Shown here piece after piece: positions 1 through 64,000 of a stretch of 64,000 nucleotides of DNA (position 1 is the stretch's first letter; each line of letters opens with the position of its first letter). Below the pieces are notes generated by a model. That model saw only the letters and a program-made list of their open reading frames with translations. It made no database searches and was not told the DNA's origin. Both the position numbers and the translations under genes were made by a program. This DNA comes from Microbacterium sp. LWH13-1.2. Lineage in GTDB: Bacteria; Actinomycetota; Actinomycetes; Actinomycetales; Microbacteriaceae. The stretch spans positions 620,001-684,000 of the forward strand of contig NZ_CP151635.1 of assembly GCF_038397735.1 (NCBI RefSeq), in the 5' to 3' direction.

Positions 1-478
1 TGATGCCCGAGCCTGCGGCGATGCCGACGACATGGCGCTGATCGAGGTCATCCAGGCCCGAGGTGAACGTGCCCTGCGGACTCATCACGTCGATCTCGAA
101 GCCCGGGTGCAGGCCGGTCTGCGCCCAGGTGGAGAAGAGCCCGCCCTCGTCGCGCTTCACGGCGATGCTCAGCCGGGTCGGCATCCCGGCCGCGATCTGC
201 TCGTCCGTGCGATGCTCTGGGGCCCGACAGAGAGAGTACGACCGGCGCACCTCGGCGCCCTCGAGCGTGGTGCGCAGCGCCACGTACTGGCCGGGCAGGT
301 GGTCGTAGTCGTCGGCGAGCTCGGCGGGGACGGTGAAGGTCACCTCGACCGAGTCCTCGGTGAGCGGCCGTACCTCTTCGACGGCCAGCGTATGGAAGCG
401 TGCCCGCTTCTTCGTCGTCGACGCGGAACGGTGTGCGGCGGTCGAAGGAGCGATACCGGGGGACGCGAACAGCGACAT
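1..478 (-). CDS. paaE: PaaE, reductase subunit of phenylacetyl-CoA epoxidase (partial)
   Basis: This subunit passes electrons from NADPH through FAD and a 2Fe-2S centre to the di-iron PaaA subunit. Only the first 159 codons are in the window; the gene runs off the left edge. The visible part is a ferredoxin-reductase flavin domain: GQYV at residues 63-66, the flavin-binding RSYSLC at 79-84, and the start of the NADP-binding domain at GIAAGSG near the cut. The C-terminal 2Fe-2S ferredoxin domain lies outside the window. The ATG shares one base with the paaD stop (TGATG), so it is the last visible gene of a coupled paaABCDE operon. Confidence 0.93.
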   Translation of the reverse strand, partial: MSLFASPGIAPSTAAHRSASTTKKRARFHTLAVEEVRPLTEDSVEVTFTVPAELADDYDHLPGQYVALRTTLEGAEVRRSYSLCRAPEHRTDEQIAAGMPTRLSIAVKRDEGGLFSTWAQTGLHPGFEIDVMSPQGTFTSGLDDLDQRHVVGIAAGSGI

Positions 479-1029
479 CAGTGCACCTTGAAGTGGTCGA
501 AGGGCTCGAGGCAGGCGCGGCATTCGAACAGCGCCTTGCACGAGGTGGAACCGAAACGCGAGACCTCGCGGGTGTCGAGCGATCCGCATCGGGGGCAGCG
601 CACGCTGATCGCGAGGCGGATCGGGCCGGATGAGATCGCCGAGCGTCCGGAAGGCGGGGCGATGCCGTACTGCGACAGCTTCTGTCTGCCGGCATCCGAC
701 ATCCAGTCCGTCGTCCACGCGGGGGAGAGCACGAGTCGCACTTCGACGTTCTCGTAGCCGGCCAAGGTCAGGGCCAGGATGACGTCGTCGCGGATCGTGT
801 CCATCGCCGGGCATCCGCTGTAGGTCGGGGTGATGTCGACCGTGACCGTGTCGCCGTCGACCGCGACGGCGCGGAGTACACCGAGATCCTCGATCGTGAG
901 CACCGGCACCTCGGGGTCGGCCACGGCCGCGGCGATCCGCCAGGCCGTCGCCTGGTCGGTCTCGGAGAGGTCGGCGCGTTTCCTCTCGGTGCGCTCGCTC
1001 AACGACCTGCGGTCCTCAGCAGTCACCAT
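478..1029 (-). CDS. paaD: PaaD, Fe-S maturation factor of phenylacetyl-CoA epoxidase
   Basis: The product has 183 aa. An N-terminal DUF59/MIP18-like domain (about residues 25-110, containing DPEVPVLTIEDLG and YSGCPAMD) is followed by a C-terminal zinc-ribbon-like segment with CPRC and a later C-x6-C-x2-C series. PaaD is not part of the catalytic core; by family it helps install the iron-sulfur centre needed by PaaE. The chosen ATG overlaps the paaC stop by 7 bases. A GTG one codon downstream would give a 4-base GTGA overlap and is an equal alternative. It sits in the conserved order paaA-B-C-D-E. Confidence 0.92.
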   Translation of the reverse strand: MVTAEDRRSLSERTERKRADLSETDQATAWRIAAAVADPEVPVLTIEDLGVLRAVAVDGDTVTVDITPTYSGCPAMDTIRDDVILALTLAGYENVEVRLVLSPAWTTDWMSDAGRQKLSQYGIAPPSGRSAISSGPIRLAISVRCPRCGSLDTREVSRFGSTSCKALFECRACLEPFDHFKVH

Positions 1030-1865
1030 GATGCTCCCGGATGGCGCCTGGCGAGCACCTGCATCTCGGCGAGCAGATGGCCGAGCGGCGTCGCGTGAGC
1101 GCCGCGCCGTCCGCCTGCCGAGGATGCCGAGACGACAGGCGTCTCGAGCTCCGCCTCGGCGAGCACGGTGTCGACGACCGCGTCGAAACCGGGGCGCAGC
1201 GTCGACGGTCGCACAGCGGCGTCGCCGAGTCGATCGATCAGGGGCTCGTCGCGGAAGAGCTCGTCGACGTAGGGCCAGACGTCGCCCAGCGCGCGGACGA
1301 TACGCCGCCTCGACTCGTCGGTGCCGCCGGCCAGGCGAAGCACCCACTGCACCGCGTGGTCACGGTGGTAGTCGACCTCTTTGAGCGACTTCTCGGCGAT
1401 CGCCGCGAAGGTCGGGTCGGTGCTCTCCCGCAGGGCGGAGTAGAGCTCGAACATGTAGGTCGACACGATGAACTGACGCGCGATCGTCTGAGCGAAGTCG
1501 CCGTTGGGCTGCTCGACGATCCACGCGCTGCGGAAGTCGGGCTCATCGCGGAAGTACGCGAGGTCGTCTTCGGAGCGGCCGTCGTACGATCCTGCGAAGT
1601 GCAGCAACGAGCGGGCATGCCCGAGCAGGTCGAGGGCGATGTTGCCGAGTGCGACGTCCTCTTCGAGCTCCGGTGCGCGGGCGATCCACTCGCCGAGCTG
1701 CTGAGAGAGGATCAGCGCGTCGTCGCCGAGCCAGAGCGCGTATTCGGCGATGTCGGCGGATGCCGCGGCGGAGCCGTCTCCGGTGAGCTCCTCGCTCAGC
1801 CGCAGCGCGTCGACCGAGACATCGCCGTGCACGTCGCCGTGAATGTCCGCATGGATATCGTTCAC
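1023..1865 (-). CDS. paaC: PaaC, structural subunit of phenylacetyl-CoA epoxidase
   Basis: The product has 280 aa and is a ferritin-like four-helix subunit that pairs with PaaA in the epoxidase core. The family pattern is clear from about residue 40 onward (EYALWLGDDALILSQQLGEW, then GNIALDLLGHARSLLH and DEPDFRNAW-like text), but the iron ligands are degenerate, as expected for the scaffold partner. The start is GTG inside a GTGA overlap with the paaB stop. The first 17 residues are an odd Asp/His-rich repeat (DIHADIHGDVHGDV). An in-frame GTG inside that repeat could be an alternative start. Confidence 0.93.
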   Translation of the reverse strand: MNDIHADIHGDVHGDVSVDALRLSEELTGDGSAAASADIAEYALWLGDDALILSQQLGEWIARAPELEEDVALGNIALDLLGHARSLLHFAGSYDGRSEDDLAYFRDEPDFRSAWIVEQPNGDFAQTIARQFIVSTYMFELYSALRESTDPTFAAIAEKSLKEVDYHRDHAVQWVLRLAGGTDESRRRIVRALGDVWPYVDELFRDEPLIDRLGDAAVRPSTLRPGFDAVVDTVLAEAELETPVVSASSAGGRRGAHATPLGHLLAEMQVLARRHPGASW

Positions 1866-2167
1866 AGGTGCGGCACCCCTTCGGAGGCCGTGTAGTACAC
1901 GGCGTGCCGGTAGTTCTTACCGGCGGGGCTCTCGAAGTAGGCGCCCTTGGCATCGGGGTCGCTCGTCGTGATCGCGTCCGCGGGAACGGCCCAGATCGAG
2001 ACACCCTCGCCTCGGCGCGTGTAGAGGTCGCGGGCGTTGCGGATCGCCATGTCGGCATCCGGAGCATGCAGGGACCCGACGTGCACATGGCTCAGGCCGC
2101 GGTTCGCGCGGACGAAGACCTCCCAGAGGGGCCACGGCTCGCGTTCATCGGCTCCCGGCGTCGCCAT
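1862..2167 (-). CDS. paaB: PaaB, small subunit of phenylacetyl-CoA epoxidase
   Basis: The product has 101 aa, the usual length for PaaB, with the family signatures WEVFVRANRGLSHVHVGSLHA, DADMAIRNARDLYTRR and a YFESPAGKNYRHAVYY-like end. PaaB bridges the PaaAC units of the multicomponent oxygenase. ATG at 2167 shares one base with the paaA stop (TGATG). A GTG at 2170 would give a GTGA overlap instead and would add one residue. The stop overlaps the paaC GTG by four bases, so translation is coupled on both sides. Confidence 0.94.
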   Translation of the reverse strand: MATPGADEREPWPLWEVFVRANRGLSHVHVGSLHAPDADMAIRNARDLYTRRGEGVSIWAVPADAITTSDPDAKGAYFESPAGKNYRHAVYYTASEGVPHL

Positions 2168-3147
2168 CACGCCACCGCCTTCGTCTTCACTGCCTGCTTG
2201 CGGGCGTACTCAGCTGCGGCCTCGCGCACCCATGCGCCCTCCTCGTGTGCCGTGCGGCGGCGCTCGAGACGTTCGGCGTTGCACGGGCCGTTGCCACGCA
2301 GCACCTCGAAGAACTCGTCCCAGTCGATCTCGCCGATCACGTACTGCCCGGTCTCGTCGTCGAATCGCAGATCGGGGTCGGGAAGGGTCACGCCGAGGAT
2401 CTCGGCCTGCGGCACGAGCATTCCGACGAAGCGCTGGCGGAGCTCGTCGTTGGTGAAGCGCTTGATCTTCCATTTCATCGACTGGGCGGAGTTGGGGGAC
2501 TGGTCATCCGGCGGCCCGAACATCGCCAGGCTCGGCCAGTACCAGCGGTTCACGGCATCCTGCGCCATCTGCCTCTGCTCGTCGGTGCCCTGCATCAGGG
2601 AGAGCAGGATCTCGAAACCCTGGCGCTGGTGGAACGACTCCTCTTTGCAGACGCGCACCATCGCGCGTCCGTAGGGGCCGTACGACGCACGGCACAGCGG
2701 CACCTGGTTGCAGATCGCGGCGCCGTCGACGAGCCATCCGATCGCGCCCATGTCGGCCCAGGTGGGGGTGGGGTAGTTGAAGATCGACGAGTACTTCGCC
2801 TTGCCGCTGATGAGCTGGTCCATCATCTCGTCCCGCGTGATCCCGAGGGTCTGCGCGGCGGAGTAGAGGTAGAGCCCGTGACCGGCCTCGTCCTGCACCT
2901 TCGCCATCAGGATCGCCTTGCGCTTGAGGCTCGGGGCCCGGGTGATCCAGTTGCCCTCCGGCTGCATTCCGATGATCTCGGAGTGCGCGTGCTGCGAGAT
3001 CTGACGGATCAGCGTCTTTCGATAGGCCTCGGGCATCCAGTCTCGCGGCTCGATGCGCTGCTCGTTCGCGATGAGCTCGTCGAACAGGCGCTCGTCATCG
3101 GAGAGCTCGTCAGCGACGAGGGAAAGGTCTGCGGGGCTGGTCATCAT
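2167..3147 (-). CDS. paaA: PaaA, catalytic di-iron subunit of phenylacetyl-CoA epoxidase
   Basis: This oxygenase subunit converts phenylacetyl-CoA to the ring-1,2-epoxide. It has 326 aa with di-iron ligand motifs in family order: an early Glu in the ELIANEQ helix, QDEAGHG, and EESFHQRQG. The substrate-binding text [12 protein letters not shown] and [18 protein letters not shown] is typical. Two ATGs are adjacent; GAGGAG lies only 3 bases before the first, so the second (3144) may be the real start. It is the first gene of paaABCDE, with a PaaR-type operator 27-48 bases upstream. Confidence 0.95.
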
Positions 3148-3173
3148 CGACTCCTCGGTATCCGATCGGCTTT

Positions 3174-3195
3174 ACTGACCGGTCGTTAGGTAATT
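3174..3195. promoter_or_regulatory. PaaR-type operator upstream of paaA
   Basis: A 22-bp site starts ACTGACCG and has a degenerate opposite arm AGGTAATT. It matches 14 of the 16 fixed positions of the PaaR consensus I recall for Corynebacterium glutamicum (ACTnACCG, nnCGnn, CGGTnAGT). It lies just upstream of paaA and shares CTGACCG followed by G or A and TC with sites at 14255 and 24262. The consensus is from memory, not searched. Confidence 0.72.
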
Positions 3196-3231
3196 CTGAC
3201 ACGGAGGTCGTCGGTGCGCAAGGTGAGGGGC

Positions 3232-3651
3232 TCAGCGAGAGCGTGAGACGAGGTCGAGAAGCGCTCGACCGTAGGCCTCAGAGGGATCCGGATGCTCGAA
3301 TCTCAGCGTCTCTCCGGCGATCTCGACCTCGACCACGAAGGCGTCGGGAAGGCGGGTCAGGGCGCGGAAGGTGCCCCGCAGCAGCTCGCGCAGCTGGTCC
3401 TCGCGCGGAAGCCAGACCGCATCGGCGAGGGTGACGGCATCGAGTGCCCACTCGGTCGTGCCGTTGAACGCGAGATCCGTGCCGCTGGGTGTCTGGCGAG
3501 CCTCGATCGTCATCTCGCTGACCGTGAAGACGTCGGCCTCGGCTTCGAGTTCGACCTCGTCCGGCAGATCGAGCTGGAAGCGATCGCCCTCCGCCGGGTG
3601 CCACACGAGACCGGCATCGCGCAGGGATACGGCCAGTTCGCGGGTGATCAT
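3232..3651 (-). CDS. Conserved hypothetical protein, 139 aa
   Basis: I do not know its function. It is a soluble, acidic protein with no signal peptide or membrane segment. Recognisable conserved-looking stretches are RELAVSLRDAGLVWHPAEGDRF near the start and TEWALDAVTLADAVWLPRE in the middle. Similar actinobacterial proteins are, as I recall, often labelled pilus assembly protein CpaE. This one has no ATPase or receiver motif and is far too short for CpaE, so that name should not be carried over. It is a single gene between the paaA promoter and recQ, transcribed away from recQ. Confidence 0.82.
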   Translation of the reverse strand: MITRELAVSLRDAGLVWHPAEGDRFQLDLPDEVELEAEADVFTVSEMTIEARQTPSGTDLAFNGTTEWALDAVTLADAVWLPREDQLRELLRGTFRALTRLPDAFVVEVEIAGETLRFEHPDPSEAYGRALLDLVSRSR

Positions 3652-3735
3652 CGTTCCACGCTAGACGACACGATCGGGCGTCGGGCCGTTCCGCGCGTGT
3701 ATGAACGGTCCCGGGTGCCGGCGGCTTGGGGGCTC

Positions 3736-3801
3736 GACGTCGGTGGCATGAGGCCCTGACGTCGGCGGCATGAGGGCCTGACGTCGGTGGCATGAGGCAC
3801 A
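3736..3801. repeat. Three tandem copies of a 22-bp unit
   Basis: Three head-to-tail copies begin at 3736, 3758 and 3780, each starting GACGTCGG and containing GGCATGAGG. Copies 1 and 2 differ at two positions; copy 3 diverges in its last few bases. The array ends about 10 bases before the recQ start, next to its ribosome-binding site. Confidence 0.9.
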
Positions 3802-3809
3802 GTGGAGAC

Positions 3810-5933
3810 ATGACTTCTCCCGCCGCTGTCGACACCCGCACCGCTGCGCTCTCGGCGCTCCGCGAGCTGGTCGGTCGTCCCGACGCCGACTTCCACGACG
3901 GCCAGTTCGAGGCGATCGAGGCACTCGTCGAGGGGCGCCGCCGCGCGCTCGTGGTGCAGCGAACGGGCTGGGGCAAGTCCGCGGTCTACTTCGTCGCGAC
4001 CCTCCTGCTGAGACGGCAGGGTGCCGGCCCCACAGTGCTCGTCTCGCCGCTGCTGGCGCTGATGCGCGACCAGATCGCCGCGGCCGAACGGGCGGGCGTG
4101 CGCGCCGTCGCGATCAACTCGACCAACGCGCACGAGTGGTCGGAGGTGATGGAGCAGCTCGACCGTGACGAGGTGGACGTGCTGCTCGTGTCTCCCGAGC
4201 GGCTCAACAATCCCGCGTTCCGCGAGCAGCAGCTGCCGGCGCTCGTGCGACGGATCGGAATGCTGGTGGTCGACGAGGCGCACTGCATCAGCGACTGGGG
4301 GCACGACTTCCGCCCCGACTATCGTCGGCTGCGCGATCTGATCGAGCAGATGCCGCCTCAGGTTCCGGTGCTCGCCACCACGGCGACGGCGAACAGCAGA
4401 GTGGTCGCAGACGTCGCCGAGCAGCTTGGCACCGGCGGCGCGGAATCCGCAGGTGACCGACCTGAGGTGTTGACGATCCGAGGCCCGCTCGCCCGCACAT
4501 CGCTGCGGTTGGGGGTGCTGCGCCTGCGCGATTCGGCGAGCCGACTGGCGTGGTTGCTGAGCCACATCGACGACCTCCCGGGCTCCGGCATCATCTACAC
4601 GCTCACCGTCGCCGCCGCGGTCGACACGGCGCGGCTGCTGCGCGATCACGGCCACGAGGTGCGTGCGTACACGGGGCAGACCGACACCGACGAGCGCACC
4701 GAGTCCGAGGGGATGCTGAAGCGCAATGAGGTCAAGGCGCTCGTCGCCACGAGCGCGCTCGGCATGGGATTCGACAAGCCCGACCTCGGATTCGTCCTGC
4801 ACCTCGGAGCGCCGTCCTCACCGGTCGCGTATTACCAGCAGGTCGGTCGTGCCGGTCGTGCGAGTGAGAGTGCCGATGTGCTTCTGCTGCCCGGCGCCGA
4901 AGACCGAGACATCTGGCACTACTTCGCGACGGCCTCGATGCCCGACCGTGAGCGTGCCGAGCGCGTGATCGGGGCGCTCGGCGACCAGCCGATCTCGACT
5001 CCTGCGCTGGAGGCGATGGTCGACATCCGGCGCACACCCCTCGAACTTCTGCTCAAGGTGCTCGACGTCGACGGTGCGGTGCGCCGGGTGGAGGGCGGTT
5101 GGGTCGCGACCGGTCAGCCGTGGACGTACGACGCCGAGCGCTATGAGCGCATCGCGGCCGAGCGCCGAGCCGAGCAGCAGCACATGATCGACTACGAGCA
5201 GGCCGACGGCTGCCGGATGGAGTTCCTGCAGCGCTCTCTCGACGACGACACCGCTGCACCCTGTGGCAGGTGCGACAACTGCGCGGGCATCTGGTTCCCG
5301 AGCGAGATCGGCGAGGCAGCGACCACGCAGGCTGCGGAGTCGCTCGATCGGGTCGGCGTCCCGGTCGAACCGCGACGCGCCTGGCCGACGGGAGCCGACA
5401 AGCTCGACGTGCCGGTCAAGGGTCGCATCCCTGCAGCGGATCAGGCAGGGGAGGGGCGCGCTCTCGCGCGATTGACCGACCTCGGCTGGGGTGGCACCCT
5501 GCGGGAGCTCTTCGCCGCAGGAGCGCCCGACGCCGCAGTGTCTCCCCAGGTGCTCGGCGGGTGTGTGCGGGTCCTCGCCGGCTGGGGCTGGACAGAGCGC
5601 CCGGTCGCGGTGGTCGCCATGCCGTCGCGTTCGCGTCCGCTGCTCGTCGACTCGCTCGCCCGCGGGATCTCGGAGATCGGGCGGCTTCCGTACCTCGGTG
5701 CGCTCGACCTGGTGAACGGGGGGCCCACGGGGCAGCCCGGCGGCAACAGCGTCTTCCGTCTCGGCGGTCTGTGGGACAGGTTCAGCGCGCAGGGCGTCGA
5801 CATCCCCGAGGGGCCGGTGCTCCTCGTCGACGACATGGCCGACAGCCGGTGGACTCTCACGGTCGCCGCGCGCACACTGCGTCAGGCCGGCGCAACGGAG
5901 GTTCTTCCGTTCGTGCTCGCGCTCCGCGGCTGA
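3810..5933 (+). CDS. recQ: RecQ-like DNA helicase with C-terminal phosphoribosyltransferase-like domain
   Basis: This ATP-dependent 3'-5' DNA helicase of superfamily 2 has 707 aa. Visible motifs are GWGKS (I), VVDEAHCISDWGHDFRPDY (II, DEAH-type), TATA (III) and QVGRAGR (VI). A four-Cys zinc site follows (C-x-MEFLQRS then C-GRCDNC). The last 180 or so residues are not an HRDC domain. They contain an LLVDDMADSRWT motif like the PRPP loop of type I phosphoribosyltransferases. I chose the ATG preceded by GTGGAG; an in-frame ATG 18 bases upstream lies inside the tandem repeat. It sits between paaA and paaK without obvious functional link. Confidence 0.9.
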   Translation: MTSPAAVDTRTAALSALRELVGRPDADFHDGQFEAIEALVEGRRRALVVQRTGWGKSAVYFVATLLLRRQGAGPTVLVSPLLALMRDQIAAAERAGVRAVAINSTNAHEWSEVMEQLDRDEVDVLLVSPERLNNPAFREQQLPALVRRIGMLVVDEAHCISDWGHDFRPDYRRLRDLIEQMPPQVPVLATTATANSRVVADVAEQLGTGGAESAGDRPEVLTIRGPLARTSLRLGVLRLRDSASRLAWLLSHIDDLPGSGIIYTLTVAAAVDTARLLRDHGHEVRAYTGQTDTDERTESEGMLKRNEVKALVATSALGMGFDKPDLGFVLHLGAPSSPVAYYQQVGRAGRASESADVLLLPGAEDRDIWHYFATASMPDRERAERVIGALGDQPISTPALEAMVDIRRTPLELLLKVLDVDGAVRRVEGGWVATGQPWTYDAERYERIAAERRAEQQHMIDYEQADGCRMEFLQRSLDDDTAAPCGRCDNCAGIWFPSEIGEAATTQAAESLDRVGVPVEPRRAWPTGADKLDVPVKGRIPAADQAGEGRALARLTDLGWGGTLRELFAAGAPDAAVSPQVLGGCVRVLAGWGWTERPVAVVAMPSRSRPLLVDSLARGISEIGRLPYLGALDLVNGGPTGQPGGNSVFRLGGLWDRFSAQGVDIPEGPVLLVDDMADSRWTLTVAARTLRQAGATEVLPFVLALRG

Positions 5934-5968
5934 GGCAGGCGATCCACCTCCGATCGGAGCACCTCAGC
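5929..5968. terminator. Inverted repeat holding both stop codons of recQ and paaK
   Basis: The arms GCTGAGG (5929-5935) and CCTCAGC (5962-5968) are perfectly complementary, and each contains the TGA stop of one convergent gene. A second palindrome, CTCCGATCGGAG, lies in the loop. There is no T-run, so terminator activity is likely but not shown. Confidence 0.5.
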
Positions 5969-7295
5969 GCAGGTCGTACACGCGCTTGTACTTGCCCTCG
6001 CTGCGGGGCAGCGTGCCGGGCTCCTCGACCTTGACGTCGACGCTCGTGCCGATGTGCATCTTGATCCGGTGGTGGAGCACCGCGGCCGCGGCATCGCACT
6101 CCTCGGCACTCAACGACGGGTGCCGCTCGATGCGCACGGTCATGGTGTCGAGCTGCGCGACGTGGTGCAGCTCGAGCACGAAGTGCGGCGTCAGCGTCTC
6201 GATCCCCATCACGAGCTCCTCGATCTGCGTGGGGAACAGGTTCACGCCGCGCAGGATGATCATGTCGTCGTTGCGTCCGGTGATCTTCTCCATGCGCCGC
6301 AGAGCCGGGTAGGTCGTGCCGGGAAGAAGTCGCGTCAGATCGCGTGTGCGGTATCGGATGACAGGGAACGCCTCCTTGGTGAGAGACGTGAACACGAGTT
6401 CGCCCAGCGCTCCGTCCGGCAGTCGATCGCCCGTGTCGCCGTCGATGATCTCGGGCAGGAAGTGGTCCTCCCAGATGTGCGGCCCGTCTTTCGTGAGCAC
6501 GCTCTCGCTTGCGACACCTGGTCCCATGACCTCGCTGAGCCCGTAGATGTCGACCGCGTCGATGTTCAGTCGTCGCTCGATCTCCCGCCGCATCTCGTTC
6601 GTCCAGGGCTCTGCGCCGAGCACCGCCACTCGCAGCGATGTCTTCGTCGGATCGATCCCCGCCGTCTCCATGGCATCCGCGATCGTGAGCAGGTAGCTGG
6701 GGGTGCAGAGGATCGCGTCCGGCTCGAAATCGGCGATCAGCTGCACCTGCCGCGCGGTCTGTCCTCCCGACACGGGGATCACCGTGGCGCCGAGCCGCTC
6801 GATGCCCGCATGCGCACCGAGGCCGCCGGTGAAGAGTCCGTAGCCGTAGGCGTTGTGGACCTTCATCCCCGCGCGGATGCCGGCCGCGTGCAGCGACCTC
6901 GCGATCAGATCGCTCCATCGGTCGAGGTCGCCCTCGGTGTAGCCGACGACGGTCGGACGCCCCGTCGTGCCGGAGGACGCGTGGATGCGACGGACGTCGG
7001 GCATGGGAACGGCGAACATCCCGAACGGGTAGCTCTCGCGCAGATCGGCCTTGGTGGTGAAGGGCAGCTTCTGCACGTCGTCGAGCGTGCGGATGTCGTC
7101 GGGGTGCACGCCGTGCTCATCGAACTTGCGGCGATAGACCGGCACATTCGCGTACGCATGGTGCACCGTCCACTGCAGACGCTCCAGCTGCAGGCGGGCG
7201 AGCGCCTCGGGTGCGTGCAGCTCCGGCTCGGTTCCGATCTCAGCACGGTCATCGATGTCGGTGCGGTGTTCGGTCTCGGTGCTGTGTGAGGTCAT
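5964..7295 (-). CDS. paaK: Phenylacetate-CoA ligase
   Basis: This enzyme activates phenylacetate with ATP and CoA to phenylacetyl-CoA, the entry step of the paa pathway. It has 443 aa and is an ANL-superfamily adenylating enzyme. Visible motifs are the phosphate-loop HASSGTTGRPTVVGYT, GYGLFTGGLGAHAG, AEPW, YGLSE (adenine-binding), YRTRDL, and the hinge and C-terminal lysine region GRNDDMIILRGVNLFP and SEGKYKRV. ATG is preceded by AAGGAG with 6-7 base spacing. It is transcribed divergently from an aldehyde dehydrogenase. I see no clear PaaR operator in the gap between them. Confidence 0.95.
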   Translation of the reverse strand: MTSHSTETEHRTDIDDRAEIGTEPELHAPEALARLQLERLQWTVHHAYANVPVYRRKFDEHGVHPDDIRTLDDVQKLPFTTKADLRESYPFGMFAVPMPDVRRIHASSGTTGRPTVVGYTEGDLDRWSDLIARSLHAAGIRAGMKVHNAYGYGLFTGGLGAHAGIERLGATVIPVSGGQTARQVQLIADFEPDAILCTPSYLLTIADAMETAGIDPTKTSLRVAVLGAEPWTNEMRREIERRLNIDAVDIYGLSEVMGPGVASESVLTKDGPHIWEDHFLPEIIDGDTGDRLPDGALGELVFTSLTKEAFPVIRYRTRDLTRLLPGTTYPALRRMEKITGRNDDMIILRGVNLFPTQIEELVMGIETLTPHFVLELHHVAQLDTMTVRIERHPSLSAEECDAAAAVLHHRIKMHIGTSVDVKVEEPGTLPRSEGKYKRVYDLR

Positions 7296-7479
7296 AGTCG
7301 ACTCCTTCGTCGCAGGGGGGCGTATTCCATCAGATCGCGGATCTCGAGGGCTCGATCTGCCCGAGGCGTACGAACCTGTGCAGAGTGTGCACGATGGATC
7401 CTCGGGTCTGTACCGGCCGGCGTCCGCGCTCGTAGGCTCCGGATACCGGACGAAGGAGTCCGCCATCAAGGAGGAAGCT

Positions 7480-8889
7480 GTGACCACGACGACGACGATC
7501 CTGGAGTCCATCACCGCCCCGGAGGGCGTCGGACGCCCCATCCCGGATGCCGCGACGCGCGAGGTGATCGGCCATGCGCCCGTGCACTCGGTCGATGACC
7601 TGAACCGCACCATCGCGAACGCCCGCGCCGCGCAGCCCGCGTGGGCCGCTCTCGGTCACGCCGAGCGCAGCCGCATCCTCCGCACGATCGCCGACGACCT
7701 CGACGCGAACGCCGAGGAGCTGGCCGTGCTGCTCTCGCGCGAGCAGGGCAAGCCGCTGAACGGTCCGAACGCACGCTTCGAAGTCGGGGCGTGCTCGGCC
7801 TGGACCCGCGCCGCCGCAGACACCCCGCTCGAACCGGAGGTCGTCTTCGAAGCCGGCGATTCCCGCGCGGAGGTCCACTACGACCCGCTCGGTGTCGTCG
7901 GGGCGATCGGCCCGTGGAACTGGCCGATGATGATCACGGTCTGGCAGATCGCGCCGTCGCTGCGGATGGGCAACACGGTGGTCGTCAAGCCGAGCGAGTT
8001 CACGCCGCTGTCGGTGCTCGCGCTCGCGGAGATCTTCAACCGGCACCTTCCCGAGGGCGTGCTGACGGTGATCTCGGGGGATCGGGAGGTGGGAGCGGCG
8101 ATCGCCGCGCACCCCGACCTCGACAAGATCATGTTCACAGGGTCGACGGCCACGGGTCGCAGGATCGTCGAGGCGTCCGCTCACAGCCTCGCTCGCCTGA
8201 CCCTCGAGCTCGGAGGCAACGACGCCGGCATCATCCTTCCCGGCACCGACATCGACGCGATCGCCGAGAACCTGTTCTGGGGCATCTTCATCAACACGGG
8301 TCAGACGTGCGCCGCCCTCAAGCGCCTTTACGTGCACGAGTCGCAGTACGAGCAGGTGGTCGAGACGCTCGCGAAGCTCGCCGACGCCATGCCGCTCGGC
8401 AACGGTCTGGATGAGGCGAACGTTCTCGGGCCGCTGCAGAACGAGAAGCAGTTCGACATCGTGTCCCGACTCGTCGACGACGCGAGGGAGCAGGGGGCGC
8501 GAATCGTCGCCGGAGGCGAGCCCGCTCCCGAGCACGGGCCGCTGTTCTACCGCACCACGGTCGTCGCCGACATCGATGACGGCACCGCGCTCGTCGACGA
8601 GGAGCAGTTCGGTCCGGTCATCCCGGTCATCCGCTACTCCGACGTCGACGACGCCGTCCGCCGGGCGAACGACTCGACCCAAGGGCTCGGCGCGTCGGTC
8701 TGGTCGAACGATCCGGATGCGGCGAGTGAGGTGGCCCGCCGCGTGCAGGCCGGAACCGTGTGGATCAACCAACACGGGGCGATCAACCCGCACGTGCCGT
8801 TCGGCGGAATCAAGGCGAGCGGCTACGGGCAGGAGTTCGGCGTTGCCGGGCTCAAGGCGGTCGCGGCCCCCAAGGTCATCCAGCGCTGA
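7480..8889 (+). CDS. NAD(P)-dependent aldehyde dehydrogenase
   Basis: It oxidises an aldehyde to the acid. The 469 aa have the full family set: GPWNWP, KPSEFTPLS, FTGSTATG, catalytic base Glu243 (ELGGND) and nucleophile Cys277 (GQTCAALK). Substrate is not readable from sequence. Its place between paaK and the paaJ operon makes phenylacetaldehyde a reasonable guess; succinate-semialdehyde-type activity is an alternative. The GTG start follows AAGGAGGAAGCT, an excellent ribosome-binding site. A close paralogue lies at 30134-31588. Confidence 0.9.
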   Translation: MTTTTTILESITAPEGVGRPIPDAATREVIGHAPVHSVDDLNRTIANARAAQPAWAALGHAERSRILRTIADDLDANAEELAVLLSREQGKPLNGPNARFEVGACSAWTRAAADTPLEPEVVFEAGDSRAEVHYDPLGVVGAIGPWNWPMMITVWQIAPSLRMGNTVVVKPSEFTPLSVLALAEIFNRHLPEGVLTVISGDREVGAAIAAHPDLDKIMFTGSTATGRRIVEASAHSLARLTLELGGNDAGIILPGTDIDAIAENLFWGIFINTGQTCAALKRLYVHESQYEQVVETLAKLADAMPLGNGLDEANVLGPLQNEKQFDIVSRLVDDAREQGARIVAGGEPAPEHGPLFYRTTVVADIDDGTALVDEEQFGPVIPVIRYSDVDDAVRRANDSTQGLGASVWSNDPDAASEVARRVQAGTVWINQHGAINPHVPFGGIKASGYGQEFGVAGLKAVAAPKVIQR

Positions 8890-8917
8890 GGTCCGGCCGC
8901 AGCGCGGCGCCAGGCCG

Positions 8918-8950
8918 GGGCCGGAATCGTGACGACACCGATTCCGGCCC
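8918..8950. terminator. Bidirectional hairpin between ALDH and paaI
   Basis: A perfect 12-bp stem, GGGCCGGAATCG (8918-8929) with CGATTCCGGCCC (8939-8950), encloses a 9-base loop between two convergent genes. Confidence 0.75.
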
Positions 8951-8977
8951 TCACCATGCAGGGTGCCGCGCACCGTC

Positions 8978-9370
8978 TCACCCCGCCTGCGAACGGTTCG
9001 TCGTGAGCGAGCGGCCACGGACCTCGGCGACGACATCGCCCGACTCATCGGTCACGGTCACGTCGTAGAGCCCGTTCCGGCCGCTGACGACCCGGCGAAC
9101 GGCGCGTGCCGTGAGCCGCTGCCCCGCAGTCGTCGACTTCAGGAACGTGATGTCGGCGCCACCGGCGACGGTGACCCGCTCGTCTTCATTGCAGGCGATC
9201 GCGAAAGCGGTGTCTGCGAGAGTGAAGACCAGTCCGCCGTGCGTGATCGCGAAGCCGTTCAGCATGTCCTCTCGCACCGTCATGGACACCACGGCCTCTC
9301 CCGGTGCATCGAGTTCGACGACCATGCCGAGCATCGCCGACGCCGCATCGCGCTGCATCATCGGCCTCAT
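8978..9370 (-). CDS. paaI: PaaI hotdog thioesterase
   Basis: This is a 130-aa hotdog-fold acyl-CoA thioesterase of the PaaI family, which hydrolyses stalled ring-hydroxylated phenylacetyl-CoA intermediates and frees CoA. The family helix HGGLVFTLADTAFAIACN is present, with the usual hydrophobic strand afterwards. The ATG overlaps the paaZ stop as ATGA. It is the last gene of paaJ-paaF/G-paaH-paaZ-paaI and is followed by a strong hairpin. Confidence 0.93.
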   Translation of the reverse strand: MRPMMQRDAASAMLGMVVELDAPGEAVVSMTVREDMLNGFAITHGGLVFTLADTAFAIACNEDERVTVAGGADITFLKSTTAGQRLTARAVRRVVSGRNGLYDVTVTDESGDVVAEVRGRSLTTNRSQAG

Positions 9371-11448
9371 GCGGCGACGACCTCGGACGCCGGCTCCTTG
9401 TTGACGAGGGTGAGCACGTCGTACGTCGCCACGAGCTCGTCGCTCTGGTTGCGGATCACGGCATCCCAGCGCACCTCGCCGTACTCGTCGGTCTCGCGCG
9501 GGGTGATCTGCTTGGCGGTGAGCTCGACCCGGATCGTGTCGCCGGGGGACACCGGCGTGATGAAGCGCAGGTTCTCCAGCCCGTAGTTCGCGAGCACGGG
9601 CCCTGGTTCCGGGTCGACGAAGAGACCGGCGGCCCACGAGACGAGCAGGTAGCCGTGCGCCACGCGTCCGGGGAAGAACGGGTTCGCCGCGGCGGCCGTC
9701 TCGTCCATGTGCGCATAGAAGGTGTCACCCGTGAAGTGGGCGAATGTCTCGATGTCGGCAAGCGTCACCTCTCGCGAAGCAGAGACGATCTGGTCGCCGA
9801 TGCGGAGCTCGGCGAGCGACTTGCGGAACGGATGCCGTCCGTCGCTGTGGGCGGCTGCCCCCGCATGCCACACCCCGGTCAGCGCCGTGAGCATCTCGGG
9901 CGAACCCTGCACGGCGGTGCGCTGCATGTGGTGGAGCACCGCACGGATGCCGCCGAGCTCCTCGCCGCCTCCGGCACGACCGGGGCCGCCGTGCACGAGG
10001 TTCGGCAGCGGCGAGCCGTGCCCGGTCGACGACCGTGCGTCGTCGCGGTCGAGCAGCAGCATCCGGCCGTTGAACGGCGCGATGCGCGCGGCGAGATCCA
10101 CAGCCTGCACCGGGTCGTGCGTCGCGATGCTGGTGACGAGTGAGCCGCCGCCTCGGGCGACGAGCGCGGCCGCGTCGGCGGTGGTGTCATAGGTGAGCAG
10201 CGACGACACAGGACCGAAGGCCTCGATCGAGTGCGCTGCGTCTGTCTGCGAGTCGTCGAAGCGCAGCAGCAGAGGCGAGACGAACGCGCCCTCGGGAGCG
10301 AGGCCCGTGGCGCTGTCGGTCAGGCGCACCTCGGGAGCATCCGTCGTTCCGACGACGATCCGTCCTCCTGCCTCCTGCAGCCTGCCCACCTGTCGCAGCA
10401 CCTCGTCGCGCTGTGCGGTCGACGCGAGAGGGCCCATGGTGACACCCTCCGCGCGTGGGTCGCCCAGCACGGTCTTGTCGGCGATGCGCGCCCGCACAGC
10501 GGCGATCACCGCATCCGCAGACCCGGTGGGCACGATCGCGCGACGGATGGCCGTGCACTTCTGACCGGCTTTGGTCGTCATCTCGGTGACGAGCTGGCGC
10601 ACATACGCGTCGAACTCGGGGGTGCCCTCGACAGCGTCGGTGCCGAGCACCGACGCGTTGATCGAGTCGGTCTCGGCGGTGAATCGCACGCCGCCCGTCT
10701 GCACCGCAGGGTGGGCCTTGAGGCTCTCCGCCGTCGACGCGCTTCCGGTGAAGCCGACGATGTCTCCCAGTCGGAGGTTCTCGAAGAGGTCGGGAACGCT
10801 GCCGCTGACGAGCTGGAGCGATCCGTCGGGCAGCAGACCGGACTCGACCAGGATGCGCACCATCGCCTCGGCGAGGTAGCCCGTGGGCGTCGCGGGCTTC
10901 ACGACGGTCGGCATGCCGGCGAGGAACGCCGGTGCGAACTTCTCGAGCGAGCCCCAGACCGGGAAGTTGAAGGCGTTGATCTGCACGGCGACGCCGGGAA
11001 GCGTCGTGTAGACGTGGCGCCCGAGGAAGGACCCGTCCTTCGAGAGCGGCTCGACAGGACCGTCGACGTGCACGCGGCTGTTCGGCAGCTCACGTCGGCC
11101 CTTGCCGGAGTAGGAGAAGAGCACCCCGATGCCGCCGTCGATGTCGACCCACGAATCGTTCTTCGTCGCCCCGGTGCGGGAGGACAGCGCATACAGCTCG
11201 TCCTTGCGCTCGGTCAGGGCGAGGGCGAACTGCTTGAGCAGCACGGCCCGCTGATGGAACGTGAGCGCACCGACGCTCTTCTGCCCCACTGAGCGAGCGT
11301 GCTCCAGCGCCCCCGCGAGATCGAGGCCCTCGGTGGAGACGAGGGTGACGACATCGCCGGTCGACGCGTCGCGGACCTCGGTGGAACGTTCAGGCGACGA
11401 CGGCGTCCACCACTCGCCCTGGACGTAACTCGGCAGATACTCGGTCAT
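9367..11448 (-). CDS. paaZ: PaaZ, bifunctional oxepin-CoA hydrolase / semialdehyde dehydrogenase
   Basis: PaaZ opens the oxepin-CoA ring and then oxidises the resulting semialdehyde to 3-oxo-5,6-dehydrosuberyl-CoA. The 693 aa split into an N-terminal aldehyde dehydrogenase domain (to about 525; nucleophile Cys298 in GQKCTAIRR, FTGSAST NAD loop) and a C-terminal MaoC-like hydratase domain (about 550-693; FAHFTGDTFYAHMD and FPGRVAHGYLL hydratase motifs). Both halves look complete. ATGA overlaps join it to paaH and paaI. Confidence 0.95.
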   Translation of the reverse strand: MTEYLPSYVQGEWWTPSSPERSTEVRDASTGDVVTLVSTEGLDLAGALEHARSVGQKSVGALTFHQRAVLLKQFALALTERKDELYALSSRTGATKNDSWVDIDGGIGVLFSYSGKGRRELPNSRVHVDGPVEPLSKDGSFLGRHVYTTLPGVAVQINAFNFPVWGSLEKFAPAFLAGMPTVVKPATPTGYLAEAMVRILVESGLLPDGSLQLVSGSVPDLFENLRLGDIVGFTGSASTAESLKAHPAVQTGGVRFTAETDSINASVLGTDAVEGTPEFDAYVRQLVTEMTTKAGQKCTAIRRAIVPTGSADAVIAAVRARIADKTVLGDPRAEGVTMGPLASTAQRDEVLRQVGRLQEAGGRIVVGTTDAPEVRLTDSATGLAPEGAFVSPLLLRFDDSQTDAAHSIEAFGPVSSLLTYDTTADAAALVARGGGSLVTSIATHDPVQAVDLAARIAPFNGRMLLLDRDDARSSTGHGSPLPNLVHGGPGRAGGGEELGGIRAVLHHMQRTAVQGSPEMLTALTGVWHAGAAAHSDGRHPFRKSLAELRIGDQIVSASREVTLADIETFAHFTGDTFYAHMDETAAAANPFFPGRVAHGYLLVSWAAGLFVDPEPGPVLANYGLENLRFITPVSPGDTIRVELTAKQITPRETDEYGEVRWDAVIRNQSDELVATYDVLTLVNKEPASEVVAA

Positions 11449-12311
11449 CTCTCCTCATTCCATGCGTAGAACCCTTCGCCGCTCTTGCGGCCGAGCTTTC
11501 CTTCGGCGACCATCCGTCGCAGCAGATCCGGCGGGGCGAACCGCGCGCCGAGCGTGCGCTCCAGCTCTTCGGCGATGCCCAGGCGCACATCCAGACCGAC
11601 CACGTCGGTCGTGCGCAGCGGGCCCACCGGATGCCGGTATCCCAGAGTCATGGCCGCATCGATGTCGGCGGCTGACGCGACCCCCTCTTCGAGCATCCGG
11701 ATCGCTTCCAGGCCGAGCATCACGCCGAGTCGAGACGATGCGAACCCGGGGGAGTCGCGGACGACGATCGGCGTCTTGCCCAGGGCGGTCACCCAACCCG
11801 TCGCGCTCTCGACGATCGCTTCATCGGTCGCCGCGCCGCGCACGATCTCGACGAGCGCCGATGCGGGCACGGGGTTGAAGAAATGAAGACCGAGGAACCG
11901 CTCGGGGCGCAGGCGACCCGCAGCCAGGTCATCGATCGAGATCGACGAGGTGTTGCTGGCCAGCGTCGCGCGCTCGGGCAGGGCCGCCTCGACGCGCGCG
12001 AGTGCATCATCCTTGAGAGCACGGTCCTCGGGCACCGCCTCGATCGCGAGGTCGACCACGGTGAAGGCTGCGAGATCGTCGCCCGTCATGAGGCGGCCGG
12101 CGAGCTCCGCTTCGTCCAGGGAGGAATCGCGTTCGACGGATCGGCGGATGCTGTCGCCGATGCGGGCGCGCGCCGCGTCAGCGCTCGCCGCGTCGCGCTC
12201 GACCACGGCGACCCGCGAGCCAGCGAGCAGGAACGCATGCGCGATGCCGGCCCCCATGCGCCCGCCGCCCAGCACGCCGACTCTGCGCGGTGCCTTCTCG
12301 GTGTCGCTCAT
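11445..12311 (-). CDS. paaH: 3-hydroxyacyl-CoA dehydrogenase of the phenylacetate pathway
   Basis: This NAD-dependent enzyme oxidises 3-hydroxyadipyl-CoA to 3-oxoadipyl-CoA. It has 288 aa: a Rossmann fold with GGGRMGAGIA at the N-terminus, the SNTSS segment, the catalytic HFFNP motif, and the C-terminal helical domain with GYRHPVGPLRTTDVVGLD. Length fits a stand-alone single-domain HAD enzyme. The ATG lies in an ATGA overlap with the upstream hydratase gene, and the stop overlaps paaZ by four bases. Confidence 0.93.
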   Translation of the reverse strand: MSDTEKAPRRVGVLGGGRMGAGIAHAFLLAGSRVAVVERDAASADAARARIGDSIRRSVERDSSLDEAELAGRLMTGDDLAAFTVVDLAIEAVPEDRALKDDALARVEAALPERATLASNTSSISIDDLAAGRLRPERFLGLHFFNPVPASALVEIVRGAATDEAIVESATGWVTALGKTPIVVRDSPGFASSRLGVMLGLEAIRMLEEGVASAADIDAAMTLGYRHPVGPLRTTDVVGLDVRLGIAEELERTLGARFAPPDLLRRMVAEGKLGRKSGEGFYAWNEER

Positions 12312-13039
12312 CGGCTCTTCCTCTCCAGGAACGCGGTCATACGGCGGTGCTTCTCGGGCGACTCGAAGAGCTCGGCCTGCAGCTCGAGCTCGATCGCCGG
12401 GTGCTGCGCTCGCGGAGTGCGCAGCGCGCTCTTCGTGTACTGCGTCGCCAGCGGATCGTTCGCCGCGATCCGGTCGACGATCCCGTGCGCGGCCGCGAGC
12501 AGTTCCTCGGCCGGATGCAGTGACGAGACCAGCCCCCAGCGCAGCGCCTCCTCGGCATCGAGCGCTCGCCCGGTGAGCAGCAGCTCGCTCGCGCGGGCGT
12601 CGCCGACGATCTCGGGAAGTCGCCAGGTCGCACCGGCCGCCGCGATGATGCCGAGACCGGTCTCGGGGTTGCCGATGCGCAGGGACGGAGCCGCGATGCG
12701 GATGTCCGCGGCGTAGGCGAGCTCGGCCCCGCCGCCGAGAGCGTAGCCGTCGATCGCCGCGATCACCGGCATCGGGAGCTCGTGGATGCGGATGAACGCG
12801 GTCGCGTTGATGCCTCGCCTGGCGTCGTCCGCGGTGCGATCGCGCAGCTGGGCGATGTCCGCACCGGCGGCGAAGACGCCGCCCGACCCCGTGAGGATCA
12901 GCGTGCGCGGAGCCTCTTCGAGCATCGCGCACAGCTCGTGCAGCGCGTCGACCATCGCCTGGTCGATGGCATTGCGCTTCTCGGGGCGGTCGAGCGTGGC
13001 GACGACGCGATCGTCTCGCTCCTCGATGTGCAGGGTCAC
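12308..13039 (-). CDS. Enoyl-CoA hydratase/isomerase (PaaF or PaaG)
   Basis: This is a 243-aa crotonase-fold protein. The oxyanion-hole segment GVFAAGADI and the helix DGYALGGGAELAYAADIRIA are clear, and ETGLGIIAAAG carries the second acidic residue region. In the pathway PaaF hydrates 2,3-dehydroadipyl-CoA and PaaG isomerises the epoxide to oxepin-CoA. I cannot decide between them by eye, and only one such gene is in the visible cluster. The GTG start lies in a GTGA overlap with paaJ; ATGA overlaps paaH. Confidence 0.9.
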   Translation of the reverse strand: MTLHIEERDDRVVATLDRPEKRNAIDQAMVDALHELCAMLEEAPRTLILTGSGGVFAAGADIAQLRDRTADDARRGINATAFIRIHELPMPVIAAIDGYALGGGAELAYAADIRIAAPSLRIGNPETGLGIIAAAGATWRLPEIVGDARASELLLTGRALDAEEALRWGLVSSLHPAEELLAAAHGIVDRIAANDPLATQYTKSALRTPRAQHPAIELELQAELFESPEKHRRMTAFLERKSR

Positions 13040-14223
13040 GTCAGACGCTCCACGATCATGGCCGTGCCCTGCCCGACGCCGACGCACATCGTGGCCAGTC
13101 CGTAGCGTGCGTTCTCGCGCTCGAGTCGACCGAGCAGTGTCACGATCAGACGAGACCCGCTGGATCCGAGCGGATGGCCGAGCGCGATGGCTCCGCCGTC
13201 GGCATTCACGATCGCCGGGTCGAGCCCGAGTCGGCGGATGCAGGCGAGGGACTGCGACGCGAACGCTTCGTTCAGCTCGACCGCTCCGAGGTCGCTCACC
13301 TGCAGTCCCGCCTTCGCGAGCGCCTTCTGCGTGGCCGGCACCGGACCGAGTCCCATGATCTCGGGAGCGAGTGCGGCTGTCGCGGACGCGACGATCCGCG
13401 CGCGCGGACGCAGGCCGTGCCGCGCGACGGCATCCGCGCTCGCCACGACGATCGCGGAGGCTCCGTCGTTCAGCGAGCTGGAGTTGCCAGCCGTGACGAC
13501 CTCGCCGCCCGCAACCACGGCGCGCAGCCTCGCGAGCGCGTCGAGGGTGGTGTCCCGACGCGGTCCCTCGTCGGTGTCGACGATTCCGCGGCCCGTCTCG
13601 ACTCCGACGATCTCGGAGGCTAATCGTCCTGCGTCGATCGCCGCGATGGCCCGCCGATGGCTCTGCAGCGCGAAGGCGTCGGCGTCCGTCCGGCTGATGG
13701 CGTCGACGCGGGCGACCTCCTCCGCAGTCTCCGGCATCGAGAACGTCGCCTTGTCGCGCTCGCTCATCCGAGGGTTCGTGAAGCGCCAGCCGATGGAGGT
13801 GTCGAAGGCCGCGCCGGGCTTTGCCCACGCACGCTCGGGCTTCGCCTGCACCCAGGGCGCTCTGGTCATGGACTCGACGCCGCCGGCGACTATGAGGTCG
13901 GCGTCTCCGGCGCGCACGGCGTTCGCGGCGAGGGCGATGGCCGACATCCCCGAAGCGCAGAGCCGGTTGACGGTCAAGCCGGGGATCGAATCGGGGAGGC
14001 CCGCGAGCAGCACGGCCATGCGTGCGACGTTGCGGTTGTCCTCACCCGCCTGGTTCGCGGCTCCGAGGATCACCTCGTCGATCTCCTCCAGGGGCACCGT
14101 GGATCTGCGGACCGTCTCGCCCACCACGAGGGCGGCGAGATCGTCGGGGCGGACGGACGCGAGTGTGCCTCCGTAGCGGCCGACGGGGGTGCGGACGCCA
14201 TCGACGAGATAGGCCTCGGACAT
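13036..14223 (-). CDS. paaJ: Thiolase, 3-oxoadipyl-CoA / 3-oxo-5,6-dehydrosuberyl-CoA type
   Basis: This thiolase cleaves the beta-keto intermediates of the pathway with CoA, giving acetyl-CoA and finally succinyl-CoA. It has 395 aa, with nucleophile Cys89 (NRLCASGMSA), GGVESMTRAP, NEAFASQ, GHPLGSSGSR and a C-terminal MCVGVGQG bearing the second cysteine. I chose the ATG that has AGAGG six bases upstream; another ATG two codons earlier directly abuts that site. It is the first gene of its operon, with a PaaR-type operator 32-53 bases upstream. Confidence 0.94.
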   Translation of the reverse strand: MSEAYLVDGVRTPVGRYGGTLASVRPDDLAALVVGETVRRSTVPLEEIDEVILGAANQAGEDNRNVARMAVLLAGLPDSIPGLTVNRLCASGMSAIALAANAVRAGDADLIVAGGVESMTRAPWVQAKPERAWAKPGAAFDTSIGWRFTNPRMSERDKATFSMPETAEEVARVDAISRTDADAFALQSHRRAIAAIDAGRLASEIVGVETGRGIVDTDEGPRRDTTLDALARLRAVVAGGEVVTAGNSSSLNDGASAIVVASADAVARHGLRPRARIVASATAALAPEIMGLGPVPATQKALAKAGLQVSDLGAVELNEAFASQSLACIRRLGLDPAIVNADGGAIALGHPLGSSGSRLIVTLLGRLERENARYGLATMCVGVGQGTAMIVERLT

Positions 14224-14254
14224 CGTCATCCTCTCGATCACCAACGCTGGCGAT

Positions 14255-14276
14255 AATTTCAGACCGATCGGTCAGG
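14255..14276. promoter_or_regulatory. PaaR-type operator between paaJ and paaR
   Basis: On the minus strand the site reads CCTGACCGATCGGTCTG onward. The left half matches the recalled PaaR consensus well; overall 12 of 16 fixed positions match. It contains the perfect 12-bp palindrome GACCGATCGGTC (14262-14273). It lies between the divergent paaJ and paaR starts and so could control both. Confidence 0.7.
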
Positions 14277-14334
14277 AATACGATCTCAGATCGGTGGACG
14301 AATGGCAACTCATGGGGAATGACAGACTGGGCCC

Positions 14335-14946
14335 ATGGCGCAGCTCGGATTCGACGCGCCGGCCCCCAAGCGAGGCCGGCCAGGTTATGACCGCGAGCAG
14401 GTGCTCGCGGTCGCCGTGAAGGTGTTCAACGAGCAGGGCTACGACGCGACCAGCGTCGCCGACCTCAGCGCCACCCTCGGGCTCACCAAGTCCGCGCTCT
14501 ACCATCACTTCGAATCCAAATCGGCGATCCTCGAGCTCGCGCTGACCGATGCCCTCGACGCTCTCGAGGCCGTCGTGGACGACGCGACGGCACGGCATCC
14601 TCTGGCCTCCGACCGCCTGCGGTCGATCATCCGCGGGGCGGTGCGCGTGCTCACCGAGAAGCTCCCGTCGGTCACGCTGCTGCTGCGGGTCCGGGGAAAT
14701 GGCGATGTCGAGACGGCAGCCCTCGTGCGCCGGCGCGCATTCGACCAGCGGGTCACCGCGATCGTCACCGAGGCTCAGGCCGAGGGGCTGATCCGCGACG
14801 ACGTCGATGCCGCGGTCGCGACCAGGCTGATCTTCGGCATGATCAACTCTGTCGTCGAGTGGTATCGGCCCGGCGGGCCGGTCGACCCCGACGAGCTGGG
14901 CGAGGACATCCTGCGGGTGAGCCTGGACGGTCTGCAGTCGCGCTGA
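14335..14946 (+). CDS. paaR: TetR-family repressor, probable PaaR
   Basis: The product has 203 aa: an N-terminal TetR helix-turn-helix (about residues 20-65, ending SALYHHFESKSAIL) and a C-terminal ligand domain of the fatty-acid/aromatic-acyl-CoA type. By analogy to other PaaR proteins it should bind phenylacetyl-CoA and then release the paa operators. It is divergent from paaJ across a short gap that carries a TetR-style palindrome, and two related sites lie at 3174 and 24262. The assignment rests on position and operators as well as the fold. Confidence 0.85.
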   Translation: MAQLGFDAPAPKRGRPGYDREQVLAVAVKVFNEQGYDATSVADLSATLGLTKSALYHHFESKSAILELALTDALDALEAVVDDATARHPLASDRLRSIIRGAVRVLTEKLPSVTLLLRVRGNGDVETAALVRRRAFDQRVTAIVTEAQAEGLIRDDVDAAVATRLIFGMINSVVEWYRPGGPVDPDELGEDILRVSLDGLQSR

Positions 14947-15009
14947 CGCCCTCCGCGCCGAGGTAGTGCGCGTATGCTGTCCGACACGCGACGAGGCGAG
15001 GAGTGACGA

Positions 15010-16014
15010 ATGGACGATCGCACACCCGAGGCGGTCGCTGGCAGAGTCGTCGTCGACTGCGGTGCGGTGCCCTCCGCCGAGCGGTTCGACATGTGGACCG
15101 ATGCCGTGAACCGCAGCTTCGTTCCTTTGCGCGCCTGGTCGACCGACGGTGCCGTGCGTTCGGGGTTCGAAGGCAAGCTGGTCGCTCAGCCCGTGGGTCC
15201 GCTGTCGGTCTCGAGCGTCGCGGGCTCCGCCGTGCGCGTGAGCCGGACGAGAGCGGAGATCGCCCGCGACGACCCCGGACACATCAAGCTGGGCGTGCAG
15301 CTGCGGGGGCGCAGCGTGATCGGTCAGGACGGTCGGGAAGCGATTCTGATGCCCGGTGACTTCGCCGTCTACGACACGACGCGGCCGTACGCGCTCGACT
15401 TCGACGGCCCGTTCCGGATGCTCGTGGTGATGTTCCCCCTCGAGACGCTGCGCATAGATCGGGCGCGGCTTCGCGCGCTCACCGCCTCGCGATTCTCCGG
15501 ACGTGAGGGCGTCGGAGCGATCGCCTCGTCGATGCTGCGAGCCTATGACGCGACGCTCGAGGACGGCACGCTGCAGAATCGGATGCCGCTGTCCGATGCC
15601 GTTCTCGACCTGCTCACCGCCGCGCTGGGCGAGCGGCTCGAACTGGAGCTGGACGGCGGCGAGGAGGTCGGCCGCCGCGCTCTGCTCACGCGGATCGAGC
15701 TGTACATCGCCGCGCATCTCGGCGACGCGGAGCTCACCGTCACGCAGATCGCGGTCGCCCACCACATCTCGGTGCGGTACCTGCAGAAGCTGTTCGAGGG
15801 TAAGAACGACACCGTCAGCGCCTGGATCAGGCACCGCCGGCTCGACGCCACGCGGCGCGACCTGAGCAACCCGACGCAGAGCGGACAGCAGATCTCGGCG
15901 ATCGGCGCGCGCTGGGGCTTCACGGACGCGACCGCCTTCACCCGCGCGTTCCGCACCCGGTTCGGCATCACTCCCAGCGAGTACCGCGCGCAGACCCTCA
16001 GCGTCGCTCACTGA
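15010..16014 (+). CDS. AraC-family regulator, FeaR-like
   Basis: The product has 334 aa. The N-terminal two thirds is an AraC-binding-like sensor domain of the FeaR/NphR type (LRGRSVIGQDGREAILMPGDF, then DTTRPYALDFDGPFRMLVVMFP). The last 100 residues are a double helix-turn-helix AraC domain ending GFTDATAFTRAFRTRFGITPSEYR. FeaR itself activates phenylethylamine oxidation in enterobacteria, but the ligand here is unknown. It probably controls the GMC oxidoreductase 185 bases downstream. A paralogue of the same architecture is at 37696-38652. Confidence 0.88.
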   Translation: MDDRTPEAVAGRVVVDCGAVPSAERFDMWTDAVNRSFVPLRAWSTDGAVRSGFEGKLVAQPVGPLSVSSVAGSAVRVSRTRAEIARDDPGHIKLGVQLRGRSVIGQDGREAILMPGDFAVYDTTRPYALDFDGPFRMLVVMFPLETLRIDRARLRALTASRFSGREGVGAIASSMLRAYDATLEDGTLQNRMPLSDAVLDLLTAALGERLELELDGGEEVGRRALLTRIELYIAAHLGDAELTVTQIAVAHHISVRYLQKLFEGKNDTVSAWIRHRRLDATRRDLSNPTQSGQQISAIGARWGFTDATAFTRAFRTRFGITPSEYRAQTLSVAH

Positions 16015-16198
16015 GCTCTCGCGCGCTGAGTCGTCGCTCACGAGCCGCCCTCCACTGCGCGCCGGCTCCGCAGTCCGCCGAATATCCGTGCGCATCCGGC
16101 ATATCGCTGTTCGTCGGTGGCCGGTCGGGAACGCCCGGCGCGAGTGATCCTGATCGGAGAGCAGACGACGACGTCTGTCGTTCAGAGAGGAACGAGTG

Positions 16199-17731
16199 AT
16201 GACCGAGCTCACAGAGGGTGCCGACTACATCGTGATCGGCGCGGGGTCCGCAGGCAGTGCGATCGCACGTCGACTCGTCGATGCGGGGCACAGCGTGCAC
16301 GTGATCGAAGCAGGCTCCGTCGACAGCGATCCGAACATCCACTCGCCGCAGGGGTGGCCGGGGCTGCTGATGTCGCCGAACGACTGGGCGGTCATGACGA
16401 CACCGCAGGAGCACCTCGGCGGGCGGGTCCTCTACTGGCCTCGGGGCAAGACGCTCGGCGGATCGAGCTCTCTGAACGGCATGATCTACATGCGCGGTGA
16501 CCGTCGTGACTACGACGGCTGGGCGGCGCAGGGCGCGAGCGGCTGGTCATGGGAGGACGTCCTCCCGTACTTCCGCCGATCGGAGGATCATGTCGACGGC
16601 GCCGACGAGTTCCATGGAGCCGGTGGTCCGCTGCCTGTGGAGCGGATCCCTGCAGACAAGCGGCATCCGCTCGCGGCGGCGTTCGTCGAGGCGTCGGTGG
16701 CGAGCGGCATCCCGCGCACCGAGGACTTCAACCGCGAGAGCCTCGACGGGGCCGGGTTCAACCACACGACGACCAAGGACGGCAGGCGGGCATCGGCGTG
16801 GCAGTCGTTCGTGGCGCCGATCCTGGGGCACGAGGCACTGGCCGTGACCCCGAACGCGCTGGTCGACAGGATTCTCGTCGAGGACGGCAGAGCGGTCGGC
16901 GTCGAGTACGAGGTCGACGGGGTCCGTCACCTCGCGAAAGCGCGGCGCGAGATCGTGCTGTCCGGCGGAGCGATAGGCTCGCCGGCCGTGCTGCTGCGCT
17001 CGGGCATCGGACCCCGGGGTGATCTCGAGCAGCTGGGAATCGAGGTCGTCGCCGACATCCCGGGCGTGGGGGAGAACCTCCACGACCACCTGCTCGTCAG
17101 CGTGCTGTACGACGCCCTCGACGCGGTGGCCCCGCCGCAGTGGAACCTGCTCGAGAGTCAGCTGTATGCCCGCTCGAGTGTCGTGGCCGGCGATGACGCT
17201 CCCGACCTGCAGCCGCTGTTCATCCATGTGCCGTATCCGACGGACGGCGGAGCCGCACCCGCGCAGGGGTACACGATCGCCGCCGGAATCGTCCGGCCCC
17301 ACTCGCGAGGCACTGTGCGATTGGCGGCTGCAGAGCCCTCGGTCGCGCCTCTCGTCGATCCGAACGTGTTCGCCGACGAGCGGGATCTCGAGGCGATGGT
17401 CGACGCGATCGAGTTGGTCCGCGCGATCGGCGGTCGCGACGAGTTCGCGCCCTTCCGGGCCTCCGAGTTCGCTCCGGGGGAGAACGTCACGACCCGCGAC
17501 GAGCTGCGCGATTTCGCCCGGCGCACCGTCGGGACCTATCACCACCAGGTCGGGACGTGCCGGATGGGGGTCGATGAGCTCGCGGTCGTCGACCCGCAGC
17601 TGCGGGTCAGGGGCATCGCCGGGCTCCGAGTGGCCGACGCGTCGGTGATGCCGTCCGTTCCGAGCGCGAACACGAACGCACCCTCGATCATGATCGGCGA
17701 GCGCGCGGCGGACCTGCTGCTTGCCGAGTAG
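16199..17731 (+). CDS. GMC-family FAD oxidoreductase
   Basis: This 510-aa flavoprotein is of the glucose-methanol-choline family, oxidising an alcohol. It has the N-terminal ADP-binding GAGSAGSAIARRL, the PRGKTLGGSSSLNGMIYMRG signature, the second GMC signature at GGAIGSPAVLLRSGIGP, and a C-terminal catalytic pair region with His448/His449 (TYHHQVGTCRMG) and PSANTNAPSIMIGERAA. The substrate cannot be told from sequence; choline dehydrogenase is only one option. ATG (or GTG three bases earlier) follows AGAGAGG. The stop is two bases from that of the convergent iclR-type gene. Confidence 0.88.
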   Translation: MTELTEGADYIVIGAGSAGSAIARRLVDAGHSVHVIEAGSVDSDPNIHSPQGWPGLLMSPNDWAVMTTPQEHLGGRVLYWPRGKTLGGSSSLNGMIYMRGDRRDYDGWAAQGASGWSWEDVLPYFRRSEDHVDGADEFHGAGGPLPVERIPADKRHPLAAAFVEASVASGIPRTEDFNRESLDGAGFNHTTTKDGRRASAWQSFVAPILGHEALAVTPNALVDRILVEDGRAVGVEYEVDGVRHLAKARREIVLSGGAIGSPAVLLRSGIGPRGDLEQLGIEVVADIPGVGENLHDHLLVSVLYDALDAVAPPQWNLLESQLYARSSVVAGDDAPDLQPLFIHVPYPTDGGAAPAQGYTIAAGIVRPHSRGTVRLAAAEPSVAPLVDPNVFADERDLEAMVDAIELVRAIGGRDEFAPFRASEFAPGENVTTRDELRDFARRTVGTYHHQVGTCRMGVDELAVVDPQLRVRGIAGLRVADASVMPSVPSANTNAPSIMIGERAADLLLAE

Positions 17732-17732
17732 G

Positions 17733-18500
17733 TCAGTCGTCCGCGGGGGCGACGCGCGGCGGCCATGACGTCGCGCCGAGCTCCCGCGAGATGTTCCGCG
17801 CGGTCTCTCGCAGCGCGTGGAGCACGGCATCCGAGGCGGGAGCGTGCGACGTCGGCATCACGACCGCGACCGCCGCGACGATGTCGTTCGAGGAGTCGGC
17901 CACGGGCGCCGCGATCGACGACTCGCCGAGCACGGCCTCGTCGACCTCGGTGGCGCTGCCGCGTTCGGCGATCACCGGCAGCTCCATGATCAGACGGGCG
18001 ACATCGGTGATGGTGTCTCCGGTGAGGCTGGGCAGCGGGCGCTCGAAGACCGTGCGCTGGAAGCCGAGATCGTGCGCGAGCAGAACCTTCCCCATCGCGG
18101 AGGCGTGAGCGGGGATGGCGACGCCGGTCTCGAGCATCTGCTGGCTGTCGTCGGGGCGTAGGTCGTGGTGGATGACGAGGACCTCATGGAAATGCGGCGC
18201 ACCGAGTCGCACGGGCAGGTTCGTCCGGCGCGCGAGCTCCTGCGTCCACCGCATGGCGCGCGCCCTGACATCGAGGGTGTCGAGGTACACGTTGCTCAGG
18301 CGCAGCAGCGTCGGGCCGAGCATGTAGCGCTGCCCTCCGCGCTCCTTCGCGACAAGTCCATGCTCGCGCAGGGACTTGACGATGCCGTGCACGGTCGACG
18401 GAGGGAGATTCAGTGCGAGAGCGAGATCGGTGATGCCGAGGTGACGCGCTCCCTGCAGCAGTTCGAGCACTTTGGCTGCGCGATCGATGGCCTGGATCAC
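17733..18500 (-). CDS. IclR-family regulator
   Basis: The product has 255 aa with an N-terminal winged helix (residues 1-65; LGITDLALALNLPPSTVHGIVKSL) and a C-terminal IclR effector domain (ASAMGKVLLA, ALGESSIAAPVADSSNDIVAAVAV-like region). The GTG start has GGAGG upstream. It is divergent from dhaK-dhaL-dhaM across a gap with a good promoter and two inverted repeats. It is therefore the likely regulator of the dihydroxyacetone kinase operon, in the manner of GylR-type IclR proteins of glycerol metabolism. Confidence 0.88.
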   Translation of the reverse strand: MIQAIDRAAKVLELLQGARHLGITDLALALNLPPSTVHGIVKSLREHGLVAKERGGQRYMLGPTLLRLSNVYLDTLDVRARAMRWTQELARRTNLPVRLGAPHFHEVLVIHHDLRPDDSQQMLETGVAIPAHASAMGKVLLAHDLGFQRTVFERPLPSLTGDTITDVARLIMELPVIAERGSATEVDEAVLGESSIAAPVADSSNDIVAAVAVVMPTSHAPASDAVLHALRETARNISRELGATSWPPRVAPADD

Positions 18501-18560
18501 AGCGGCTCCTCCCTCCGGTCGTCGTCGAGCCGGGCGGTCTCGTCGGCCGCCAGGTAGATC

Positions 18561-18624
18561 TTGACAACTCGACTGCGCCCGAGCATATTCGACATTGACG
18601 AACAACTTTCCAATATTGCGAAAG
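18561..18624 (+). promoter_or_regulatory. dhaK promoter with two candidate IclR operators
   Basis: TTGACA (18561-18566) and CATATT (18584-18589) are separated by 17 bases, a good sigma-70-type promoter. Just downstream are TTCG-N7-CGAA (18588-18602), which overlaps the -10, and CTTTC-N9-GAAAG (18606-18624), whose centre contains the palindrome CAATATTG. Both repeats sit where a repressor would block dhaK transcription. Confidence 0.6.
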
Positions 18625-18657
18625 ATCGCCACCGCAGAGATCAAGGGAGATCGAACG

Positions 18658-19646
<989 letters not shown>

Positions 19647-19650
<4 letters not shown>

Positions 19651-20312
19651 TGGCGGGCGTCGACACGGCAGCACTCATCGACTGGATGCACCGCTTCCGC
19701 GACGTGATCGCGGAGAAGCGCGGGTGGCTCACCGAACTCGACTCGGCGATCGGTGACGCCGATCACGGCGCGAACATGTCGAGAGGAATGGATGCGGTCG
19801 TCGCGAAGCTCGCCTCGGGAGCTCCGGACACAGTGGACGAGCTGCTCAAAGCGGTGGGCATGACACTGGTGAGCTCCGTCGGCGGCGCGAGCGGCCCGCT
19901 CTACGGAACGCTGTTCCTGCGCATGGGGATGGCCGCGGGGCCCCTGACCGAGCTCGACGCCTCGGCGCTCGCCGCCTCGATACGGGCCGGACTCGACGGG
20001 ATCGTCGCTCGCGGCAAGGCCGAGGCCGGAGACAAGACCATGTTCGACGCGATGGCTCCGGCGGTCGACGCTCTCGATGAGGCGCTCGCCGGTGGAGCAG
20101 ACCTCGGGGCGGCGACGGCGGCCGCGGCGACGGCTGCTGCTGCGGGCCGGGATGCCACCGAACCTCTCGTCGCCCGCAAGGGACGCGCGAGCTACCTGGG
20201 CGAGCGCAGTGCGGGGCACCTCGACCCGGGCGCCGCATCGACCACGCTGCTGTTCGAGACGCTCGCGCAGACCACCGCGCAGAGTGCCTCACAGGCCGCG
20301 GAATCGTCCTGA
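19647..20312 (+). CDS. dhaL: DhaL, ADP-binding subunit of dihydroxyacetone kinase
   Basis: DhaL carries a tightly bound ADP that is phosphorylated by DhaM and then donates phosphate to dihydroxyacetone on DhaK. The product has 221 aa, with the Mg-ADP loop [15 protein letters not shown] (Asp37, Asp39, His40) and [12 protein letters not shown]. The C-terminus ends in [10 protein letters not shown]. The ATG lies in an ATGA overlap with dhaK and the stop shares one base with the dhaM ATG, so the three genes are translated as a unit. Confidence 0.94.
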
Positions 20313-22852
20313 TGATCGGTATCGTCGCCGTCTCCCACAGCGCTCGACTCGGGGAGGCGGCGCTGGAGCTCGCCCTGCAGATGGTTCAGGGCGGGGGAGT
20401 GCGCGTACAGGTCGCGGCCGGTGCGGGATCGGATGCCGACGGCACGCCCGTCCTCGGCACGGACGCGGTCGCAGTGGCCGCGGCGATCGACGACCTCGCG
20501 GCGGACTGCGACGGGGTGCTCGTGCTGATGGACCTGGGGTCTGCGGTGCTCAGCGCCGAGCTCGCGCTCGAGCTGCGGATGAGCGACGTGCCGGTGCGCC
20601 TGGCGCCAGCGCCCTTCGTGGAAGGACTGCTCGCGGCGGTCGTGTCGGCTGCGGCGGGAGGATCGCTCGACGTCGTCGCGCAGGAGGCCTCGGCCTCACT
20701 CGGGGCGAAGACCGGTCAGCTCGGCGACGCGAACGCCGGTGACGAGGATCACACTCCTTCTGCGCGCGGTGCCAGCGAGCACGGCACCGATGCATTCTCC
20801 GTCGAGTCGGGTGCGTCTGGCCGGCCGGGTGCCGTCGTGCGCGTGGTGACCGTGAGGAATCCCCTCGGCATCCACGCACGTCCGGCCGCGCTCATCGCCG
20901 AGACGTCGGCGGGCGCCGATGTGCGACTTCGCAAGCTGCCGGACGGACCCGATGCCGCCGCTGCGAGCCTCTCCCGACTTCTGATCCTCGGTGCTCGCCA
21001 GGGCGACGACGTCGAGCTGTCTGCGACCGGGGTCGGCGCAGACGGTGTCGTCGAGCGTCTCGCGGCTCTCTTCGACGACGGGTTCGGCGAGGGATCCACC
21101 GAGGTTCCGGAGTCTCCGGTGGCGGCAACGACGCCGTCGGTCGAGACGGAGACCCAGGCTTCATCGCCGATCGCGCCGGGAACCGTGCTGCGCGGGAGGG
21201 GAGTGAGCGGCGGACGGGTCGCGGCCCCGGCGGTGCTCCTCGCCGCTCCACTCGACGAGCCCGATGCGAGCGAGATCGTCGCGCCGGATGACCGTGAGAG
21301 CGAGGTGTCCGCGATCGAGTGGGCCGCTGTGGCGGTGGCCGATCAGCTGCGTGCGCGCACGTCGACCGCGACCGGGGAAGCGCGGGCGATCCTCGATGCG
21401 TCGCGTCTGCTCGCCTCCGACCCGGAGCTCGTGGCGGAGGCCTCGGCGCTCGTCCGGATCAAGGGGCGCACAGCGGCGCGCGCAGTGTGGGAGACCGCGG
21501 TCTCGCACGAGCAGGGCCTCGCGGCACTCGGCGGGCGGATGGCCGAGCGGGCGGCAGACATCCGCGACGTCCGTGATCGCATCATCGCGGAGATCCTCGA
21601 GGTCGACGTCCCCGGCGTCCCTGAGCGTGAGGAGCCGTTCGTGCTGGTGGCCGTCGATCTCGCCCCGGCTGACACCGCCGCCCTCGAGGGAGGCCGCTGC
21701 GTCGGGTTGGTGACCGAGCAGGGTGGTCCCACCTCGCACACCGCGATCATCGCGCGCTCTCTGGGAATACCTGCCGTGGTCGGGGTGGTCGGTGCGGCCG
21801 GGATCACCCCCGATGCCGTCGTGCTGGTCGACGGCGACCGTGGCACCGTGGAGGTCGAACCTGACCCGGCACGCGCCGAGGCGGCGAAGGGCGAAGCGGT
21901 CGTCGTGCCTTTCCACGGAGAGGGCATGCTCGCCGACGGGCACCGCATCCGTCTGCTCGCGAACGTCGGGGGAGCCGCCGAGGCGGTGACCGCCTCGGCC
22001 GCCGGAGCGGAGGGCATCGGGCTGTTCCGCACCGAGTTCTGCTTCCTCGACCGGGCCGATGCGCCATCGATCGATGAACAGGTGGCGGCCTACCGCGGTG
22101 TCCTCGCAGCGTTCCCCGGTCGTCGGGTCGTCGTGCGCACGCTCGATGCGGGCAGCGACAAGCCCCTGCCGTTCGCGAACGCGGATCACGAGGACAATCC
22201 CGCTCTGGGAGTTCGCGGCCTGCGCATCGCCCGACGGTCGCCCGCGCTGCTCGACGATCAGCTGCAGGCGCTGGCACGGGCAGCCGAGGCGGAATCGGCG
22301 ATCGTCGAGGTCATGGCGCCGATGGTGGCCACGGTCGATGAGGCGCGTGCCTTCGCCGAGAGCGCCCGTGCTGTCGGGCTCATGACGGTCGGCGTGATGA
22401 TCGAGACGCCCTCGGCGGCGCTGCTCGCCTCGGAGCTGCTCGAGGTCGTCGACTTCGTCAGTCTCGGCACCAACGACCTCGCCCAGTACACGCTGGCGGC
22501 GGATCGCCTGCTCGCCGAGCTCGGTGACCTGAACGATCCGTGGCAGCCTGCCGTCCTGCGCCTCATCGGAGCGGTCGGTGCAGCCGGGCGCACGTGGGAC
22601 CTTCCGGTCGGAGTGTGCGGCGAGGCCGCTGCGGACCCCGCGCTCGCAGCGGTGCTCGTCGGCCTCGGCGTCACCTCGCTCTCGATGACGCCGCGGGCGC
22701 TGGGTCGTGTGGCCGCAGCACTCGAGGCCGTCACCGACGCGCAGTGTCGGGCGGTGGCGGAGGCGGTGCTGAAGGCGGCGACCGCTGCGGACGCGCGCGC
22801 GGCGGCGGTCATGATCCTCGGATCCGAGAGCGTCGGCGGGCCGGTCGCGTGA
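20312..22852 (+). CDS. dhaM: DhaM-HPr-Enzyme I fusion phosphotransferase
   Basis: This phosphoryl carrier re-phosphorylates DhaL-ADP with PEP. The 846 aa hold three modules in series. The first is an EIIA-Man-like DhaM domain (1-130, phospho-His9 in AVSHSARLG). The second is an HPr domain (about 172-262, His188 in NPLGIHARPAA). The third is a full Enzyme I (about 285-846), with His476 in GGPTSHTAIIARS, the PEP-binding GLFRTEF and SLGTNDLAQY, and Cys769 in VGVCGEAAAD. E. coli DhaM has a truncated EI; here the PEP-binding half is complete, so the protein may work without general PTS enzymes. Confidence 0.93.
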   Translation: MIGIVAVSHSARLGEAALELALQMVQGGGVRVQVAAGAGSDADGTPVLGTDAVAVAAAIDDLAADCDGVLVLMDLGSAVLSAELALELRMSDVPVRLAPAPFVEGLLAAVVSAAAGGSLDVVAQEASASLGAKTGQLGDANAGDEDHTPSARGASEHGTDAFSVESGASGRPGAVVRVVTVRNPLGIHARPAALIAETSAGADVRLRKLPDGPDAAAASLSRLLILGARQGDDVELSATGVGADGVVERLAALFDDGFGEGSTEVPESPVAATTPSVETETQASSPIAPGTVLRGRGVSGGRVAAPAVLLAAPLDEPDASEIVAPDDRESEVSAIEWAAVAVADQLRARTSTATGEARAILDASRLLASDPELVAEASALVRIKGRTAARAVWETAVSHEQGLAALGGRMAERAADIRDVRDRIIAEILEVDVPGVPEREEPFVLVAVDLAPADTAALEGGRCVGLVTEQGGPTSHTAIIARSLGIPAVVGVVGAAGITPDAVVLVDGDRGTVEVEPDPARAEAAKGEAVVVPFHGEGMLADGHRIRLLANVGGAAEAVTASAAGAEGIGLFRTEFCFLDRADAPSIDEQVAAYRGVLAAFPGRRVVVRTLDAGSDKPLPFANADHEDNPALGVRGLRIARRSPALLDDQLQALARAAEAESAIVEVMAPMVATVDEARAFAESARAVGLMTVGVMIETPSAALLASELLEVVDFVSLGTNDLAQYTLAADRLLAELGDLNDPWQPAVLRLIGAVGAAGRTWDLPVGVCGEAAADPALAAVLVGLGVTSLSMTPRALGRVAAALEAVTDAQCRAVAEAVLKAATAADARAAAVMILGSESVGGPVA

Positions 22853-22870
22853 GCGACCGGCCCGCCGACG
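22831..22870. terminator. 18-bp hairpin spanning the dhaM stop codon
   Basis: CGTCGGCGGG plus CCGGTCGC (22831-22848) pairs perfectly with GCGACCGG plus CCCGCCGACG (22853-22870). The four-base loop is GTGA, and the TGA is the dhaM stop. The left arm encodes the last residues of the protein. No T-run follows. It lies between convergent dhaM and an MFS gene. Confidence 0.75.
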
Positions 22871-22889
22871 GGATCTGTCGAGGTGCCGC

Positions 22890-24209
22890 TCAGGCGTGCA
22901 GGTCGATGCCCTTCGTCTCCTTCACGATCGATACGGCGATGAGGGAGATCACCGCCGTGATGGCGATGTAGACGCCGATGGTCCACGCCGCCTGGAACTG
23001 GTTCATCAGAGCCTCCGCGATCATCGGTGCGAACGCTCCGCCGAGGATGGCACCGAGCGCGTATCCGATCGAGACGCCCGAGTAACGGACGTTGGCGGGG
23101 AACATCTCGGCGTAGAGGGCCGCCTGCGGACCGTACGAGAGTCCGAGGGCGAACGTCATGACGAACAGCGCGACGAAGTACCAGAGGATGTTCGCCGTGT
23201 CGATCAGGAACCACATCGGAACCGCCCAGAGCGCGAGCGCGACATACCCGATCTGGAAGGTGCGTACCCGACCGAGGCGATCGGAGAGGTGGCCGCCCCA
23301 CAGAGTGAAGATGAGCCATCCGAAGGATGCGAGGGTCGTGGCCAGCAGCACGGGAGGACGCTCCATGCCGAGGGCTGTGACGGCGTAGGTGGCGAAGAAC
23401 GCGATGAGCAGGTAGCCGGCGGCGTTGTTGCCGATGAAGATGAGTGCGGTGAGCACGACCTGCTTGGTGTTCTTTCGGAACAGACGCCCGAGCGGTGCCG
23501 ACGCCTCCTGCCGGCGACGGCGGAGATCCTCGAAGACCGGGCTCTCATCGACCGCGCGCCTGATCACGTAGCCGACGGCGATCAGCACGATCGAGAGCAG
23601 GAACGGGATGCGCCATCCCCAGGCGAGGAATGCTTCGGGTGACATCGAGCTCGTCAGCACCCAGAGCGTCGCTGTGGCGAGGATCATGCCGATCGGGACG
23701 CCGATCTGCGGGAACGCGCCGAAGAGCCCCCGACGGGTGGTCGGGGCGTGCTCGACGGCCATCAGTGCTGCCCCGCCCCATTCACCACCGGCCGAGAAGC
23801 CCTGCAGGATGCGGAGCACGATGAGCAGGATCGGCGCGGCGACGCCGATCGCCGCGTAGGTCGGAAGCAGGCCGATCAGGGAGGTGGAGAGCCCCATCAT
23901 CACGAGGGTGAACACCAGCATCCTCTTGCGACCCAGCTTGTCGCCCAGGTGCCCGGCGACGATGGCTCCGAGTGGACGGAAGAGGAAGGAGATCCCGATG
24001 GTGGCGAATGACAGGATCTGCGCGAAGCCCTTGTTCTCCTCGGCGATAGGGGCGAGGAACAACGGGGCGAGCACGAGGCCGGCGGCTTGCGCGTAGATGA
24101 AGAAGTCGTACCACTCGATCGAGGTGCCGACGAGAGTGCTGGCGAGAACCCGCCGTTCCTCTGCGGGCATCCGGGTGGTCGAGCTGCGTGCGGATACTGC
24201 TGACGTCAT
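22890..24209 (-). CDS. MFS transporter of the metabolite:H+ symporter type, PaaR-linked
   Basis: This 439-aa, 12-helix major facilitator has MHS-subfamily marks: IEWYDFFIYAQAAGLVLAPLF after a short cytoplasmic N-terminus, FRPLGAIVAGHLGDKLGRK between helices 2 and 3, and LQGFSAGGEWGGAALM. MHS members carry carboxylates such as shikimate, benzoate derivatives, citrate or proline. I chose the ATG with GGAG eight bases upstream; an upstream in-frame start would overlap the operator. The PaaR-type operator 52-74 bases upstream suggests uptake of phenylacetate or a related acid. Confidence 0.88.
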   Translation of the reverse strand: MTSAVSARSSTTRMPAEERRVLASTLVGTSIEWYDFFIYAQAAGLVLAPLFLAPIAEENKGFAQILSFATIGISFLFRPLGAIVAGHLGDKLGRKRMLVFTLVMMGLSTSLIGLLPTYAAIGVAAPILLIVLRILQGFSAGGEWGGAALMAVEHAPTTRRGLFGAFPQIGVPIGMILATATLWVLTSSMSPEAFLAWGWRIPFLLSIVLIAVGYVIRRAVDESPVFEDLRRRRQEASAPLGRLFRKNTKQVVLTALIFIGNNAAGYLLIAFFATYAVTALGMERPPVLLATTLASFGWLIFTLWGGHLSDRLGRVRTFQIGYVALALWAVPMWFLIDTANILWYFVALFVMTFALGLSYGPQAALYAEMFPANVRYSGVSIGYALGAILGGAFAPMIAEALMNQFQAAWTIGVYIAITAVISLIAVSIVKETKGIDLHA

Positions 24210-24261
24210 GCGAACTCCATTGTTCTGCGGTGGGGGAGAGCGACTAACCATCGCCCGGGTC

Positions 24262-24283
24262 ACTTACCGAATGATCGGTCAGT
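24262..24283. promoter_or_regulatory. PaaR-type operator in front of the MFS gene
   Basis: The left arm is ACTTACCG and the right arm CGGTCAGT, with 6 bases between. This matches 15 of 16 fixed positions of the recalled PaaR consensus, the best of the three sites in the window. On the minus strand it begins ACTGACCGATC, like the paaA site. It is 10 kb from the paa genes. Confidence 0.72.
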
Positions 24284-24527
24284 AAAGCGAGAGTAGCGCA
24301 CGCAGGAAGACAGTCCAAGACCCGGGACTCACGGCGGTTGTCCCGATTCTCGGCGCTGGGAGGTGAGATCTGTGGCCTGAGATGGGGATGTATGCAGTGT
24401 GCGGCATGTGATTGCTCACATTCTGATATCGACATGCATGCATCGCTCGTCAGGGCGATCGGAGCGCCCCTAGGCTCCTCGCAGGGGCATCGGATCTCGA
24501 TGTGAAAAGCCAAGCGGAGGGTGTGTC

Positions 24528-25817
24528 ATGCGTGTTCTGAATCAAGGTCGGGGGCGGGTCGTTCTCGGGGTCGTCGGTGTCGGAGCGCTCCTCGCCGGGC
24601 TGACCGCCTGTGCGCCCTCGCCGGAGCCGTCATCATCGTCGTCACCCGCGCCCGAGGCCTCCGCGCCGGAGCCGTACTCGGGACCCGTGGCATTTGTCGG
24701 CGACGAGCTCTCGTGGCTCCTGCCCTCCGCGGACGACATCACCGCCTTGATTCCGTCGGCGAGTGAGGTGAGTACACCCTCCGATGCCCTCGAGCAGACT
24801 TCTGACGGCGGCGGGCCCGAGTTCGCTCCGGCGATCTGCGGCGTGCTCTTCATGGAGCAGAGCCTGGATTCCCTGGGAGCCCGGACGTCATCGTGGTCCA
24901 TGCCGAGCGACACCGAGTACTCGTTCAACAGCATCATCGCCATGCAGTTCGCAGACGAGGCGCACGTCGCCGCGCGGATGGATCAGATAGAGCGGGCAGC
25001 GGCGGAATGCGGCGAGTTCGACTACGACGGGCTCAACACCTTCGAGGCGATCGTCGCGGATGAGCAGGACGGCGTACGTGCGCTGGCGGGAACGATGAAC
25101 GCCGACCCGGCCTCTGAGGGGTGGCGGGTCTTCCACGGGTTCGCCGCAGTCGGCAACACGCTCGTGCACCTGAGGACGTCGCTCCCCGATGCCGCGCCGA
25201 TCGACGCGGCGGCCGCGGCCGAGCTGCTGCAGGCGACCGCGATCGATGCGAAGTCCGATCTCATCGAGAGTCTGACCGAGACCCCTCCGACAGGGGCCAC
25301 CGAGCCGGTCGGCGATGCGTCCACTCCCTGGGCCGAGTGGTCGATCACGGGCCAGGGCGTCGGCCCGATCCGCCTCGGTGAGACGTATGACGACATCGTG
25401 GCGACACTGCCGGATGCTGCGGTGACACCGCCCGCGTACGACGGCGGGCCGTGGGTCTTCGCGAGCCCCGACGGCGCCTCGTCGTTCTCTGCGACAGCGG
25501 TCGACAGCGGATCGGTGGCCGAGATCACCGTCGGGGCCGTATCGGACGAAGAGGACTCCGGAGCGGACGGCGCGACGTCGCCGCACGCGCTCGACGCGCG
25601 GATCGGCGACCCGGTCTCCTCAGCCGTCGCCGCGTTCCCGACCGGGACCCGCGTGCACGTCGTCTCGTCGGGGCAATGGGCCTACTTCGTCGCCGACAGA
25701 GAGGGGCGTCTCCTGATCTTCCACACCACGCGTGAGGACACCGACTCCACGGAGGCCCGGATCATCGGGATCACGACCGCCGACACCACCCTGCGAAGAG
25801 ACCTCACCGTGGAGTGA
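24528..25817 (+). CDS. Secreted lipoprotein of unknown function
   Basis: The product has 429 aa with a clear lipoprotein signal: hydrophobic stretch from residue 11, lipobox LTAC with Cys28, then a Pro/Ser/Glu-rich linker (about 29-48). The mature part seems to have two halves joined near residue 255-275 (TPPTGATEPVGDAS). The first half (50-255) is an alpha/beta-looking region with one pair of cysteines. The second (275-429) has an IRLGETYDDIVATLP-type motif common in exported actinobacterial proteins. It is acidic and probably membrane-anchored on the outer face. It is a single gene with GGAGG before the ATG. Function unknown. Confidence 0.85.
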   Translation: MRVLNQGRGRVVLGVVGVGALLAGLTACAPSPEPSSSSSPAPEASAPEPYSGPVAFVGDELSWLLPSADDITALIPSASEVSTPSDALEQTSDGGGPEFAPAICGVLFMEQSLDSLGARTSSWSMPSDTEYSFNSIIAMQFADEAHVAARMDQIERAAAECGEFDYDGLNTFEAIVADEQDGVRALAGTMNADPASEGWRVFHGFAAVGNTLVHLRTSLPDAAPIDAAAAAELLQATAIDAKSDLIESLTETPPTGATEPVGDASTPWAEWSITGQGVGPIRLGETYDDIVATLPDAAVTPPAYDGGPWVFASPDGASSFSATAVDSGSVAEITVGAVSDEEDSGADGATSPHALDARIGDPVSSAVAAFPTGTRVHVVSSGQWAYFVADREGRLLIFHTTREDTDSTEARIIGITTADTTLRRDLTVE

Positions 25818-25822
25818 GGTGG

Positions 25823-25848
25823 GAGGGCGCCGGATCCCGGCGGCCCTC
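25823..25848. terminator. Imperfect hairpin between lipoprotein and E2 genes
   Basis: GAGGGCGCCGG (25823-25833) pairs with CCGGC-G-GCCCTC (25837-25848) with one bulged G and a 3-base loop. It overlaps the bkdC stop. Confidence 0.5.
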
Positions 25849-27247
25849 ACACCCTCCCGAAAGCGCGAAGCGGGTGCTCGATGAGCTCCGTCACTCGGCG
25901 GAGAAAGCTCGCCGCGTAGCCGCCGTCGCACACCCGGTGGTCGAACACGAGCGACAGCTGCACGATGCGGCGCGCGACGACCTGTCCGTCGAGCACCCAG
26001 GGACGCTCGATGATGCGTCCGATTCCGAGGATCGCCACGTCGGGGTGGTTGATGATCGCCGCGGAGCCGTCGACGCCGAGCCCGCCGTAGTTGTTCAGAG
26101 TGAACGTCGATCCGCGCAGGCGGTCGGCGGGTATGGACCCGGATCGGGCCCTCGTCGACAGCTCGCGCAGGGCGGTGTCGAGCTGCTCGATGCTGAGTTC
26201 GTGTGCTCGTGGGATGACCGGCACCATCAGGCCGCGTGCGGTGTCGGTCGCCACGCCCATGTTCACGCCGTCGAAGGAGATGAGCTCGGAGGCATCGTCG
26301 CTCAGACGGGACGCCAGCACCGGGTGATCCTCGAGAGCGAGCAGCACGAAGCGCGCGAGGAGCGCGGTGACGGAAGGCGCCTTGCCGCCCTCGGGAGCCA
26401 TCTGCGAGCGCAGGTTCCACAGCTCGGTCGCGTCGACATCGACCCAGACGGTCGCTTCGGGGATCTCGGAGCGGCTGCGGGCGAGCTTCGTGCTGACGGC
26501 CTTGCGCAGCGGAGACAGGCGCTCGCGCGAGGCGACGGACAGACCGTCGAGGACGTCGCGATCGGCGCTCGCGTCTGTGCCTCTGCCTGCGCCCGCACCG
26601 GCGCCGCGATGCTGGGCGGCGACGCCGTCGACCGCGACGTCGACCGCCGCGGCGAGGACGTCGGCGCGAGTCACCGCACCGTCGTGTCCTGTCGGGGCGA
26701 TCGTGTGCACGTCGAGACCGAGGTCGCGTGCCAGACGCCGCACGAGGGGTGAGCGGACAGCCACGGGGCGTCGTACCGACGCATCCGATTCGGGTGCGAT
26801 CGGTGCCGGTCCGATCGCCGCGGGCGGTGCTGATGGGGAGTCGACCTGCGCGCCGGCACGGGGCCTCCTCCTGCCGGATGGTGCCCGCTCGGACGTGCCG
26901 TAGCCGATCAGCACGTTGCCGGATCCCGCACGCTCCTCCTCGCGGTAGGCGTCGCGCTCGACGGACTCGGGGGCAACAGGACCCGAACCTGCGCGTTCGC
27001 CATCGTCCACTTCGAGCACCGGGGATCCGACGTCGATGGTCTCGCCCGGCTCTCCGTGCAAGGCGGTGACGACTCCCGCGAACGGCGAGGGCAGCTCGAC
27101 GATGCTCTTCGCGGTCTCGACCTCGGCGATCGCCTGATCCGTGACGATGGTGTCGCCGACCGCGACGAGCCACTGCACGAGGCCCGCTTCGGTCAGCCCT
27201 TCACCGAGGTCCGGCAGACGGAAGACCCGGGTGGTCAGGGCGGTCAT
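25847..27247 (-). CDS. bkdC: E2 dihydrolipoyl acyltransferase of branched-chain 2-oxoacid dehydrogenase
   Basis: E2 transfers the acyl group from E1 to CoA. The 466 aa contain one lipoyl domain (1-80, lipoyl-Lys47 in EVETAKSIVELP), a long Ala/Arg/Glu linker, a peripheral-subunit-binding segment (about 160-205, SPLVRRLARDLGLDV), a second flexible linker with AGAGAGRG, and the catalytic domain (235-466) ending with FDHRVCDGG (His437, Asp441). The ATG overlaps the bkdB stop as ATGA. No E3 dihydrolipoamide dehydrogenase gene is adjacent, so E3 must be shared. Confidence 0.92.
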   Translation of the reverse strand: MTALTTRVFRLPDLGEGLTEAGLVQWLVAVGDTIVTDQAIAEVETAKSIVELPSPFAGVVTALHGEPGETIDVGSPVLEVDDGERAGSGPVAPESVERDAYREEERAGSGNVLIGYGTSERAPSGRRRPRAGAQVDSPSAPPAAIGPAPIAPESDASVRRPVAVRSPLVRRLARDLGLDVHTIAPTGHDGAVTRADVLAAAVDVAVDGVAAQHRGAGAGAGRGTDASADRDVLDGLSVASRERLSPLRKAVSTKLARSRSEIPEATVWVDVDATELWNLRSQMAPEGGKAPSVTALLARFVLLALEDHPVLASRLSDDASELISFDGVNMGVATDTARGLMVPVIPRAHELSIEQLDTALRELSTRARSGSIPADRLRGSTFTLNNYGGLGVDGSAAIINHPDVAILGIGRIIERPWVLDGQVVARRIVQLSLVFDHRVCDGGYAASFLRRVTELIEHPLRAFGRV

Positions 27248-28287
27248 GACTCGTCCTCTCCGCACTCGTCTTCCCAGTGCAGCGAGTCGATCGCGTCGAG
27301 GACGCGGTCGACATCCGGCAGATACCAGTGCTCGAGCTTCGGTGGTGCGAAGGGGGTGTCGAAGCCGGTCACGCAGCGAACGGGCGCCTCTAGGTATTCG
27401 AAGCAGCGCTCGAAGACCCTCGCCTGGATCTCCGATGCCACGCTGGCGTAGCCGGGCGCCTCGGCGATGACGACGGCGCGACCGGTCGCGCGCACGGCGG
27501 CCGTGACGGTGTCATCGTCGAAGGGCGACAGCGATCGGATGTCGACGACCTGCACACTGCGGCCCTCGGATGCGGCGACTTCGGCCGCCTCCAGAGCGAG
27601 CGGCACGGACGCGCCGTAGGCGAGGAGCGTGATATCGGTACCCTCGCGAGCGATGCGGGCGGTGCCGATCTCGGCCGTGACGGAGGTGTCCACCTCGCCC
27701 TTGGCCCAGTAGAGCTTCTTCGGCTCGAGGAAGATCACCGGATCCGGCGAGGCGATGGCTGCTCGCAGCATCGAATACGCGTCCTGCGGCGTCGACGGGC
27801 TGAGGACCGTGAGTCCCGGCGTGTGCGCGTAGTAGGCCTCGGACGAGTCGCAGTGATGCTCGACCCCGCCGATGCCGCCGCCGAACGGGATGCGGATCAC
27901 GAGCGGCATCCGCACGCCCCCGCGAGTGCGGTTGCCGAGCTTCGCCACATGGCTGACGATCTGTTCGAACGCCGGCAGGGCGAACGCGTCGAACTGCAGC
28001 TCGACGACGGGGCGCATGCCGTTCATGGCCATGCCGACCGCGGTGCCGACGATGCCGGACTCGGCCAGCGGGGTGTCGAAGCAGCGCTCCTCGCCGAACC
28101 GTGCGGTGAGCCCGTCGGTGATGCGAAAGACTCCGCCCAGGGCTCCGACGTCCTCACCGAAGACCACGACCTCGGGGTCGGCCTGGATGGCGTCTGCGAG
28201 GGCGAGGTTCAACGCAGCGGCCATACTCATGGTCGACACTGTCGCTGAGCGCTCGTCGATGCGGATGTCGTCGTGTGCGATGGTCAT
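27244..28287 (-). CDS. bkdB: E1 beta subunit of branched-chain 2-oxoacid dehydrogenase
   Basis: With E1 alpha it forms the thiamine-diphosphate decarboxylase. It has 347 aa and is a transketolase pyrimidine-binding domain protein: VVVFGEDVGALGGVF, DTPLAESGIVGTAVGMA, GGGIGGVEHHCDSSEAYYAHTPGL (the HH region typical of branched-chain E1 beta), and the C-terminal VVIAEAP domain. ATGA overlaps join it to bkdA upstream and bkdC downstream. Confidence 0.94.
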   Translation of the reverse strand: MTIAHDDIRIDERSATVSTMSMAAALNLALADAIQADPEVVVFGEDVGALGGVFRITDGLTARFGEERCFDTPLAESGIVGTAVGMAMNGMRPVVELQFDAFALPAFEQIVSHVAKLGNRTRGGVRMPLVIRIPFGGGIGGVEHHCDSSEAYYAHTPGLTVLSPSTPQDAYSMLRAAIASPDPVIFLEPKKLYWAKGEVDTSVTAEIGTARIAREGTDITLLAYGASVPLALEAAEVAASEGRSVQVVDIRSLSPFDDDTVTAAVRATGRAVVIAEAPGYASVASEIQARVFERCFEYLEAPVRCVTGFDTPFAPPKLEHWYLPDVDRVLDAIDSLHWEDECGEDES

Positions 28288-29411
28288 CGGGCACCTCCGG
28301 GGGTCGCCTGAGCGGTCGATCCGGCCTCCGCGGCACGGGTCCGTTCGATCTCGCCTCGAAGCATCTGCCACTGCTCCTCGAGCTGCGGGGAGCGCGTCTC
28401 GGTCACGAAACGGAACAGATCTTCGGGGTCGATGTCGGAGTCCGTGTTGAGCGCCTCTCGCATCGCTGCCGCGATGTCCTCGGCCCCGGCCGCATACTCG
28501 GCCTCGAGCTCGGACGTGAGCGCGCCGGTATCGGTCAGGTGCGCTCGGAGACGGGTCAGCGGGTCTCGGGCGACCCATGCCTGCACCTCGGCGCGCTCGC
28601 GGTAGCGGGTGTCGTCGTCGGCGTTCGTGTGCGCCTGCATCCGATAGGTGTGCGCCTCGACCAGAGTGGGGCCGCCCTCGGAGCGCGCACGGTCGACGGC
28701 CTCGCCGAGCACAGCCAGTACCGCGGCGACGTCATTGCCGTCGACGCGCCGACCGGGCATTCCGTAGCCGATCGCCTTATGCGCGAGAGAGGGTGCCGCG
28801 GTCTGTCGACTGAGGGGAACGGAGATCGCGAACTCGTTGTTCTGCACGAAGAAGACGACAGGCACGTGGAAGACCGCGGCGAAGTTCATGGCCTCGTGGA
28901 AGTCGCCCTCGCTGGTCGCGCCGTCTCCGCACAGAGCGATGACGACGATGTGCTCCCCTCGCTGTTTCGCGGCGTACGCGAAACCCACGGCGTGCAGCAG
29001 CTGCGTGGCCAGGGGAGTGGCCTGCGGAGCGACGTGGTGGGCGCGCACGTCGTAGCCCGAATGCCAGTCGCCCTTCAGCAGCACCATCGCCTCGGCAGGC
29101 GCCACGCCTCGCGCGATCACGGCCACAGAGTCGCGGTAGGTCGGGAAGAGCCAGTCGTCGGCGGTCATGGCGAGTGCGGCACCGATCTGGCAGGCCTCCT
29201 GGCCGTGCGATGACGGGTAGACGGCGAGGCGTCCCTGACGCACGAGGGCACTGGCCTGGTCGTTGATGCGGCGTCCTTCGACGAGGCCGCGATACGCGGC
29301 CAGCAACATGTCGGTGCCGGGCATCGCGTAGTGCCCGTCGACGACGATCGCACCGTCGGCATCGACCAGCTGCACCGCCGCGTCGCGCGGAAGCAGATCT
29401 GCGTGTTCCAT
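28284..29411 (-). CDS. bkdA: E1 alpha subunit of branched-chain 2-oxoacid dehydrogenase
   Basis: This 375-aa subunit binds thiamine diphosphate through GDGATSEGDFHEAMNF followed by QNNEFAISVP, the classic GDG to NN motif. The phosphorylation-loop-like segment YRMQAHTNADD is present, with Ser replaced by Thr as is common in bacteria. It decarboxylates the 2-oxo acids of Val, Leu and Ile; related complexes also accept phenylpyruvate weakly. ATG follows AAGGAGG at 9 bases. It is the first gene of bkdABC and is divergent from an Lrp-family regulator. Confidence 0.94.
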   Translation of the reverse strand: MEHADLLPRDAAVQLVDADGAIVVDGHYAMPGTDMLLAAYRGLVEGRRINDQASALVRQGRLAVYPSSHGQEACQIGAALAMTADDWLFPTYRDSVAVIARGVAPAEAMVLLKGDWHSGYDVRAHHVAPQATPLATQLLHAVGFAYAAKQRGEHIVVIALCGDGATSEGDFHEAMNFAAVFHVPVVFFVQNNEFAISVPLSRQTAAPSLAHKAIGYGMPGRRVDGNDVAAVLAVLGEAVDRARSEGGPTLVEAHTYRMQAHTNADDDTRYRERAEVQAWVARDPLTRLRAHLTDTGALTSELEAEYAAGAEDIAAAMREALNTDSDIDPEDLFRFVTETRSPQLEEQWQMLRGEIERTRAAEAGSTAQATPGGAR

Positions 29412-29562
29412 CCGTTCGCCCTCCTTGCCGAACCTGATGTGGACAGCTTGCCCCGCACGCGACAATCATCCAAGAGCATTCAGTGGATCATGGACGAATG
29501 CGCGATCCCTGCCGTCACCTGTGCCAAAATGTCAGAATTCCGTGACCGGACGAAGGGGTGCC

Positions 29563-30000
29563 ATGATCACGCTGGACGAGACCGATGACGCGATCCTCGC
29601 CGAGCTGAGACGGGACGCCCGAGCCTCGATGACGGCGATAGCCGAGACGGTGCACATCTCGCGGGCAGGAGCCCACGCGCGCATCAAGCGACTCACCGAA
29701 GCGGGCATCATCACCGGCTACTCGGTGCGCACAGACCCGGTGCTGCTCGGCCACCACGCGAGCGCGTACGTCACGCTGGCGATCGAGCAGGCCACCTGGC
29801 AGGACGTCAGCGCGCGACTGCGAGCGATCCCCGAGATCGAGCACATGGCGCTCGTCGGCGGTGACTTCGATGTGATCCTGCTCGTGCGGGCGAGTGATGC
29901 CCGGGATCTCCGGCGCATCGTCCTCGAGGACATCCAGGCGATCCCCTCGATCCGCTCGACACGGACGACGTTGATCTTCGAGGACTTCACCCTGATCTGA
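29563..30000 (+). CDS. Lrp/AsnC-family regulator
   Basis: The product has 145 aa with an N-terminal winged helix (DDAILAELRRDARASMTAIAETVHISRAGAHARIKRL) and a C-terminal RAM ligand domain (ALVGGDFDVILLVRA). It is divergent from bkdABC and so is the likely BkdR-type regulator responding to branched-chain amino or keto acids. ATG is preceded by AAGGGG. The gap to bkdA (29412-29562) is relatively AT-rich and has a weak inverted repeat, ATCCA-N11-TGGAT (29468-29488), that could be part of the operator. Confidence 0.9.
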   Translation: MITLDETDDAILAELRRDARASMTAIAETVHISRAGAHARIKRLTEAGIITGYSVRTDPVLLGHHASAYVTLAIEQATWQDVSARLRAIPEIEHMALVGGDFDVILLVRASDARDLRRIVLEDIQAIPSIRSTRTTLIFEDFTLI

Positions 30001-30133
30001 GCGCCTGCGGGAGCATCCTTTCGCACTCGGACATCTGCGGCGCACTCCTCGACAAGTGCGGTGCTGCGACCCATTCGAGAATGAGACGAGCGCGCCGGAT
30101 CCTTGGCACGCATCCGCTCGAAGGAGAGTTCCG

Positions 30134-31588
30134 ATGTCCGAATCCGCCGCATCCGCAGCCGCCGCGCTGCTCGACCGCATCCAGGCTCCGGAGGGTGGTG
30201 GTCGAGAGATCCCGGATGCCGCGACGCGTGACGTCATCGGTCGCGCACCCGTGCACTCGGTGAGCGATCTGGATGACGCGATCGCGCGCGCGAAGCTCGC
30301 CCAACCCTCCTGGGAGGCGCTCGGTCACGAGAAGCGCAGCGCCCTGCTCGTCGCCGCGGCTGACGCGATCGACGCCAACGCGGAGAGCCTCGCATACCTG
30401 CTCTCGCGTGAGCAGGGCAAGCCGCTGAACGGCCCCAACGCGCGCTTCGAGCTGGGCGCCTGCTCGGCCTGGCTGCGCACGAATGCGGCGACCGTGCTCG
30501 ACCCGCAGGTGGTGGTCGACGACGAGACGCTGCACGCCGAGCTCGTCTACAAGGCGGCGGGCGTCGTCGGGGCGATCGGCCCGTGGAACTGGCCGCTGAT
30601 GATCACGATCTGGCAGATCGGCCCGTCGCTGCGCATGGGCAACACCGTGGTCGCGAAGCCGAGCGAGTACACGCCGCTCAGCGTGCTCGCGCTGCTGGCG
30701 GTGATGAACGACGTGCTCCCGGCGGACGTTCTCATCGGTGTATCCGGCGACCGCGAGGTGGGTGCGCGTCTGGCATCTCACCCCGACATCGACAAGATCA
30801 TGTTCACCGGGTCGACCGCCACCGGGCGTCGGATCATCGAGAGCTCGGCCGGCAACCTCGCCAGACTGACTCTCGAGCTCGGCGGCAACGACGCCGGGAT
30901 CGTGCTCCCGGGCACCGACGTGGCAGCCATCGCCGAGGATCTCTTCTGGGGCGCCTTCATCAACACCGGTCAGACGTGTGCGGCGCTGAAGCGCCTCTAC
31001 GTGCACGACTCGGTCTACGACGAGGTCGTGGACGCGCTCGCCGGGATCGCGGCATCCGTACCGATCGGCAACGGGCTCGACGAGAACAACGTGCTCGGAC
31101 CGCTGCAGAACCGGGCGCAGTTCGACATCGTCTCCCGCCTCGTCGAAGAGGCGAAGAGCCGCGGTGCTCGCGTCGCGACCGGCGGCGAAGCGGCTCCCGA
31201 ACTCGGCGAGCTGTTCTATCGCCCGACGATCATCGCCGACATCGACAACGACGCAGCCCTCGTGCAGGAGGAGCAGTTCGGCCCCGCACTGCCGGTGATC
31301 CGCTACACCGACGTCGACGAGGCTTTCGAGCTCGCCAACGCGGTCGAGGTCGGTCTCGGCGCCTCGGTGTGGTCGAGCGATCCGGATGCCGCGCGCGAGG
31401 CGGCGACCCGCATGGAGTCGGGGACCGTGTGGATCAACTCCCATGGCGGCCTGCACCCGATGGTGCCCTTCGGCGGGGTGAAGAGCTCGGGCTACGGCCT
31501 GGAGTTCGGAGTCGAGGGACTCAAGTCCGTCGCGGTGTCGCAGGTCGTGTCGGGCCCCGGACGAAAGGCTCCGGTGCTCGAGGGGTGA
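30134..31588 (+). CDS. NAD(P)-dependent aldehyde dehydrogenase (paralogue)
   Basis: This 484-aa enzyme is very similar to the one at 7480-8889, sharing for example LLSREQGKPLNGPNARFE and GRRI-flanked FTGSTATG unchanged. Catalytic Cys282 is in GQTCAALKR and the Glu base is in ELGGND. ATG follows AAGGAG. It stands alone behind the lrp gene and is closed by a strong terminator. Branched-chain or aromatic aldehydes are plausible substrates from context, but nothing in the sequence fixes this. Confidence 0.9.
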   Translation: MSESAASAAAALLDRIQAPEGGGREIPDAATRDVIGRAPVHSVSDLDDAIARAKLAQPSWEALGHEKRSALLVAAADAIDANAESLAYLLSREQGKPLNGPNARFELGACSAWLRTNAATVLDPQVVVDDETLHAELVYKAAGVVGAIGPWNWPLMITIWQIGPSLRMGNTVVAKPSEYTPLSVLALLAVMNDVLPADVLIGVSGDREVGARLASHPDIDKIMFTGSTATGRRIIESSAGNLARLTLELGGNDAGIVLPGTDVAAIAEDLFWGAFINTGQTCAALKRLYVHDSVYDEVVDALAGIAASVPIGNGLDENNVLGPLQNRAQFDIVSRLVEEAKSRGARVATGGEAAPELGELFYRPTIIADIDNDAALVQEEQFGPALPVIRYTDVDEAFELANAVEVGLGASVWSSDPDAAREAATRMESGTVWINSHGGLHPMVPFGGVKSSGYGLEFGVEGLKSVAVSQVVSGPGRKAPVLEG

Positions 31589-31611
31589 CCCCGGCGCCCG
31601 ACACTCGAAGA

Positions 31612-31639
31612 AGCCCCCTCCCGATCGTGGGAGGGGGCT
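31612..31639. terminator. Strong bidirectional terminator
   Basis: A perfect 11-bp stem, AGCCCCCTCCC with GGGAGGGGGCT, and a 6-base loop lie between convergent ALDH and moaF-like genes. Confidence 0.88.
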
Positions 31640-31662
31640 CCTTCATGTCGGGAGGATCCAGA

Positions 31663-32502
31663 TCAGAGCGCTCCGAACAGCGCGGGCTCGAGTCCCGCCG
31701 CGTGGTGGGTGGTGGAGAGCAGACGGCCGTGGGCGCCGAAGGTGAAGTGCGTCGGCACCTCACCCGACTCGTCGAGGCCGAAGAGCACCCCGTGCGAGCG
31801 GATCGCGTTCGCGTCACGGTGATCGGCGATCGTCACGGACGCGCACGGGATGACCTTCTCGCGCCACGCGAAGATGTAGATGCCGGGGCGCACCTCCCAC
31901 ACACTGTTCTCGTCGGTGTCTGCGAGGCCGCGCTCGGGGCCGGCGAGGCACTGCCACGAGTACCAGCGCTCCGAGAGATAGACGTGCTCGTATGCGTGCT
32001 CCTCGCTGTACACCCACTCGACCCGGCGACCGATGAGGGTCGTGGTGGGTGCCGGCTCGGCTCCTGTCACCGCAGCGCCCTCGATCACCGACGGGGCGAA
32101 GACGTGCTGCACGCGGGTGCGGCCCTGCTCGGGTGCAGGCAGGATAACCGAGATGATCGCGAGCGCCCGACCGTGACGCAGATCGACGACCAGCGACACA
32201 GCCTCATTCGGCAGATAGTCGTGATGGAACTGCACGAAGTACAGGTCGTCGTCGACTTCGAAAGCCTCGTAGTCGTCGGTGTCGGAGGCGGCTTCCGTGG
32301 CGTCCTCCGCGCCCGGGTGGTAGTCCCAGGTCACCGTAGTGTCGGCGAACCGGTGCGAGATGCGGGTTCCTCGTGCGTCGACGACGGTGATCGTCTGACC
32401 GCTGAGGGCCGTGGAGTGCGGTGCCTTGTTCGCGTCGAAACCGGGCGCGAGGCCTTCGAGGGGCAGCCAGGTGGAGGTGTCTGCGGGGTTCAGAGTCGTC
32501 AT
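31663..32502 (-). CDS. MoaF-like protein
   Basis: The product has 279 aa and resembles MoaF of the enterobacterial monoamine regulon. The N-terminal half has a beta-rich calycin-like look (ITVVDARGTRISHRF, YFVQFHH) and the C-terminal half has EHVYLSERWYSWQCLAGPERGLADTD and WREKVIPCASV, which I recognise as MoaF_C-like. The biochemical role of MoaF is not established. It is 31 bases downstream of an APC permease, with AAGGAGAGAG before its ATG, so the two are one operon. Together with the amine oxidase at 42784 this hints at amine metabolism. Confidence 0.75.
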   Translation of the reverse strand: MTTLNPADTSTWLPLEGLAPGFDANKAPHSTALSGQTITVVDARGTRISHRFADTTVTWDYHPGAEDATEAASDTDDYEAFEVDDDLYFVQFHHDYLPNEAVSLVVDLRHGRALAIISVILPAPEQGRTRVQHVFAPSVIEGAAVTGAEPAPTTTLIGRRVEWVYSEEHAYEHVYLSERWYSWQCLAGPERGLADTDENSVWEVRPGIYIFAWREKVIPCASVTIADHRDANAIRSHGVLFGLDESGEVPTHFTFGAHGRLLSTTHHAAGLEPALFGAL

Positions 32503-32533
32503 CTCTCTCCTTGACGGTGGGGTCTGTGGGGCG

Positions 32534-33991
32534 TCAGCGGTCGCTGAAGCGCTCGAGGTCGGAGGCGAGTCCTTCGTAGACGGCCGGCTTTGATCGCTTC
32601 AGGTAGGCGCCGTAGACGATGCCGCCGATCAACGCGAGCACGAGCAGCAACGGCATGAGTCGGATCGCGAGCTCTTCGGAGCCGGCGACGATGTTGAAGT
32701 TCACGACGGCGAGCACCGAGATCGCGGCGATGCCGAGGAACCCGATCCCGGGAGCGATGAACGTGCTCCACCAGCGGGGGTCGCCCTTGCGCCGGAAGTA
32801 CACGACGATCGAGATCGCCGCGAGTCCCTGCAGGATCAGCACGCTCAGCGTTCCGAACCCCAGCATCGCGGGTACCAGGGTGAGGATCGGGTCGGCTCCG
32901 GCGATCGCGAAGATGATAGCGACGAGCGCGGCGAACGAGGCCTGCACGATGCCGGCGAGCTGCGGGGCGCCGTTGGCGCGAGTGCGGGCGAGGGCCTGAG
33001 GCAGGATGCGCGAGCGGCCGAGCGAGTAGAGGTAGCGCGTGGCGGAGTTGTGGAACGCGAGCATGGCCGCGAACAGGCTGACCAGCAGCAGAACCATCAT
33101 GACCGTCGTGAGCGGCCCGCCGAGGTACTGCTGGGACAGCATGAAGATCAGGTCTCCGGTGGGCAGGTGCTCGAGAGCTGTGGCCTGTGCCTGCGCGACG
33201 CCGGTCGCGCTGACGACGGCCCAGGTGGTGACGCCCAGGATCACACCGATCGCGATGATCGAGGTGTAGGTGGCGCGGGGGATGGTGCGCAGCGGTTGCT
33301 TCGCCTCTTCGCTGAACAGCGCGGTCGCCTCGAAGCCGAGGAACCCGGTGGCGGCGAGCAGCAGACCGATCGGCAAAGATCCCGAGAACACGGCCTCGGG
33401 GCTGAATGCGCCGAGGTCGTACCCGGTCTGCACGAGCACCGATACGTCGAAGACGACCAGCATCAGCACCTCGAGCACGAGGCAGACGCCGAGGATCTTC
33501 GACGAGAAGTCGACGCCGACCCTCGCGAGGAGGAAGCAGACGGCGATCGACGCCAGACCCCAGATCAACCAGTGGATGTCGAGACCGGTGAGGTCGCGGA
33601 TGATGTTCTGCATGAAGAAGCCGCTGGTGCCGATGGTGCCGACGACGAAGAAGTTGTAGCCGAGGGTCGCGATGAGCCCGGCGATCAGTCCGCCCGTGCG
33701 GCCGAGACCCTTCACGACGAAGGCGTAGAAGCCTCCTGCGTTGACGAGCTGCTTCGACATCTGCGCGTAGCCCACCGCGAACAGCAGCAGGATCACGGCC
33801 ACGAGGAAGAACGACATCGGTGTGCCGCCTCCGTTGCCGAGCGCGATCGCGAGGGAGGCGACCACCACGATGCCGGTCAGAGGCGCGACGGCCGCGAGGA
33901 CGAGGAAGACGATCCCGGCGACGCCCAGTGCGCCGGGTCGGAGAGAAGTGTGGTCCTGCTGCGTCGTGGACGCAGATGTCGGGTCTGCCAC
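32534..33991 (-). CDS. APC-family amino acid/amine permease
   Basis: This 485-aa secondary transporter has about 12 predicted helices, beginning at GIVFLVLAAVAPLTGIVVVASLAIA. The APC-type helix 1 break and the conserved GFEATALFSEEAKQPLRTIPRATY motif (helices 6-7) are visible. Substrate could be an amino acid or a primary amine; association with a MoaF-like gene favours amines as inference only. The GTG start has AGGAG six to seven bases upstream. It is the first gene of a two-gene operon. Confidence 0.9.
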   Translation of the reverse strand: MADPTSASTTQQDHTSLRPGALGVAGIVFLVLAAVAPLTGIVVVASLAIALGNGGGTPMSFFLVAVILLLFAVGYAQMSKQLVNAGGFYAFVVKGLGRTGGLIAGLIATLGYNFFVVGTIGTSGFFMQNIIRDLTGLDIHWLIWGLASIAVCFLLARVGVDFSSKILGVCLVLEVLMLVVFDVSVLVQTGYDLGAFSPEAVFSGSLPIGLLLAATGFLGFEATALFSEEAKQPLRTIPRATYTSIIAIGVILGVTTWAVVSATGVAQAQATALEHLPTGDLIFMLSQQYLGGPLTTVMMVLLLVSLFAAMLAFHNSATRYLYSLGRSRILPQALARTRANGAPQLAGIVQASFAALVAIIFAIAGADPILTLVPAMLGFGTLSVLILQGLAAISIVVYFRRKGDPRWWSTFIAPGIGFLGIAAISVLAVVNFNIVAGSEELAIRLMPLLLVLALIGGIVYGAYLKRSKPAVYEGLASDLERFSDR

Positions 33992-34376
33992 GTCGGCTCC
34001 TTTGCTCGGTGACGGCCGTGGGTGACGGCCTCGACGACGAGAGACGTCGTCGATAGAGCGATTCTGCTCGGGTGGTGCCCGTGGCGGTTGACGCTGAGCG
34101 AAGGACGATGGTTCCAGCGCGCACAGCACCCTTCGTCGCATTCACGGAGCGGAGGAGCCGGAGCAGGATGACGGTGAAGACACCGCCGTCCTCGCCGCGT
34201 GATCTGGCAGGCGACGGCATCCGAGTGTCGCCGAGCAGCCGCGCGATCAACGGCTCGATCTTCGTCAGTGACTTCGGATTCTCAGCCCGGTCAGGCCCCC
34301 CGCCTGATCCCCATCGACCGGATTATCGCGACCAGCGCGGAGCACCGCGCGGGAGCGCAGAAGAACAGGAGCAGAC
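33992..34376. other. Intergenic region between permease and SDR genes
   Basis: This 385-bp gap holds no convincing gene. It contains an inverted repeat TCGACGAC-N7-GTCGTCGA (34031-34053), 40-60 bases upstream of the permease start, that could be an operator. The rest shows only weak promoter-like text. Confidence 0.6.
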
Positions 34377-35192
34377 ATGGGACTTGCAGTCGGATCCACC
34401 GTCTCCGGACGGGTCGTCGTCATCACCGGAGGAGGCACAGGCATCGGTGCGGCGATCGCCGAGCGGTACGCCGCCGAGGGTGCGCACGTCGTCGTCGTCG
34501 GGCGCCGCGCCGAACCCCTGCGCGCGGTGGAAGCCGCGGCGGGGGCGCTCCCGATCGTGGCGGATGCCGCCGACACGATGTCTGCTCGCGCCGCCGTCGC
34601 CGAGGTGCTCGCCACGTTCGGACGCCTCGACGTGCTCGTCGCCAACGCTGGAGGACACGGGTTCTCGCCCGTCGCCGACACCGATGACGACAGCTGGGAT
34701 GCTGCCATCCGCGCCAACCTCACGACGGCGTTCATCATGGCCAGGGAGGCGCTCCCCGCGTTGATCGAGGCGAAGGGGCAGATCGTGATCGTCTCGTCGT
34801 TGGCGGGGCTGTTCGCGGGGCCATCTGTGGCCGGCTACACCGTGGGGAAGCATGCGCTCATCGGACTCACGCGAACCCTTGCTCGTGATTACGGACGCCA
34901 GGGTGTGCGGGTCAACGCGATCTGCCCCGGGTGGGTGCAGACGCCGATGGCCGACGACGAGATGGACGAGTTCGCCACCCACGCCGGGCTGGGATCTCGC
35001 GAGGAGGCATACGCCACGGTGACGGCAGACGTGCCGCTGCGTCGACCGGCGCGTCCCGCCGAGATCGCGTCGGTGGTGCGGTTCCTCGGATCGGGGGAGT
35101 CGTCCTACGTCACCGGGGCGGTGATTGTGGCTGATGGCGGATCGCATGTCGTGGATGTGCCGACCATCGCCTTCGACCACGCGGGTATGTAG
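34377..35192 (+). CDS. Short-chain dehydrogenase/reductase
   Basis: This 271-aa classical SDR has the NAD(P) loop TGGGTGIG, the NAGG motif, a Ser in VIVSSLAG, the catalytic YTVGK (Tyr-x3-Lys), and a C-terminal GAVIVADGGSHV. The basic-residue pattern after the second strand (VGRRAEPL) is compatible with NADP. Substrate unknown. ATG follows AGGAG. It is divergent from the permease-moaF pair across 385 bp, and so could act on the same compounds, but this is only suggestive. Confidence 0.88.
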   Translation: MGLAVGSTVSGRVVVITGGGTGIGAAIAERYAAEGAHVVVVGRRAEPLRAVEAAAGALPIVADAADTMSARAAVAEVLATFGRLDVLVANAGGHGFSPVADTDDDSWDAAIRANLTTAFIMAREALPALIEAKGQIVIVSSLAGLFAGPSVAGYTVGKHALIGLTRTLARDYGRQGVRVNAICPGWVQTPMADDEMDEFATHAGLGSREEAYATVTADVPLRRPARPAEIASVVRFLGSGESSYVTGAVIVADGGSHVVDVPTIAFDHAGM

Positions 35193-35282
35193 AGGCGTTC
35201 TGTCGTTGTCGGCTCTTGATCGTGGTGAGCCCGATCGATCGCTCTTGTCTGGTGATCGTTGTCGACCCTCCCGCGGCCTCTG

Positions 35283-35321
35283 CCGCGGTTCCTCTCGCTT
35301 TCCCTCCGCGGTTCCTCTCGC
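35283..35321. repeat. Direct repeat of CCGCGGTTCCTCTCGC
   Basis: Two identical 16-base copies (35283-35298 and 35306-35321) lie in the gap between the SDR and HNH genes. Further downstream CCCGT-N8-ACGGG (35408-35425) forms an inverted repeat ending two bases before the HNH ATG. Confidence 0.7.
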
Positions 35322-35426
35322 CGTCCACCGGCATCATTCTGGGAGATTGGAATACGCCGCTGATCTGGGGTAATTCGGCGTGGTTTCGGGTCGTGAATGT
35401 CGGTGGTCCCGTGTTGACTTACGGGT

Positions 35427-36914
35427 ATGAACAGCACCGTGGAGCTTCTGGATCGGGTCATCGCCGACCTCGACACGGTGCTGTCCGATGACGCGCTCGC
35501 CGGGTTGTCGGATGCGGATCGGGTCACGGTTCTGCAGGGTGCGGGGGCTGTCTTCCGGCGTGCGGAGGCGGTGATCGTCGAGACCGTCGCGACGGGTGAT
35601 GCGGGTGACCTTCCGCATTCGGTGGGGTGTCGGGGTGTGAATGAGTTGTTGCAGCGGACGGTGCGGGTGGATGTGCGGGGTGCGTCCCGGGTCGACACGG
35701 TCGTCGATCTGGTGCGGCGGCCGGTGAGTCTGGCGGGGGAGCGGATGCCGGCGCGGTGGTCGGAGTTGCGGCTCGCGCTGTTGGATGGGGTGGTCGGGGT
35801 GGCGGGGTTTCTCGCGGCGACGGGTCCGATCGAGCGGGTGTGGGATCGTCTCAGCGTGGATCAACGGTTGGCGGCGGATGTCGCGTTGGCGGGGTGCGCG
35901 CGCGGGCACGGGGTCGACACGGGCGTCGAAGAGGGCGAATCGGGTCCGGCGCCGACGGCGCAGGATTTGAAGGCTCTTGCGGAGGATCTCGCGTCGATGT
36001 TCGACCCGGACGGGGAAGAACCGAAGGATGAGGACTCCCGCCGTCGCCGAGGCATCACGATCGGCCGGTTGACGGACGGTGTGCATGCGATCCGGGGGTA
36101 TCTGACCCCGGACGTCGCGGCACAGCTGCAGCTGATCATGGACGCGATCCTCAACCCCAAGGGTGATGGCCCGCCGATGCCCGGAGTGCACTTCGCCCCC
36201 AGCGACGGCGCGGATGCTGGCTCTGGCTCTGGCTGTGACCCTGGCTCTGACGTCGATGCGGATGCGGATCCGTTCAACTCGGATCCGCGGTGCGTGCTCG
36301 ATGACCGCACCGCGTCGCAGAAACGCCACGACGCTCTGGCGATGGTGTTCGCGATCGCGGCCCGCCACAACGACATGCCCACCCTCGGTGGGGCATCACC
36401 GGTGCTCGTCGTCACCGTCGAGGCGAAAGACCTCGCCGGCGGCACGGGCGGCAACGGCGGCTGGGCGACGATCCCCGGATCCGGTGCCCACATCCCTGTC
36501 TCGGTCGCCGCGCACGTCGCCTGCGCCGGTTCGATCCAGCGGGTGCTGATGGAGGAGGGCCGGATCATCGGCATCACCACCACCGACCGGGTCTTCACCG
36601 TGCACCAACGCCGAGCGATCATCGCCCGCGACAAGGAATGCCTGATCCCCGGCTGTCATGTTCCCGCGTCATGGTGCGAGATCCACCACGTCACCGAACA
36701 TGCGAGGGGCGGGCCGACGCACACGGACAACGGTGTGCCGTTGTGCTGGTGGCACCACCGATCCCTCGGCACCTCCGGGTGGGAGATCCGCATGGACGAG
36801 GGCCTCCCGCAGGTGCGGGGACCGCGATGGTGGGACCCCGACCAACGCTGGCGCACCCCGAGACTCAGCGCTGCCCGACTGACACTCCCCGCGCACCTCG
36901 CCCGCGCTGGGTGA
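35427..36914 (+). CDS. DUF222-HNH protein (13E12 repeat family)
   Basis: This 495-aa protein has an N-terminal DUF222 region (1-340) and a C-terminal HNH nuclease-like domain: CLIPGCHVPASWCEIHHV, then HTDNGVPLCWWHH. Such genes occur in many copies in actinobacterial genomes and some behave like mobile elements. A low-complexity Gly/Ser/Asp/Ala stretch near residue 260-280 (GSGSGCDPGSDVDADAD) is encoded by hexanucleotide repeats. The first third uses more GGG, GGT and TTG codons than neighbouring genes, hinting at separate ancestry. No clear ribosome-binding site precedes the ATG. Function not established. Confidence 0.9.
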   Translation: MNSTVELLDRVIADLDTVLSDDALAGLSDADRVTVLQGAGAVFRRAEAVIVETVATGDAGDLPHSVGCRGVNELLQRTVRVDVRGASRVDTVVDLVRRPVSLAGERMPARWSELRLALLDGVVGVAGFLAATGPIERVWDRLSVDQRLAADVALAGCARGHGVDTGVEEGESGPAPTAQDLKALAEDLASMFDPDGEEPKDEDSRRRRGITIGRLTDGVHAIRGYLTPDVAAQLQLIMDAILNPKGDGPPMPGVHFAPSDGADAGSGSGCDPGSDVDADADPFNSDPRCVLDDRTASQKRHDALAMVFAIAARHNDMPTLGGASPVLVVTVEAKDLAGGTGGNGGWATIPGSGAHIPVSVAAHVACAGSIQRVLMEEGRIIGITTTDRVFTVHQRRAIIARDKECLIPGCHVPASWCEIHHVTEHARGGPTHTDNGVPLCWWHHRSLGTSGWEIRMDEGLPQVRGPRWWDPDQRWRTPRLSAARLTLPAHLARAG

Positions 36915-36945
36915 TGCGGACGAGACCGACGGTCACCGCATCACC
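36910..36945. terminator. Inverted repeat containing both convergent stop codons
   Basis: GGTGATGCGG (36910-36919) pairs perfectly with CCGCATCACC (36936-36945), with a 16-base loop. The left arm holds the TGA of the HNH gene and the right arm holds the TGA of the HAD gene. Confidence 0.65.
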
Positions 36946-37591
36946 GAACCGTGAGCTCGAATCCGTCGGCCGTCGGCACGACAGCCACCTGGGTGAGGTC
37001 ATCGACATGGAAGGTCGGTTCATGGGAGATCGCGTGAGAGCCCACGCCGATCACCCGCATCCCTGCGGCATGGGCGGCCTGGATGCCTGCGCCCGAGTCC
37101 TCGAACACGACACAGTCGGCAGGGTCGACGCCGAGCATCTTCGCGCCCAGCAGGAAGCCCTCAGGATCCGGCTTCGACGCCGACACGTTTTCCGCGGTCA
37201 CAGTCAGCGAGGGAACGGCGAGACCCGCCTGCCCCATGCGCGCATTCATCAGCGTGAGATCGGCCGAGGTCACGATCGCGTGCGGGTAGGGGAGCAGCGC
37301 CGAAAGAAGCTCATCCGCGCCCTCGATCGCGACCACTCCGTCGACGTCCTGGCTCTCGTTCGCCAGCATCACGGCGTTCTCCCGGATGTTGATCTCGTGA
37401 TCGCGCTCCGGCAGCATGATTGCCATACTCTGATGTCCCTGACGGCCGTGCACGACGCTCAGCACCGTCGCGGGGTCGATCCCGTGCGGCGCGGCCCAGG
37501 CCAGCCACAGGCGCTCCACGACGGCCGTCGAATCGACGAGGGTGCCGTCCATGTCGAGCAGGACGGCGCGGGCGCTGATGGTCTCGGTCAT
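36941..37591 (-). CDS. HAD-family sugar-phosphatase-like hydrolase
   Basis: This 216-aa HAD subfamily IA phosphatase has nucleophile motif LLDMDGTLVDS, motif II Thr/Ser in VTSAD, motif III Lys in SASKPDPEGFLLGA and motif IV FEDSGAGIQAA. Relatives dephosphorylate small sugar phosphates such as 2-deoxyglucose-6-phosphate or glycerol-3-phosphate; the substrate here is not known. It is a single gene, convergent with the HNH gene through a shared palindrome. Confidence 0.9.
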   Translation of the reverse strand: MTETISARAVLLDMDGTLVDSTAVVERLWLAWAAPHGIDPATVLSVVHGRQGHQSMAIMLPERDHEINIRENAVMLANESQDVDGVVAIEGADELLSALLPYPHAIVTSADLTLMNARMGQAGLAVPSLTVTAENVSASKPDPEGFLLGAKMLGVDPADCVVFEDSGAGIQAAHAAGMRVIGVGSHAISHEPTFHVDDLTQVAVVPTADGFELTVR

Positions 37592-37695
37592 CTCCCCAGG
37601 CTAGCGCCGCGGCGTCATGTGCTCGTCGACGACCGAGGCCGAGGCGCTGCGGAATCGCCTGTTCGTGCTTCGAATCATCGTCGAGAACCGCGCGT

Positions 37696-38652
37696 TCAGT
37701 GCGCCGCGCGGTACTCGCTGGGGGAGATGCCGAAGGCCGTCTTGAACGCGCGGCTGAAGTGCGCGGCGTCCACGAACCCCCAGCGTGCGGCGATGGCCGC
37801 GACGGGGCGGTCGGCGAGCATCGGGTCGAGCAGATCGCGTCGGCACTGCTCGAGGCGCCGCGTGCGGATCCACGTCGAGACCGTCACACCCTGCTCCTGG
37901 AACAGCCCGTGCAGGTGTCTCGTCGAGATGAAGTGCGCCGACGCGATCGAGGCGGGCCCGAGGTCGGTCGAGGCGAGGTTGCGGTCGATGTACGAGCGGA
38001 TGCGCTGCACGAGCGCGCGGTGCGGATCGGCCGACACCTCGTCGAGCCCGAGTTCTCGCGTGAAGACGGTCGTGACGAGGTCGAGGGCGCTGTGCGCCAG
38101 TCGTGCGCCGGTGGTTCCGGCGAGCTGATCGAGGTTGCCGGCGAGCTGTGTGAGGTAGGGCACGACCATTCCGCCGAGCCCGCCCTGCCCCGAGATCCGC
38201 ACGGCCGTGAGTTGACCGACCATGTCGGCCGGAAGGCTGATCAGGTGCTTGGGGAACATCACGACCATGGTGCGGAAGTCGTCGTCGAACACGAGGGAGT
38301 ACGGGCGATCGGTGTCGTACACGGCCAGGTCGCCCGCCTGCAGCACGGCTTCGCGGTCGTCCTGGATCAGCATCCCGGTTCCGGCGAGCATCAGGCTGAG
38401 CTTGAAGTAGGACCTGTCGCTGCGGGCGATCAGCTCTGGGGTGCGTTCGACGACATGCGAGGTCGCGCGCACCTCGTTCACGTGCACCTCGTCGACGGAT
38501 GCTCCGCGGATCACCCCTCGGAAGTGGTCGGGACCGTTGGTCGAGACCTGAAGGGGGACGAACGACTCCGACACCGCGGCCCGGAACTCGCTGATATTGC
38601 GCGCGATGAGCGTGGATACCGACTCGGCGGGGGCTGCGGGCACACCGTTCAT
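37696..38652 (-). CDS. AraC-family regulator, FeaR-like
   Basis: The product has 318 aa with the same architecture as the regulator at 15010: a FeaR-type sensor domain (LMLAGTGMLIQDDREAVLQAGDLAVYDTDRPYSLVF, FRTMVVMFPKHL) and a C-terminal AraC double helix-turn-helix ending GFVDAAHFSRAFKTAFGISPSEYR. ATG follows GAGGTG. No obvious target gene is adjacent; neighbours are a HAD phosphatase and a DUF998 protein. The amine oxidase 4 kb away is one candidate target by analogy to FeaR-TynA, though that gene has its own TetR regulator. Confidence 0.87.
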   Translation of the reverse strand: MNGVPAAPAESVSTLIARNISEFRAAVSESFVPLQVSTNGPDHFRGVIRGASVDEVHVNEVRATSHVVERTPELIARSDRSYFKLSLMLAGTGMLIQDDREAVLQAGDLAVYDTDRPYSLVFDDDFRTMVVMFPKHLISLPADMVGQLTAVRISGQGGLGGMVVPYLTQLAGNLDQLAGTTGARLAHSALDLVTTVFTRELGLDEVSADPHRALVQRIRSYIDRNLASTDLGPASIASAHFISTRHLHGLFQEQGVTVSTWIRTRRLEQCRRDLLDPMLADRPVAAIAARWGFVDAAHFSRAFKTAFGISPSEYRAAH

Positions 38653-38763
38653 GACTGATCACCTCGGGTGGTGGAACGACGACGTTGTATACGATCCGTT
38701 CCGTGATGCTATCACCGGCGTGGCCGCGCAGCGAGGCTTCTATGATGTGCTCGGAGGCTGACG

Positions 38764-39870
38764 ATGCGATATCTCGGTGAGAAGGTCATGCAGATCCTGC
38801 GTCAGCTGCGCGGTCCCGACACATCGGATGCCGTGTTCGAGGCGACAGCACTGATCGTCGGCGCCGTCTTCTTCGTGCTCGGCTTCGTGATCGGGTGGCC
38901 GGTCTTCTGGGGTCGGGAGATGGCGATCAGCGGGGCGGGATCCATCGGGATCTTCGCCGCAATCGGTGGGGCCGTCACTGCTCTGCTGGCATTCGGTCTA
39001 GGGCGGCTCGTCGTCCGCCCGGCGGTCGTGGCGCCCGACGGCACGAGAGACGGATTCAGCGTGCCCGGCGATCGGCTTCGCTGGTACGACCTCGCCGCGA
39101 TCGCCTTCGCGCACGTGGCGATCGCGTACCTGGGCTGGCTCGGCATCGCCGAGCTTCTCGAGCGCAGCTTCACGGACGCGCCGGTCTTCGCCTTCCCCGG
39201 AGCAGTCCTGGTCGCGGTGGCGTTCGCACTCACCGCTTACGTGACGTTCCTCAGCGCCGTCGCGCTCACGCCGACCGTCCTGTCGCTGGTGCTCGCGGTG
39301 TTCCTCGTGGTCGGCGCGTTCGCCGCGATGCTCGCGTCCAGCGACGTGCACTGGTGGCGCGACAACCTCTCGGCTCTGGGCATGAGCACGAACAGCGCCT
39401 CCGTCGCCTTCAACGTGACGCTGGTGATCGCCGGTGTCATGGTCACCACGATCTCGCGCTACGCGACGGCGGGGCTGCCGATCGACGACCCCATCGATCG
39501 GCGGGGCCGGTTCGTCGTGCGGGGCGGTCTGATCCTGATGGGCATCTTCCTCGCCTGCGTCGGGATCTTCCCCGTCGACGAGTTCTTCCTCGTGCACAAC
39601 ACGGTGGCCACCGGGATGGTGGTGGTGTTCGCCGTCGTCGTCGTGGGGCTGCCGTGGTTCCTCCGAGCGATCCCGCGGGTCTTCGTCGCGTTCGGGTGGG
39701 CCTACGTGCTGGTGATCGTCCTGCTCGCCGCGTTCTTCGCCGTGGGCTATTACAACCTCACCGCGGTCGAGCTGATCGCCGCCGTGCTGATCTTCAGCTG
39801 GATCATCGTGTTCCTGCGCACCGCGGGTTCGGTCGGCACCGAGCACCGCGGCGACCCCGTGCCCGCCTGA
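38764..39870 (+). CDS. DUF998-type membrane protein
   Basis: This 368-aa integral membrane protein has about eight hydrophobic helices, starting near residue 27. The segment WWRDNLSALGMS, then LVHN and a later FPVDEFFLVH, matches the DUF998 family (the DNLSALG pattern). No enzymatic motif is visible and the function is unknown. It ends 10 bases from the convergent rpiR-type stop. Confidence 0.85.
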   Translation: MRYLGEKVMQILRQLRGPDTSDAVFEATALIVGAVFFVLGFVIGWPVFWGREMAISGAGSIGIFAAIGGAVTALLAFGLGRLVVRPAVVAPDGTRDGFSVPGDRLRWYDLAAIAFAHVAIAYLGWLGIAELLERSFTDAPVFAFPGAVLVAVAFALTAYVTFLSAVALTPTVLSLVLAVFLVVGAFAAMLASSDVHWWRDNLSALGMSTNSASVAFNVTLVIAGVMVTTISRYATAGLPIDDPIDRRGRFVVRGGLILMGIFLACVGIFPVDEFFLVHNTVATGMVVVFAVVVVGLPWFLRAIPRVFVAFGWAYVLVIVLLAAFFAVGYYNLTAVELIAAVLIFSWIIVFLRTAGSVGTEHRGDPVPA

Positions 39871-39880
39871 GGCCCGCGCG

Positions 39881-40735
39881 TCAACGCAGCGTCTGCGTGG
39901 CCTCGGCCGTGCGCTGCAACGCGTGCACGGAGTGGGCGTGGCGTTTCTGGGCCACGCCCACGAACAGGCAGTCGACCAGAGCGAGCTGGGCGATCCTGCT
40001 GACCATGGCGCCCGCCCGGAAGCGCGGTTCGCGGGCGTGGCTGAGCAGCGAATGGTCGACCTCGGCCGCGATCGGGGAATCGGATGCTCCGGTGATGCCG
40101 ATCGTGGTGCTCGCCGCGGATCGTGCCGTCTGCACGAAGTGCAGCGTCTCGCGCGTCGTGCCCGAGTGGGAGAAGGCGATCGCGACCGTCTTCCTGGCTC
40201 CGAGCGCGGCCGCTGCGCTCGCCTCGTGCGCGTCGGTGAGGACGATCGCGGTATGCCCGATGCGCAGCAGCTTGTGGCCGAGGTCCGCCGCGACCAGACC
40301 GCTCGCACCGATGCCGAAGAGCAGGATGCGATCGGCCTCGTCTACCGCGTCGACGGCGGCTGCGAGCACGTCGTAGTCGAGGCCGGCGATCGTCTCCTCG
40401 ATCGACAGGAGCTCGAGCGCGGCGACCTTGGCGGTGGCCTCGCGGAGCGAGTCCGCCGAGGAGATCTCCGAGCCGAACCCCGACGAGGCGGGGAACTGCG
40501 CGGACTCCCGGCCGAGTTCGGTGGCCAGGGCCATCCGGAGAGCCGCATAGCCGTTCACGCCGATCGCTCGACAGAAACGTACGACGGAGGCGACCGAGGT
40601 GGCGCACACGGACGCGATCTCGGTGATCGTGCTGTCGACGACGATGCGCGGATCATCGGAGATCGTGCGGGCGATGCGGGCGAGCGACGGTGGCAGCGTC
40701 TCGGCCGCCGTGGCGATCGTCGTCTGGATGCTCAT
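39881..40735 (-). CDS. RpiR/MurR-family regulator
   Basis: The product has 284 aa with an N-terminal RpiR helix-turn-helix (TITEIASVCATSVASVVRFCRAIGVNGYAALRMAL) and a C-terminal SIS sugar-phosphate-binding domain (ILLFGIGASGLVAADLGHKL, AIAFSHSGTTRETL). It is divergent from a BadF-type kinase and murQ, so it very likely senses MurNAc-6-phosphate or GlcNAc-6-phosphate in wall recycling, as MurR does. Confidence 0.9.
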   Translation of the reverse strand: MSIQTTIATAAETLPPSLARIARTISDDPRIVVDSTITEIASVCATSVASVVRFCRAIGVNGYAALRMALATELGRESAQFPASSGFGSEISSADSLREATAKVAALELLSIEETIAGLDYDVLAAAVDAVDEADRILLFGIGASGLVAADLGHKLLRIGHTAIVLTDAHEASAAAALGARKTVAIAFSHSGTTRETLHFVQTARSAASTTIGITGASDSPIAAEVDHSLLSHAREPRFRAGAMVSRIAQLALVDCLFVGVAQKRHAHSVHALQRTAEATQTLR

Positions 40736-40788
40736 TGCTCTCCTGCGTCGAGGCTGGTCCCGGTCTGAACAATTCTTTCATGACTGTC

Positions 40789-40802
40789 TCTACATGCGTA
40801 GA
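40789..40802. promoter_or_regulatory. Candidate operator TCTAC-N4-GTAGA
   Basis: A perfect 5-bp inverted repeat around ATGC lies between the divergent RpiR and kinase genes, 8 bases before the kinase ATG. The 75-bp gap is markedly AT-richer than the surrounding genes. Confidence 0.45.
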
Positions 40803-40810
40803 CTATTTCC

Positions 40811-41788
40811 ATGCCTTCTCCGCGCGCCGTCATCGCCGTCGATCTCGGCAAGTCGCGGTGCCGCGCAGTGCTCTTCGAACCGAGCGCTCATGCTGCGGAC
40901 CAGAAGGGGCAGGGTCCTCGCCGCCCCCTCTACGACGGTGTCGGAGCGCCCGGTCTCGCGTCCTCCGACGGCGTGGACGCCGCGCTCGAGGCCATTCTTC
41001 CGCTGAGCGCTCATCTCGATCAGTCGGTCGCCGCCGTGTCGATCGGCGCGGCCGGTGCGTGGACGGCGCCGACTGCGGCAGCCGCGCTCGCCCGGCGACT
41101 CCGCGCCGAGCTCCACGCACCGGTAGTCGTGACGTCTGACGTGGTGTCGGCTCACGCCGGCGCGCTCGGCGGGTCGCCCGGGGTGCTCCTCATCGCCGGT
41201 ACAGGAGCCGCGGCGCTCGGCCTCGGCGCGGAAGACGGCGCCGACAGCGATGGCGATGGGGTCGACCGCCGTGAGGGTGCCAGGCTCGTCGACGGCTGGG
41301 GGCCCGAGCTCGGTGACCTCGGCAGCGGCTCCTGGCTCGGGCGAGAGGCGCTGCGCGCGGTGCTGCGAGCCTCCGTCGATCTGGGGCCGTCGACGGTGCT
41401 GACCGATGCCGTGAAGAGTCCGGTGGGTACCCCGTCGGCGATTCCTGCGTGGCTGGCGAGCACCGCTCCGCTCGCACGACGCCTCGCGACACTCGCGCCC
41501 CTCGTGCTCGACGCTGCGGAATCGGGTGATCGCACCGCCGGTGAGATCGTCGCCGAGGGCATCCGTCTTCTCGTCGCCTCGGCCGTCGCGGCCGGCCCCG
41601 CGTCTCGTCCGGTCGCGCTGCATGGCGGACTGACCGACCACCTCTGGTTCCGCGCGGGTCTCGAGGCCGCCCTGTGTTCGGGCGGGCGCGACGTCGTGCC
41701 GCCCGCGGGTGACGCTCTCGACGGCGCACTCCTGCTCGCCGAGCGCACCGATCTTCCCCATGAAAGGTTCGTCCACCGTGCCGAATGA
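40811..41788 (+). CDS. BadF/BadG-type sugar kinase, likely for MurNAc/GlcNAc
   Basis: This 325-aa ASKHA-fold kinase has an N-terminal phosphate-1 loop VIAVDLGKSRCRAVLF, a LLIAGTGAAALG adenosine/phosphate-2 region, and WGPELGDLGSGSWLGREALRA as in N-acetylglucosamine kinases of the BadF/BadG family. MurK of this family phosphorylates MurNAc and GlcNAc, and the overlap with murQ (11 bases with the start I chose) makes that the best guess. No PTS MurNAc transporter is next to it, which fits a kinase-based route. Confidence 0.8.
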   Translation: MPSPRAVIAVDLGKSRCRAVLFEPSAHAADQKGQGPRRPLYDGVGAPGLASSDGVDAALEAILPLSAHLDQSVAAVSIGAAGAWTAPTAAAALARRLRAELHAPVVVTSDVVSAHAGALGGSPGVLLIAGTGAAALGLGAEDGADSDGDGVDRREGARLVDGWGPELGDLGSGSWLGREALRAVLRASVDLGPSTVLTDAVKSPVGTPSAIPAWLASTAPLARRLATLAPLVLDAAESGDRTAGEIVAEGIRLLVASAVAAGPASRPVALHGGLTDHLWFRAGLEAALCSGGRDVVPPAGDALDGALLLAERTDLPHERFVHRAE

Positions 41789-42713
41789 CCCCTCCAGATT
41801 GAACGACCTCCTCGACGTGCTGTCGACGCTCGGAACCGAAGCATCCTCGCCCGAGCGCGGCGATCTCGACCTGCTCGACACGATCGAACTCGTGAACCGG
41901 ATGAACGCCGAGGACCGCCGCGTCCCTGAAGCGGTCGCCGAATGCAGCGGCGAGATCGCTGCTGCCGTCGACGGCATCACGGCGCGCTTCCGCGAAGGAG
42001 GACGCCTGATCTACATCGGTGCCGGTACAGCCGGACGCATAGGGGTGCTCGACGCCAGCGAGTGCCCTCCCACCTTCGGCACGGATCCGTCGATGGTCGT
42101 CGGGCTCATCGCCGGAGGCGAGACGGCCATCCGATCCGCGGTCGAGAACGCCGAGGACGACGCCGAGGCCGCGGGCCTGTCACTGCGTGAGATCGGGCTG
42201 ACCGAGCGCGACACGGTCGTCGGGATCTCCGCCTCCGGGCGCACACCGTATGTCGTGGGAGGGCTGGAGTTCGCCCGTGGTGTCGGCGCGCTCACCGTAG
42301 CGATCGCCTCGAACGCGGCGTCCGACATCGGCGCGGAGGCGGACATCGCAATCGAGGTGGTCACGGGCCCCGAGTTCATCTCGGGCTCGACGCGTCTGAA
42401 GTCGGGAACGGCGCAGAAGCTCGTCGTGAACATGCTGACCACGCTGTCGATGATCAAGCTCGGCAAGACGCATCGCGGGGTGATGGTCGACCTGCTCGCG
42501 ACGAACGAGAAGCTTCACGCTCGTTCGATCCGCACGGTCACCGAACTCACCGGTTCCACGGTCGAGGAGGCCGCCGCCGCCCTGGTCTCGGCGGACGGGT
42601 CGGTCAAGCTCGCGATCCTGATGCTGTCGACCGGGGCACCGGCGGATCGCTCGGCTCAGGCACTCCGTGATGCGGACGGCGTCCTGCGCGTCGCGATCGC
42701 CGAGCTCTCGTGA
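41778..42713 (+). CDS. murQ: N-acetylmuramic acid 6-phosphate etherase
   Basis: MurQ cleaves the lactyl ether of MurNAc-6-phosphate to give GlcNAc-6-phosphate and D-lactate during peptidoglycan recycling. The 311 aa have the SIS fold and signature IYIGAGTAGRIGVLDASECPPTFG, GISASGRTPYVVGG, and SGSTRLKSGTAQKLVVNML. I chose GTG at 41778 because AAAGG lies upstream; an ATG six codons earlier has no ribosome-binding site. It is coupled to the kinase gene by overlap. Confidence 0.94.
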   Translation: MPNDPSRLNDLLDVLSTLGTEASSPERGDLDLLDTIELVNRMNAEDRRVPEAVAECSGEIAAAVDGITARFREGGRLIYIGAGTAGRIGVLDASECPPTFGTDPSMVVGLIAGGETAIRSAVENAEDDAEAAGLSLREIGLTERDTVVGISASGRTPYVVGGLEFARGVGALTVAIASNAASDIGAEADIAIEVVTGPEFISGSTRLKSGTAQKLVVNMLTTLSMIKLGKTHRGVMVDLLATNEKLHARSIRTVTELTGSTVEEAAAALVSADGSVKLAILMLSTGAPADRSAQALRDADGVLRVAIAELS

Positions 42714-42783
42714 GGGGCACCCTCGATGCGTGCTTCCGCCGGGGAGCGCCCGACGAGAGCGACGCCGCGCACCCGGGCTCGGG

Positions 42784-44763
42784 TCAATGGTCGCAGGTGC
42801 AGGATCCGCCACCACCGCAGCATCCGGGCGCTGTCGAGCCGTGCGCCTGAGATGACGGGGGCACGTCCATGGCGGGGTTCTGGTCGAGGAAGCCGTTCGG
42901 CGTGAACCGGAACCCGGCATAGTCGACGGGCATGATCGGCCAATCCTCGGTGCGGGGGAAGTGGGTCAGTCCGAACGTGTGCCACAGCACGATGTCCTCG
43001 CCGTCGAGCGAGCGGTCACCGGCCGAGTACTCGGGCAGACCGGATCCGCCCTGGTGCGCGTTGGGGTACCGACCGGCCGGCCAGTTCTGCCCCTGCTCGT
43101 GCTGCGTCGCCCACAGATGCTTGGTCGCGAACGTCGCGCGCGCCGCGACGGACGACGCGGGATCCGCCATCAGCAGCGCCGTCGGCTCGGGGATCAGGTG
43201 GTACGCGGTAGGGCGTCCGACGTGGTTCGTGCGGGTCGTGCTCTGCACCTCCCAGGCGCGTGCGACCGAGGTGTCGGCCTCGCGCTGGGCCTCGAGCTCC
43301 GTGCGGAGCTGCGTCTCGGACCAGGTGAACGCGTTGCCGAACGGATTGTCCGGACCCATCGGGATGCGCTGCGCGTCGATCTCGAAGAGACGGTTCTCGT
43401 CGCCGTCGATCGCGACGTCGAGTCGAGCGCAGAACAGGTGCTGATGCACGGGGGCGAACACGCCGGGCGCGAGCTCGGTCGCGTGCTTCTGCCGCACGCC
43501 GGGCTCGCCGGCTCCGGCGAACACGATGCCGGTCGCCTTAGCCACGACCTCGATCGAGCCGTCGAGCGAGAAGTTCCAGTAGAAGCCGTAGTCGTAGTTG
43601 CCGATCGTCGAGAAGTACGAGATCACGAAACGGCGCGAGCGGCGAACGTCCGAGCGCCCGGCGAGGTCGGTGTGCTTCCAGAGGATTCCGTAGTCCTCCT
43701 CGTGCATGCAGACGACATTCGGGATGCGCACGGGGTTGCCGTGGTCGTCGGCGACGTAGCCGTCGAGGTAGCGGATCACCCCCAGGCAGTCGCAGCCCAG
43801 CTCGAGATGGTTCGCGTTCTTGCCGAGCAGGTACTCGCCGGCGTCGAAGTAGCTGATCCAGAATCGGCCCGGAGCGGTGTCGCCGTATGGCACGACCATC
43901 TCGGGCACGCTCGCCCGGCTGAGCACCGACCGGCCGTCGAAGGCGACGTCGTGCAGCACGAGTCCCTCGCGGGCGTTGAAGCTCACTCGCATCGACCAGT
44001 TCTCCCACTCGACGAGGGAACCGGTGACCGCGAAGCTCGGTCCCTCCGGCTGCGTGATCTCGATCGGCTTGAGGGTCGTCCGCGCCGCGCCCTGCACCTC
44101 GGGGTAGTAGTTGCCGTGGCCGGCGGGCACCGGCACGTCGCCCTCGTCGTCGATACGGATCACGCTGCCCGCGGTCAGATCGATGTGCACCACGAGGCCT
44201 TCGACCGGATGCGCCCAGGGTGAGTCGTTCTCGTCGTACTTCAGGAAGGTGAGCGAGCGGATCACTCGGCGCCCCACCTCGTCTGCCCGGCCGGTGTATC
44301 CCGGCGCGAGGGGCCCGCAGAAGGCGAGCTCCATGTGCTCTGCGAGACCGCGCCGCGTCATCGCGGCCTGCCATTCGGGGGATGCCTTGACGATCTCCTC
44401 GGCACGGCCGTACTCCTCGAACAGGTACTGCGGTTGTCCGTACGGCGGGGCATCGTTCGGCACTCGCTCGGTGCGAAGAACCTCGCCGCGGGTGATCGAG
44501 ACGATGACCTCGGTCGCGGTGCCCGTCGCCATGTCGAGCAGCGTGGCGTCGATGCGTCGGTCGATGGGCGCGCCGGGCTTCCACGTAGCGAGCTCCTGCT
44601 TGGTGGGCTCGTCCGGCAGGAGCATCGGCACACGCACGGTCTCGCCGAGCAGGCCGGCGGACTCGAGCACGGCTCGGGCCGCGGCGATCTCGTCGCCGGT
44701 GAGCGGGTCGAGCGGGTGCGGTGTGGCGATCCGGTCGATCGTGACGGGCTGGGGGTGGGACAT
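42784..44763 (-). CDS. Copper-containing primary amine oxidase
   Basis: It oxidises primary amines to aldehydes with release of ammonia and H2O2, using copper and topaquinone. All key residues are present in its 659 aa: base Asp307 (YFDAGEYLL), Tyr390 of NYDY that becomes topaquinone, and copper ligands His440, His442 and His601 (HQHLF; GLTHFPRTEDWP). No signal peptide is seen, so it is cytoplasmic. Tyramine, phenylethylamine or histamine are typical actinobacterial substrates. Unusually, it ends in a Cys-rich tail (GCCGGGGSCTCDH). A TetR-type operator lies 18 bases upstream. Confidence 0.95.
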   Translation of the reverse strand: MSHPQPVTIDRIATPHPLDPLTGDEIAAARAVLESAGLLGETVRVPMLLPDEPTKQELATWKPGAPIDRRIDATLLDMATGTATEVIVSITRGEVLRTERVPNDAPPYGQPQYLFEEYGRAEEIVKASPEWQAAMTRRGLAEHMELAFCGPLAPGYTGRADEVGRRVIRSLTFLKYDENDSPWAHPVEGLVVHIDLTAGSVIRIDDEGDVPVPAGHGNYYPEVQGAARTTLKPIEITQPEGPSFAVTGSLVEWENWSMRVSFNAREGLVLHDVAFDGRSVLSRASVPEMVVPYGDTAPGRFWISYFDAGEYLLGKNANHLELGCDCLGVIRYLDGYVADDHGNPVRIPNVVCMHEEDYGILWKHTDLAGRSDVRRSRRFVISYFSTIGNYDYGFYWNFSLDGSIEVVAKATGIVFAGAGEPGVRQKHATELAPGVFAPVHQHLFCARLDVAIDGDENRLFEIDAQRIPMGPDNPFGNAFTWSETQLRTELEAQREADTSVARAWEVQSTTRTNHVGRPTAYHLIPEPTALLMADPASSVAARATFATKHLWATQHEQGQNWPAGRYPNAHQGGSGLPEYSAGDRSLDGEDIVLWHTFGLTHFPRTEDWPIMPVDYAGFRFTPNGFLDQNPAMDVPPSSQAHGSTAPGCCGGGGSCTCDH

Positions 44764-44780
44764 CGTCGTACCTCACTATT

Positions 44781-44796
44781 TCGAGCGAGTGCTCAA
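44781..44796. promoter_or_regulatory. TetR-type operator upstream of amine oxidase
   Basis: TCGAGC-GAGT-GCTCAA is a 16-bp inverted repeat with one mismatch. The surrounding text CTATTT to CAATA is shared with the site at 45530, which lies before the neighbouring tetR gene. Confidence 0.8.
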
Positions 44797-44907
44797 TAAA
44801 CGGGTTGGCAAGATGGTACGCCGATGGGGTCGACGCGCACAAGAGCGTCGGCAAGAGGATTCCGGTGCGAGACGAGCGGGTGGCCGGCTGCGGGCGGAGG
44901 CGAATGC

Positions 44908-45492
44908 TCAGGCGCGCCAGGGGGAGAGGATGCTGTCGAGCACTGCGAGGTGCGCTTCGGCGCCGTGGGGCTCGGTGACCTCGAGCACCTGCTGCCCGTA
45001 GGTGATCGAACGCAGCAGCGACATGAGCGCGTGCTTCGGCGTCGCGGGCGACAGCTCGCCGTCGGCGACGGCTTCATCGAGGGACTCGCTGATGCCGTCC
45101 TGCCAGGTGGCGAATGTCGGCGAGCCGGCATCCGGGCTGGAGGCGAGTGCGGCGAGGCGGCCCCAGAAGCCGACCACCACGTGGGCCTCGGTACGCGTGC
45201 CGTCATCGACGGGAAGGACCTCGCGCATCAGGGCGTCGAGTCTGTCGAGCCCGCGCAGCCCGGTGGTCGCCGACCTGATCCGCTCGTCGGTGCGGCGGGT
45301 GATCTCGGCCGCCGCGGCGCGCACGACGTCGTCGAATCCGTCGAAGTAATGCCAGAGCGACCCCGTCGCCACGCCGAGCTCTTTGGCCACGGCGCGAGAC
45401 GACACCGCCTCGTGTCCGTCGCGTGCTGCCACGGCGAGCAGCGCCTCGGCGATCTGCCGTCGGCGCTCATCGTGATCTACGACGCGGGGCAC
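44908..45492 (-). CDS. TetR-family regulator of the amine oxidase
   Basis: The product has 194 aa with a TetR helix-turn-helix (residues 8-55; GHEAVSSRAVAKELGVATGSLWHYFDGFDDVV) and a C-terminal all-helical ligand domain. The GTG start is inferred: AGGA lies about 7 bases upstream and the frame before it is not protein-like. It lies just upstream of, and in the same direction as, the amine oxidase gene, but each has its own copy of the 16-bp operator, so it probably represses both and itself. Confidence 0.87.
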   Translation of the reverse strand: MPRVVDHDERRRQIAEALLAVAARDGHEAVSSRAVAKELGVATGSLWHYFDGFDDVVRAAAAEITRRTDERIRSATTGLRGLDRLDALMREVLPVDDGTRTEAHVVVGFWGRLAALASSPDAGSPTFATWQDGISESLDEAVADGELSPATPKHALMSLLRSITYGQQVLEVTEPHGAEAHLAVLDSILSPWRA

Positions 45493-45529
45493 CAGCCCAT
45501 CCTGCCGTATCGCAGCGGGCCTAGCTATT

Positions 45530-45545
45530 TTGAGCGAGTGATCAA
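45530..45545. promoter_or_regulatory. TetR-type operator between tetR and membrane-protein genes
   Basis: TTGAGC-GAGT-GATCAA has one mismatch to a perfect repeat and is the sister of the site at 44781. It lies 38-53 bases before the tetR start and 14 bases before the divergent gene at 45559. Confidence 0.8.
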
Positions 45546-45558
45546 TATAATCCGAGTC

Positions 45559-46089
45559 GTGGATCACATCATCCCCGCAGGTTCGTGGCTGACGGCTCTT
45601 GCCGCCGTCGTCTCGGCCGCGGCCTGCGTGGCCGCCTGGCGTGCGGTGCCCTGGCAGGGGAGGCAGAGCTCGCTGGTCATGGCGGCGGCGATGATCGTGA
45701 TCGCGGGCGTCGGCGGCGGCGTGGGGACCGCCCTGGTGCTCGGTGCAGTGCTGCTGCTCTCGGCGATGCTCGGCACCGTCGGTGTGCGTGGCACTCCTTC
45801 TGCGGCGTCGTGCTGTCATCGGGCGCTGGTGTCGCTCGTCATGGCCCTCTGCGCTTTCGACGGCGCGTCGACAGGTGAAGCGGTCGCGGGTGGCACGGGC
45901 CACGGCGGGCACGGGGCGGATGGACTCCTCTCGGGCCTCACGATCGTCGGTGTCATCGGCGTCGTGCTCTGGACGGTAGCGGCGGAGTGGCTTGTCGAAC
46001 CGGCGCATCGCGGCCGGACCGCGCGACTGCTCACCGTCGAGTCCTGGGCGATGGCGGCCGGCGTCGCGGTCATGGCGGTGGGGTTCTGA
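45559..46089 (+). CDS. Small membrane protein, function unknown
   Basis: The product has about 176 aa and five hydrophobic helices. A short loop after helix 3 is rich in Gly and His (GGTGHGGHG) and could bind metal. I suspect DUF5134-like family membership from the CHRALVSLVMALCAFDG segment, but this is tentative. GTG at 45559 lacks a clear ribosome-binding site; another in-frame GTG at 45538 lies in the operator, and leaderless translation is possible. It shares its promoter region with the tetR gene and may be controlled by it. Confidence 0.65.
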   Translation: MDHIIPAGSWLTALAAVVSAAACVAAWRAVPWQGRQSSLVMAAAMIVIAGVGGGVGTALVLGAVLLLSAMLGTVGVRGTPSAASCCHRALVSLVMALCAFDGASTGEAVAGGTGHGGHGADGLLSGLTIVGVIGVVLWTVAAEWLVEPAHRGRTARLLTVESWAMAAGVAVMAVGF

Positions 46090-46132
46090 ATCGTCATCGC
46101 CGACCTCGAGGCAGGCGGGGGAGGACGGTGGC

Positions 46133-46456
46133 TCAGTGCGTTCCACCGAACTCGATCAGCACCACCCCCAGGGCGATCAGCGCGACGCCGATCGCCATCA
46201 GCACCGAGAAGTGGTCCTTGAAGATCGCGCGGCCGAGGATCGCCGTGATCGCGACACCGGCGGCGGCCCACACGCCGTAGGCGACGCCCACAGGCATCCC
46301 CATCGCGAGGATCGTGCCGAGCAAGGTGAACGCGGCGAGGTAGCCGACGACGATCACCGGGATCCACCGCCTGCGACGGAGACCTTCGGATGCGCGCAGG
46401 CTGAGAGTGGCGGTCACCTCGCTCGCGATCGCGAGGGCGAGGAGCACCCAGGTCAT
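46133..46456 (-). CDS. SMR-family efflux protein, second of a pair
   Basis: This 107-aa, four-helix small multidrug resistance protein has the active Glu in helix 1 (LAIASEVTATLSLRASEG), the MPVGVAYGVWAAAGVA signature and LIALGVVLIEF. Its ATG overlaps the stop of the partner gene (ATGA). Paired SMR genes usually form an antiparallel heterodimer that exports quaternary amines or small cations. Confidence 0.92.
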   Translation of the reverse strand: MTWVLLALAIASEVTATLSLRASEGLRRRRWIPVIVVGYLAAFTLLGTILAMGMPVGVAYGVWAAAGVAITAILGRAIFKDHFSVLMAIGVALIALGVVLIEFGGTH

Positions 46457-46824
46457 GACGCCACCTCGGCCGGTGCCTCGCGCGTGTGGGATCCGAGTTC
46501 GACGAGCAGCACCCCTACGACGATCGCCCCGATCCCGATGATCTGCACCGGTCCGAGCAGCTCGCCGAAGAGCGCCGTGCCCATGATCGCGGTGAGCACG
46601 ACGCCGATGGCCGACCAGATGCCGTAGGCCACGCCCACCGGCATCCCGCGATCCAGCACGATCGACAGCAGCCACAACGACCCCGCGTAGCCGATCACGA
46701 CCGGGATCAGCCAGAGCGGATGGGCGAACCCCTCAGCGGCGCGCAACGACAGAGTGGCGCTGACCTCGAGCACGATCGCGAGCAGCAGCGGGGGCCAGGC
46801 CGATCGGCGAGGGCGATCTGTCAT
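46453..46824 (-). CDS. SMR-family efflux protein, first of a pair
   Basis: This 123-aa protein has the helix 1 Glu (LAIVLEVSATLSLRAAEG) and MPVGVAYGIWSAIGVVLTAI. It is slightly longer than its partner at both ends, with a basic N-terminus (MTDRPRRS) and a charged tail. ATG follows AAAGG. The two genes are coupled; substrate not known. No guanidine riboswitch could be recognised upstream. Confidence 0.92.
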   Translation of the reverse strand: MTDRPRRSAWPPLLLAIVLEVSATLSLRAAEGFAHPLWLIPVVIGYAGSLWLLSIVLDRGMPVGVAYGIWSAIGVVLTAIMGTALFGELLGPVQIIGIGAIVVGVLLVELGSHTREAPAEVAS

Positions 46825-47036
46825 CGGGGGCCTTTCGACGAGGTGTGCGCGGGGATGCGTGGGAGAGAACGCGTCGGATGCTCGCACGATTCCCTGTCTC
46901 GTCGGTGAACGACGGGCGGGAGGCCGCGATTTCAGAACCCTCGCGCACGGCGCGTACCCTGGATGCATCCCCCGAAGCACACCCGGCCATCTCGCGCGCC
47001 GGCGACCTCGGCGCGCTCACACATGCAAGGACGCAG

Positions 47037-48485
47037 ATGAACGTTACCGCCGCACCCCACGACGACTGGACGGCGAGAGAAGAGCTGGCCGAGCGGATGA
47101 TCCCGCTCATCGGCGCACTCAAACGCGAACGTGACGTGGTCACCTCGCTGCACGGACACCGACTGCTGGGGCTCTCCGCCACGGGCATCGTCGAAGTGCA
47201 CGACCGGGTCGCGCAGCTCGGGCACGAACGACTCGAGGTCGATGAGACCCTCGCGGTACTCGAGGGCGTCCACGAGCTCGCACCCGGCGCTTCCTCTCTC
47301 GACCTCGCCCGCCTCGTCGCAGGGCACGGTGACAGCGACCTGCCGCTCGACGCCTACCTGGCCGAGGCGCTCGCGCCCGCTGTCGGCGCAGTCGCCGCGG
47401 CTCCCACCGACGTCGTGCTCTACGGTTTCGGCCGCATCGGCCGGCTGCTCGCGCGCATCCTGATCGCCCACAACGGCGGGGGCAGCGGTCTGCGCCTGCG
47501 AGCGATCGTCGTGCGACGCGGCTCGGACAACGACCTCGTCAAGCGCGCCTCGCTGCTGCTGCGAGACTCGGTGCACGGCCGGTTCGCCGGGTCCGTCACC
47601 GTCGACGAAGACGCCGAGCAGATCATCGCGAACGGCACCCGCATCCAGGTCATCTACTCCGACGACCCCTCGACGATCGACTACACGGCATACGACATCC
47701 ACGACGCGATCGTCGTCGACAACACCGGGCGCTGGCGCGACGAGGCAGGGCTCAGCCGCCACCTCGAATCCACGGGTGTCGCACGAGTGCTGCTCACAGC
47801 CCCGGGCAAGGGGGCATTGAAGAACATCGTGCACGGCATCAACGACGGCACGATCGAACCCGACGACCGAATCGTCACCGCGGCGTCGTGCACCACGAAC
47901 GCGATCACGCCCGTGCTCAAGGCGATCGACGAGGCGTACGGCATCGTGCGCGGTCACGTCGAGACGGTGCACTCGTTCACCAACGATCAGAACCTGATCG
48001 ACAACTTCCACAGCGGTGACAGGCGGGGTCGCTCCGCGGTGCTGAACATGGTGATCACCGAGACCGGAGCCGCGAAGGCCGTCGCACGGGCTCTCCCCGA
48101 ACTCGAGGGCAAGCTCACCGGATCCGCGATCCGCGTGCCCACTCCCGACGTCTCGCTGGCCGTGCTGCACCTGAGCCTCGAGCGCCCCGCGGTCAAGGAC
48201 GAGCTCAACGACTACCTTCGCCGTGTCTCGCTGCACTCGAAGCTGCGTCAGCAGATCGATTACGTCGAGAGCCCTGAGGTGGTCTCGACGGACTTCGTCG
48301 GATCGCATCGCGCCGGGATCGTCGACGGGCTCGCGACCATCGCGAACGGCACCGACATCGTTCTCTACGTCTGGTACGACAACGAGTACGGATACTCCTG
48401 CCAGGTGATCCGGGTGCTCGAGGTCATGGCGGGGTCGCACCCCGTCGTGCTCCCGGAGCGTCGTGAGGTCACACTGCACGGATGA
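47037..48485 (+). CDS. gap: Long-type glyceraldehyde-3-phosphate dehydrogenase
   Basis: The product has 482 aa, about 140 longer than the usual 335-340 aa enzyme. The extra part is an N-terminal helical domain (1-125). The NAD(P) fold begins at VVLYGFGRIGRLLARI, the catalytic cysteine is Cys285 (AASCTTNAITPV), and the C-terminal YVWYDNEYGYSCQV is intact. This architecture is that of GapB/GapX of corynebacteria, which works mainly in gluconeogenesis. ATG follows AAGGA. Its nearness to pckG and a RamB/PrpR-like regulator supports that role. It lacks other glycolytic neighbours such as pgk. Confidence 0.9.
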   Translation: MNVTAAPHDDWTAREELAERMIPLIGALKRERDVVTSLHGHRLLGLSATGIVEVHDRVAQLGHERLEVDETLAVLEGVHELAPGASSLDLARLVAGHGDSDLPLDAYLAEALAPAVGAVAAAPTDVVLYGFGRIGRLLARILIAHNGGGSGLRLRAIVVRRGSDNDLVKRASLLLRDSVHGRFAGSVTVDEDAEQIIANGTRIQVIYSDDPSTIDYTAYDIHDAIVVDNTGRWRDEAGLSRHLESTGVARVLLTAPGKGALKNIVHGINDGTIEPDDRIVTAASCTTNAITPVLKAIDEAYGIVRGHVETVHSFTNDQNLIDNFHSGDRRGRSAVLNMVITETGAAKAVARALPELEGKLTGSAIRVPTPDVSLAVLHLSLERPAVKDELNDYLRRVSLHSKLRQQIDYVESPEVVSTDFVGSHRAGIVDGLATIANGTDIVLYVWYDNEYGYSCQVIRVLEVMAGSHPVVLPERREVTLHG

Positions 48486-48521
48486 GTGCACGACGTCGGT
48501 CCTGCCCGGCATGATGAGGGC

Positions 48522-49568
48522 ATGACGTCCGCATCACTGCTGTCCGAGCGTCTGCGCTCGCATCGACTCACGGCACCCGCACGCGCGGTGTCCGACGCCG
48601 CGGCGCACATGCTCGCGGTGCAGAGCCAGGACTTCACCGCCGGACGCTGGGCTCTCGCGGCGCGCACACGCAACGGGCCGACGCTGAGCGTGGTCGATCG
48701 CGCCTTCGACCGGGGGGAGCTGGTGCGCGCGTGGACGATGCGCGGAACCCTGCACATCATCCCGGCCCGCGATCTGCGCTGGGTGCTGTCGGTGACCGGC
48801 GACCGACAGCGCCAGCAGGCGGCAGGAAGGCGACGCGATCTCGGGATCGACCGGACGATGGTCGACGCCGCCGTGGCTGCCGTGGTCCCGCGGCTGAGCG
48901 ACGGCGGCCTCACGCGCACCGAGATGTTCGAGGTCTTCTCCGGTATCGGCATCGACCCGGGCGGGCAGTGCGGCATCCACCTGCTGAGCGAACTGACCCT
49001 CGACGGCCTGATCTGCCAGGGACCGGTCGTCACTCGAGAGCGGGTGAGCCGCGAGCAGCGCTTCGTGCTCGTCGAACAGCACATACCCGAGCATGCGGCG
49101 CCGGACGACCCACTCGCAGAGCTCTTCGTTCGCTACGTCGACGGGCACGGGCCGGTCGGGGTCGCCGACTTCGCCTGGTGGTCGGGGCTCACGCTCGGCC
49201 AGTCACGAGAAGCGCGCGACAGAGCCGCGGGCAGGGTGGTCGAGATCGAGGAGGGCCTGTTCGTGTCGGGCGCTCGCCCCCGTCGCTCGTCCCCCGTCGC
49301 CGACGTGCTCGCGCTCGGAGCCTTCGACGAGTACTACATCTCGTATGCCGACCGCACGGCGGTCTGCGCGCCCGAGCATCTCGCGTTGGTCGGACCGGGC
49401 AAGAACGGCATGGTGCGGGCGACGATCATCGCCGACGGCCGGGTGATCGGATGCTGGACGCACGCGAGTGCCTCACTCGGCTCGGCCCCCGAACTCTTCG
49501 TGGCGGACGCCGACGACGAAGCGGTGCGCAGCGCTCTCGCCCGATTCACGCGCTTCCTCGACGGCTGA
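48522..49568 (+). CDS. Winged-helix DNA-binding protein, AlkZ/YcaQ-like
   Basis: This 348-aa protein of the HTH_42 superfamily includes the interstrand-crosslink and alkylpurine glycosylases AlkZ and YcaQ. Recognisable are LAVQSQDFTAGRWALAAR near residue 28-45 (the position of the QxQ/QxD catalytic motif) and RAWTMRGTLHIIPARDL (MRGTLH). DNA glycosylase activity is plausible but unproven. It is 36 bases after gap on the same strand, though no functional tie is known. Confidence 0.82.
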   Translation: MTSASLLSERLRSHRLTAPARAVSDAAAHMLAVQSQDFTAGRWALAARTRNGPTLSVVDRAFDRGELVRAWTMRGTLHIIPARDLRWVLSVTGDRQRQQAAGRRRDLGIDRTMVDAAVAAVVPRLSDGGLTRTEMFEVFSGIGIDPGGQCGIHLLSELTLDGLICQGPVVTRERVSREQRFVLVEQHIPEHAAPDDPLAELFVRYVDGHGPVGVADFAWWSGLTLGQSREARDRAAGRVVEIEEGLFVSGARPRRSSPVADVLALGAFDEYYISYADRTAVCAPEHLALVGPGKNGMVRATIIADGRVIGCWTHASASLGSAPELFVADADDEAVRSALARFTRFLDG

Positions 49569-49589
49569 TCCGGTCTGCCGCGGCTCAGG

Positions 49590-51032
49590 TCACTCGCTCG
49601 CGTGTCGCCCGAGGAAGTTGTAGACCTCGTTGTCGTCGACACCCGGGAAGGCGCCGCGGGGGAGCGGCGAGAACATATGCGTGTGCACGCGCGCGCTCGG
49701 CCAGGCCTTGCCGTTCCAGCGCTCGGTGAGATCGGCCGAGGGGCGCCGGCAGCAGGCCTCATCAGGACACGTCGATACGGCGCGGTCCGTCGTCTCGCGT
49801 CCGCGCCACCAGCGGGCGTCATCGAAGGGCACGCCCACCGTGATCGAGAACTCGCCGTCGGTCGCGGCGCCGGTCTGGGTGGAGCACCAGAAGGTGCCGG
49901 AGGGCGTGTCGGTGTACTGGTGGTGCTCGTTCGTGCGGTTCTGCTGGGTGAATGCCGCCCGCGCCTGGAACTTCCGGCATACGCGCTGACCCTCCACGGC
50001 GCCGGTGACATCCATGGGCAGGGGGAGGTCGTCGTTCTCGTACACCCGTGTGATCGCGCCGGTGCCGTCGACGCGGAGGAAGTGCAGCGACATGCCCAGG
50101 TGCTGCGTGAGCAGGTTCGTCATGCGCATGCCCGCGGCCTCGTGCGTGACGCCGAACGCGTCGCGGAAGTCCTCCACAGCGAGGTTGCGGTCCTTCTTGG
50201 CCTGCTGCAGGAAAGCCACGGATGCCGTCTCGGGCATCAGGCAGGATGCGGCGAAGTAGTTGATCTCGAGTCGCTGCTGCAGGAAGTCGGCGTAATCGGT
50301 GGGAGGGGTGTGTCCGAGCAGGCGGTGCGCCATGGCCTGCAGGGCCATCGACCGGAGGCCGTGTCCACCGGGGATCGACGCCGGCGGCAGGTAGATGCGG
50401 CCGTTCTCGAGATCGGTCACCGACCTGGTCGAGTGCGGCAGGTCGTTGACATAGATCAGCTCGAAACCGAGCTTCTCGGCCATGATGCTCACGGTGCGGT
50501 GCGTGAGCGCACCCTGCACGTGTCCGGCCGAGCGGAGCTGCTTCTCGGCGAGTCTCTCGATGTCCCCGAGGTAGTTGTGCTGCGCGCGCATGCGCAGCCG
50601 AAGCTCGGTGTTGGCCCGTCGCGCCTCTTCGGGTGTCGCGATCGCCTCACGTTCTCGTCGCTGCAGCTCACGATGCAGACCGAGCATGGATTCGATCGTC
50701 TCATCGCTCATTCCCTTGGTGACGCGCACGGGCGCGACACCGAGCTGGCGGAACACCGGGCTCTCCTGCGCGCGTTCGAGCTCGATCTCCAACGCGGCCC
50801 GGCGGTTCGGCGGCTCGCCCGAGATGAGATCCGTGACCTGAGTGTCGGTGGCCTGCGCGATGGCCTGGAGCAGCGACAGCTTCGGCTCGCGCTTGCCGTT
50901 CTCGATCAGGCTCAGCTGCGATCCCGCGACCCCGACGAGTGCGCCGAGCTCATCGAGCGTGAACCCCTTCTCGAGGCGGTGATGCCTGATGCGGTGACCG
51001 AGAGTCGCGAGGTGGATGCCGGAAGGAGCCAT
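49590..51032 (-). CDS. ScfR/RamB/PrpR-like transcriptional regulator
   Basis: The product has 480 aa in three parts: an XRE helix-turn-helix (residues 8-65, LGALVGVAGSQLSLIENGKREPKLS), an ImmA/IrrE-like domain (DUF955) without the HExxH zinc motif, and a Cys-containing C-terminal DUF2083-like domain (FWCSTQTG, STCPDEACCRRP). RamB, which controls acetate metabolism and pck in corynebacteria, and PrpR, which controls methylcitrate genes, share this layout; I cannot tell them apart here. It is divergent from pckG with a 109-bp gap, consistent with direct control of that gene. Confidence 0.88.
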   Translation of the reverse strand: MAPSGIHLATLGHRIRHHRLEKGFTLDELGALVGVAGSQLSLIENGKREPKLSLLQAIAQATDTQVTDLISGEPPNRRAALEIELERAQESPVFRQLGVAPVRVTKGMSDETIESMLGLHRELQRREREAIATPEEARRANTELRLRMRAQHNYLGDIERLAEKQLRSAGHVQGALTHRTVSIMAEKLGFELIYVNDLPHSTRSVTDLENGRIYLPPASIPGGHGLRSMALQAMAHRLLGHTPPTDYADFLQQRLEINYFAASCLMPETASVAFLQQAKKDRNLAVEDFRDAFGVTHEAAGMRMTNLLTQHLGMSLHFLRVDGTGAITRVYENDDLPLPMDVTGAVEGQRVCRKFQARAAFTQQNRTNEHHQYTDTPSGTFWCSTQTGAATDGEFSITVGVPFDDARWWRGRETTDRAVSTCPDEACCRRPSADLTERWNGKAWPSARVHTHMFSPLPRGAFPGVDDNEVYNFLGRHASE

Positions 51033-51141
51033 TCCTTGATCTTAGCGAAAGAAAGACGATTCTTAATGGCATGAATGACCGAAAGTCACCCTCGGAGCGG
51101 AAGAAGATGGGACAAACGCCCCTCACTTCAAAGGAGTAGTC

Positions 51142-53004
51142 ATGGCGATCGCCGAAGTCTTCACCCCCCGAGCCGCATCCGTCGCACCGGTGCGCACCTT
51201 CGGGACGGCTCCGACGTATGACACCCCTGCGATGGCCGAGCTCTCCGCATGGGTCCATGAGATCGCCACCCTCACACAACCCGCCTCGATCCACTGGGTC
51301 GACGGTTCGCGTGCCGAGAACGACTGGCTGCTGCGAGGCCTCGTCGACGAGGGCAAGCTCATCAAGCTCAACCCGGAGTGGCGCCCCGGCTCGTACCTCG
51401 CCCGCTCGCACCCCAGCGACGTGGCCCGCACCGAGGGCCGTACCTTCATCTCGTCGGAGAGCGAAGAGGATGCAGGGCCCACCAACAACTGGGCGCCGCC
51501 CGCCGAGATGCGCGAGAAGATGACCGAGATCTTCGAGGGGTCGATGCGCGGTCGCACGATGTTCGTCGTCCCGTTCTCGATGGGTCCCGTCGGAGGCCCG
51601 CTCTCGCACATCGGAGTCCAGGTCACGGACAGCGCCTACGCCGTCGCCTCCATCGGCATCATGACCCGTGTCGGCGATGCCGTCACGCGTCAGATCGCCG
51701 ACGGAGCGCCGTGGGTGAAGACGGTCCACTCTGTCGGGGCCCCGCTCGCCGCGGGTGAGGCCGACGTCGAATGGCCGTGCAACGACGACAAATACATCGT
51801 GCACTTTCCCGAGACTCTCGAGGTCTACTCGTTCGGTTCCGGCTACGGTGGCAACGCGATCCTCGCCAAGAAGTGCTTCGCGCTGCGCATCGCCTCGGTG
51901 ATCGCCCGCGACGAAGGCTGGCTCGCCGAGCACATGCTGCTCATCCGCGTGATCGACCCTGCGGGCAAGGCCTACCACGTCGCTGCGGCATTCCCCTCGG
52001 CGTGCGGCAAGACGAATCTCGCCATGCTGCGACCGACCATCCCCGGCTGGCGCGTCGAGACGCTCGGCGACGACATCGCGTGGATCCGTCCGGGTGAGGA
52101 CGGCCGCCTCTGGGCGATCAACCCCGAGGCCGGCTTCTTCGGCGTCGCGCCGGGAACCGGCGAGTCGACCAACGTGACGGCCGTCGAGACGCTGTGGGGC
52201 AACACGATCTTCACGAACGTCGCGCTGCGCCCCGACGGAGACGTGTGGTGGGAGGGCCTGACCGATCAGGCGCCCGCGCACCTCGTCGACTGGGAGGGCA
52301 ACGACTGGACGCCGGACTCCGACCGCCCCGCCGCACACCCGAACTCGCGCTTCACCGTCTCGGCCGCGCAGTGCCCGCAGATCTCCGAGGACTGGGAGGA
52401 GGCGGTGCCGCTCGACGTCATCCTCTTCGGCGGACGCCGGGCGACCAACGTTCCACTGGTCGTCGAGGCGACCGACTGGACGCACGGCGTGTTCCTCGGG
52501 TCGAACATCTCGTCGGAGCGCACGGCCGCGGCCGAGGGCAAAGTCGGCGAGCTGCGCCGCGATCCGTTCGCGATGCTCCCGTTCTGCGGCTACAACATGG
52601 CCGACTACTTCGGCCACTGGCTGACGGTCGGACGAGGTCTGCGGTTCGATCGCGCACCCCGCATCTTCCAGGTCAACTGGTTCCGTCGGGGCTCCGACGG
52701 CCGGTTCCTGTGGCCCGGGTTCGGCGACAACTCGCGCGTCGTCGACTGGATCATCCGCCGCATCTCCGGTGAGGTGTCCACCGTCGACAGCCCGATCGGT
52801 CGCCTGCCTCTCGTCTCGGACCTCAACCTCGACGGCATCGATGTTCCCGAGGCTGATCTCGACGAGTTGTTCTCGGTCGACACCGAGGCGTGGAAGACCG
52901 AGGCCGACCTCACCGAGGAGTTCTACGACACTTTCGGTGACAAGGTTCCGGCCGCGCTCCGCGCCGAGCTGGCGTCGCTGCGCTACAGGCTCGACAAGGC
53001 CTGA
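51142..53004 (+). CDS. pckG: Phosphoenolpyruvate carboxykinase (GTP)
   Basis: It converts oxaloacetate and GTP to PEP and CO2, the entry to gluconeogenesis. The 620 aa match the GTP-type length, with the kinase-1a loop [13 protein letters not shown] (Cys288 is the hallmark reactive cysteine), metal-binding DDIAWI, and [20 protein letters not shown] follows AAAGGAG. Two hairpins close the transcript. The divergent RamB/PrpR-like gene suggests induction on acetate or fatty-acid-type carbon sources, such as the acetyl-CoA and succinyl-CoA made by the paa pathway. Confidence 0.97.
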
Positions 53005-53014
53005 CACAGACCGG

Positions 53015-53038
53015 GCGCCGGTTCGGGGGAGCCGGCGC
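53015..53038. terminator. Hairpin after pckG
   Basis: GCGCCGG (53015-53021) pairs with CCGGCGC (53032-53038), with a 10-base loop, 11 bases after the stop codon. Confidence 0.6.
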
Positions 53039-53069
53039 TCTATGACCCCAGATCCCCCTACCCCCAGAC

Positions 53070-53132
53070 CGCGAAGGCGGGATGGCTGAGGCGAACCCAT
53101 GGCTGAGTGGTCTCTGACATCCCGCCTTCGCG
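53070..53132. terminator. Long-armed inverted repeat between pckG and ABC gene
   Basis: A perfect 15-bp arm CGCGAAGGCGGGATG (53070-53084) pairs with CATCCCGCCTTCGCG (53118-53132) around a 33-base loop. It lies between convergent genes and is followed by a short T-containing stretch; probably a bidirectional terminator. Confidence 0.65.
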
Positions 53133-53157
53133 CATTTCTCTGGGGCGTTGACCCCGT

Positions 53158-55041
53158 TCAGGCGAGCAGCTGGTGGCGTGCGAGGTCGCGGTAGAGCGGC
53201 GTCGACTCGATCAGCTCGGAATGTGTGCCCTGGCCGACGACAGCGCCGTCCTGCAGCACCACGATGAGGTCGCTGTCGATGACGGTCGACAGCCGGTGCG
53301 CGATCACGATCAGCGTGCGGTCGGTGGAGACCGCATCGATCGCCTCGCGCATGCGCTGCTCGTTCACGCCGTCGAGAGACGACGTCGACTCGTCGAGCAA
53401 CAGGATCGGCGCATCGGTGAGCAGCGCGCGGGCGATCGCCAGGCGCTGACGCTCTCCGCCCGAGAGCATCACGCCGTCCTCGCCGACGGGGGCCTCGAGG
53501 CCCAGAGGGTCGCGTTCGAGCACGTCGCCCAGGTTCACGGCGCGCAGCACTCGCCGGCAGGCCTCGTCCGAGGCGTTCGGCGAGGCGAGGCGCAGGTTGT
53601 CGCCGAGGGTTCCGGCGAGCGTGGGGGCGTCCTGCTCGACATAGCCGAACTGCGCGCGCAGCTCGTCGCGCGGATAGGTGCGCGAGTCGTGGCCGTAGAG
53701 ACGGATCGATCCGCCCGTCGGATCGTAGAAACGCTCGACGAGAGACAGGATCGTGCTCTTGCCTGCTCCACTGGGGCCGACGAGTGCGACGCGCGCGCCG
53801 CGGGGTACGCCGAACGAGACTCCGCGCAGGACCTCGCGCTCAGCCGGGGCGGCCGGGTCGTCGGTCGGCTCGAGGTGAGCGTCGGCGAGTAGCGTCTGCG
53901 CCTCCTTCGCCGCGGCCAGCCGTGCCGCGACCACGTTCTCGGGGTAGCGGAAGCGGACGTCGCGGAATTCGATCGCGGGGGCGTGAGGGTCCGCCTCGTC
54001 GCGAGGGAAGGAGGCGGCGATCTCGGCGTCGTGCTCGGTCTCGACCGGCAGGTTCAGCACCTCCTGGATGCGGCCGAGTGCTCCGAGCGCCTGGTTCACA
54101 GAGGTGATCGCTCCGAACGTGGTCGCGAGCGGCATCACGAGCATGAACAGGAACAGGATGAACGTGATCAGCGACGCGATCGTGATGGTGCCCGCGGCGA
54201 CCCTGAGGCCGCCCACGCCGAGGACGACGAGGAGCGAGACCTGCAGCGCCACTCCGGCGATCGGAACCACGAGCGACGAGATCTTCGCGATGCGCACGCC
54301 GATGCCGTAGGCCTCGGAGGCGAGGACGGACACCGTCTGGGTCTCGCGTTCGGTCGCCCCTGAGGCGCGCACGGTGCGGATCGAGCTCACGGCGCGCTCG
54401 ACGCCGGAGGCGAGTTCTCCGACCTTCTCCTGCTGCGCGGTGGATGCCGTGCGGATGCGGCCGCTGAGCGCTGTGACGACGACGACCGAGGCGCCGATCA
54501 CGACGACGATCAGCAGCAGCAGCACGGGGTCGATCACGAGCATCGCGATCAGCGCGCCGAGGAACAGGATCGCGCTGCCGACGGCATCCGCCAGCCCCTG
54601 GGTGAGCACGGCGTACAGCAGCGTGGTGTCGGTCCCGACACGCGAGACCAGGTCGCCGGTGCGACGGGCGTCGAACTCGCTGATCGGCAGGTGCAGGATG
54701 CGGGAGATCAGCTTGCGTCTGCTGGAGTACACGACCGCGGTGCCGGTGCGCTGCAGCAGATAGTGCTGGTAGCCCGAGATGATCGACGACACGATCACGA
54801 GACCGACGAGGGCCCAGACGAGGATGCCGAGACCCTGATCGGACTGCACGGTCTCGATGAGCTGGCCGACCAGCAGGGGCTGTGCGAGCGACGTGGCCGC
54901 TCCGAACACGCTGAGCACAGCGACGACGATGAGCGTGCGCTTGTGCTCGAACAGGAAGGGGAGGAGCTGGCGGAAGGTGGCGCGCGGACCGTCGTGATGC
55001 GCGCCGCGTCCGCGTCGGCGTGATGTCGCCGTGCTGGACAT
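53158..55041 (-). CDS. ABC-type exporter, fused membrane and ATPase domains
   Basis: This 627-aa half-transporter has six helices (about 30-320) with an EFDARRTGDLVSRV coupling segment, then the nucleotide-binding domain: GPSGAGKST Walker A, EQDAP Q-loop, LSGGERQRLAIARALL signature, ILLLDESTSSLD Walker B, and the H-loop IAHRLST. It is of the MsbA/BmrA type and should work as a homodimer. Cargo unknown. The tiny HTH gene 80 bases upstream is probably cotranscribed. A 30-residue insert precedes Walker A (AAKEAQTLLADAHLE region), unusual for this family. Confidence 0.92.
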   Translation of the reverse strand: MSSTATSRRRGRGAHHDGPRATFRQLLPFLFEHKRTLIVVAVLSVFGAATSLAQPLLVGQLIETVQSDQGLGILVWALVGLVIVSSIISGYQHYLLQRTGTAVVYSSRRKLISRILHLPISEFDARRTGDLVSRVGTDTTLLYAVLTQGLADAVGSAILFLGALIAMLVIDPVLLLLIVVVIGASVVVVTALSGRIRTASTAQQEKVGELASGVERAVSSIRTVRASGATERETQTVSVLASEAYGIGVRIAKISSLVVPIAGVALQVSLLVVLGVGGLRVAAGTITIASLITFILFLFMLVMPLATTFGAITSVNQALGALGRIQEVLNLPVETEHDAEIAASFPRDEADPHAPAIEFRDVRFRYPENVVAARLAAAKEAQTLLADAHLEPTDDPAAPAEREVLRGVSFGVPRGARVALVGPSGAGKSTILSLVERFYDPTGGSIRLYGHDSRTYPRDELRAQFGYVEQDAPTLAGTLGDNLRLASPNASDEACRRVLRAVNLGDVLERDPLGLEAPVGEDGVMLSGGERQRLAIARALLTDAPILLLDESTSSLDGVNEQRMREAIDAVSTDRTLIVIAHRLSTVIDSDLIVVLQDGAVVGQGTHSELIESTPLYRDLARHQLLA

Positions 55042-55121
55042 GCGGAACCTCGTTCTGAAAGGGGGGGTGGTTCGACCGTACTTCGTGCAGGGCCGAATTC
55101 TGTGGATGGGCTGTATGCGCC

Positions 55122-55328
55122 TCAGCGCTTGCCGAATCGGCGGTGCGCCGCCTGCTTGGTCACGCCGAGTGCGCTCGCGATCGCCTGCCACGAGTACCCG
55201 AGGTTGCGCGCGCGGCGCACTTGGGTCTCCTCAGAGCGGGCGAGCTCGGTGCGGAGTGCCGCGAGGCGGTGGAGCTCGGAGAGCGGCTCGCCGCCGTCAT
55301 CATGGGCGATCGCGGTCTTCATGGTCAT
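55122..55328 (-). CDS. Small helix-turn-helix protein, 68 aa
   Basis: The C-terminal 25 residues ([21 protein letters not shown]) read as a helix-turn-helix of the sigma region 4 or transposase type. The N-terminal half is helical and charged. ATG has GGAGG six bases upstream, so it is clearly designed for translation. Directly upstream are two GTCAA-N6-TTGAC repeats, which it may bind. It is likely cotranscribed with the ABC exporter. Function otherwise unknown. Confidence 0.82.
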
Positions 55329-55340
55329 CGTGAACCTCCT

Positions 55341-55360
55341 GCGTCAATATTGGTTGACGC
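55341..55360. promoter_or_regulatory. Inverted repeat GCGTCAA-N6-TTGACGC
   Basis: A perfect 7-bp inverted repeat lies 13 bases before the ATG of the small HTH gene. The core GTCAA-N6-TTGAC recurs at 55371. Likely an operator. Confidence 0.7.
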
Positions 55361-55370
55361 TGCGGGAGAT

Positions 55371-55386
55371 GTCAACATGAATTGAC
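55371..55386. promoter_or_regulatory. Inverted repeat GTCAA-N6-TTGAC (second copy)
   Basis: It has the same arms and spacing as the site at 55341, with centres 28 bp apart. It lies between the divergent HTH gene and the S66 peptidase gene. Confidence 0.65.
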
Positions 55387-55421
55387 GGATCTCGCGGCGT
55401 GTGCGATGCGAGACTGGACCG

Positions 55422-56453
55422 ATGCTGTCCGCATCGAAACCTGTCCCCGGCGACCGAGTCGCCGTCCTGTCGCCCGCCTTCGCCGCTCCTGCGGTCGCGC
55501 CTGAGATCCACGAGCAGGCTCTCCGACGACTCGAGCAGCTGACCGGACTGATCCCGGTGGAGTATCCGACCACCAGGCAGCTCGACGCGAGCCCTGAAGC
55601 CCGGGCCACCGACGTCAACGCGGCCTTCGCCGACCCCGGCATCCGCGCGATCCTCGCGACGATCGGGGGCGATGACCAGATCCTGGTGGTGCCGCACCTC
55701 GAGGCCGCACTCGCTCAGGCCGATCCCAAGCCGTTCCTGGGCTACAGCGACAACACCAATATCCTCAACTGGCTGTGGGGGCTCGGCATCCGCGGCTACT
55801 ACGGAGGGTCCACGGCGGTGCACCTGGGGCCGGGGCCGGCGGTCGACGACGTGCATCTGCGCTCACTGCGCGCTGCGCTGCTCGACGGCGGCACGATCGA
55901 GATCACCGAGCCAGGCGAGTCGGAGGACGTGGGAAGGCGCTGGACAGACCCCCTATCGCTCACCGAGTACGGCGACCGGATCTCGACCGATGAGTGGGCC
56001 TGGGCCGGGCCGGCATCGCGCGTCGAGGGACGCACGTGGGGCGGGTGCCTCGAGAGCATCGACGCGCTCGCGCTCGCAGACCGGCTGCCCACGACATACG
56101 ACCTGCGCGGCGGGATCCTGCTGCTGGAGACCAGCGAGGAGCGTCCCCCGGCGAGCTGGGTGGCACGCTGGATCCGCGGGTTGGGAGAGCGCGGGATCCT
56201 CGATGCCGTCGCGGGCGTGGTCGTCGCGCGTCCGCCGGTGAGCGACTTCGAATTCCTTCCGTCGCCGGCAGAGGCCGATGCGCTTCGCGCGGCGCAGCGA
56301 GACGCCGTCATCGAGACGGTCTCGCGGTATAACCCCGACGCGGTCGTCTGCGTGGGCGTACCGTTCGGTCACACGCGGCCCCAGTGGATCGTTCCCTACG
56401 GGGGGACGATGGTGCTCGACGGGGCGACGCGGACGGTCACCGCCTCCTACTGA
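55422..56453 (+). CDS. S66 peptidase, MccF-like LD-carboxypeptidase
   Basis: This 343-aa serine peptidase is of family S66. It has the oxyanion/loop segment IGGDDQ (residues 81-86), nucleophile Ser109 in FLGYSDNTN, and the acid/His region near the C-terminus (VCVGVPFGHTRPQW). Length and the GGDD-type loop resemble MccF, which cleaves microcin C and related aminoacyl-nucleotide toxins, more than LdcA of wall recycling (GGYG). Start uncertain: ATG at 55422 lacks a strong ribosome-binding site and GTG at 55401 is possible. It is divergent from the HTH-ABC exporter pair across shared operators. Confidence 0.87.
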   Translation: MLSASKPVPGDRVAVLSPAFAAPAVAPEIHEQALRRLEQLTGLIPVEYPTTRQLDASPEARATDVNAAFADPGIRAILATIGGDDQILVVPHLEAALAQADPKPFLGYSDNTNILNWLWGLGIRGYYGGSTAVHLGPGPAVDDVHLRSLRAALLDGGTIEITEPGESEDVGRRWTDPLSLTEYGDRISTDEWAWAGPASRVEGRTWGGCLESIDALALADRLPTTYDLRGGILLLETSEERPPASWVARWIRGLGERGILDAVAGVVVARPPVSDFEFLPSPAEADALRAAQRDAVIETVSRYNPDAVVCVGVPFGHTRPQWIVPYGGTMVLDGATRTVTASY

Positions 56454-56476
56454 GCCCGACGACCACCCCGAGCACC

Positions 56477-56514
56477 CGAAAGGGCGGTACCCCCGAGGAG
56501 GTGCCGCCCTTTCG
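56477..56514. terminator. Bidirectional terminator
   Basis: An 11-bp perfect stem, CGAAAGGGCGG (56477-56487) with CCGCCCTTTCG (56504-56514), has A-rich and T-rich ends suited to termination in both directions. It lies between convergent S66 and MFS genes. Confidence 0.85.
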
Positions 56515-56528
56515 CGTGAGGTGACGTG

Positions 56529-57989
56529 TCAGAGTTCGACGGCCGCCGCGACGCCGAGGTCTTCGTCGTAGTCGTTGTCTTTGGTCTCCTTCGACAGCAG
56601 CAGTGCGACGAACGTCAGCACTCCCATCGCCGACAGATACAGGCCGACGAGCCAGGGAGCGCCGTCGCCGAGCTCCCAGAGCCAGAGGGCGATGAGCGGG
56701 GCCACGGCGGCGCCGAGGATCGACGACACGTTGTACGAGATCGCGGATCCCGTGTATCGGACGTTCGTCGGGAAGAGCTCCGGAAGCAGCGCGCCCATCG
56801 GGCCGAACGTCGCGCCCATGAGCATGAAGCCGAACACGAGGAATGCCTGTGCCAGCGCACCGGTGAACTTCGGGTCCATCGCCGGGAGCAGGAAGGCGTT
56901 GAACGTGAAGCCGAACACGATGATGAGCCCGGTGACCCACAGCAGCAGCTTGCGACGACCGATCGAGTCGGCGATCGGACCGGAGAGCAGGGTGAAGATG
57001 CCGAAGAACACGACGCCTACGATCTGCATGAGAACGAAGTCCGTGTAGCCGAAGCCCAGCCCCGGATAGAACTGGGCGGCGAAGGCTGACGCGTCGAAGT
57101 CCTTGCCCGTCGCCTCCGCGGCCGCCTGTGCGGCAGCGGATGCGGTCTCGAGCGTGGCCGGCTTCGTACCGTACGCCAGGGTGAAGTTCGTCATGAGGTA
57201 GAAGAGGACGTACGTCGCCAGCATGATGAACGTGCCGAGGATCAGCTGCTTCCAGTGATGACGGAAGACTGTCGCCAGCGGCAGCTTGCGGATCGCGCCC
57301 TTCTCCTCCGCCTTCTTGAACGTGTCGGACTCGACGAGCTTCAGACGCACCCACAGGCCGATGATGACCATCACCGCGGAGAACAGGAACGGGATGCGCC
57401 AGCCCCACGACAGGAACGCCTCGGACTTGAGGGCCGGGTTCTCGGCGTGCGGCAGCAGCCAGTTGATTCCGAGGAAGAGGAAGTTGGCGATGATGAAGCC
57501 CAGCGGTGCGCCGAGCTGCGGGAACGTGCCGTACCAGGCGCGCTTGCCCGCCGGAGCGTTCTCGGTCGCGACGAGAGCTGCACCCGACCACTCTCCACCG
57601 AGCGCGAAGCCCTGCGCCAGACGCATGATCAGCAGCAGCAGAGCGGCCCACCAGCCGATCTGCTGGAACGTGGGCAGAAGCCCGATGATGAACGTCGCGA
57701 TGCCCATCGTGAGCAGAGAGGCGACGAGCGTGGCCTTGCGACCGAACTTGTCGCCGAAGTGACCGAAGACCACCGCGCCGATCGGGCGGGCGACCATCGC
57801 CGCACCGAACACCGCGAACGACGACAGCAGCGAGGTGGTGTCGTTGCCCGTGGGGAAGAAGAGCACCGGGAATACGAGCACGGCCGCTGTCGCATAGGCG
57901 TAGAAGTCGTAGAACTCGATCGTTGTGCCGACGAGGCTCGCCGTGATGACGCGCGAGCGCGGATTCGCGGGCGCTGTGGTCGTACTCAT
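56529..57989 (-). CDS. MFS transporter, metabolite:H+ symporter type
   Basis: This 486-aa, 12-helix MHS-subfamily transporter is a relative of the one at 22890: IEFYDFYAYATAAVLVFP, ARPIGAVVFGHFGDKFGRK, LAQGFALGGEWSGAALV. A loop of about 50 residues rich in Ala and Lys/Glu between helices 7 and 8 (TLETASAAAQAAAEATGKDFDAS) is an insert. Substrate unknown; shikimate, proline-betaine and dicarboxylates are typical for the family. ATG follows TAAGGAG. No PaaR-type site was found upstream. Confidence 0.9.
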   Translation of the reverse strand: MSTTTAPANPRSRVITASLVGTTIEFYDFYAYATAAVLVFPVLFFPTGNDTTSLLSSFAVFGAAMVARPIGAVVFGHFGDKFGRKATLVASLLTMGIATFIIGLLPTFQQIGWWAALLLLIMRLAQGFALGGEWSGAALVATENAPAGKRAWYGTFPQLGAPLGFIIANFLFLGINWLLPHAENPALKSEAFLSWGWRIPFLFSAVMVIIGLWVRLKLVESDTFKKAEEKGAIRKLPLATVFRHHWKQLILGTFIMLATYVLFYLMTNFTLAYGTKPATLETASAAAQAAAEATGKDFDASAFAAQFYPGLGFGYTDFVLMQIVGVVFFGIFTLLSGPIADSIGRRKLLLWVTGLIIVFGFTFNAFLLPAMDPKFTGALAQAFLVFGFMLMGATFGPMGALLPELFPTNVRYTGSAISYNVSSILGAAVAPLIALWLWELGDGAPWLVGLYLSAMGVLTFVALLLSKETKDNDYDEDLGVAAAVEL

Positions 57990-58137
57990 GCTGCTCCTTA
58001 GATCCATGGCCCGGTATACCAAGGCACCGAGAGATCCTACGCCTTCCTGAACGTTTGCTGGGTGCGTGTGACGTCCGCGGGGCGCGCGTGCGTAGAGTCG
58101 GAGACGGACTCTGATGTCCGGGGGAGAGGGGGAGACC

Positions 58138-58635
58138 GTGACGACCAGACTGCTGCTGATCGCCGACACCCACGTTCCGAAGCGGGCCAAGCGGCTCCCC
58201 GACGCGGTGCTGCGGGCGGTCGACGACGCCGACATCGTGATCCACGCGGGGGACTGGGTCGACCTCGCGACGCTGGATCTGCTCGAAACCCGCTCGCGGG
58301 TCCTGCATGGCGTCTACGGCAACAACGACGGCCCCGAGCTGCGCGAGCGCCTGCCCGAGATCGCTCGCTTCACCGTCGAACAGGTCGAGGTGGCGGTGGT
58401 GCACGAGACCGGCCAGCGGCAGAAGCGCGAGGAGCGGATGGATGTCGCGTTCCCCGACGTGGATCTGCTCGTGTTCGGGCACTCGCACATCCCCTGGGAC
58501 ACCGTCGCCCCTTCCGGGCTGCGCCTGGTGAATCCCGGGTCTCCGACCGATCGGCGCCGTCAGCCGTTCTGCACGATGATGGGGGTCACGATCGACGAGC
58601 GACGGATCGATGCCACCCTGGTGCCGCTCGTATGA
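58138..58635 (+). CDS. Metallophosphoesterase, YfcE/MJ0936-like
   Basis: This 165-aa calcineurin-like phosphodiesterase has all metal motifs: ADTHVP, HAGDWVD, GNND and FGHSH. Relatives hydrolyse simple phosphodiesters or 2',3'-cNMP; the physiological substrate is unclear. I chose GTG at 58138, which has GGGGGAG upstream; ATG at 58114 lies before that site. The stop overlaps the next gene as ATGA, so the two are coupled. Confidence 0.87.
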   Translation: MTTRLLLIADTHVPKRAKRLPDAVLRAVDDADIVIHAGDWVDLATLDLLETRSRVLHGVYGNNDGPELRERLPEIARFTVEQVEVAVVHETGQRQKREERMDVAFPDVDLLVFGHSHIPWDTVAPSGLRLVNPGSPTDRRRQPFCTMMGVTIDERRIDATLVPLV

Positions 58636-59156
58636 GCGCCACACCTCGCGGAAGCGACGACGCAGAGGTGCCCTCGGCATACCGCGCTCCGATGCGCTCG
58701 CGCGACGACGACGTGAGCGACGGCCCGGCTGTCGAGCGGGCACTGAAGCTCGGCGTGTGCGGAATGGGCGGCAGGCTCGACGAGGCACCGCACTCGATCG
58801 CCGATGCGCTCGCCGCGGTGGATGCGGTGCACGGAGAACGGATGGCACGCCGACTCGAGCGGTTCGCGTCGGTCACCGAGGGCGTGTTCGTCTGGACGCG
58901 CGACGCCGATGGCCTCCTGTGGCTGGGACGGATCACCGGGCCGTGGCGCTACGACGCCTCGGCCGACGCCCGGGATGTCGACCTCGTGCACGTGCGCGCG
59001 TGCGACTGGCTCGATCGTCCGGTCGAGGCGGCCGCGGTGCCTCCCGGCGTGCACGAGGCCTTCTCACGCGGCGGTCGCAACTGGCAGAGCATCACCCGAG
59101 CCGACGCCGCTCGTCTCACGGCAGCCGTCTGGAAGTCCCGACGCAGCCGGCAGTGA
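58632..59156 (+). CDS. Hypothetical protein coupled to phosphoesterase
   Basis: The product has 174 aa; function not recognised. The first 35 residues look disordered and charged. The rest has an ordered pattern: LGVCGMGGRLDEAPHSIADALAAVDAVHGERMARRLERFASVTEG, then VFVWTRDADGLLWLGRITGPWRYD, which reads like a small beta-barrel sensor of the kind found in front of restriction or nuclease domains. It overlaps the upstream phosphoesterase by four bases, and an HNH gene follows on the opposite strand. A nucleic-acid role is therefore a guess only. Confidence 0.8.
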   Translation: MSATPRGSDDAEVPSAYRAPMRSRDDDVSDGPAVERALKLGVCGMGGRLDEAPHSIADALAAVDAVHGERMARRLERFASVTEGVFVWTRDADGLLWLGRITGPWRYDASADARDVDLVHVRACDWLDRPVEAAAVPPGVHEAFSRGGRNWQSITRADAARLTAAVWKSRRSRQ

Positions 59157-59161
59157 GCCGT

Positions 59162-59533
59162 TCAGTCGGCCTGGCGCAGGTCGCGGAGGATCGCGTCGTA
59201 TCGGGTGAGGAACGCCCGTTCGTCGAGTCGCTTGCGTCTCATCCACGACGTGACCTCGTCGTTGCGCTTGCTCGCGTTGCACGACCCGCATGCAGGAACG
59301 ACGTTCTCGACGGTGTATCGCCCGCCTCGCGAGATCGGCATCACGCAATCGCGTTGCAGTGCGATGTCGCCCGCTCCGCAATACGCGCATCCTCCCCAGG
59401 CCTCTCGCAGCGAAGCCCACTGCTCGACGGTGAGGTCGTTGTCCGCCCGCGCCACGCGGCCCTGACGTCGCTTCGCATAACGGGCGCGCGCAGCGGGCGT
59501 GGGGGTGGAGAACCTTCTGCGCGGCACAGACAC
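59162..59533 (-). CDS. HNH endonuclease-like protein
   Basis: This 123-aa stand-alone HNH domain has CAYCG, then CVMPISRGGRYTVENVVPACGSCNASK, that is Cys pairs for zinc, a Pro-x-Ser where many HNH proteins have His-x-x-Pro, and the central Asn. The usual first histidine (DHxxP) is replaced by CVMP, so activity may be altered. The N-terminus is very basic. GTG start; a second in-frame GTG lies two codons on. Confidence 0.82.
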   Translation of the reverse strand: MSVPRRRFSTPTPAARARYAKRRQGRVARADNDLTVEQWASLREAWGGCAYCGAGDIALQRDCVMPISRGGRYTVENVVPACGSCNASKRNDEVTSWMRRKRLDERAFLTRYDAILRDLRQAD

Positions 59534-59600
59534 ACGGTACTGGGCGGATGCCCGTGCCTGCGCTCAATTCCTCTGTGTCGTCCTATTCCCCTGGGCCGCT

Positions 59601-61343
59601 CTATTCCTCGGCGTCGCCGAGAGCGAGCGCCGAGACGAAGTCGGCGGTCGGGTCGAGCAGGTGCTCGAGCTCGAGCACAACGAGCCTGTTCGCCCCGGCG
59701 AGGGTCGCGGGGGCGGGCACGAAGAGGGTGCGCTGCGGGCCGTTTCGCCAGTAACGCCCGAGGAAGAACCCGTTGACGAACGCGTAGCCCTTGCTCCAGG
59801 ACGCGGTGTCGAGGAAGAGGTCTGCGGGGGAGTCGAGGTCGAAGTCCGCGACCCACGCCGACGGACCAGTCGTCGCCGCGACCGACGACTCCGCGGCGCG
59901 CGAACCGATCTCCGCAGCCAGGGCCGCGACGTCGAGCGGTGTCGAGTGCCAGCCGGTCAGCGAAACACCGTCGAGCACAGGAGTGCCGATGAGGCCCTTC
60001 TGCTCGCCGAGCCGGTGGTCGTAGTTCACACGGCCCTGCTCTTCGACCAGGATGCTGAGCGTACGCCCCGACGGGATGCGCAGAGAACGGTCATGACGGG
60101 TGCGCGAGAGCGTGCCGACGGGCTGACCGTCGACGCTCACCCAGGCGAGGTCGCGAACCTCTTCGAGAACGAGCTGCCCGCCCCGGCCCTCGGGCAGGGA
60201 GACGTCGTAGCGGACCAGGGCGCTCAGGTGCTCCAACTGGTCGAACGTGACGGGCTGTGATGATGAGGGAGCGCTCGCCGCAGCATCCGTCCATGCACCC
60301 GCCGCACTCAATGGCACCGAGAAGGCCGGCGCGGGGTCGGCCGCGGCCGGAAGCTCATCCGGCACGGGCGCGTACTTCGCGATGACGTCGCGGAATGCGA
60401 AGAACTTCGCGGTCGGGTTCCCGGCTTCGTCCAGAGGCGCGTCGTAGTCGTACGACGTGACGATCGGCAGGTAGCGGCCCTTGTGGTTGGCTCCGTTCGT
60501 GAGTCCGAAGTTCGTGCCGCCGTGGAACATGTAGATGTTGACCGAGGCACCGGCGGCAAGCAGCTCATCGAGGTCGGCGGCGGCCGCTGCGACGTCTGTC
60601 GTGTGATGCACGCCGCCCCACCAGTCGAACCATCCGTCCCAGAACTCCGAGCACATCAGCGGACCCGTGGGCTGGTGGCTGCGCAGCGTCGCGAGGCGCT
60701 CGGCGCTGCGTGAGCCGAACGAACCGGTCTTGTGCAGCTCGGGAAGGCTGCCGTCTGCAAGCATCTGGTCGGTGGGCTGGTCGACGGTGGTGAGCGGGAC
60801 GGTGATCCCTGCCTCACGCGTCAGTGCGACGAGGGCCTCGAGGTAGGCCTTGTCGGAGCCGTACGCGCCGTATTCGTTCTCGATCTGCACGAGCACGACC
60901 GGGCCGCCGCGGTCGATCTGCCGCGGAGCGACGATCTCGTAGACCCGACGGAGGTACTCGCTCACCTCGGCGAGGTAGGTGGGCTCGGACGAGCGCAGCT
61001 CGCGCTCGCCCGCGGTGAGCCAGTTCGGCAGACCGCCGTTGTGCCATTCGGCGCAGATGTAGGGGCCTGGGCGGACGATCGCGTCCATGCCCTCGGCCTG
61101 GATCAGGTCGAGGAAGCGCCCCAGGTCGTTCCACCCCGCGGCATCCCACTCGCCCCTGCGGGGTTCGTGAGCGTTCCAGGCGACGTACGTCTCGATCGTG
61201 TTGAGCCCCATCAGGCGGGCCTTGCGGATGCGGTCCTGCCACTGGTCGGGGTGCACCCGGAAGTAGTGGATGGCGCCGGCGATCACCCGGTGGGGGATTC
61301 CGGCGCGGAGGAAGTCTGTCTCGCCGATGGAGAAGGAGGTCAC
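59601..61343 (-). CDS. Beta-galactosidase, glycoside hydrolase family 35
   Basis: It hydrolyses terminal beta-galactosides with retention. The 580 aa have an N-terminal (beta/alpha)8 barrel with acid/base Glu157 in QIENEYGAYG and nucleophile Glu233 in MCSEFWDGW, then C-terminal jelly-roll domains (SWSKGYAFVNGFFLGRYW near the end is typical). No signal peptide, so intracellular. It follows a sugar ABC transporter by 64 bases, which suggests import of a galactoside and cytoplasmic cleavage. The start is GTG with weak ribosome-binding site. Confidence 0.93.
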   Translation of the reverse strand: MTSFSIGETDFLRAGIPHRVIAGAIHYFRVHPDQWQDRIRKARLMGLNTIETYVAWNAHEPRRGEWDAAGWNDLGRFLDLIQAEGMDAIVRPGPYICAEWHNGGLPNWLTAGERELRSSEPTYLAEVSEYLRRVYEIVAPRQIDRGGPVVLVQIENEYGAYGSDKAYLEALVALTREAGITVPLTTVDQPTDQMLADGSLPELHKTGSFGSRSAERLATLRSHQPTGPLMCSEFWDGWFDWWGGVHHTTDVAAAAADLDELLAAGASVNIYMFHGGTNFGLTNGANHKGRYLPIVTSYDYDAPLDEAGNPTAKFFAFRDVIAKYAPVPDELPAAADPAPAFSVPLSAAGAWTDAAASAPSSSQPVTFDQLEHLSALVRYDVSLPEGRGGQLVLEEVRDLAWVSVDGQPVGTLSRTRHDRSLRIPSGRTLSILVEEQGRVNYDHRLGEQKGLIGTPVLDGVSLTGWHSTPLDVAALAAEIGSRAAESSVAATTGPSAWVADFDLDSPADLFLDTASWSKGYAFVNGFFLGRYWRNGPQRTLFVPAPATLAGANRLVVLELEHLLDPTADFVSALALGDAEE

Positions 61344-61407
61344 GATGCGGTGCTTTCGATGGGAGGGCGGGACGGGGAGCGAGTCCCCGTCCCGCCCGGA
61401 CGTGCAA

Positions 61408-62763
61408 TTACTTGTTGACGGCGAAGCCCTGCGAGTTGCCGTACTCGACCAGCGCGTCCTGCCAGGTCACCAGCCCCTCGTTCAGGTCGGTGCCGTTCTG
61501 GTACGACTGGCCCACGGTGTCACCGAAGATGCTGTTGCCGTAGACCTGGTAGGGCAGGTAGCTCCAGCCTTCGACGACGTCGTCGGCCGCAGCGGCGAGG
61601 ACCTCGTTGATCTTCTGGCCGCCGAAGTACTCGGGTGCATCGGCGAGGAACTCCTCGCTCGAGAGCTCGGCGGTGGTCGACGGGAAGCCGCCCGACTCGA
61701 GGAAGGTCGAGATGCTGTCCTCCGAGTTGTTCAGCCACCACAGGAATCCGGCAGCGAGTTCCGGGTTCTTGCTCTGCGTCGTGACGGCCTGGCCGCCGCC
61801 GCCGTTCTCGGCGGTCGCCGGGGTGCCGTCGTAGGTCGGCATCGGGGCGACGCGCCAGTCACCGGCTCCGTCGGGCGCTCCGGTGATCAGGTTTCCGGGC
61901 ATCCAGGCGCCGATCACGAGCGTCGCGAGGCTGCCGTCGCCGAGGGCGCGGAACCACTCGTCGCTCCAGCTGCCGTACGGGGCGAGCAGGTCTTCCTCGA
62001 CGAGGCGGTTCCAGTTCTCGGTCCACTTCTTGGAGCCGTCGTCCTGCAGGTCGATCGTGACGTCGGTGCCCGAGGTGGCGAACGGCTTGCCGCCCGCCTG
62101 CCAGATCATCGACGTCGCGAAACCCGCGTCGCCGGTGTCGTTGGTGATGTAGGCGTCGGGGTTCGCAGTGTGGATCGCCTTGGCGGCCTCGTAGTACTCG
62201 TCCCACGTGGTCGGCACGGCGACACCGGCGGCGTCGAAGACAGCCTTGTTGTAGAAGAGGGCCATGGGGCCCGAGTCCTGCGGCAGGCCGTAGATCGCGT
62301 CGCCGTCGGTGACGGAGTTCCACGTCGAGGCGGTGTAGTCGTCCTCGAAGTCGGCGAAGCCGTACTGCGAGAGGTCGACGAACGCGTCGGTGAGCGCGAA
62401 CTGGGGGAAGGCGTAGTACTCGATCTGCACGACGTCGGGGGCACCCGAGCCTGCCTTGATCGCGTTCTGCAGCTTGGTGTACTCCTCGTTGTTGGTGCCC
62501 GCGTTGACCACGTTCACCTTCACATTCGGGTACTCCTTCTCGAACGCCTCGACCTGAGCCTCGGCAGAGGGCGTCCACGACCAGTACGTGATCTCGCCGC
62601 CCTTCTCGAGAGCCGCTTCGACCGAGTCGAACGAGCCGTCGCCGGCGGCCGAGCCTGAGCCTGCGTCGCCGGTGCTGCAACCGGCCAGCGCCAGCGCTGC
62701 CACGGTTCCGGCCGCGAGCACCGCGAGGGTGCGCCGTGCGGCGGGTGAGGGAAGGTGCTTCAT
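61408..62763 (-). CDS. Sugar ABC transporter substrate-binding lipoprotein
   Basis: This 451-aa family 1 (MalE-like) solute-binding protein has a lipoprotein signal with Cys29 (LALAGCSTG). ITYWSWTPSAEAQVEAFEKEYP is the usual mature start of this class. It captures an oligosaccharide at the membrane and hands it to the two permeases encoded upstream. ATG follows AAAGGA. The galactosidase gene downstream suggests a beta-galactoside ligand. Confidence 0.94.
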   Translation of the reverse strand: MKHLPSPAARRTLAVLAAGTVAALALAGCSTGDAGSGSAAGDGSFDSVEAALEKGGEITYWSWTPSAEAQVEAFEKEYPNVKVNVVNAGTNNEEYTKLQNAIKAGSGAPDVVQIEYYAFPQFALTDAFVDLSQYGFADFEDDYTASTWNSVTDGDAIYGLPQDSGPMALFYNKAVFDAAGVAVPTTWDEYYEAAKAIHTANPDAYITNDTGDAGFATSMIWQAGGKPFATSGTDVTIDLQDDGSKKWTENWNRLVEEDLLAPYGSWSDEWFRALGDGSLATLVIGAWMPGNLITGAPDGAGDWRVAPMPTYDGTPATAENGGGGQAVTTQSKNPELAAGFLWWLNNSEDSISTFLESGGFPSTTAELSSEEFLADAPEYFGGQKINEVLAAAADDVVEGWSYLPYQVYGNSIFGDTVGQSYQNGTDLNEGLVTWQDALVEYGNSQGFAVNK

Positions 62764-62831
62764 TGCTGTGTCCTTTCGGGGGTGCGGTCCTTCATCGGAC
62801 CGACGTGTGCGGTGCGGAGGGATGCCGGGAG

Positions 62832-63722
62832 CTACTGCTTGACGCTTCCGGCGGTGAGACCTGACTGCCAGAACCTCTGCAGCAGCAGGAAAGCGATGAC
62901 GATCGGGATGATGGTGAGGAGCGAGCCCATGATCACGAGGTTGTAGATCGGCTGAGACCCTGCGCCGATCGCCTGGTTGCTCCACTGGTTGAGGCCGACG
63001 GTGAGCGGGTACCAGTCGGGGTCGGACAGCATGATCAGCGGCAGGAAGTAGTTGTTCCAGGTCGCCACCACGGTGAAGAGGGTGACCGTCACGATTCCGG
63101 GTGCGAGCAGTCGCATCGAGATCGTGAAGAAGGTGCGGAACTCGCCGGCGCCGTCGATGCGCGCGGCCTCGAGCAGCTCGGTCGGCACCGAATCCGAGGC
63201 GAAGACCCAGATCAGGTACAGGCCGAACGGGCTGATGAGCGAGGGGATGATGACAGCCCACGGGGTGTTGGTGAGTCCCAACTCGCTGAACAGCAGGAAG
63301 GTCGGCACGGCGAGAGCGGTGCCCGGGACGGCGACCGCTCCGAGCACGACGGCGAACACCGCGCGGCGGCCGGGGAAGCGGTACTTCGCGAGTCCGTAGC
63401 CGGCCATGGTCGCGAGCAGGGTCGCGCCGCCGGCTCCGACGACCACGTACAGCAGCGTGTTGCCGAGCCAGCGCAGGAAGATGCCGTCCTGGTACGAGAA
63501 GGTCTCGACGAGGTTGTCGAAGAACGCGAAGTCGTCGGAGAACCACAGACCGAACGAGCTGAACAGGCCCGCCTGGGTCTTCGTCGAGCTGAACAGCAGC
63601 CAGACGAGCGGCACGAGCGTGTACAGCGCATACGCGACCATCACGATGAGCAGAGTCTTGGACTTGCGCGGATTCAGCAGATCGTGGCGCTTCTGGGACG
63701 GGCGAGCGAGGGGGAGTGCCAT
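62832..63722 (-). CDS. Sugar ABC transporter permease, MalG-type
   Basis: This 296-aa, six-helix permease has the EAA coupling loop (ELLEAARIDGAGEFRTFFTI). It starts 1 base after the stop of the partner permease, and its own stop is 68 bases before the substrate-binding gene. The ATPase of such CUT1 systems is usually a shared MsiK-type protein encoded elsewhere; none is seen here. Confidence 0.93.
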   Translation of the reverse strand: MALPLARPSQKRHDLLNPRKSKTLLIVMVAYALYTLVPLVWLLFSSTKTQAGLFSSFGLWFSDDFAFFDNLVETFSYQDGIFLRWLGNTLLYVVVGAGGATLLATMAGYGLAKYRFPGRRAVFAVVLGAVAVPGTALAVPTFLLFSELGLTNTPWAVIIPSLISPFGLYLIWVFASDSVPTELLEAARIDGAGEFRTFFTISMRLLAPGIVTVTLFTVVATWNNYFLPLIMLSDPDWYPLTVGLNQWSNQAIGAGSQPIYNLVIMGSLLTIIPIVIAFLLLQRFWQSGLTAGSVKQ

Positions 63723-63723
63723 G

Positions 63724-64000
63724 TCAGCGCACCTCCGACTTCGAGCCGCGCAGCTGCACGACGTAGGCGATCACTGCGGTGATGACGCCCATGATGATGG
63801 CGATCGTCGCGGCGTAGTTGAACTGCTGTCCGGCGAACGAGAGGTTGTACGCGTACATGTTGGGTGTGAAGTACGTCGTGATCACGTTCGGTGCCAGAGG
63901 TCGCAGGATGTTGGGTTCGTTGAAGAGCTGGAAGCTGCCGATGATCGAGAAGATCGTCGCGATCACGAGGGCACCGCGGACGTTGGGGATCTTGATCGAG
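63724..64000 (-). CDS. Sugar ABC transporter permease, MalF-type (partial)
   Basis: Only the last 91 codons are inside the window; the frame stays open to the right edge. The visible part includes SIKIPNVRGALVIATIFSIIGSF, FNEPNIL and a last helix IIMGVITAVIAYVVQL, as in C-termini of MalF-type permeases. It is the upstream gene of the permease, binding protein and galactosidase cluster. Confidence 0.9.
   Translation of the reverse strand, partial: SIKIPNVRGALVIATIFSIIGSFQLFNEPNILRPLAPNVITTYFTPNMYAYNLSFAGQQFNYAATIAIIMGVITAVIAYVVQLRGSKSEVR

Follow-up and report, generated by a model that had tools for sequence, protein, structure and literature searches.

We consider it likely that the palindrome at positions 24264-24285 of the window is an operator of the TetR-family repressor PaaR, and that the MHS-like MFS transporter gene downstream of it is a regular member of the paa regulon, encoding a phenylacetate importer that phenylacetyl-CoA would release from repression. 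The window is the whole stretch of 64,000 nucleotides analysed (bases 620001-684000 of a single-contig 3.77-Mb genome; G+C 0.6855). PaaR-type operators are common to the transporter and the paa units, as seen in the sequence pattern, in a scan of the genome and with a matrix trained on paaA operators. The features on which the argument draws are given below, with operator scores counted out of 16 against the genus pattern TTACNNAMCGNNCGKTNNGTAA.

1023..1865, minus strand: paaC (PF05138; position)
1862..2170, minus strand: paaB, assigned by position and conservation (homologues directly beside paaA in relatives)
2167..3147, minus strand: paaA, phenylacetyl-CoA epoxidase subunit, first gene of the unit beginning paaABC (TIGR02156, 519.6 bits, cut-off 280)
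3172..3193, minus strand: predicted PaaR-type operator upstream of paaA (16/16)
5964..7253, minus strand: paaK, phenylacetate-CoA ligase, source of the presumed inducer phenylacetyl-CoA; start estimated, within an ORF at 5964-7613 (TIGR02155, 657.8 bits, cut-off 646.3)
9367..11448, minus strand: paaZ (TIGR02278, 1020.5 bits, cut-off 562.8)
11445..12302, minus strand: 3-hydroxyacyl-CoA dehydrogenase, paaH-like (matches over residues 215-495 of the ORF 11445-12932)
12308..13039, minus strand: enoyl-CoA hydratase, paaF-like (hydratase matches at about residues 265-505 of the ORF 12308-13828; the part that does not overlap paaJ)
13036..14223, minus strand: paaJ, 3-oxoadipyl-CoA thiolase (under the cut-off of the two best-matching models, NF006551 and TIGR02430, and over that of TIGR01930)
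14257..14278, plus strand: predicted PaaR-type operator (14/16) in the paaJ-paaR intergenic region, from where it could act on both divergent units
14335..14946, plus strand: paaR, TetR-family repressor, divergent from the adjoining paaJ (PF00440 and PF17932)
15010..16014, plus strand: FeaR-like AraC-family regulator, between paaR and the transporter (NF007243 FeaR, 160.8 bits, under the cut-off of 199)
16196..17731, plus strand: GMC oxidoreductase (PF00732 and PF05199)
17733..22852, strand not specified: IclR regulator, Dak1/Dak2 and a PTS EI-HPr-EIIA fusion, between paaR and the transporter (IclR, Dak1 and the PTS gene also in genome G001)
22890..24209, minus strand: MHS-like MFS transporter, 439 aa, proposed phenylacetate (arylacetate) importer; start ATG at 24209 (PF00083 and PF07690 above cut-off)
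24264..24285, minus strand: predicted PaaR-type operator of the transporter, TTACTGACCGATCATTCGGTAA on the minus strand (15/16); 24262-24283 is the same site with the register shifted by 2 bp

Judging from strand and spacing, paaJ would be the first gene of an operon running on to paaZ and paaK.

Predicted operators in the window and the genome

The preliminary description had reported three 22-bp sites with a shared core at 3174, 14255 and 24262, and their places and strands hold, the core CTGACCG[GA]TC being present at 3175 (+), 14266 (-) and 24273 (-). It had also placed the best match to a PaaR consensus at the transporter rather than at the paa genes. Scored against the presumed 22-bp consensus of C. 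glutamicum, ACTNACCGNNCGNNCGGTNAGT, the sites reach 15/16 at 24262, 14/16 at 3174 and 12/16 at 14255. Allowing up to three mismatches, this 22-mer has three matches in the window (24262 as the best, 3174 and an unrelated place at 16010) against 0.56 expected from shuffles; 14255 is not among these three. The 10-bp core was rejected as evidence on its own, as the window holds seven exact copies of it, and 32 at up to one mismatch against 23.3 expected. A looser pattern, shaped to fit two of the sites, was given no weight as proof either.

Comparison of the regions upstream of paaA and of the transporter across related genomes yields a genus-specific palindrome, TTACNNAMCGNNCGKTNNGTAA, whose axis is displaced by 2 bp relative to that of the presumed C. 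glutamicum consensus. In this register 3172-3193 matches at 16/16, 24264-24285 at 15/16 and 14257-14278 at 14/16, the last being a poor fit to the presumed C. glutamicum consensus and a good fit to the genus palindrome. Scanning the 3.77-Mb genome with TTACNNAMCGNNCGKTNNGTAA finds exactly three places at up to two mismatches, which are the three sites, and six more at three; as a control, the reversed pattern gave one forward and one reverse match. The pattern had been drawn by eye. Because transporter sites had contributed to it, we tested independence with a matrix trained solely on 13 distinct paaA operator sequences, all from other species of the genus, leaving the genome itself out. The top three places of the window under this matrix are 24264 (33.3 bits), 3172 (31.7 bits) and 14257 (25.2 bits), and the next non-overlapping place reaches 5.3 bits. 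On the shuffle expectation, the genome scan and the paaA-trained matrix, chance was rejected as the origin of the sites.

The ATG at 24209 is the start of the transporter gene and lies 54 bp from the operator; a GTG listed at 24263 is an unlikely start, which would touch the operator. An alignment of seven transporter upstream regions has the operator as its main conserved block, the other block being the region just before the ATG. A scan for sigma-70 promoters over 24180-24420 found none.

PMC9493321 describes TetR-type PaaR proteins of Burkholderia and Thermus that keep paa promoters repressed or bind operators, with phenylacetyl-CoA as the releasing effector. By analogy with such homologues, PaaR would here act as a repressor with phenylacetyl-CoA as its inducer. 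When substrate is lacking, PaaR would occupy all three sites: the one upstream of paaA, the one separating paaJ from paaR, and the one upstream of the transporter. Some phenylacetate would enter and be converted by PaaK to phenylacetyl-CoA, which would release PaaR, so that the transporter would be made together with the enzymes. The transporter would most likely import phenylacetate (in some genera perhaps 4-hydroxyphenylacetate) along with protons, and its induction would put positive feedback on uptake.

Conservation of the operator across genomes

In a first set of 58 genomes, we counted an operator at 13/16 or more of the genus pattern and an orthologue at 68% identity or more. Loci were obtained for 30/35 paaA matches and 30/34 PaaR matches. 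An operator precedes the transporter orthologue in 9/9 loci of this set and none of the 21 paralogues fetched (52-58% identity). It is found in 26/30 upstream regions of paaA and in only 10/30 of paaR, and intragenic controls in the same 58 genomes had it in no case. Two of the nine orthologue loci (G057 and G039) belong to another family and have the transporter on a contig other than that of paaA and paaR. At both loci (L147 and L148), the PaaR-type site lies between the transporter and a divergently oriented IclR-type gene, and control of the transporter may be shared with this gene. In three genomes (G012, G019 and G028) a 52-58% paralogue adjoins paaR and is nonetheless without an operator, so nearness does not explain the site, and neighbourhood alone was rejected as its cause.

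The same first set also allowed the pattern to be scanned through 35 genomes of the genus. At least one place at up to two mismatches occurs in 24/24 genomes with paaA and in 3/11 without it. The reversed control pattern gives up to three places per genome, and single two-mismatch places elsewhere can therefore be chance.

A second, named set came from a profile search of genome contigs with an alignment of eight orthologues, of which we used the best 80 of 588 confirmed relatives. It overlaps the first set, since L153 (Microbacterium hydrocarbonoxydans) and G014 are evidently one genome. The closest named relatives among these 80 are from Microbacterium and Agromyces, and the identity to the transporter is 62-87% for 38 closer loci and 42-59% for the other 42. 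With the paaA-trained matrix and a threshold above 99.9% of the null, an operator stands at 30/38 loci of at least 62% identity and at 1/42 below, among the best 80 of 588 relatives (Fisher P 1.4e-13, with loci treated as independent and related genomes included). By the 13/16 pattern count the figures for the same 80 are 27/38, leaving 11/38 closer loci without an operator, and 1/42 (Mobilicoccus). The eight of these 38 that lack an operator by the matrix are two Nonomuraea, Saccharomonospora, one of two Geodermatophilus, two of 14 Arthrobacter, Achromobacter and Paraburkholderia.

Another 24 loci were newly fetched from the genus, and 23 of them have the operator; the exception is G165, and in G188 the best site is just 13/16 and at another distance. 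Footprinting across orthologues (9/9, 23/24 and, among the best 80 of 588, 30/38) and paralogues (0/21) thus gives strong support to the earlier proposal that the transporter belongs to the PaaR regulon.

Co-occurrence and gene order

Of 197 genomes of the genus, 38 have the transporter (E <=1e-170), 137 have paaA, and every transporter-bearing genome also carries paaA (P 1.6e-7, with genomes treated as independent). This overlap was read by eye from the paaA list; 24 of the 38 loci are the newly fetched ones, six had been obtained earlier and eight genomes are without loci. The remaining 99 of the 137 paaA-bearing genomes have no transporter at the threshold used, which indicates that the transporter is not indispensable for the pathway. 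In the named set, the flanking sequence obtained (up to 10 kb, less where a contig ended) contains paa genes at 13/38 closer loci against 0/42 of the others, among the best 80 of 588 relatives.

The preliminary description called the transporter distant from the paa genes, about 10 kb away. The gap is real in this genome, but relatives have the transporter beside paaR or paaJ, some of them inside the paa cluster. For example, the order in G104 is paaDCBA, an operator, paaK, paaZHFJ, two operators, the transporter reading away from paaJ, and paaR facing the transporter; G173 has the same order, with no paaJ detected. The transporter lies directly before paaJ-F-H-Z on the same strand in G002 and G014, and tail to tail with paaR in G024 and G016; in G020, its tail-to-tail partner is a fragment of paaR at the end of a contig. 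These positions, inside the cluster (G104, G173) or before paaJ (G002, G014), make the distance a local rearrangement. We infer that the order of the window could have arisen from that of G104 by inversion of the transporter-paaR pair followed by insertions. The stretch between paaR and the transporter carries IclR, Dak and PTS genes in both the window and G001, with the FeaR-like and GMC genes added in the window. In G165, the genus locus lacking an operator before the transporter, the gene lies about 2 kb downstream of paaD on the same strand, and may for this reason be read from the paaA operator.

The paa cluster of G033 contains homologues of the FeaR-like regulator and the GMC oxidoreductase (window 15010-17731), a phenylacetaldehyde dehydrogenase that scores above the StyD cut-off, and PaaR-type sites. 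The regulator and the oxidoreductase may feed 2-phenylethanol or phenylethylamine into the pathway.

The transporter and its probable substrate

The transporter belongs to the MFS superfamily, with the Pfam models MFS_1 and Sugar_tr above their gathering scores (112.4 and 136.7 bits). Its score against TIGR00883 (metabolite/H+ symporter) is 400.2 bits, below the curated cut-off of 443.45, and we therefore call it MHS-like only. The shikimate transporter model reaches 312 bits, and the protein scores under the curated cut-off of every NCBIfam family among the matches listed. A search against solved structures returned eight distant MFS sequences and, matching only such distant relatives, is uninformative on substrate.

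Co-regulation and gene neighbourhood suggest that the transporter probably brings phenylacetate into the cell, and the same two lines bear on both substrate and direction. The role of phenylacetate or arylacetate importer given in the preliminary description stands as the best inference from them, with phenylacetate as the simplest candidate substrate.

The transporter could also be a regulon member whose main substrate is another compound of this catabolism, such as 4-hydroxyphenylacetate, 2-phenylethylamine or another aromatic acid, either turned into phenylacetate or used alongside it, a reading that we regard as improbable. In its favor, hpaB lies directly upstream of the transporter in 3/38 closer loci among the best 80 of 588 relatives, all in Arthrobacter and each with a 14/16 site; one of these genes was tested and scores above the curated HpaB cut-off, and a copper amine oxidase gene and a FeaR-like gene are close to the hpaB-transporter locus. 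This arrangement suggests that the transporter at these loci takes a broader range of arylacetates or has switched substrate; a 4-hydroxyphenylacetate transporter would also fit. Further points on the same side are the FeaR-like and GMC genes beside paaR in the window, and those of Microbacterium hydrocarbonoxydans (L153), where a GMC homologue (44%) and a StyD-like gene (40%) are situated some 6 kb away from the transporter. In Achromobacter xylosoxidans (L182), a 64% identical transporter adjoins genes for maleylacetoacetate isomerase (maiA) and FAA hydrolase, at a locus without a PaaR-type site, which indicates that the transporter family is not tied to phenylacetate everywhere. Against another main substrate, the transporter sits inside the paa cluster in G002, G014, G104 and G173, and the stretches fetched from these four genomes hold no FeaR or GMC match, the GMC homologue of G014 lying outside its stretch. 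Additionally, known PaaR proteins have phenylacetyl-CoA as their inducer, and this compound signals the presence of phenylacetate itself.

A broader proposal can be put forward tentatively, and we hold it as possible while doubtful: the MHS-like group may be an actinobacterial arylacetate importer of a family other than PaaL, under PaaR control even away from the paa genes beside hpaB, where phenylacetyl-CoA would gate the uptake of 4-hydroxyphenylacetate. Among the best 80 of 588 relatives, the group is found in Microbacterium, Agromyces, Arthrobacter, Leucobacter, Brevibacterium, Cryobacterium, Nocardiopsis, Geodermatophilus and other genera.

Returning to phenylacetate as the compound carried, the opposite direction has little to commend it. 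An exporter of excess phenylacetate or of a dead-end product, made on induction, would show the same co-regulation, by which alone import and export are indistinguishable, and part of the phenylacetic acid can enter cells by diffusion. The nearest curated models are nevertheless those of symport or uptake (metabolite/H+ symporter, shikimate, glycine betaine/proline, tricarballylate), and the multidrug and efflux models among the matches listed score just 20-26 bits, so we judge export very unlikely.

That the palindrome at 24264 serves another TetR-type regulator with a PaaR-like motif can practically be dismissed: TetR operators are often alike and 15 further stretches of the genome are related to PaaR at E <=0.001, but paaR is the only close PaaR-like gene in the genome (the next TetR relative by E-value is 36% identical over 97 residues), the paaA-trained matrix ranks 24264 top in the window, and the transporter co-occurs with paaA.

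Comparison with known systems

Much like the TetR-type PaaR regulons of Corynebacterium glutamicum, Burkholderia cenocepacia and Thermus thermophilus, the system of the window has a TetR repressor gene beside the paa genes and palindromic operators before the paa units. What sets it apart is its operator, TTACNNAMCGNNCGKTNNGTAA, and probably a regulon that includes an MHS-like transporter. The best NCBIfam matches of this transporter are to the MHS family of MFS transporters (ShiA, ProP, TcuC). PaaL is of the sodium:solute symporter family.

PaaL is the characterised phenylacetate permease of Pseudomonas putida, and as an uptake gene of the same catabolic pathway it is comparable to the transporter described here; its expression is sigma-54 dependent in strain CA-3, going by the account in PMC3224230. 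The survey in PMC2653477 found paaL in P. putida and, as given there, in none of the other 102 genomes. Another parallel is CgR_0643 of C. glutamicum R, likewise a gene of an actinobacterial paa cluster, which has been put forward as a putative phenylacetate transporter (PMC8796525); the description given there comes without a PaaR operator.

What is new is therefore the addition of a transporter to a known regulon, a modest novelty, since PaaR control and a putative phenylacetate transporter in the Corynebacterium paa cluster are already published. Within literature surveyed by title or abstract opening, with subscription journals mostly outside the survey, none assigns an MHS-type gene to phenylacetate uptake in Actinobacteria. 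As far as the literature seen goes, phenylacetate uptake outside Pseudomonas is a poorly assigned step of the pathway. In many Actinobacteria this step would be filled by one gene family preceded by a conserved PaaR operator. MFS genes that carry only general names from family models would also gain a function, and the genus pattern offers an improved operator model with which to look for PaaR targets in Microbacterium and related organisms.

PaaR-type sites at other loci

PaaR-type sites were also seen before genes other than the transporter. In G034, a 15/16 site (L152, G034:C1:1015000-1025000, site 4822) precedes a gene for a family 5 solute-binding protein (PF00496), which is followed by two more ORFs on the same strand (308 and 313 aa); the three perhaps form an ABC transporter operon. 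This genome carries paaA, and its closest counterpart of the MHS-like gene is a paralogue at 53% identity; the candidate ABC transporter may replace the importer there. L150 (G010:C1:1997000-2013000, site 12408) holds a FeaR-like gene beside paaR, with a 14/16 site immediately preceding the homologous part of that gene. At L151 (G033:C41) a single genome carries a second paa cluster; this has a divergent PaaR of its own (49% identical), and its operators differ slightly in sequence.
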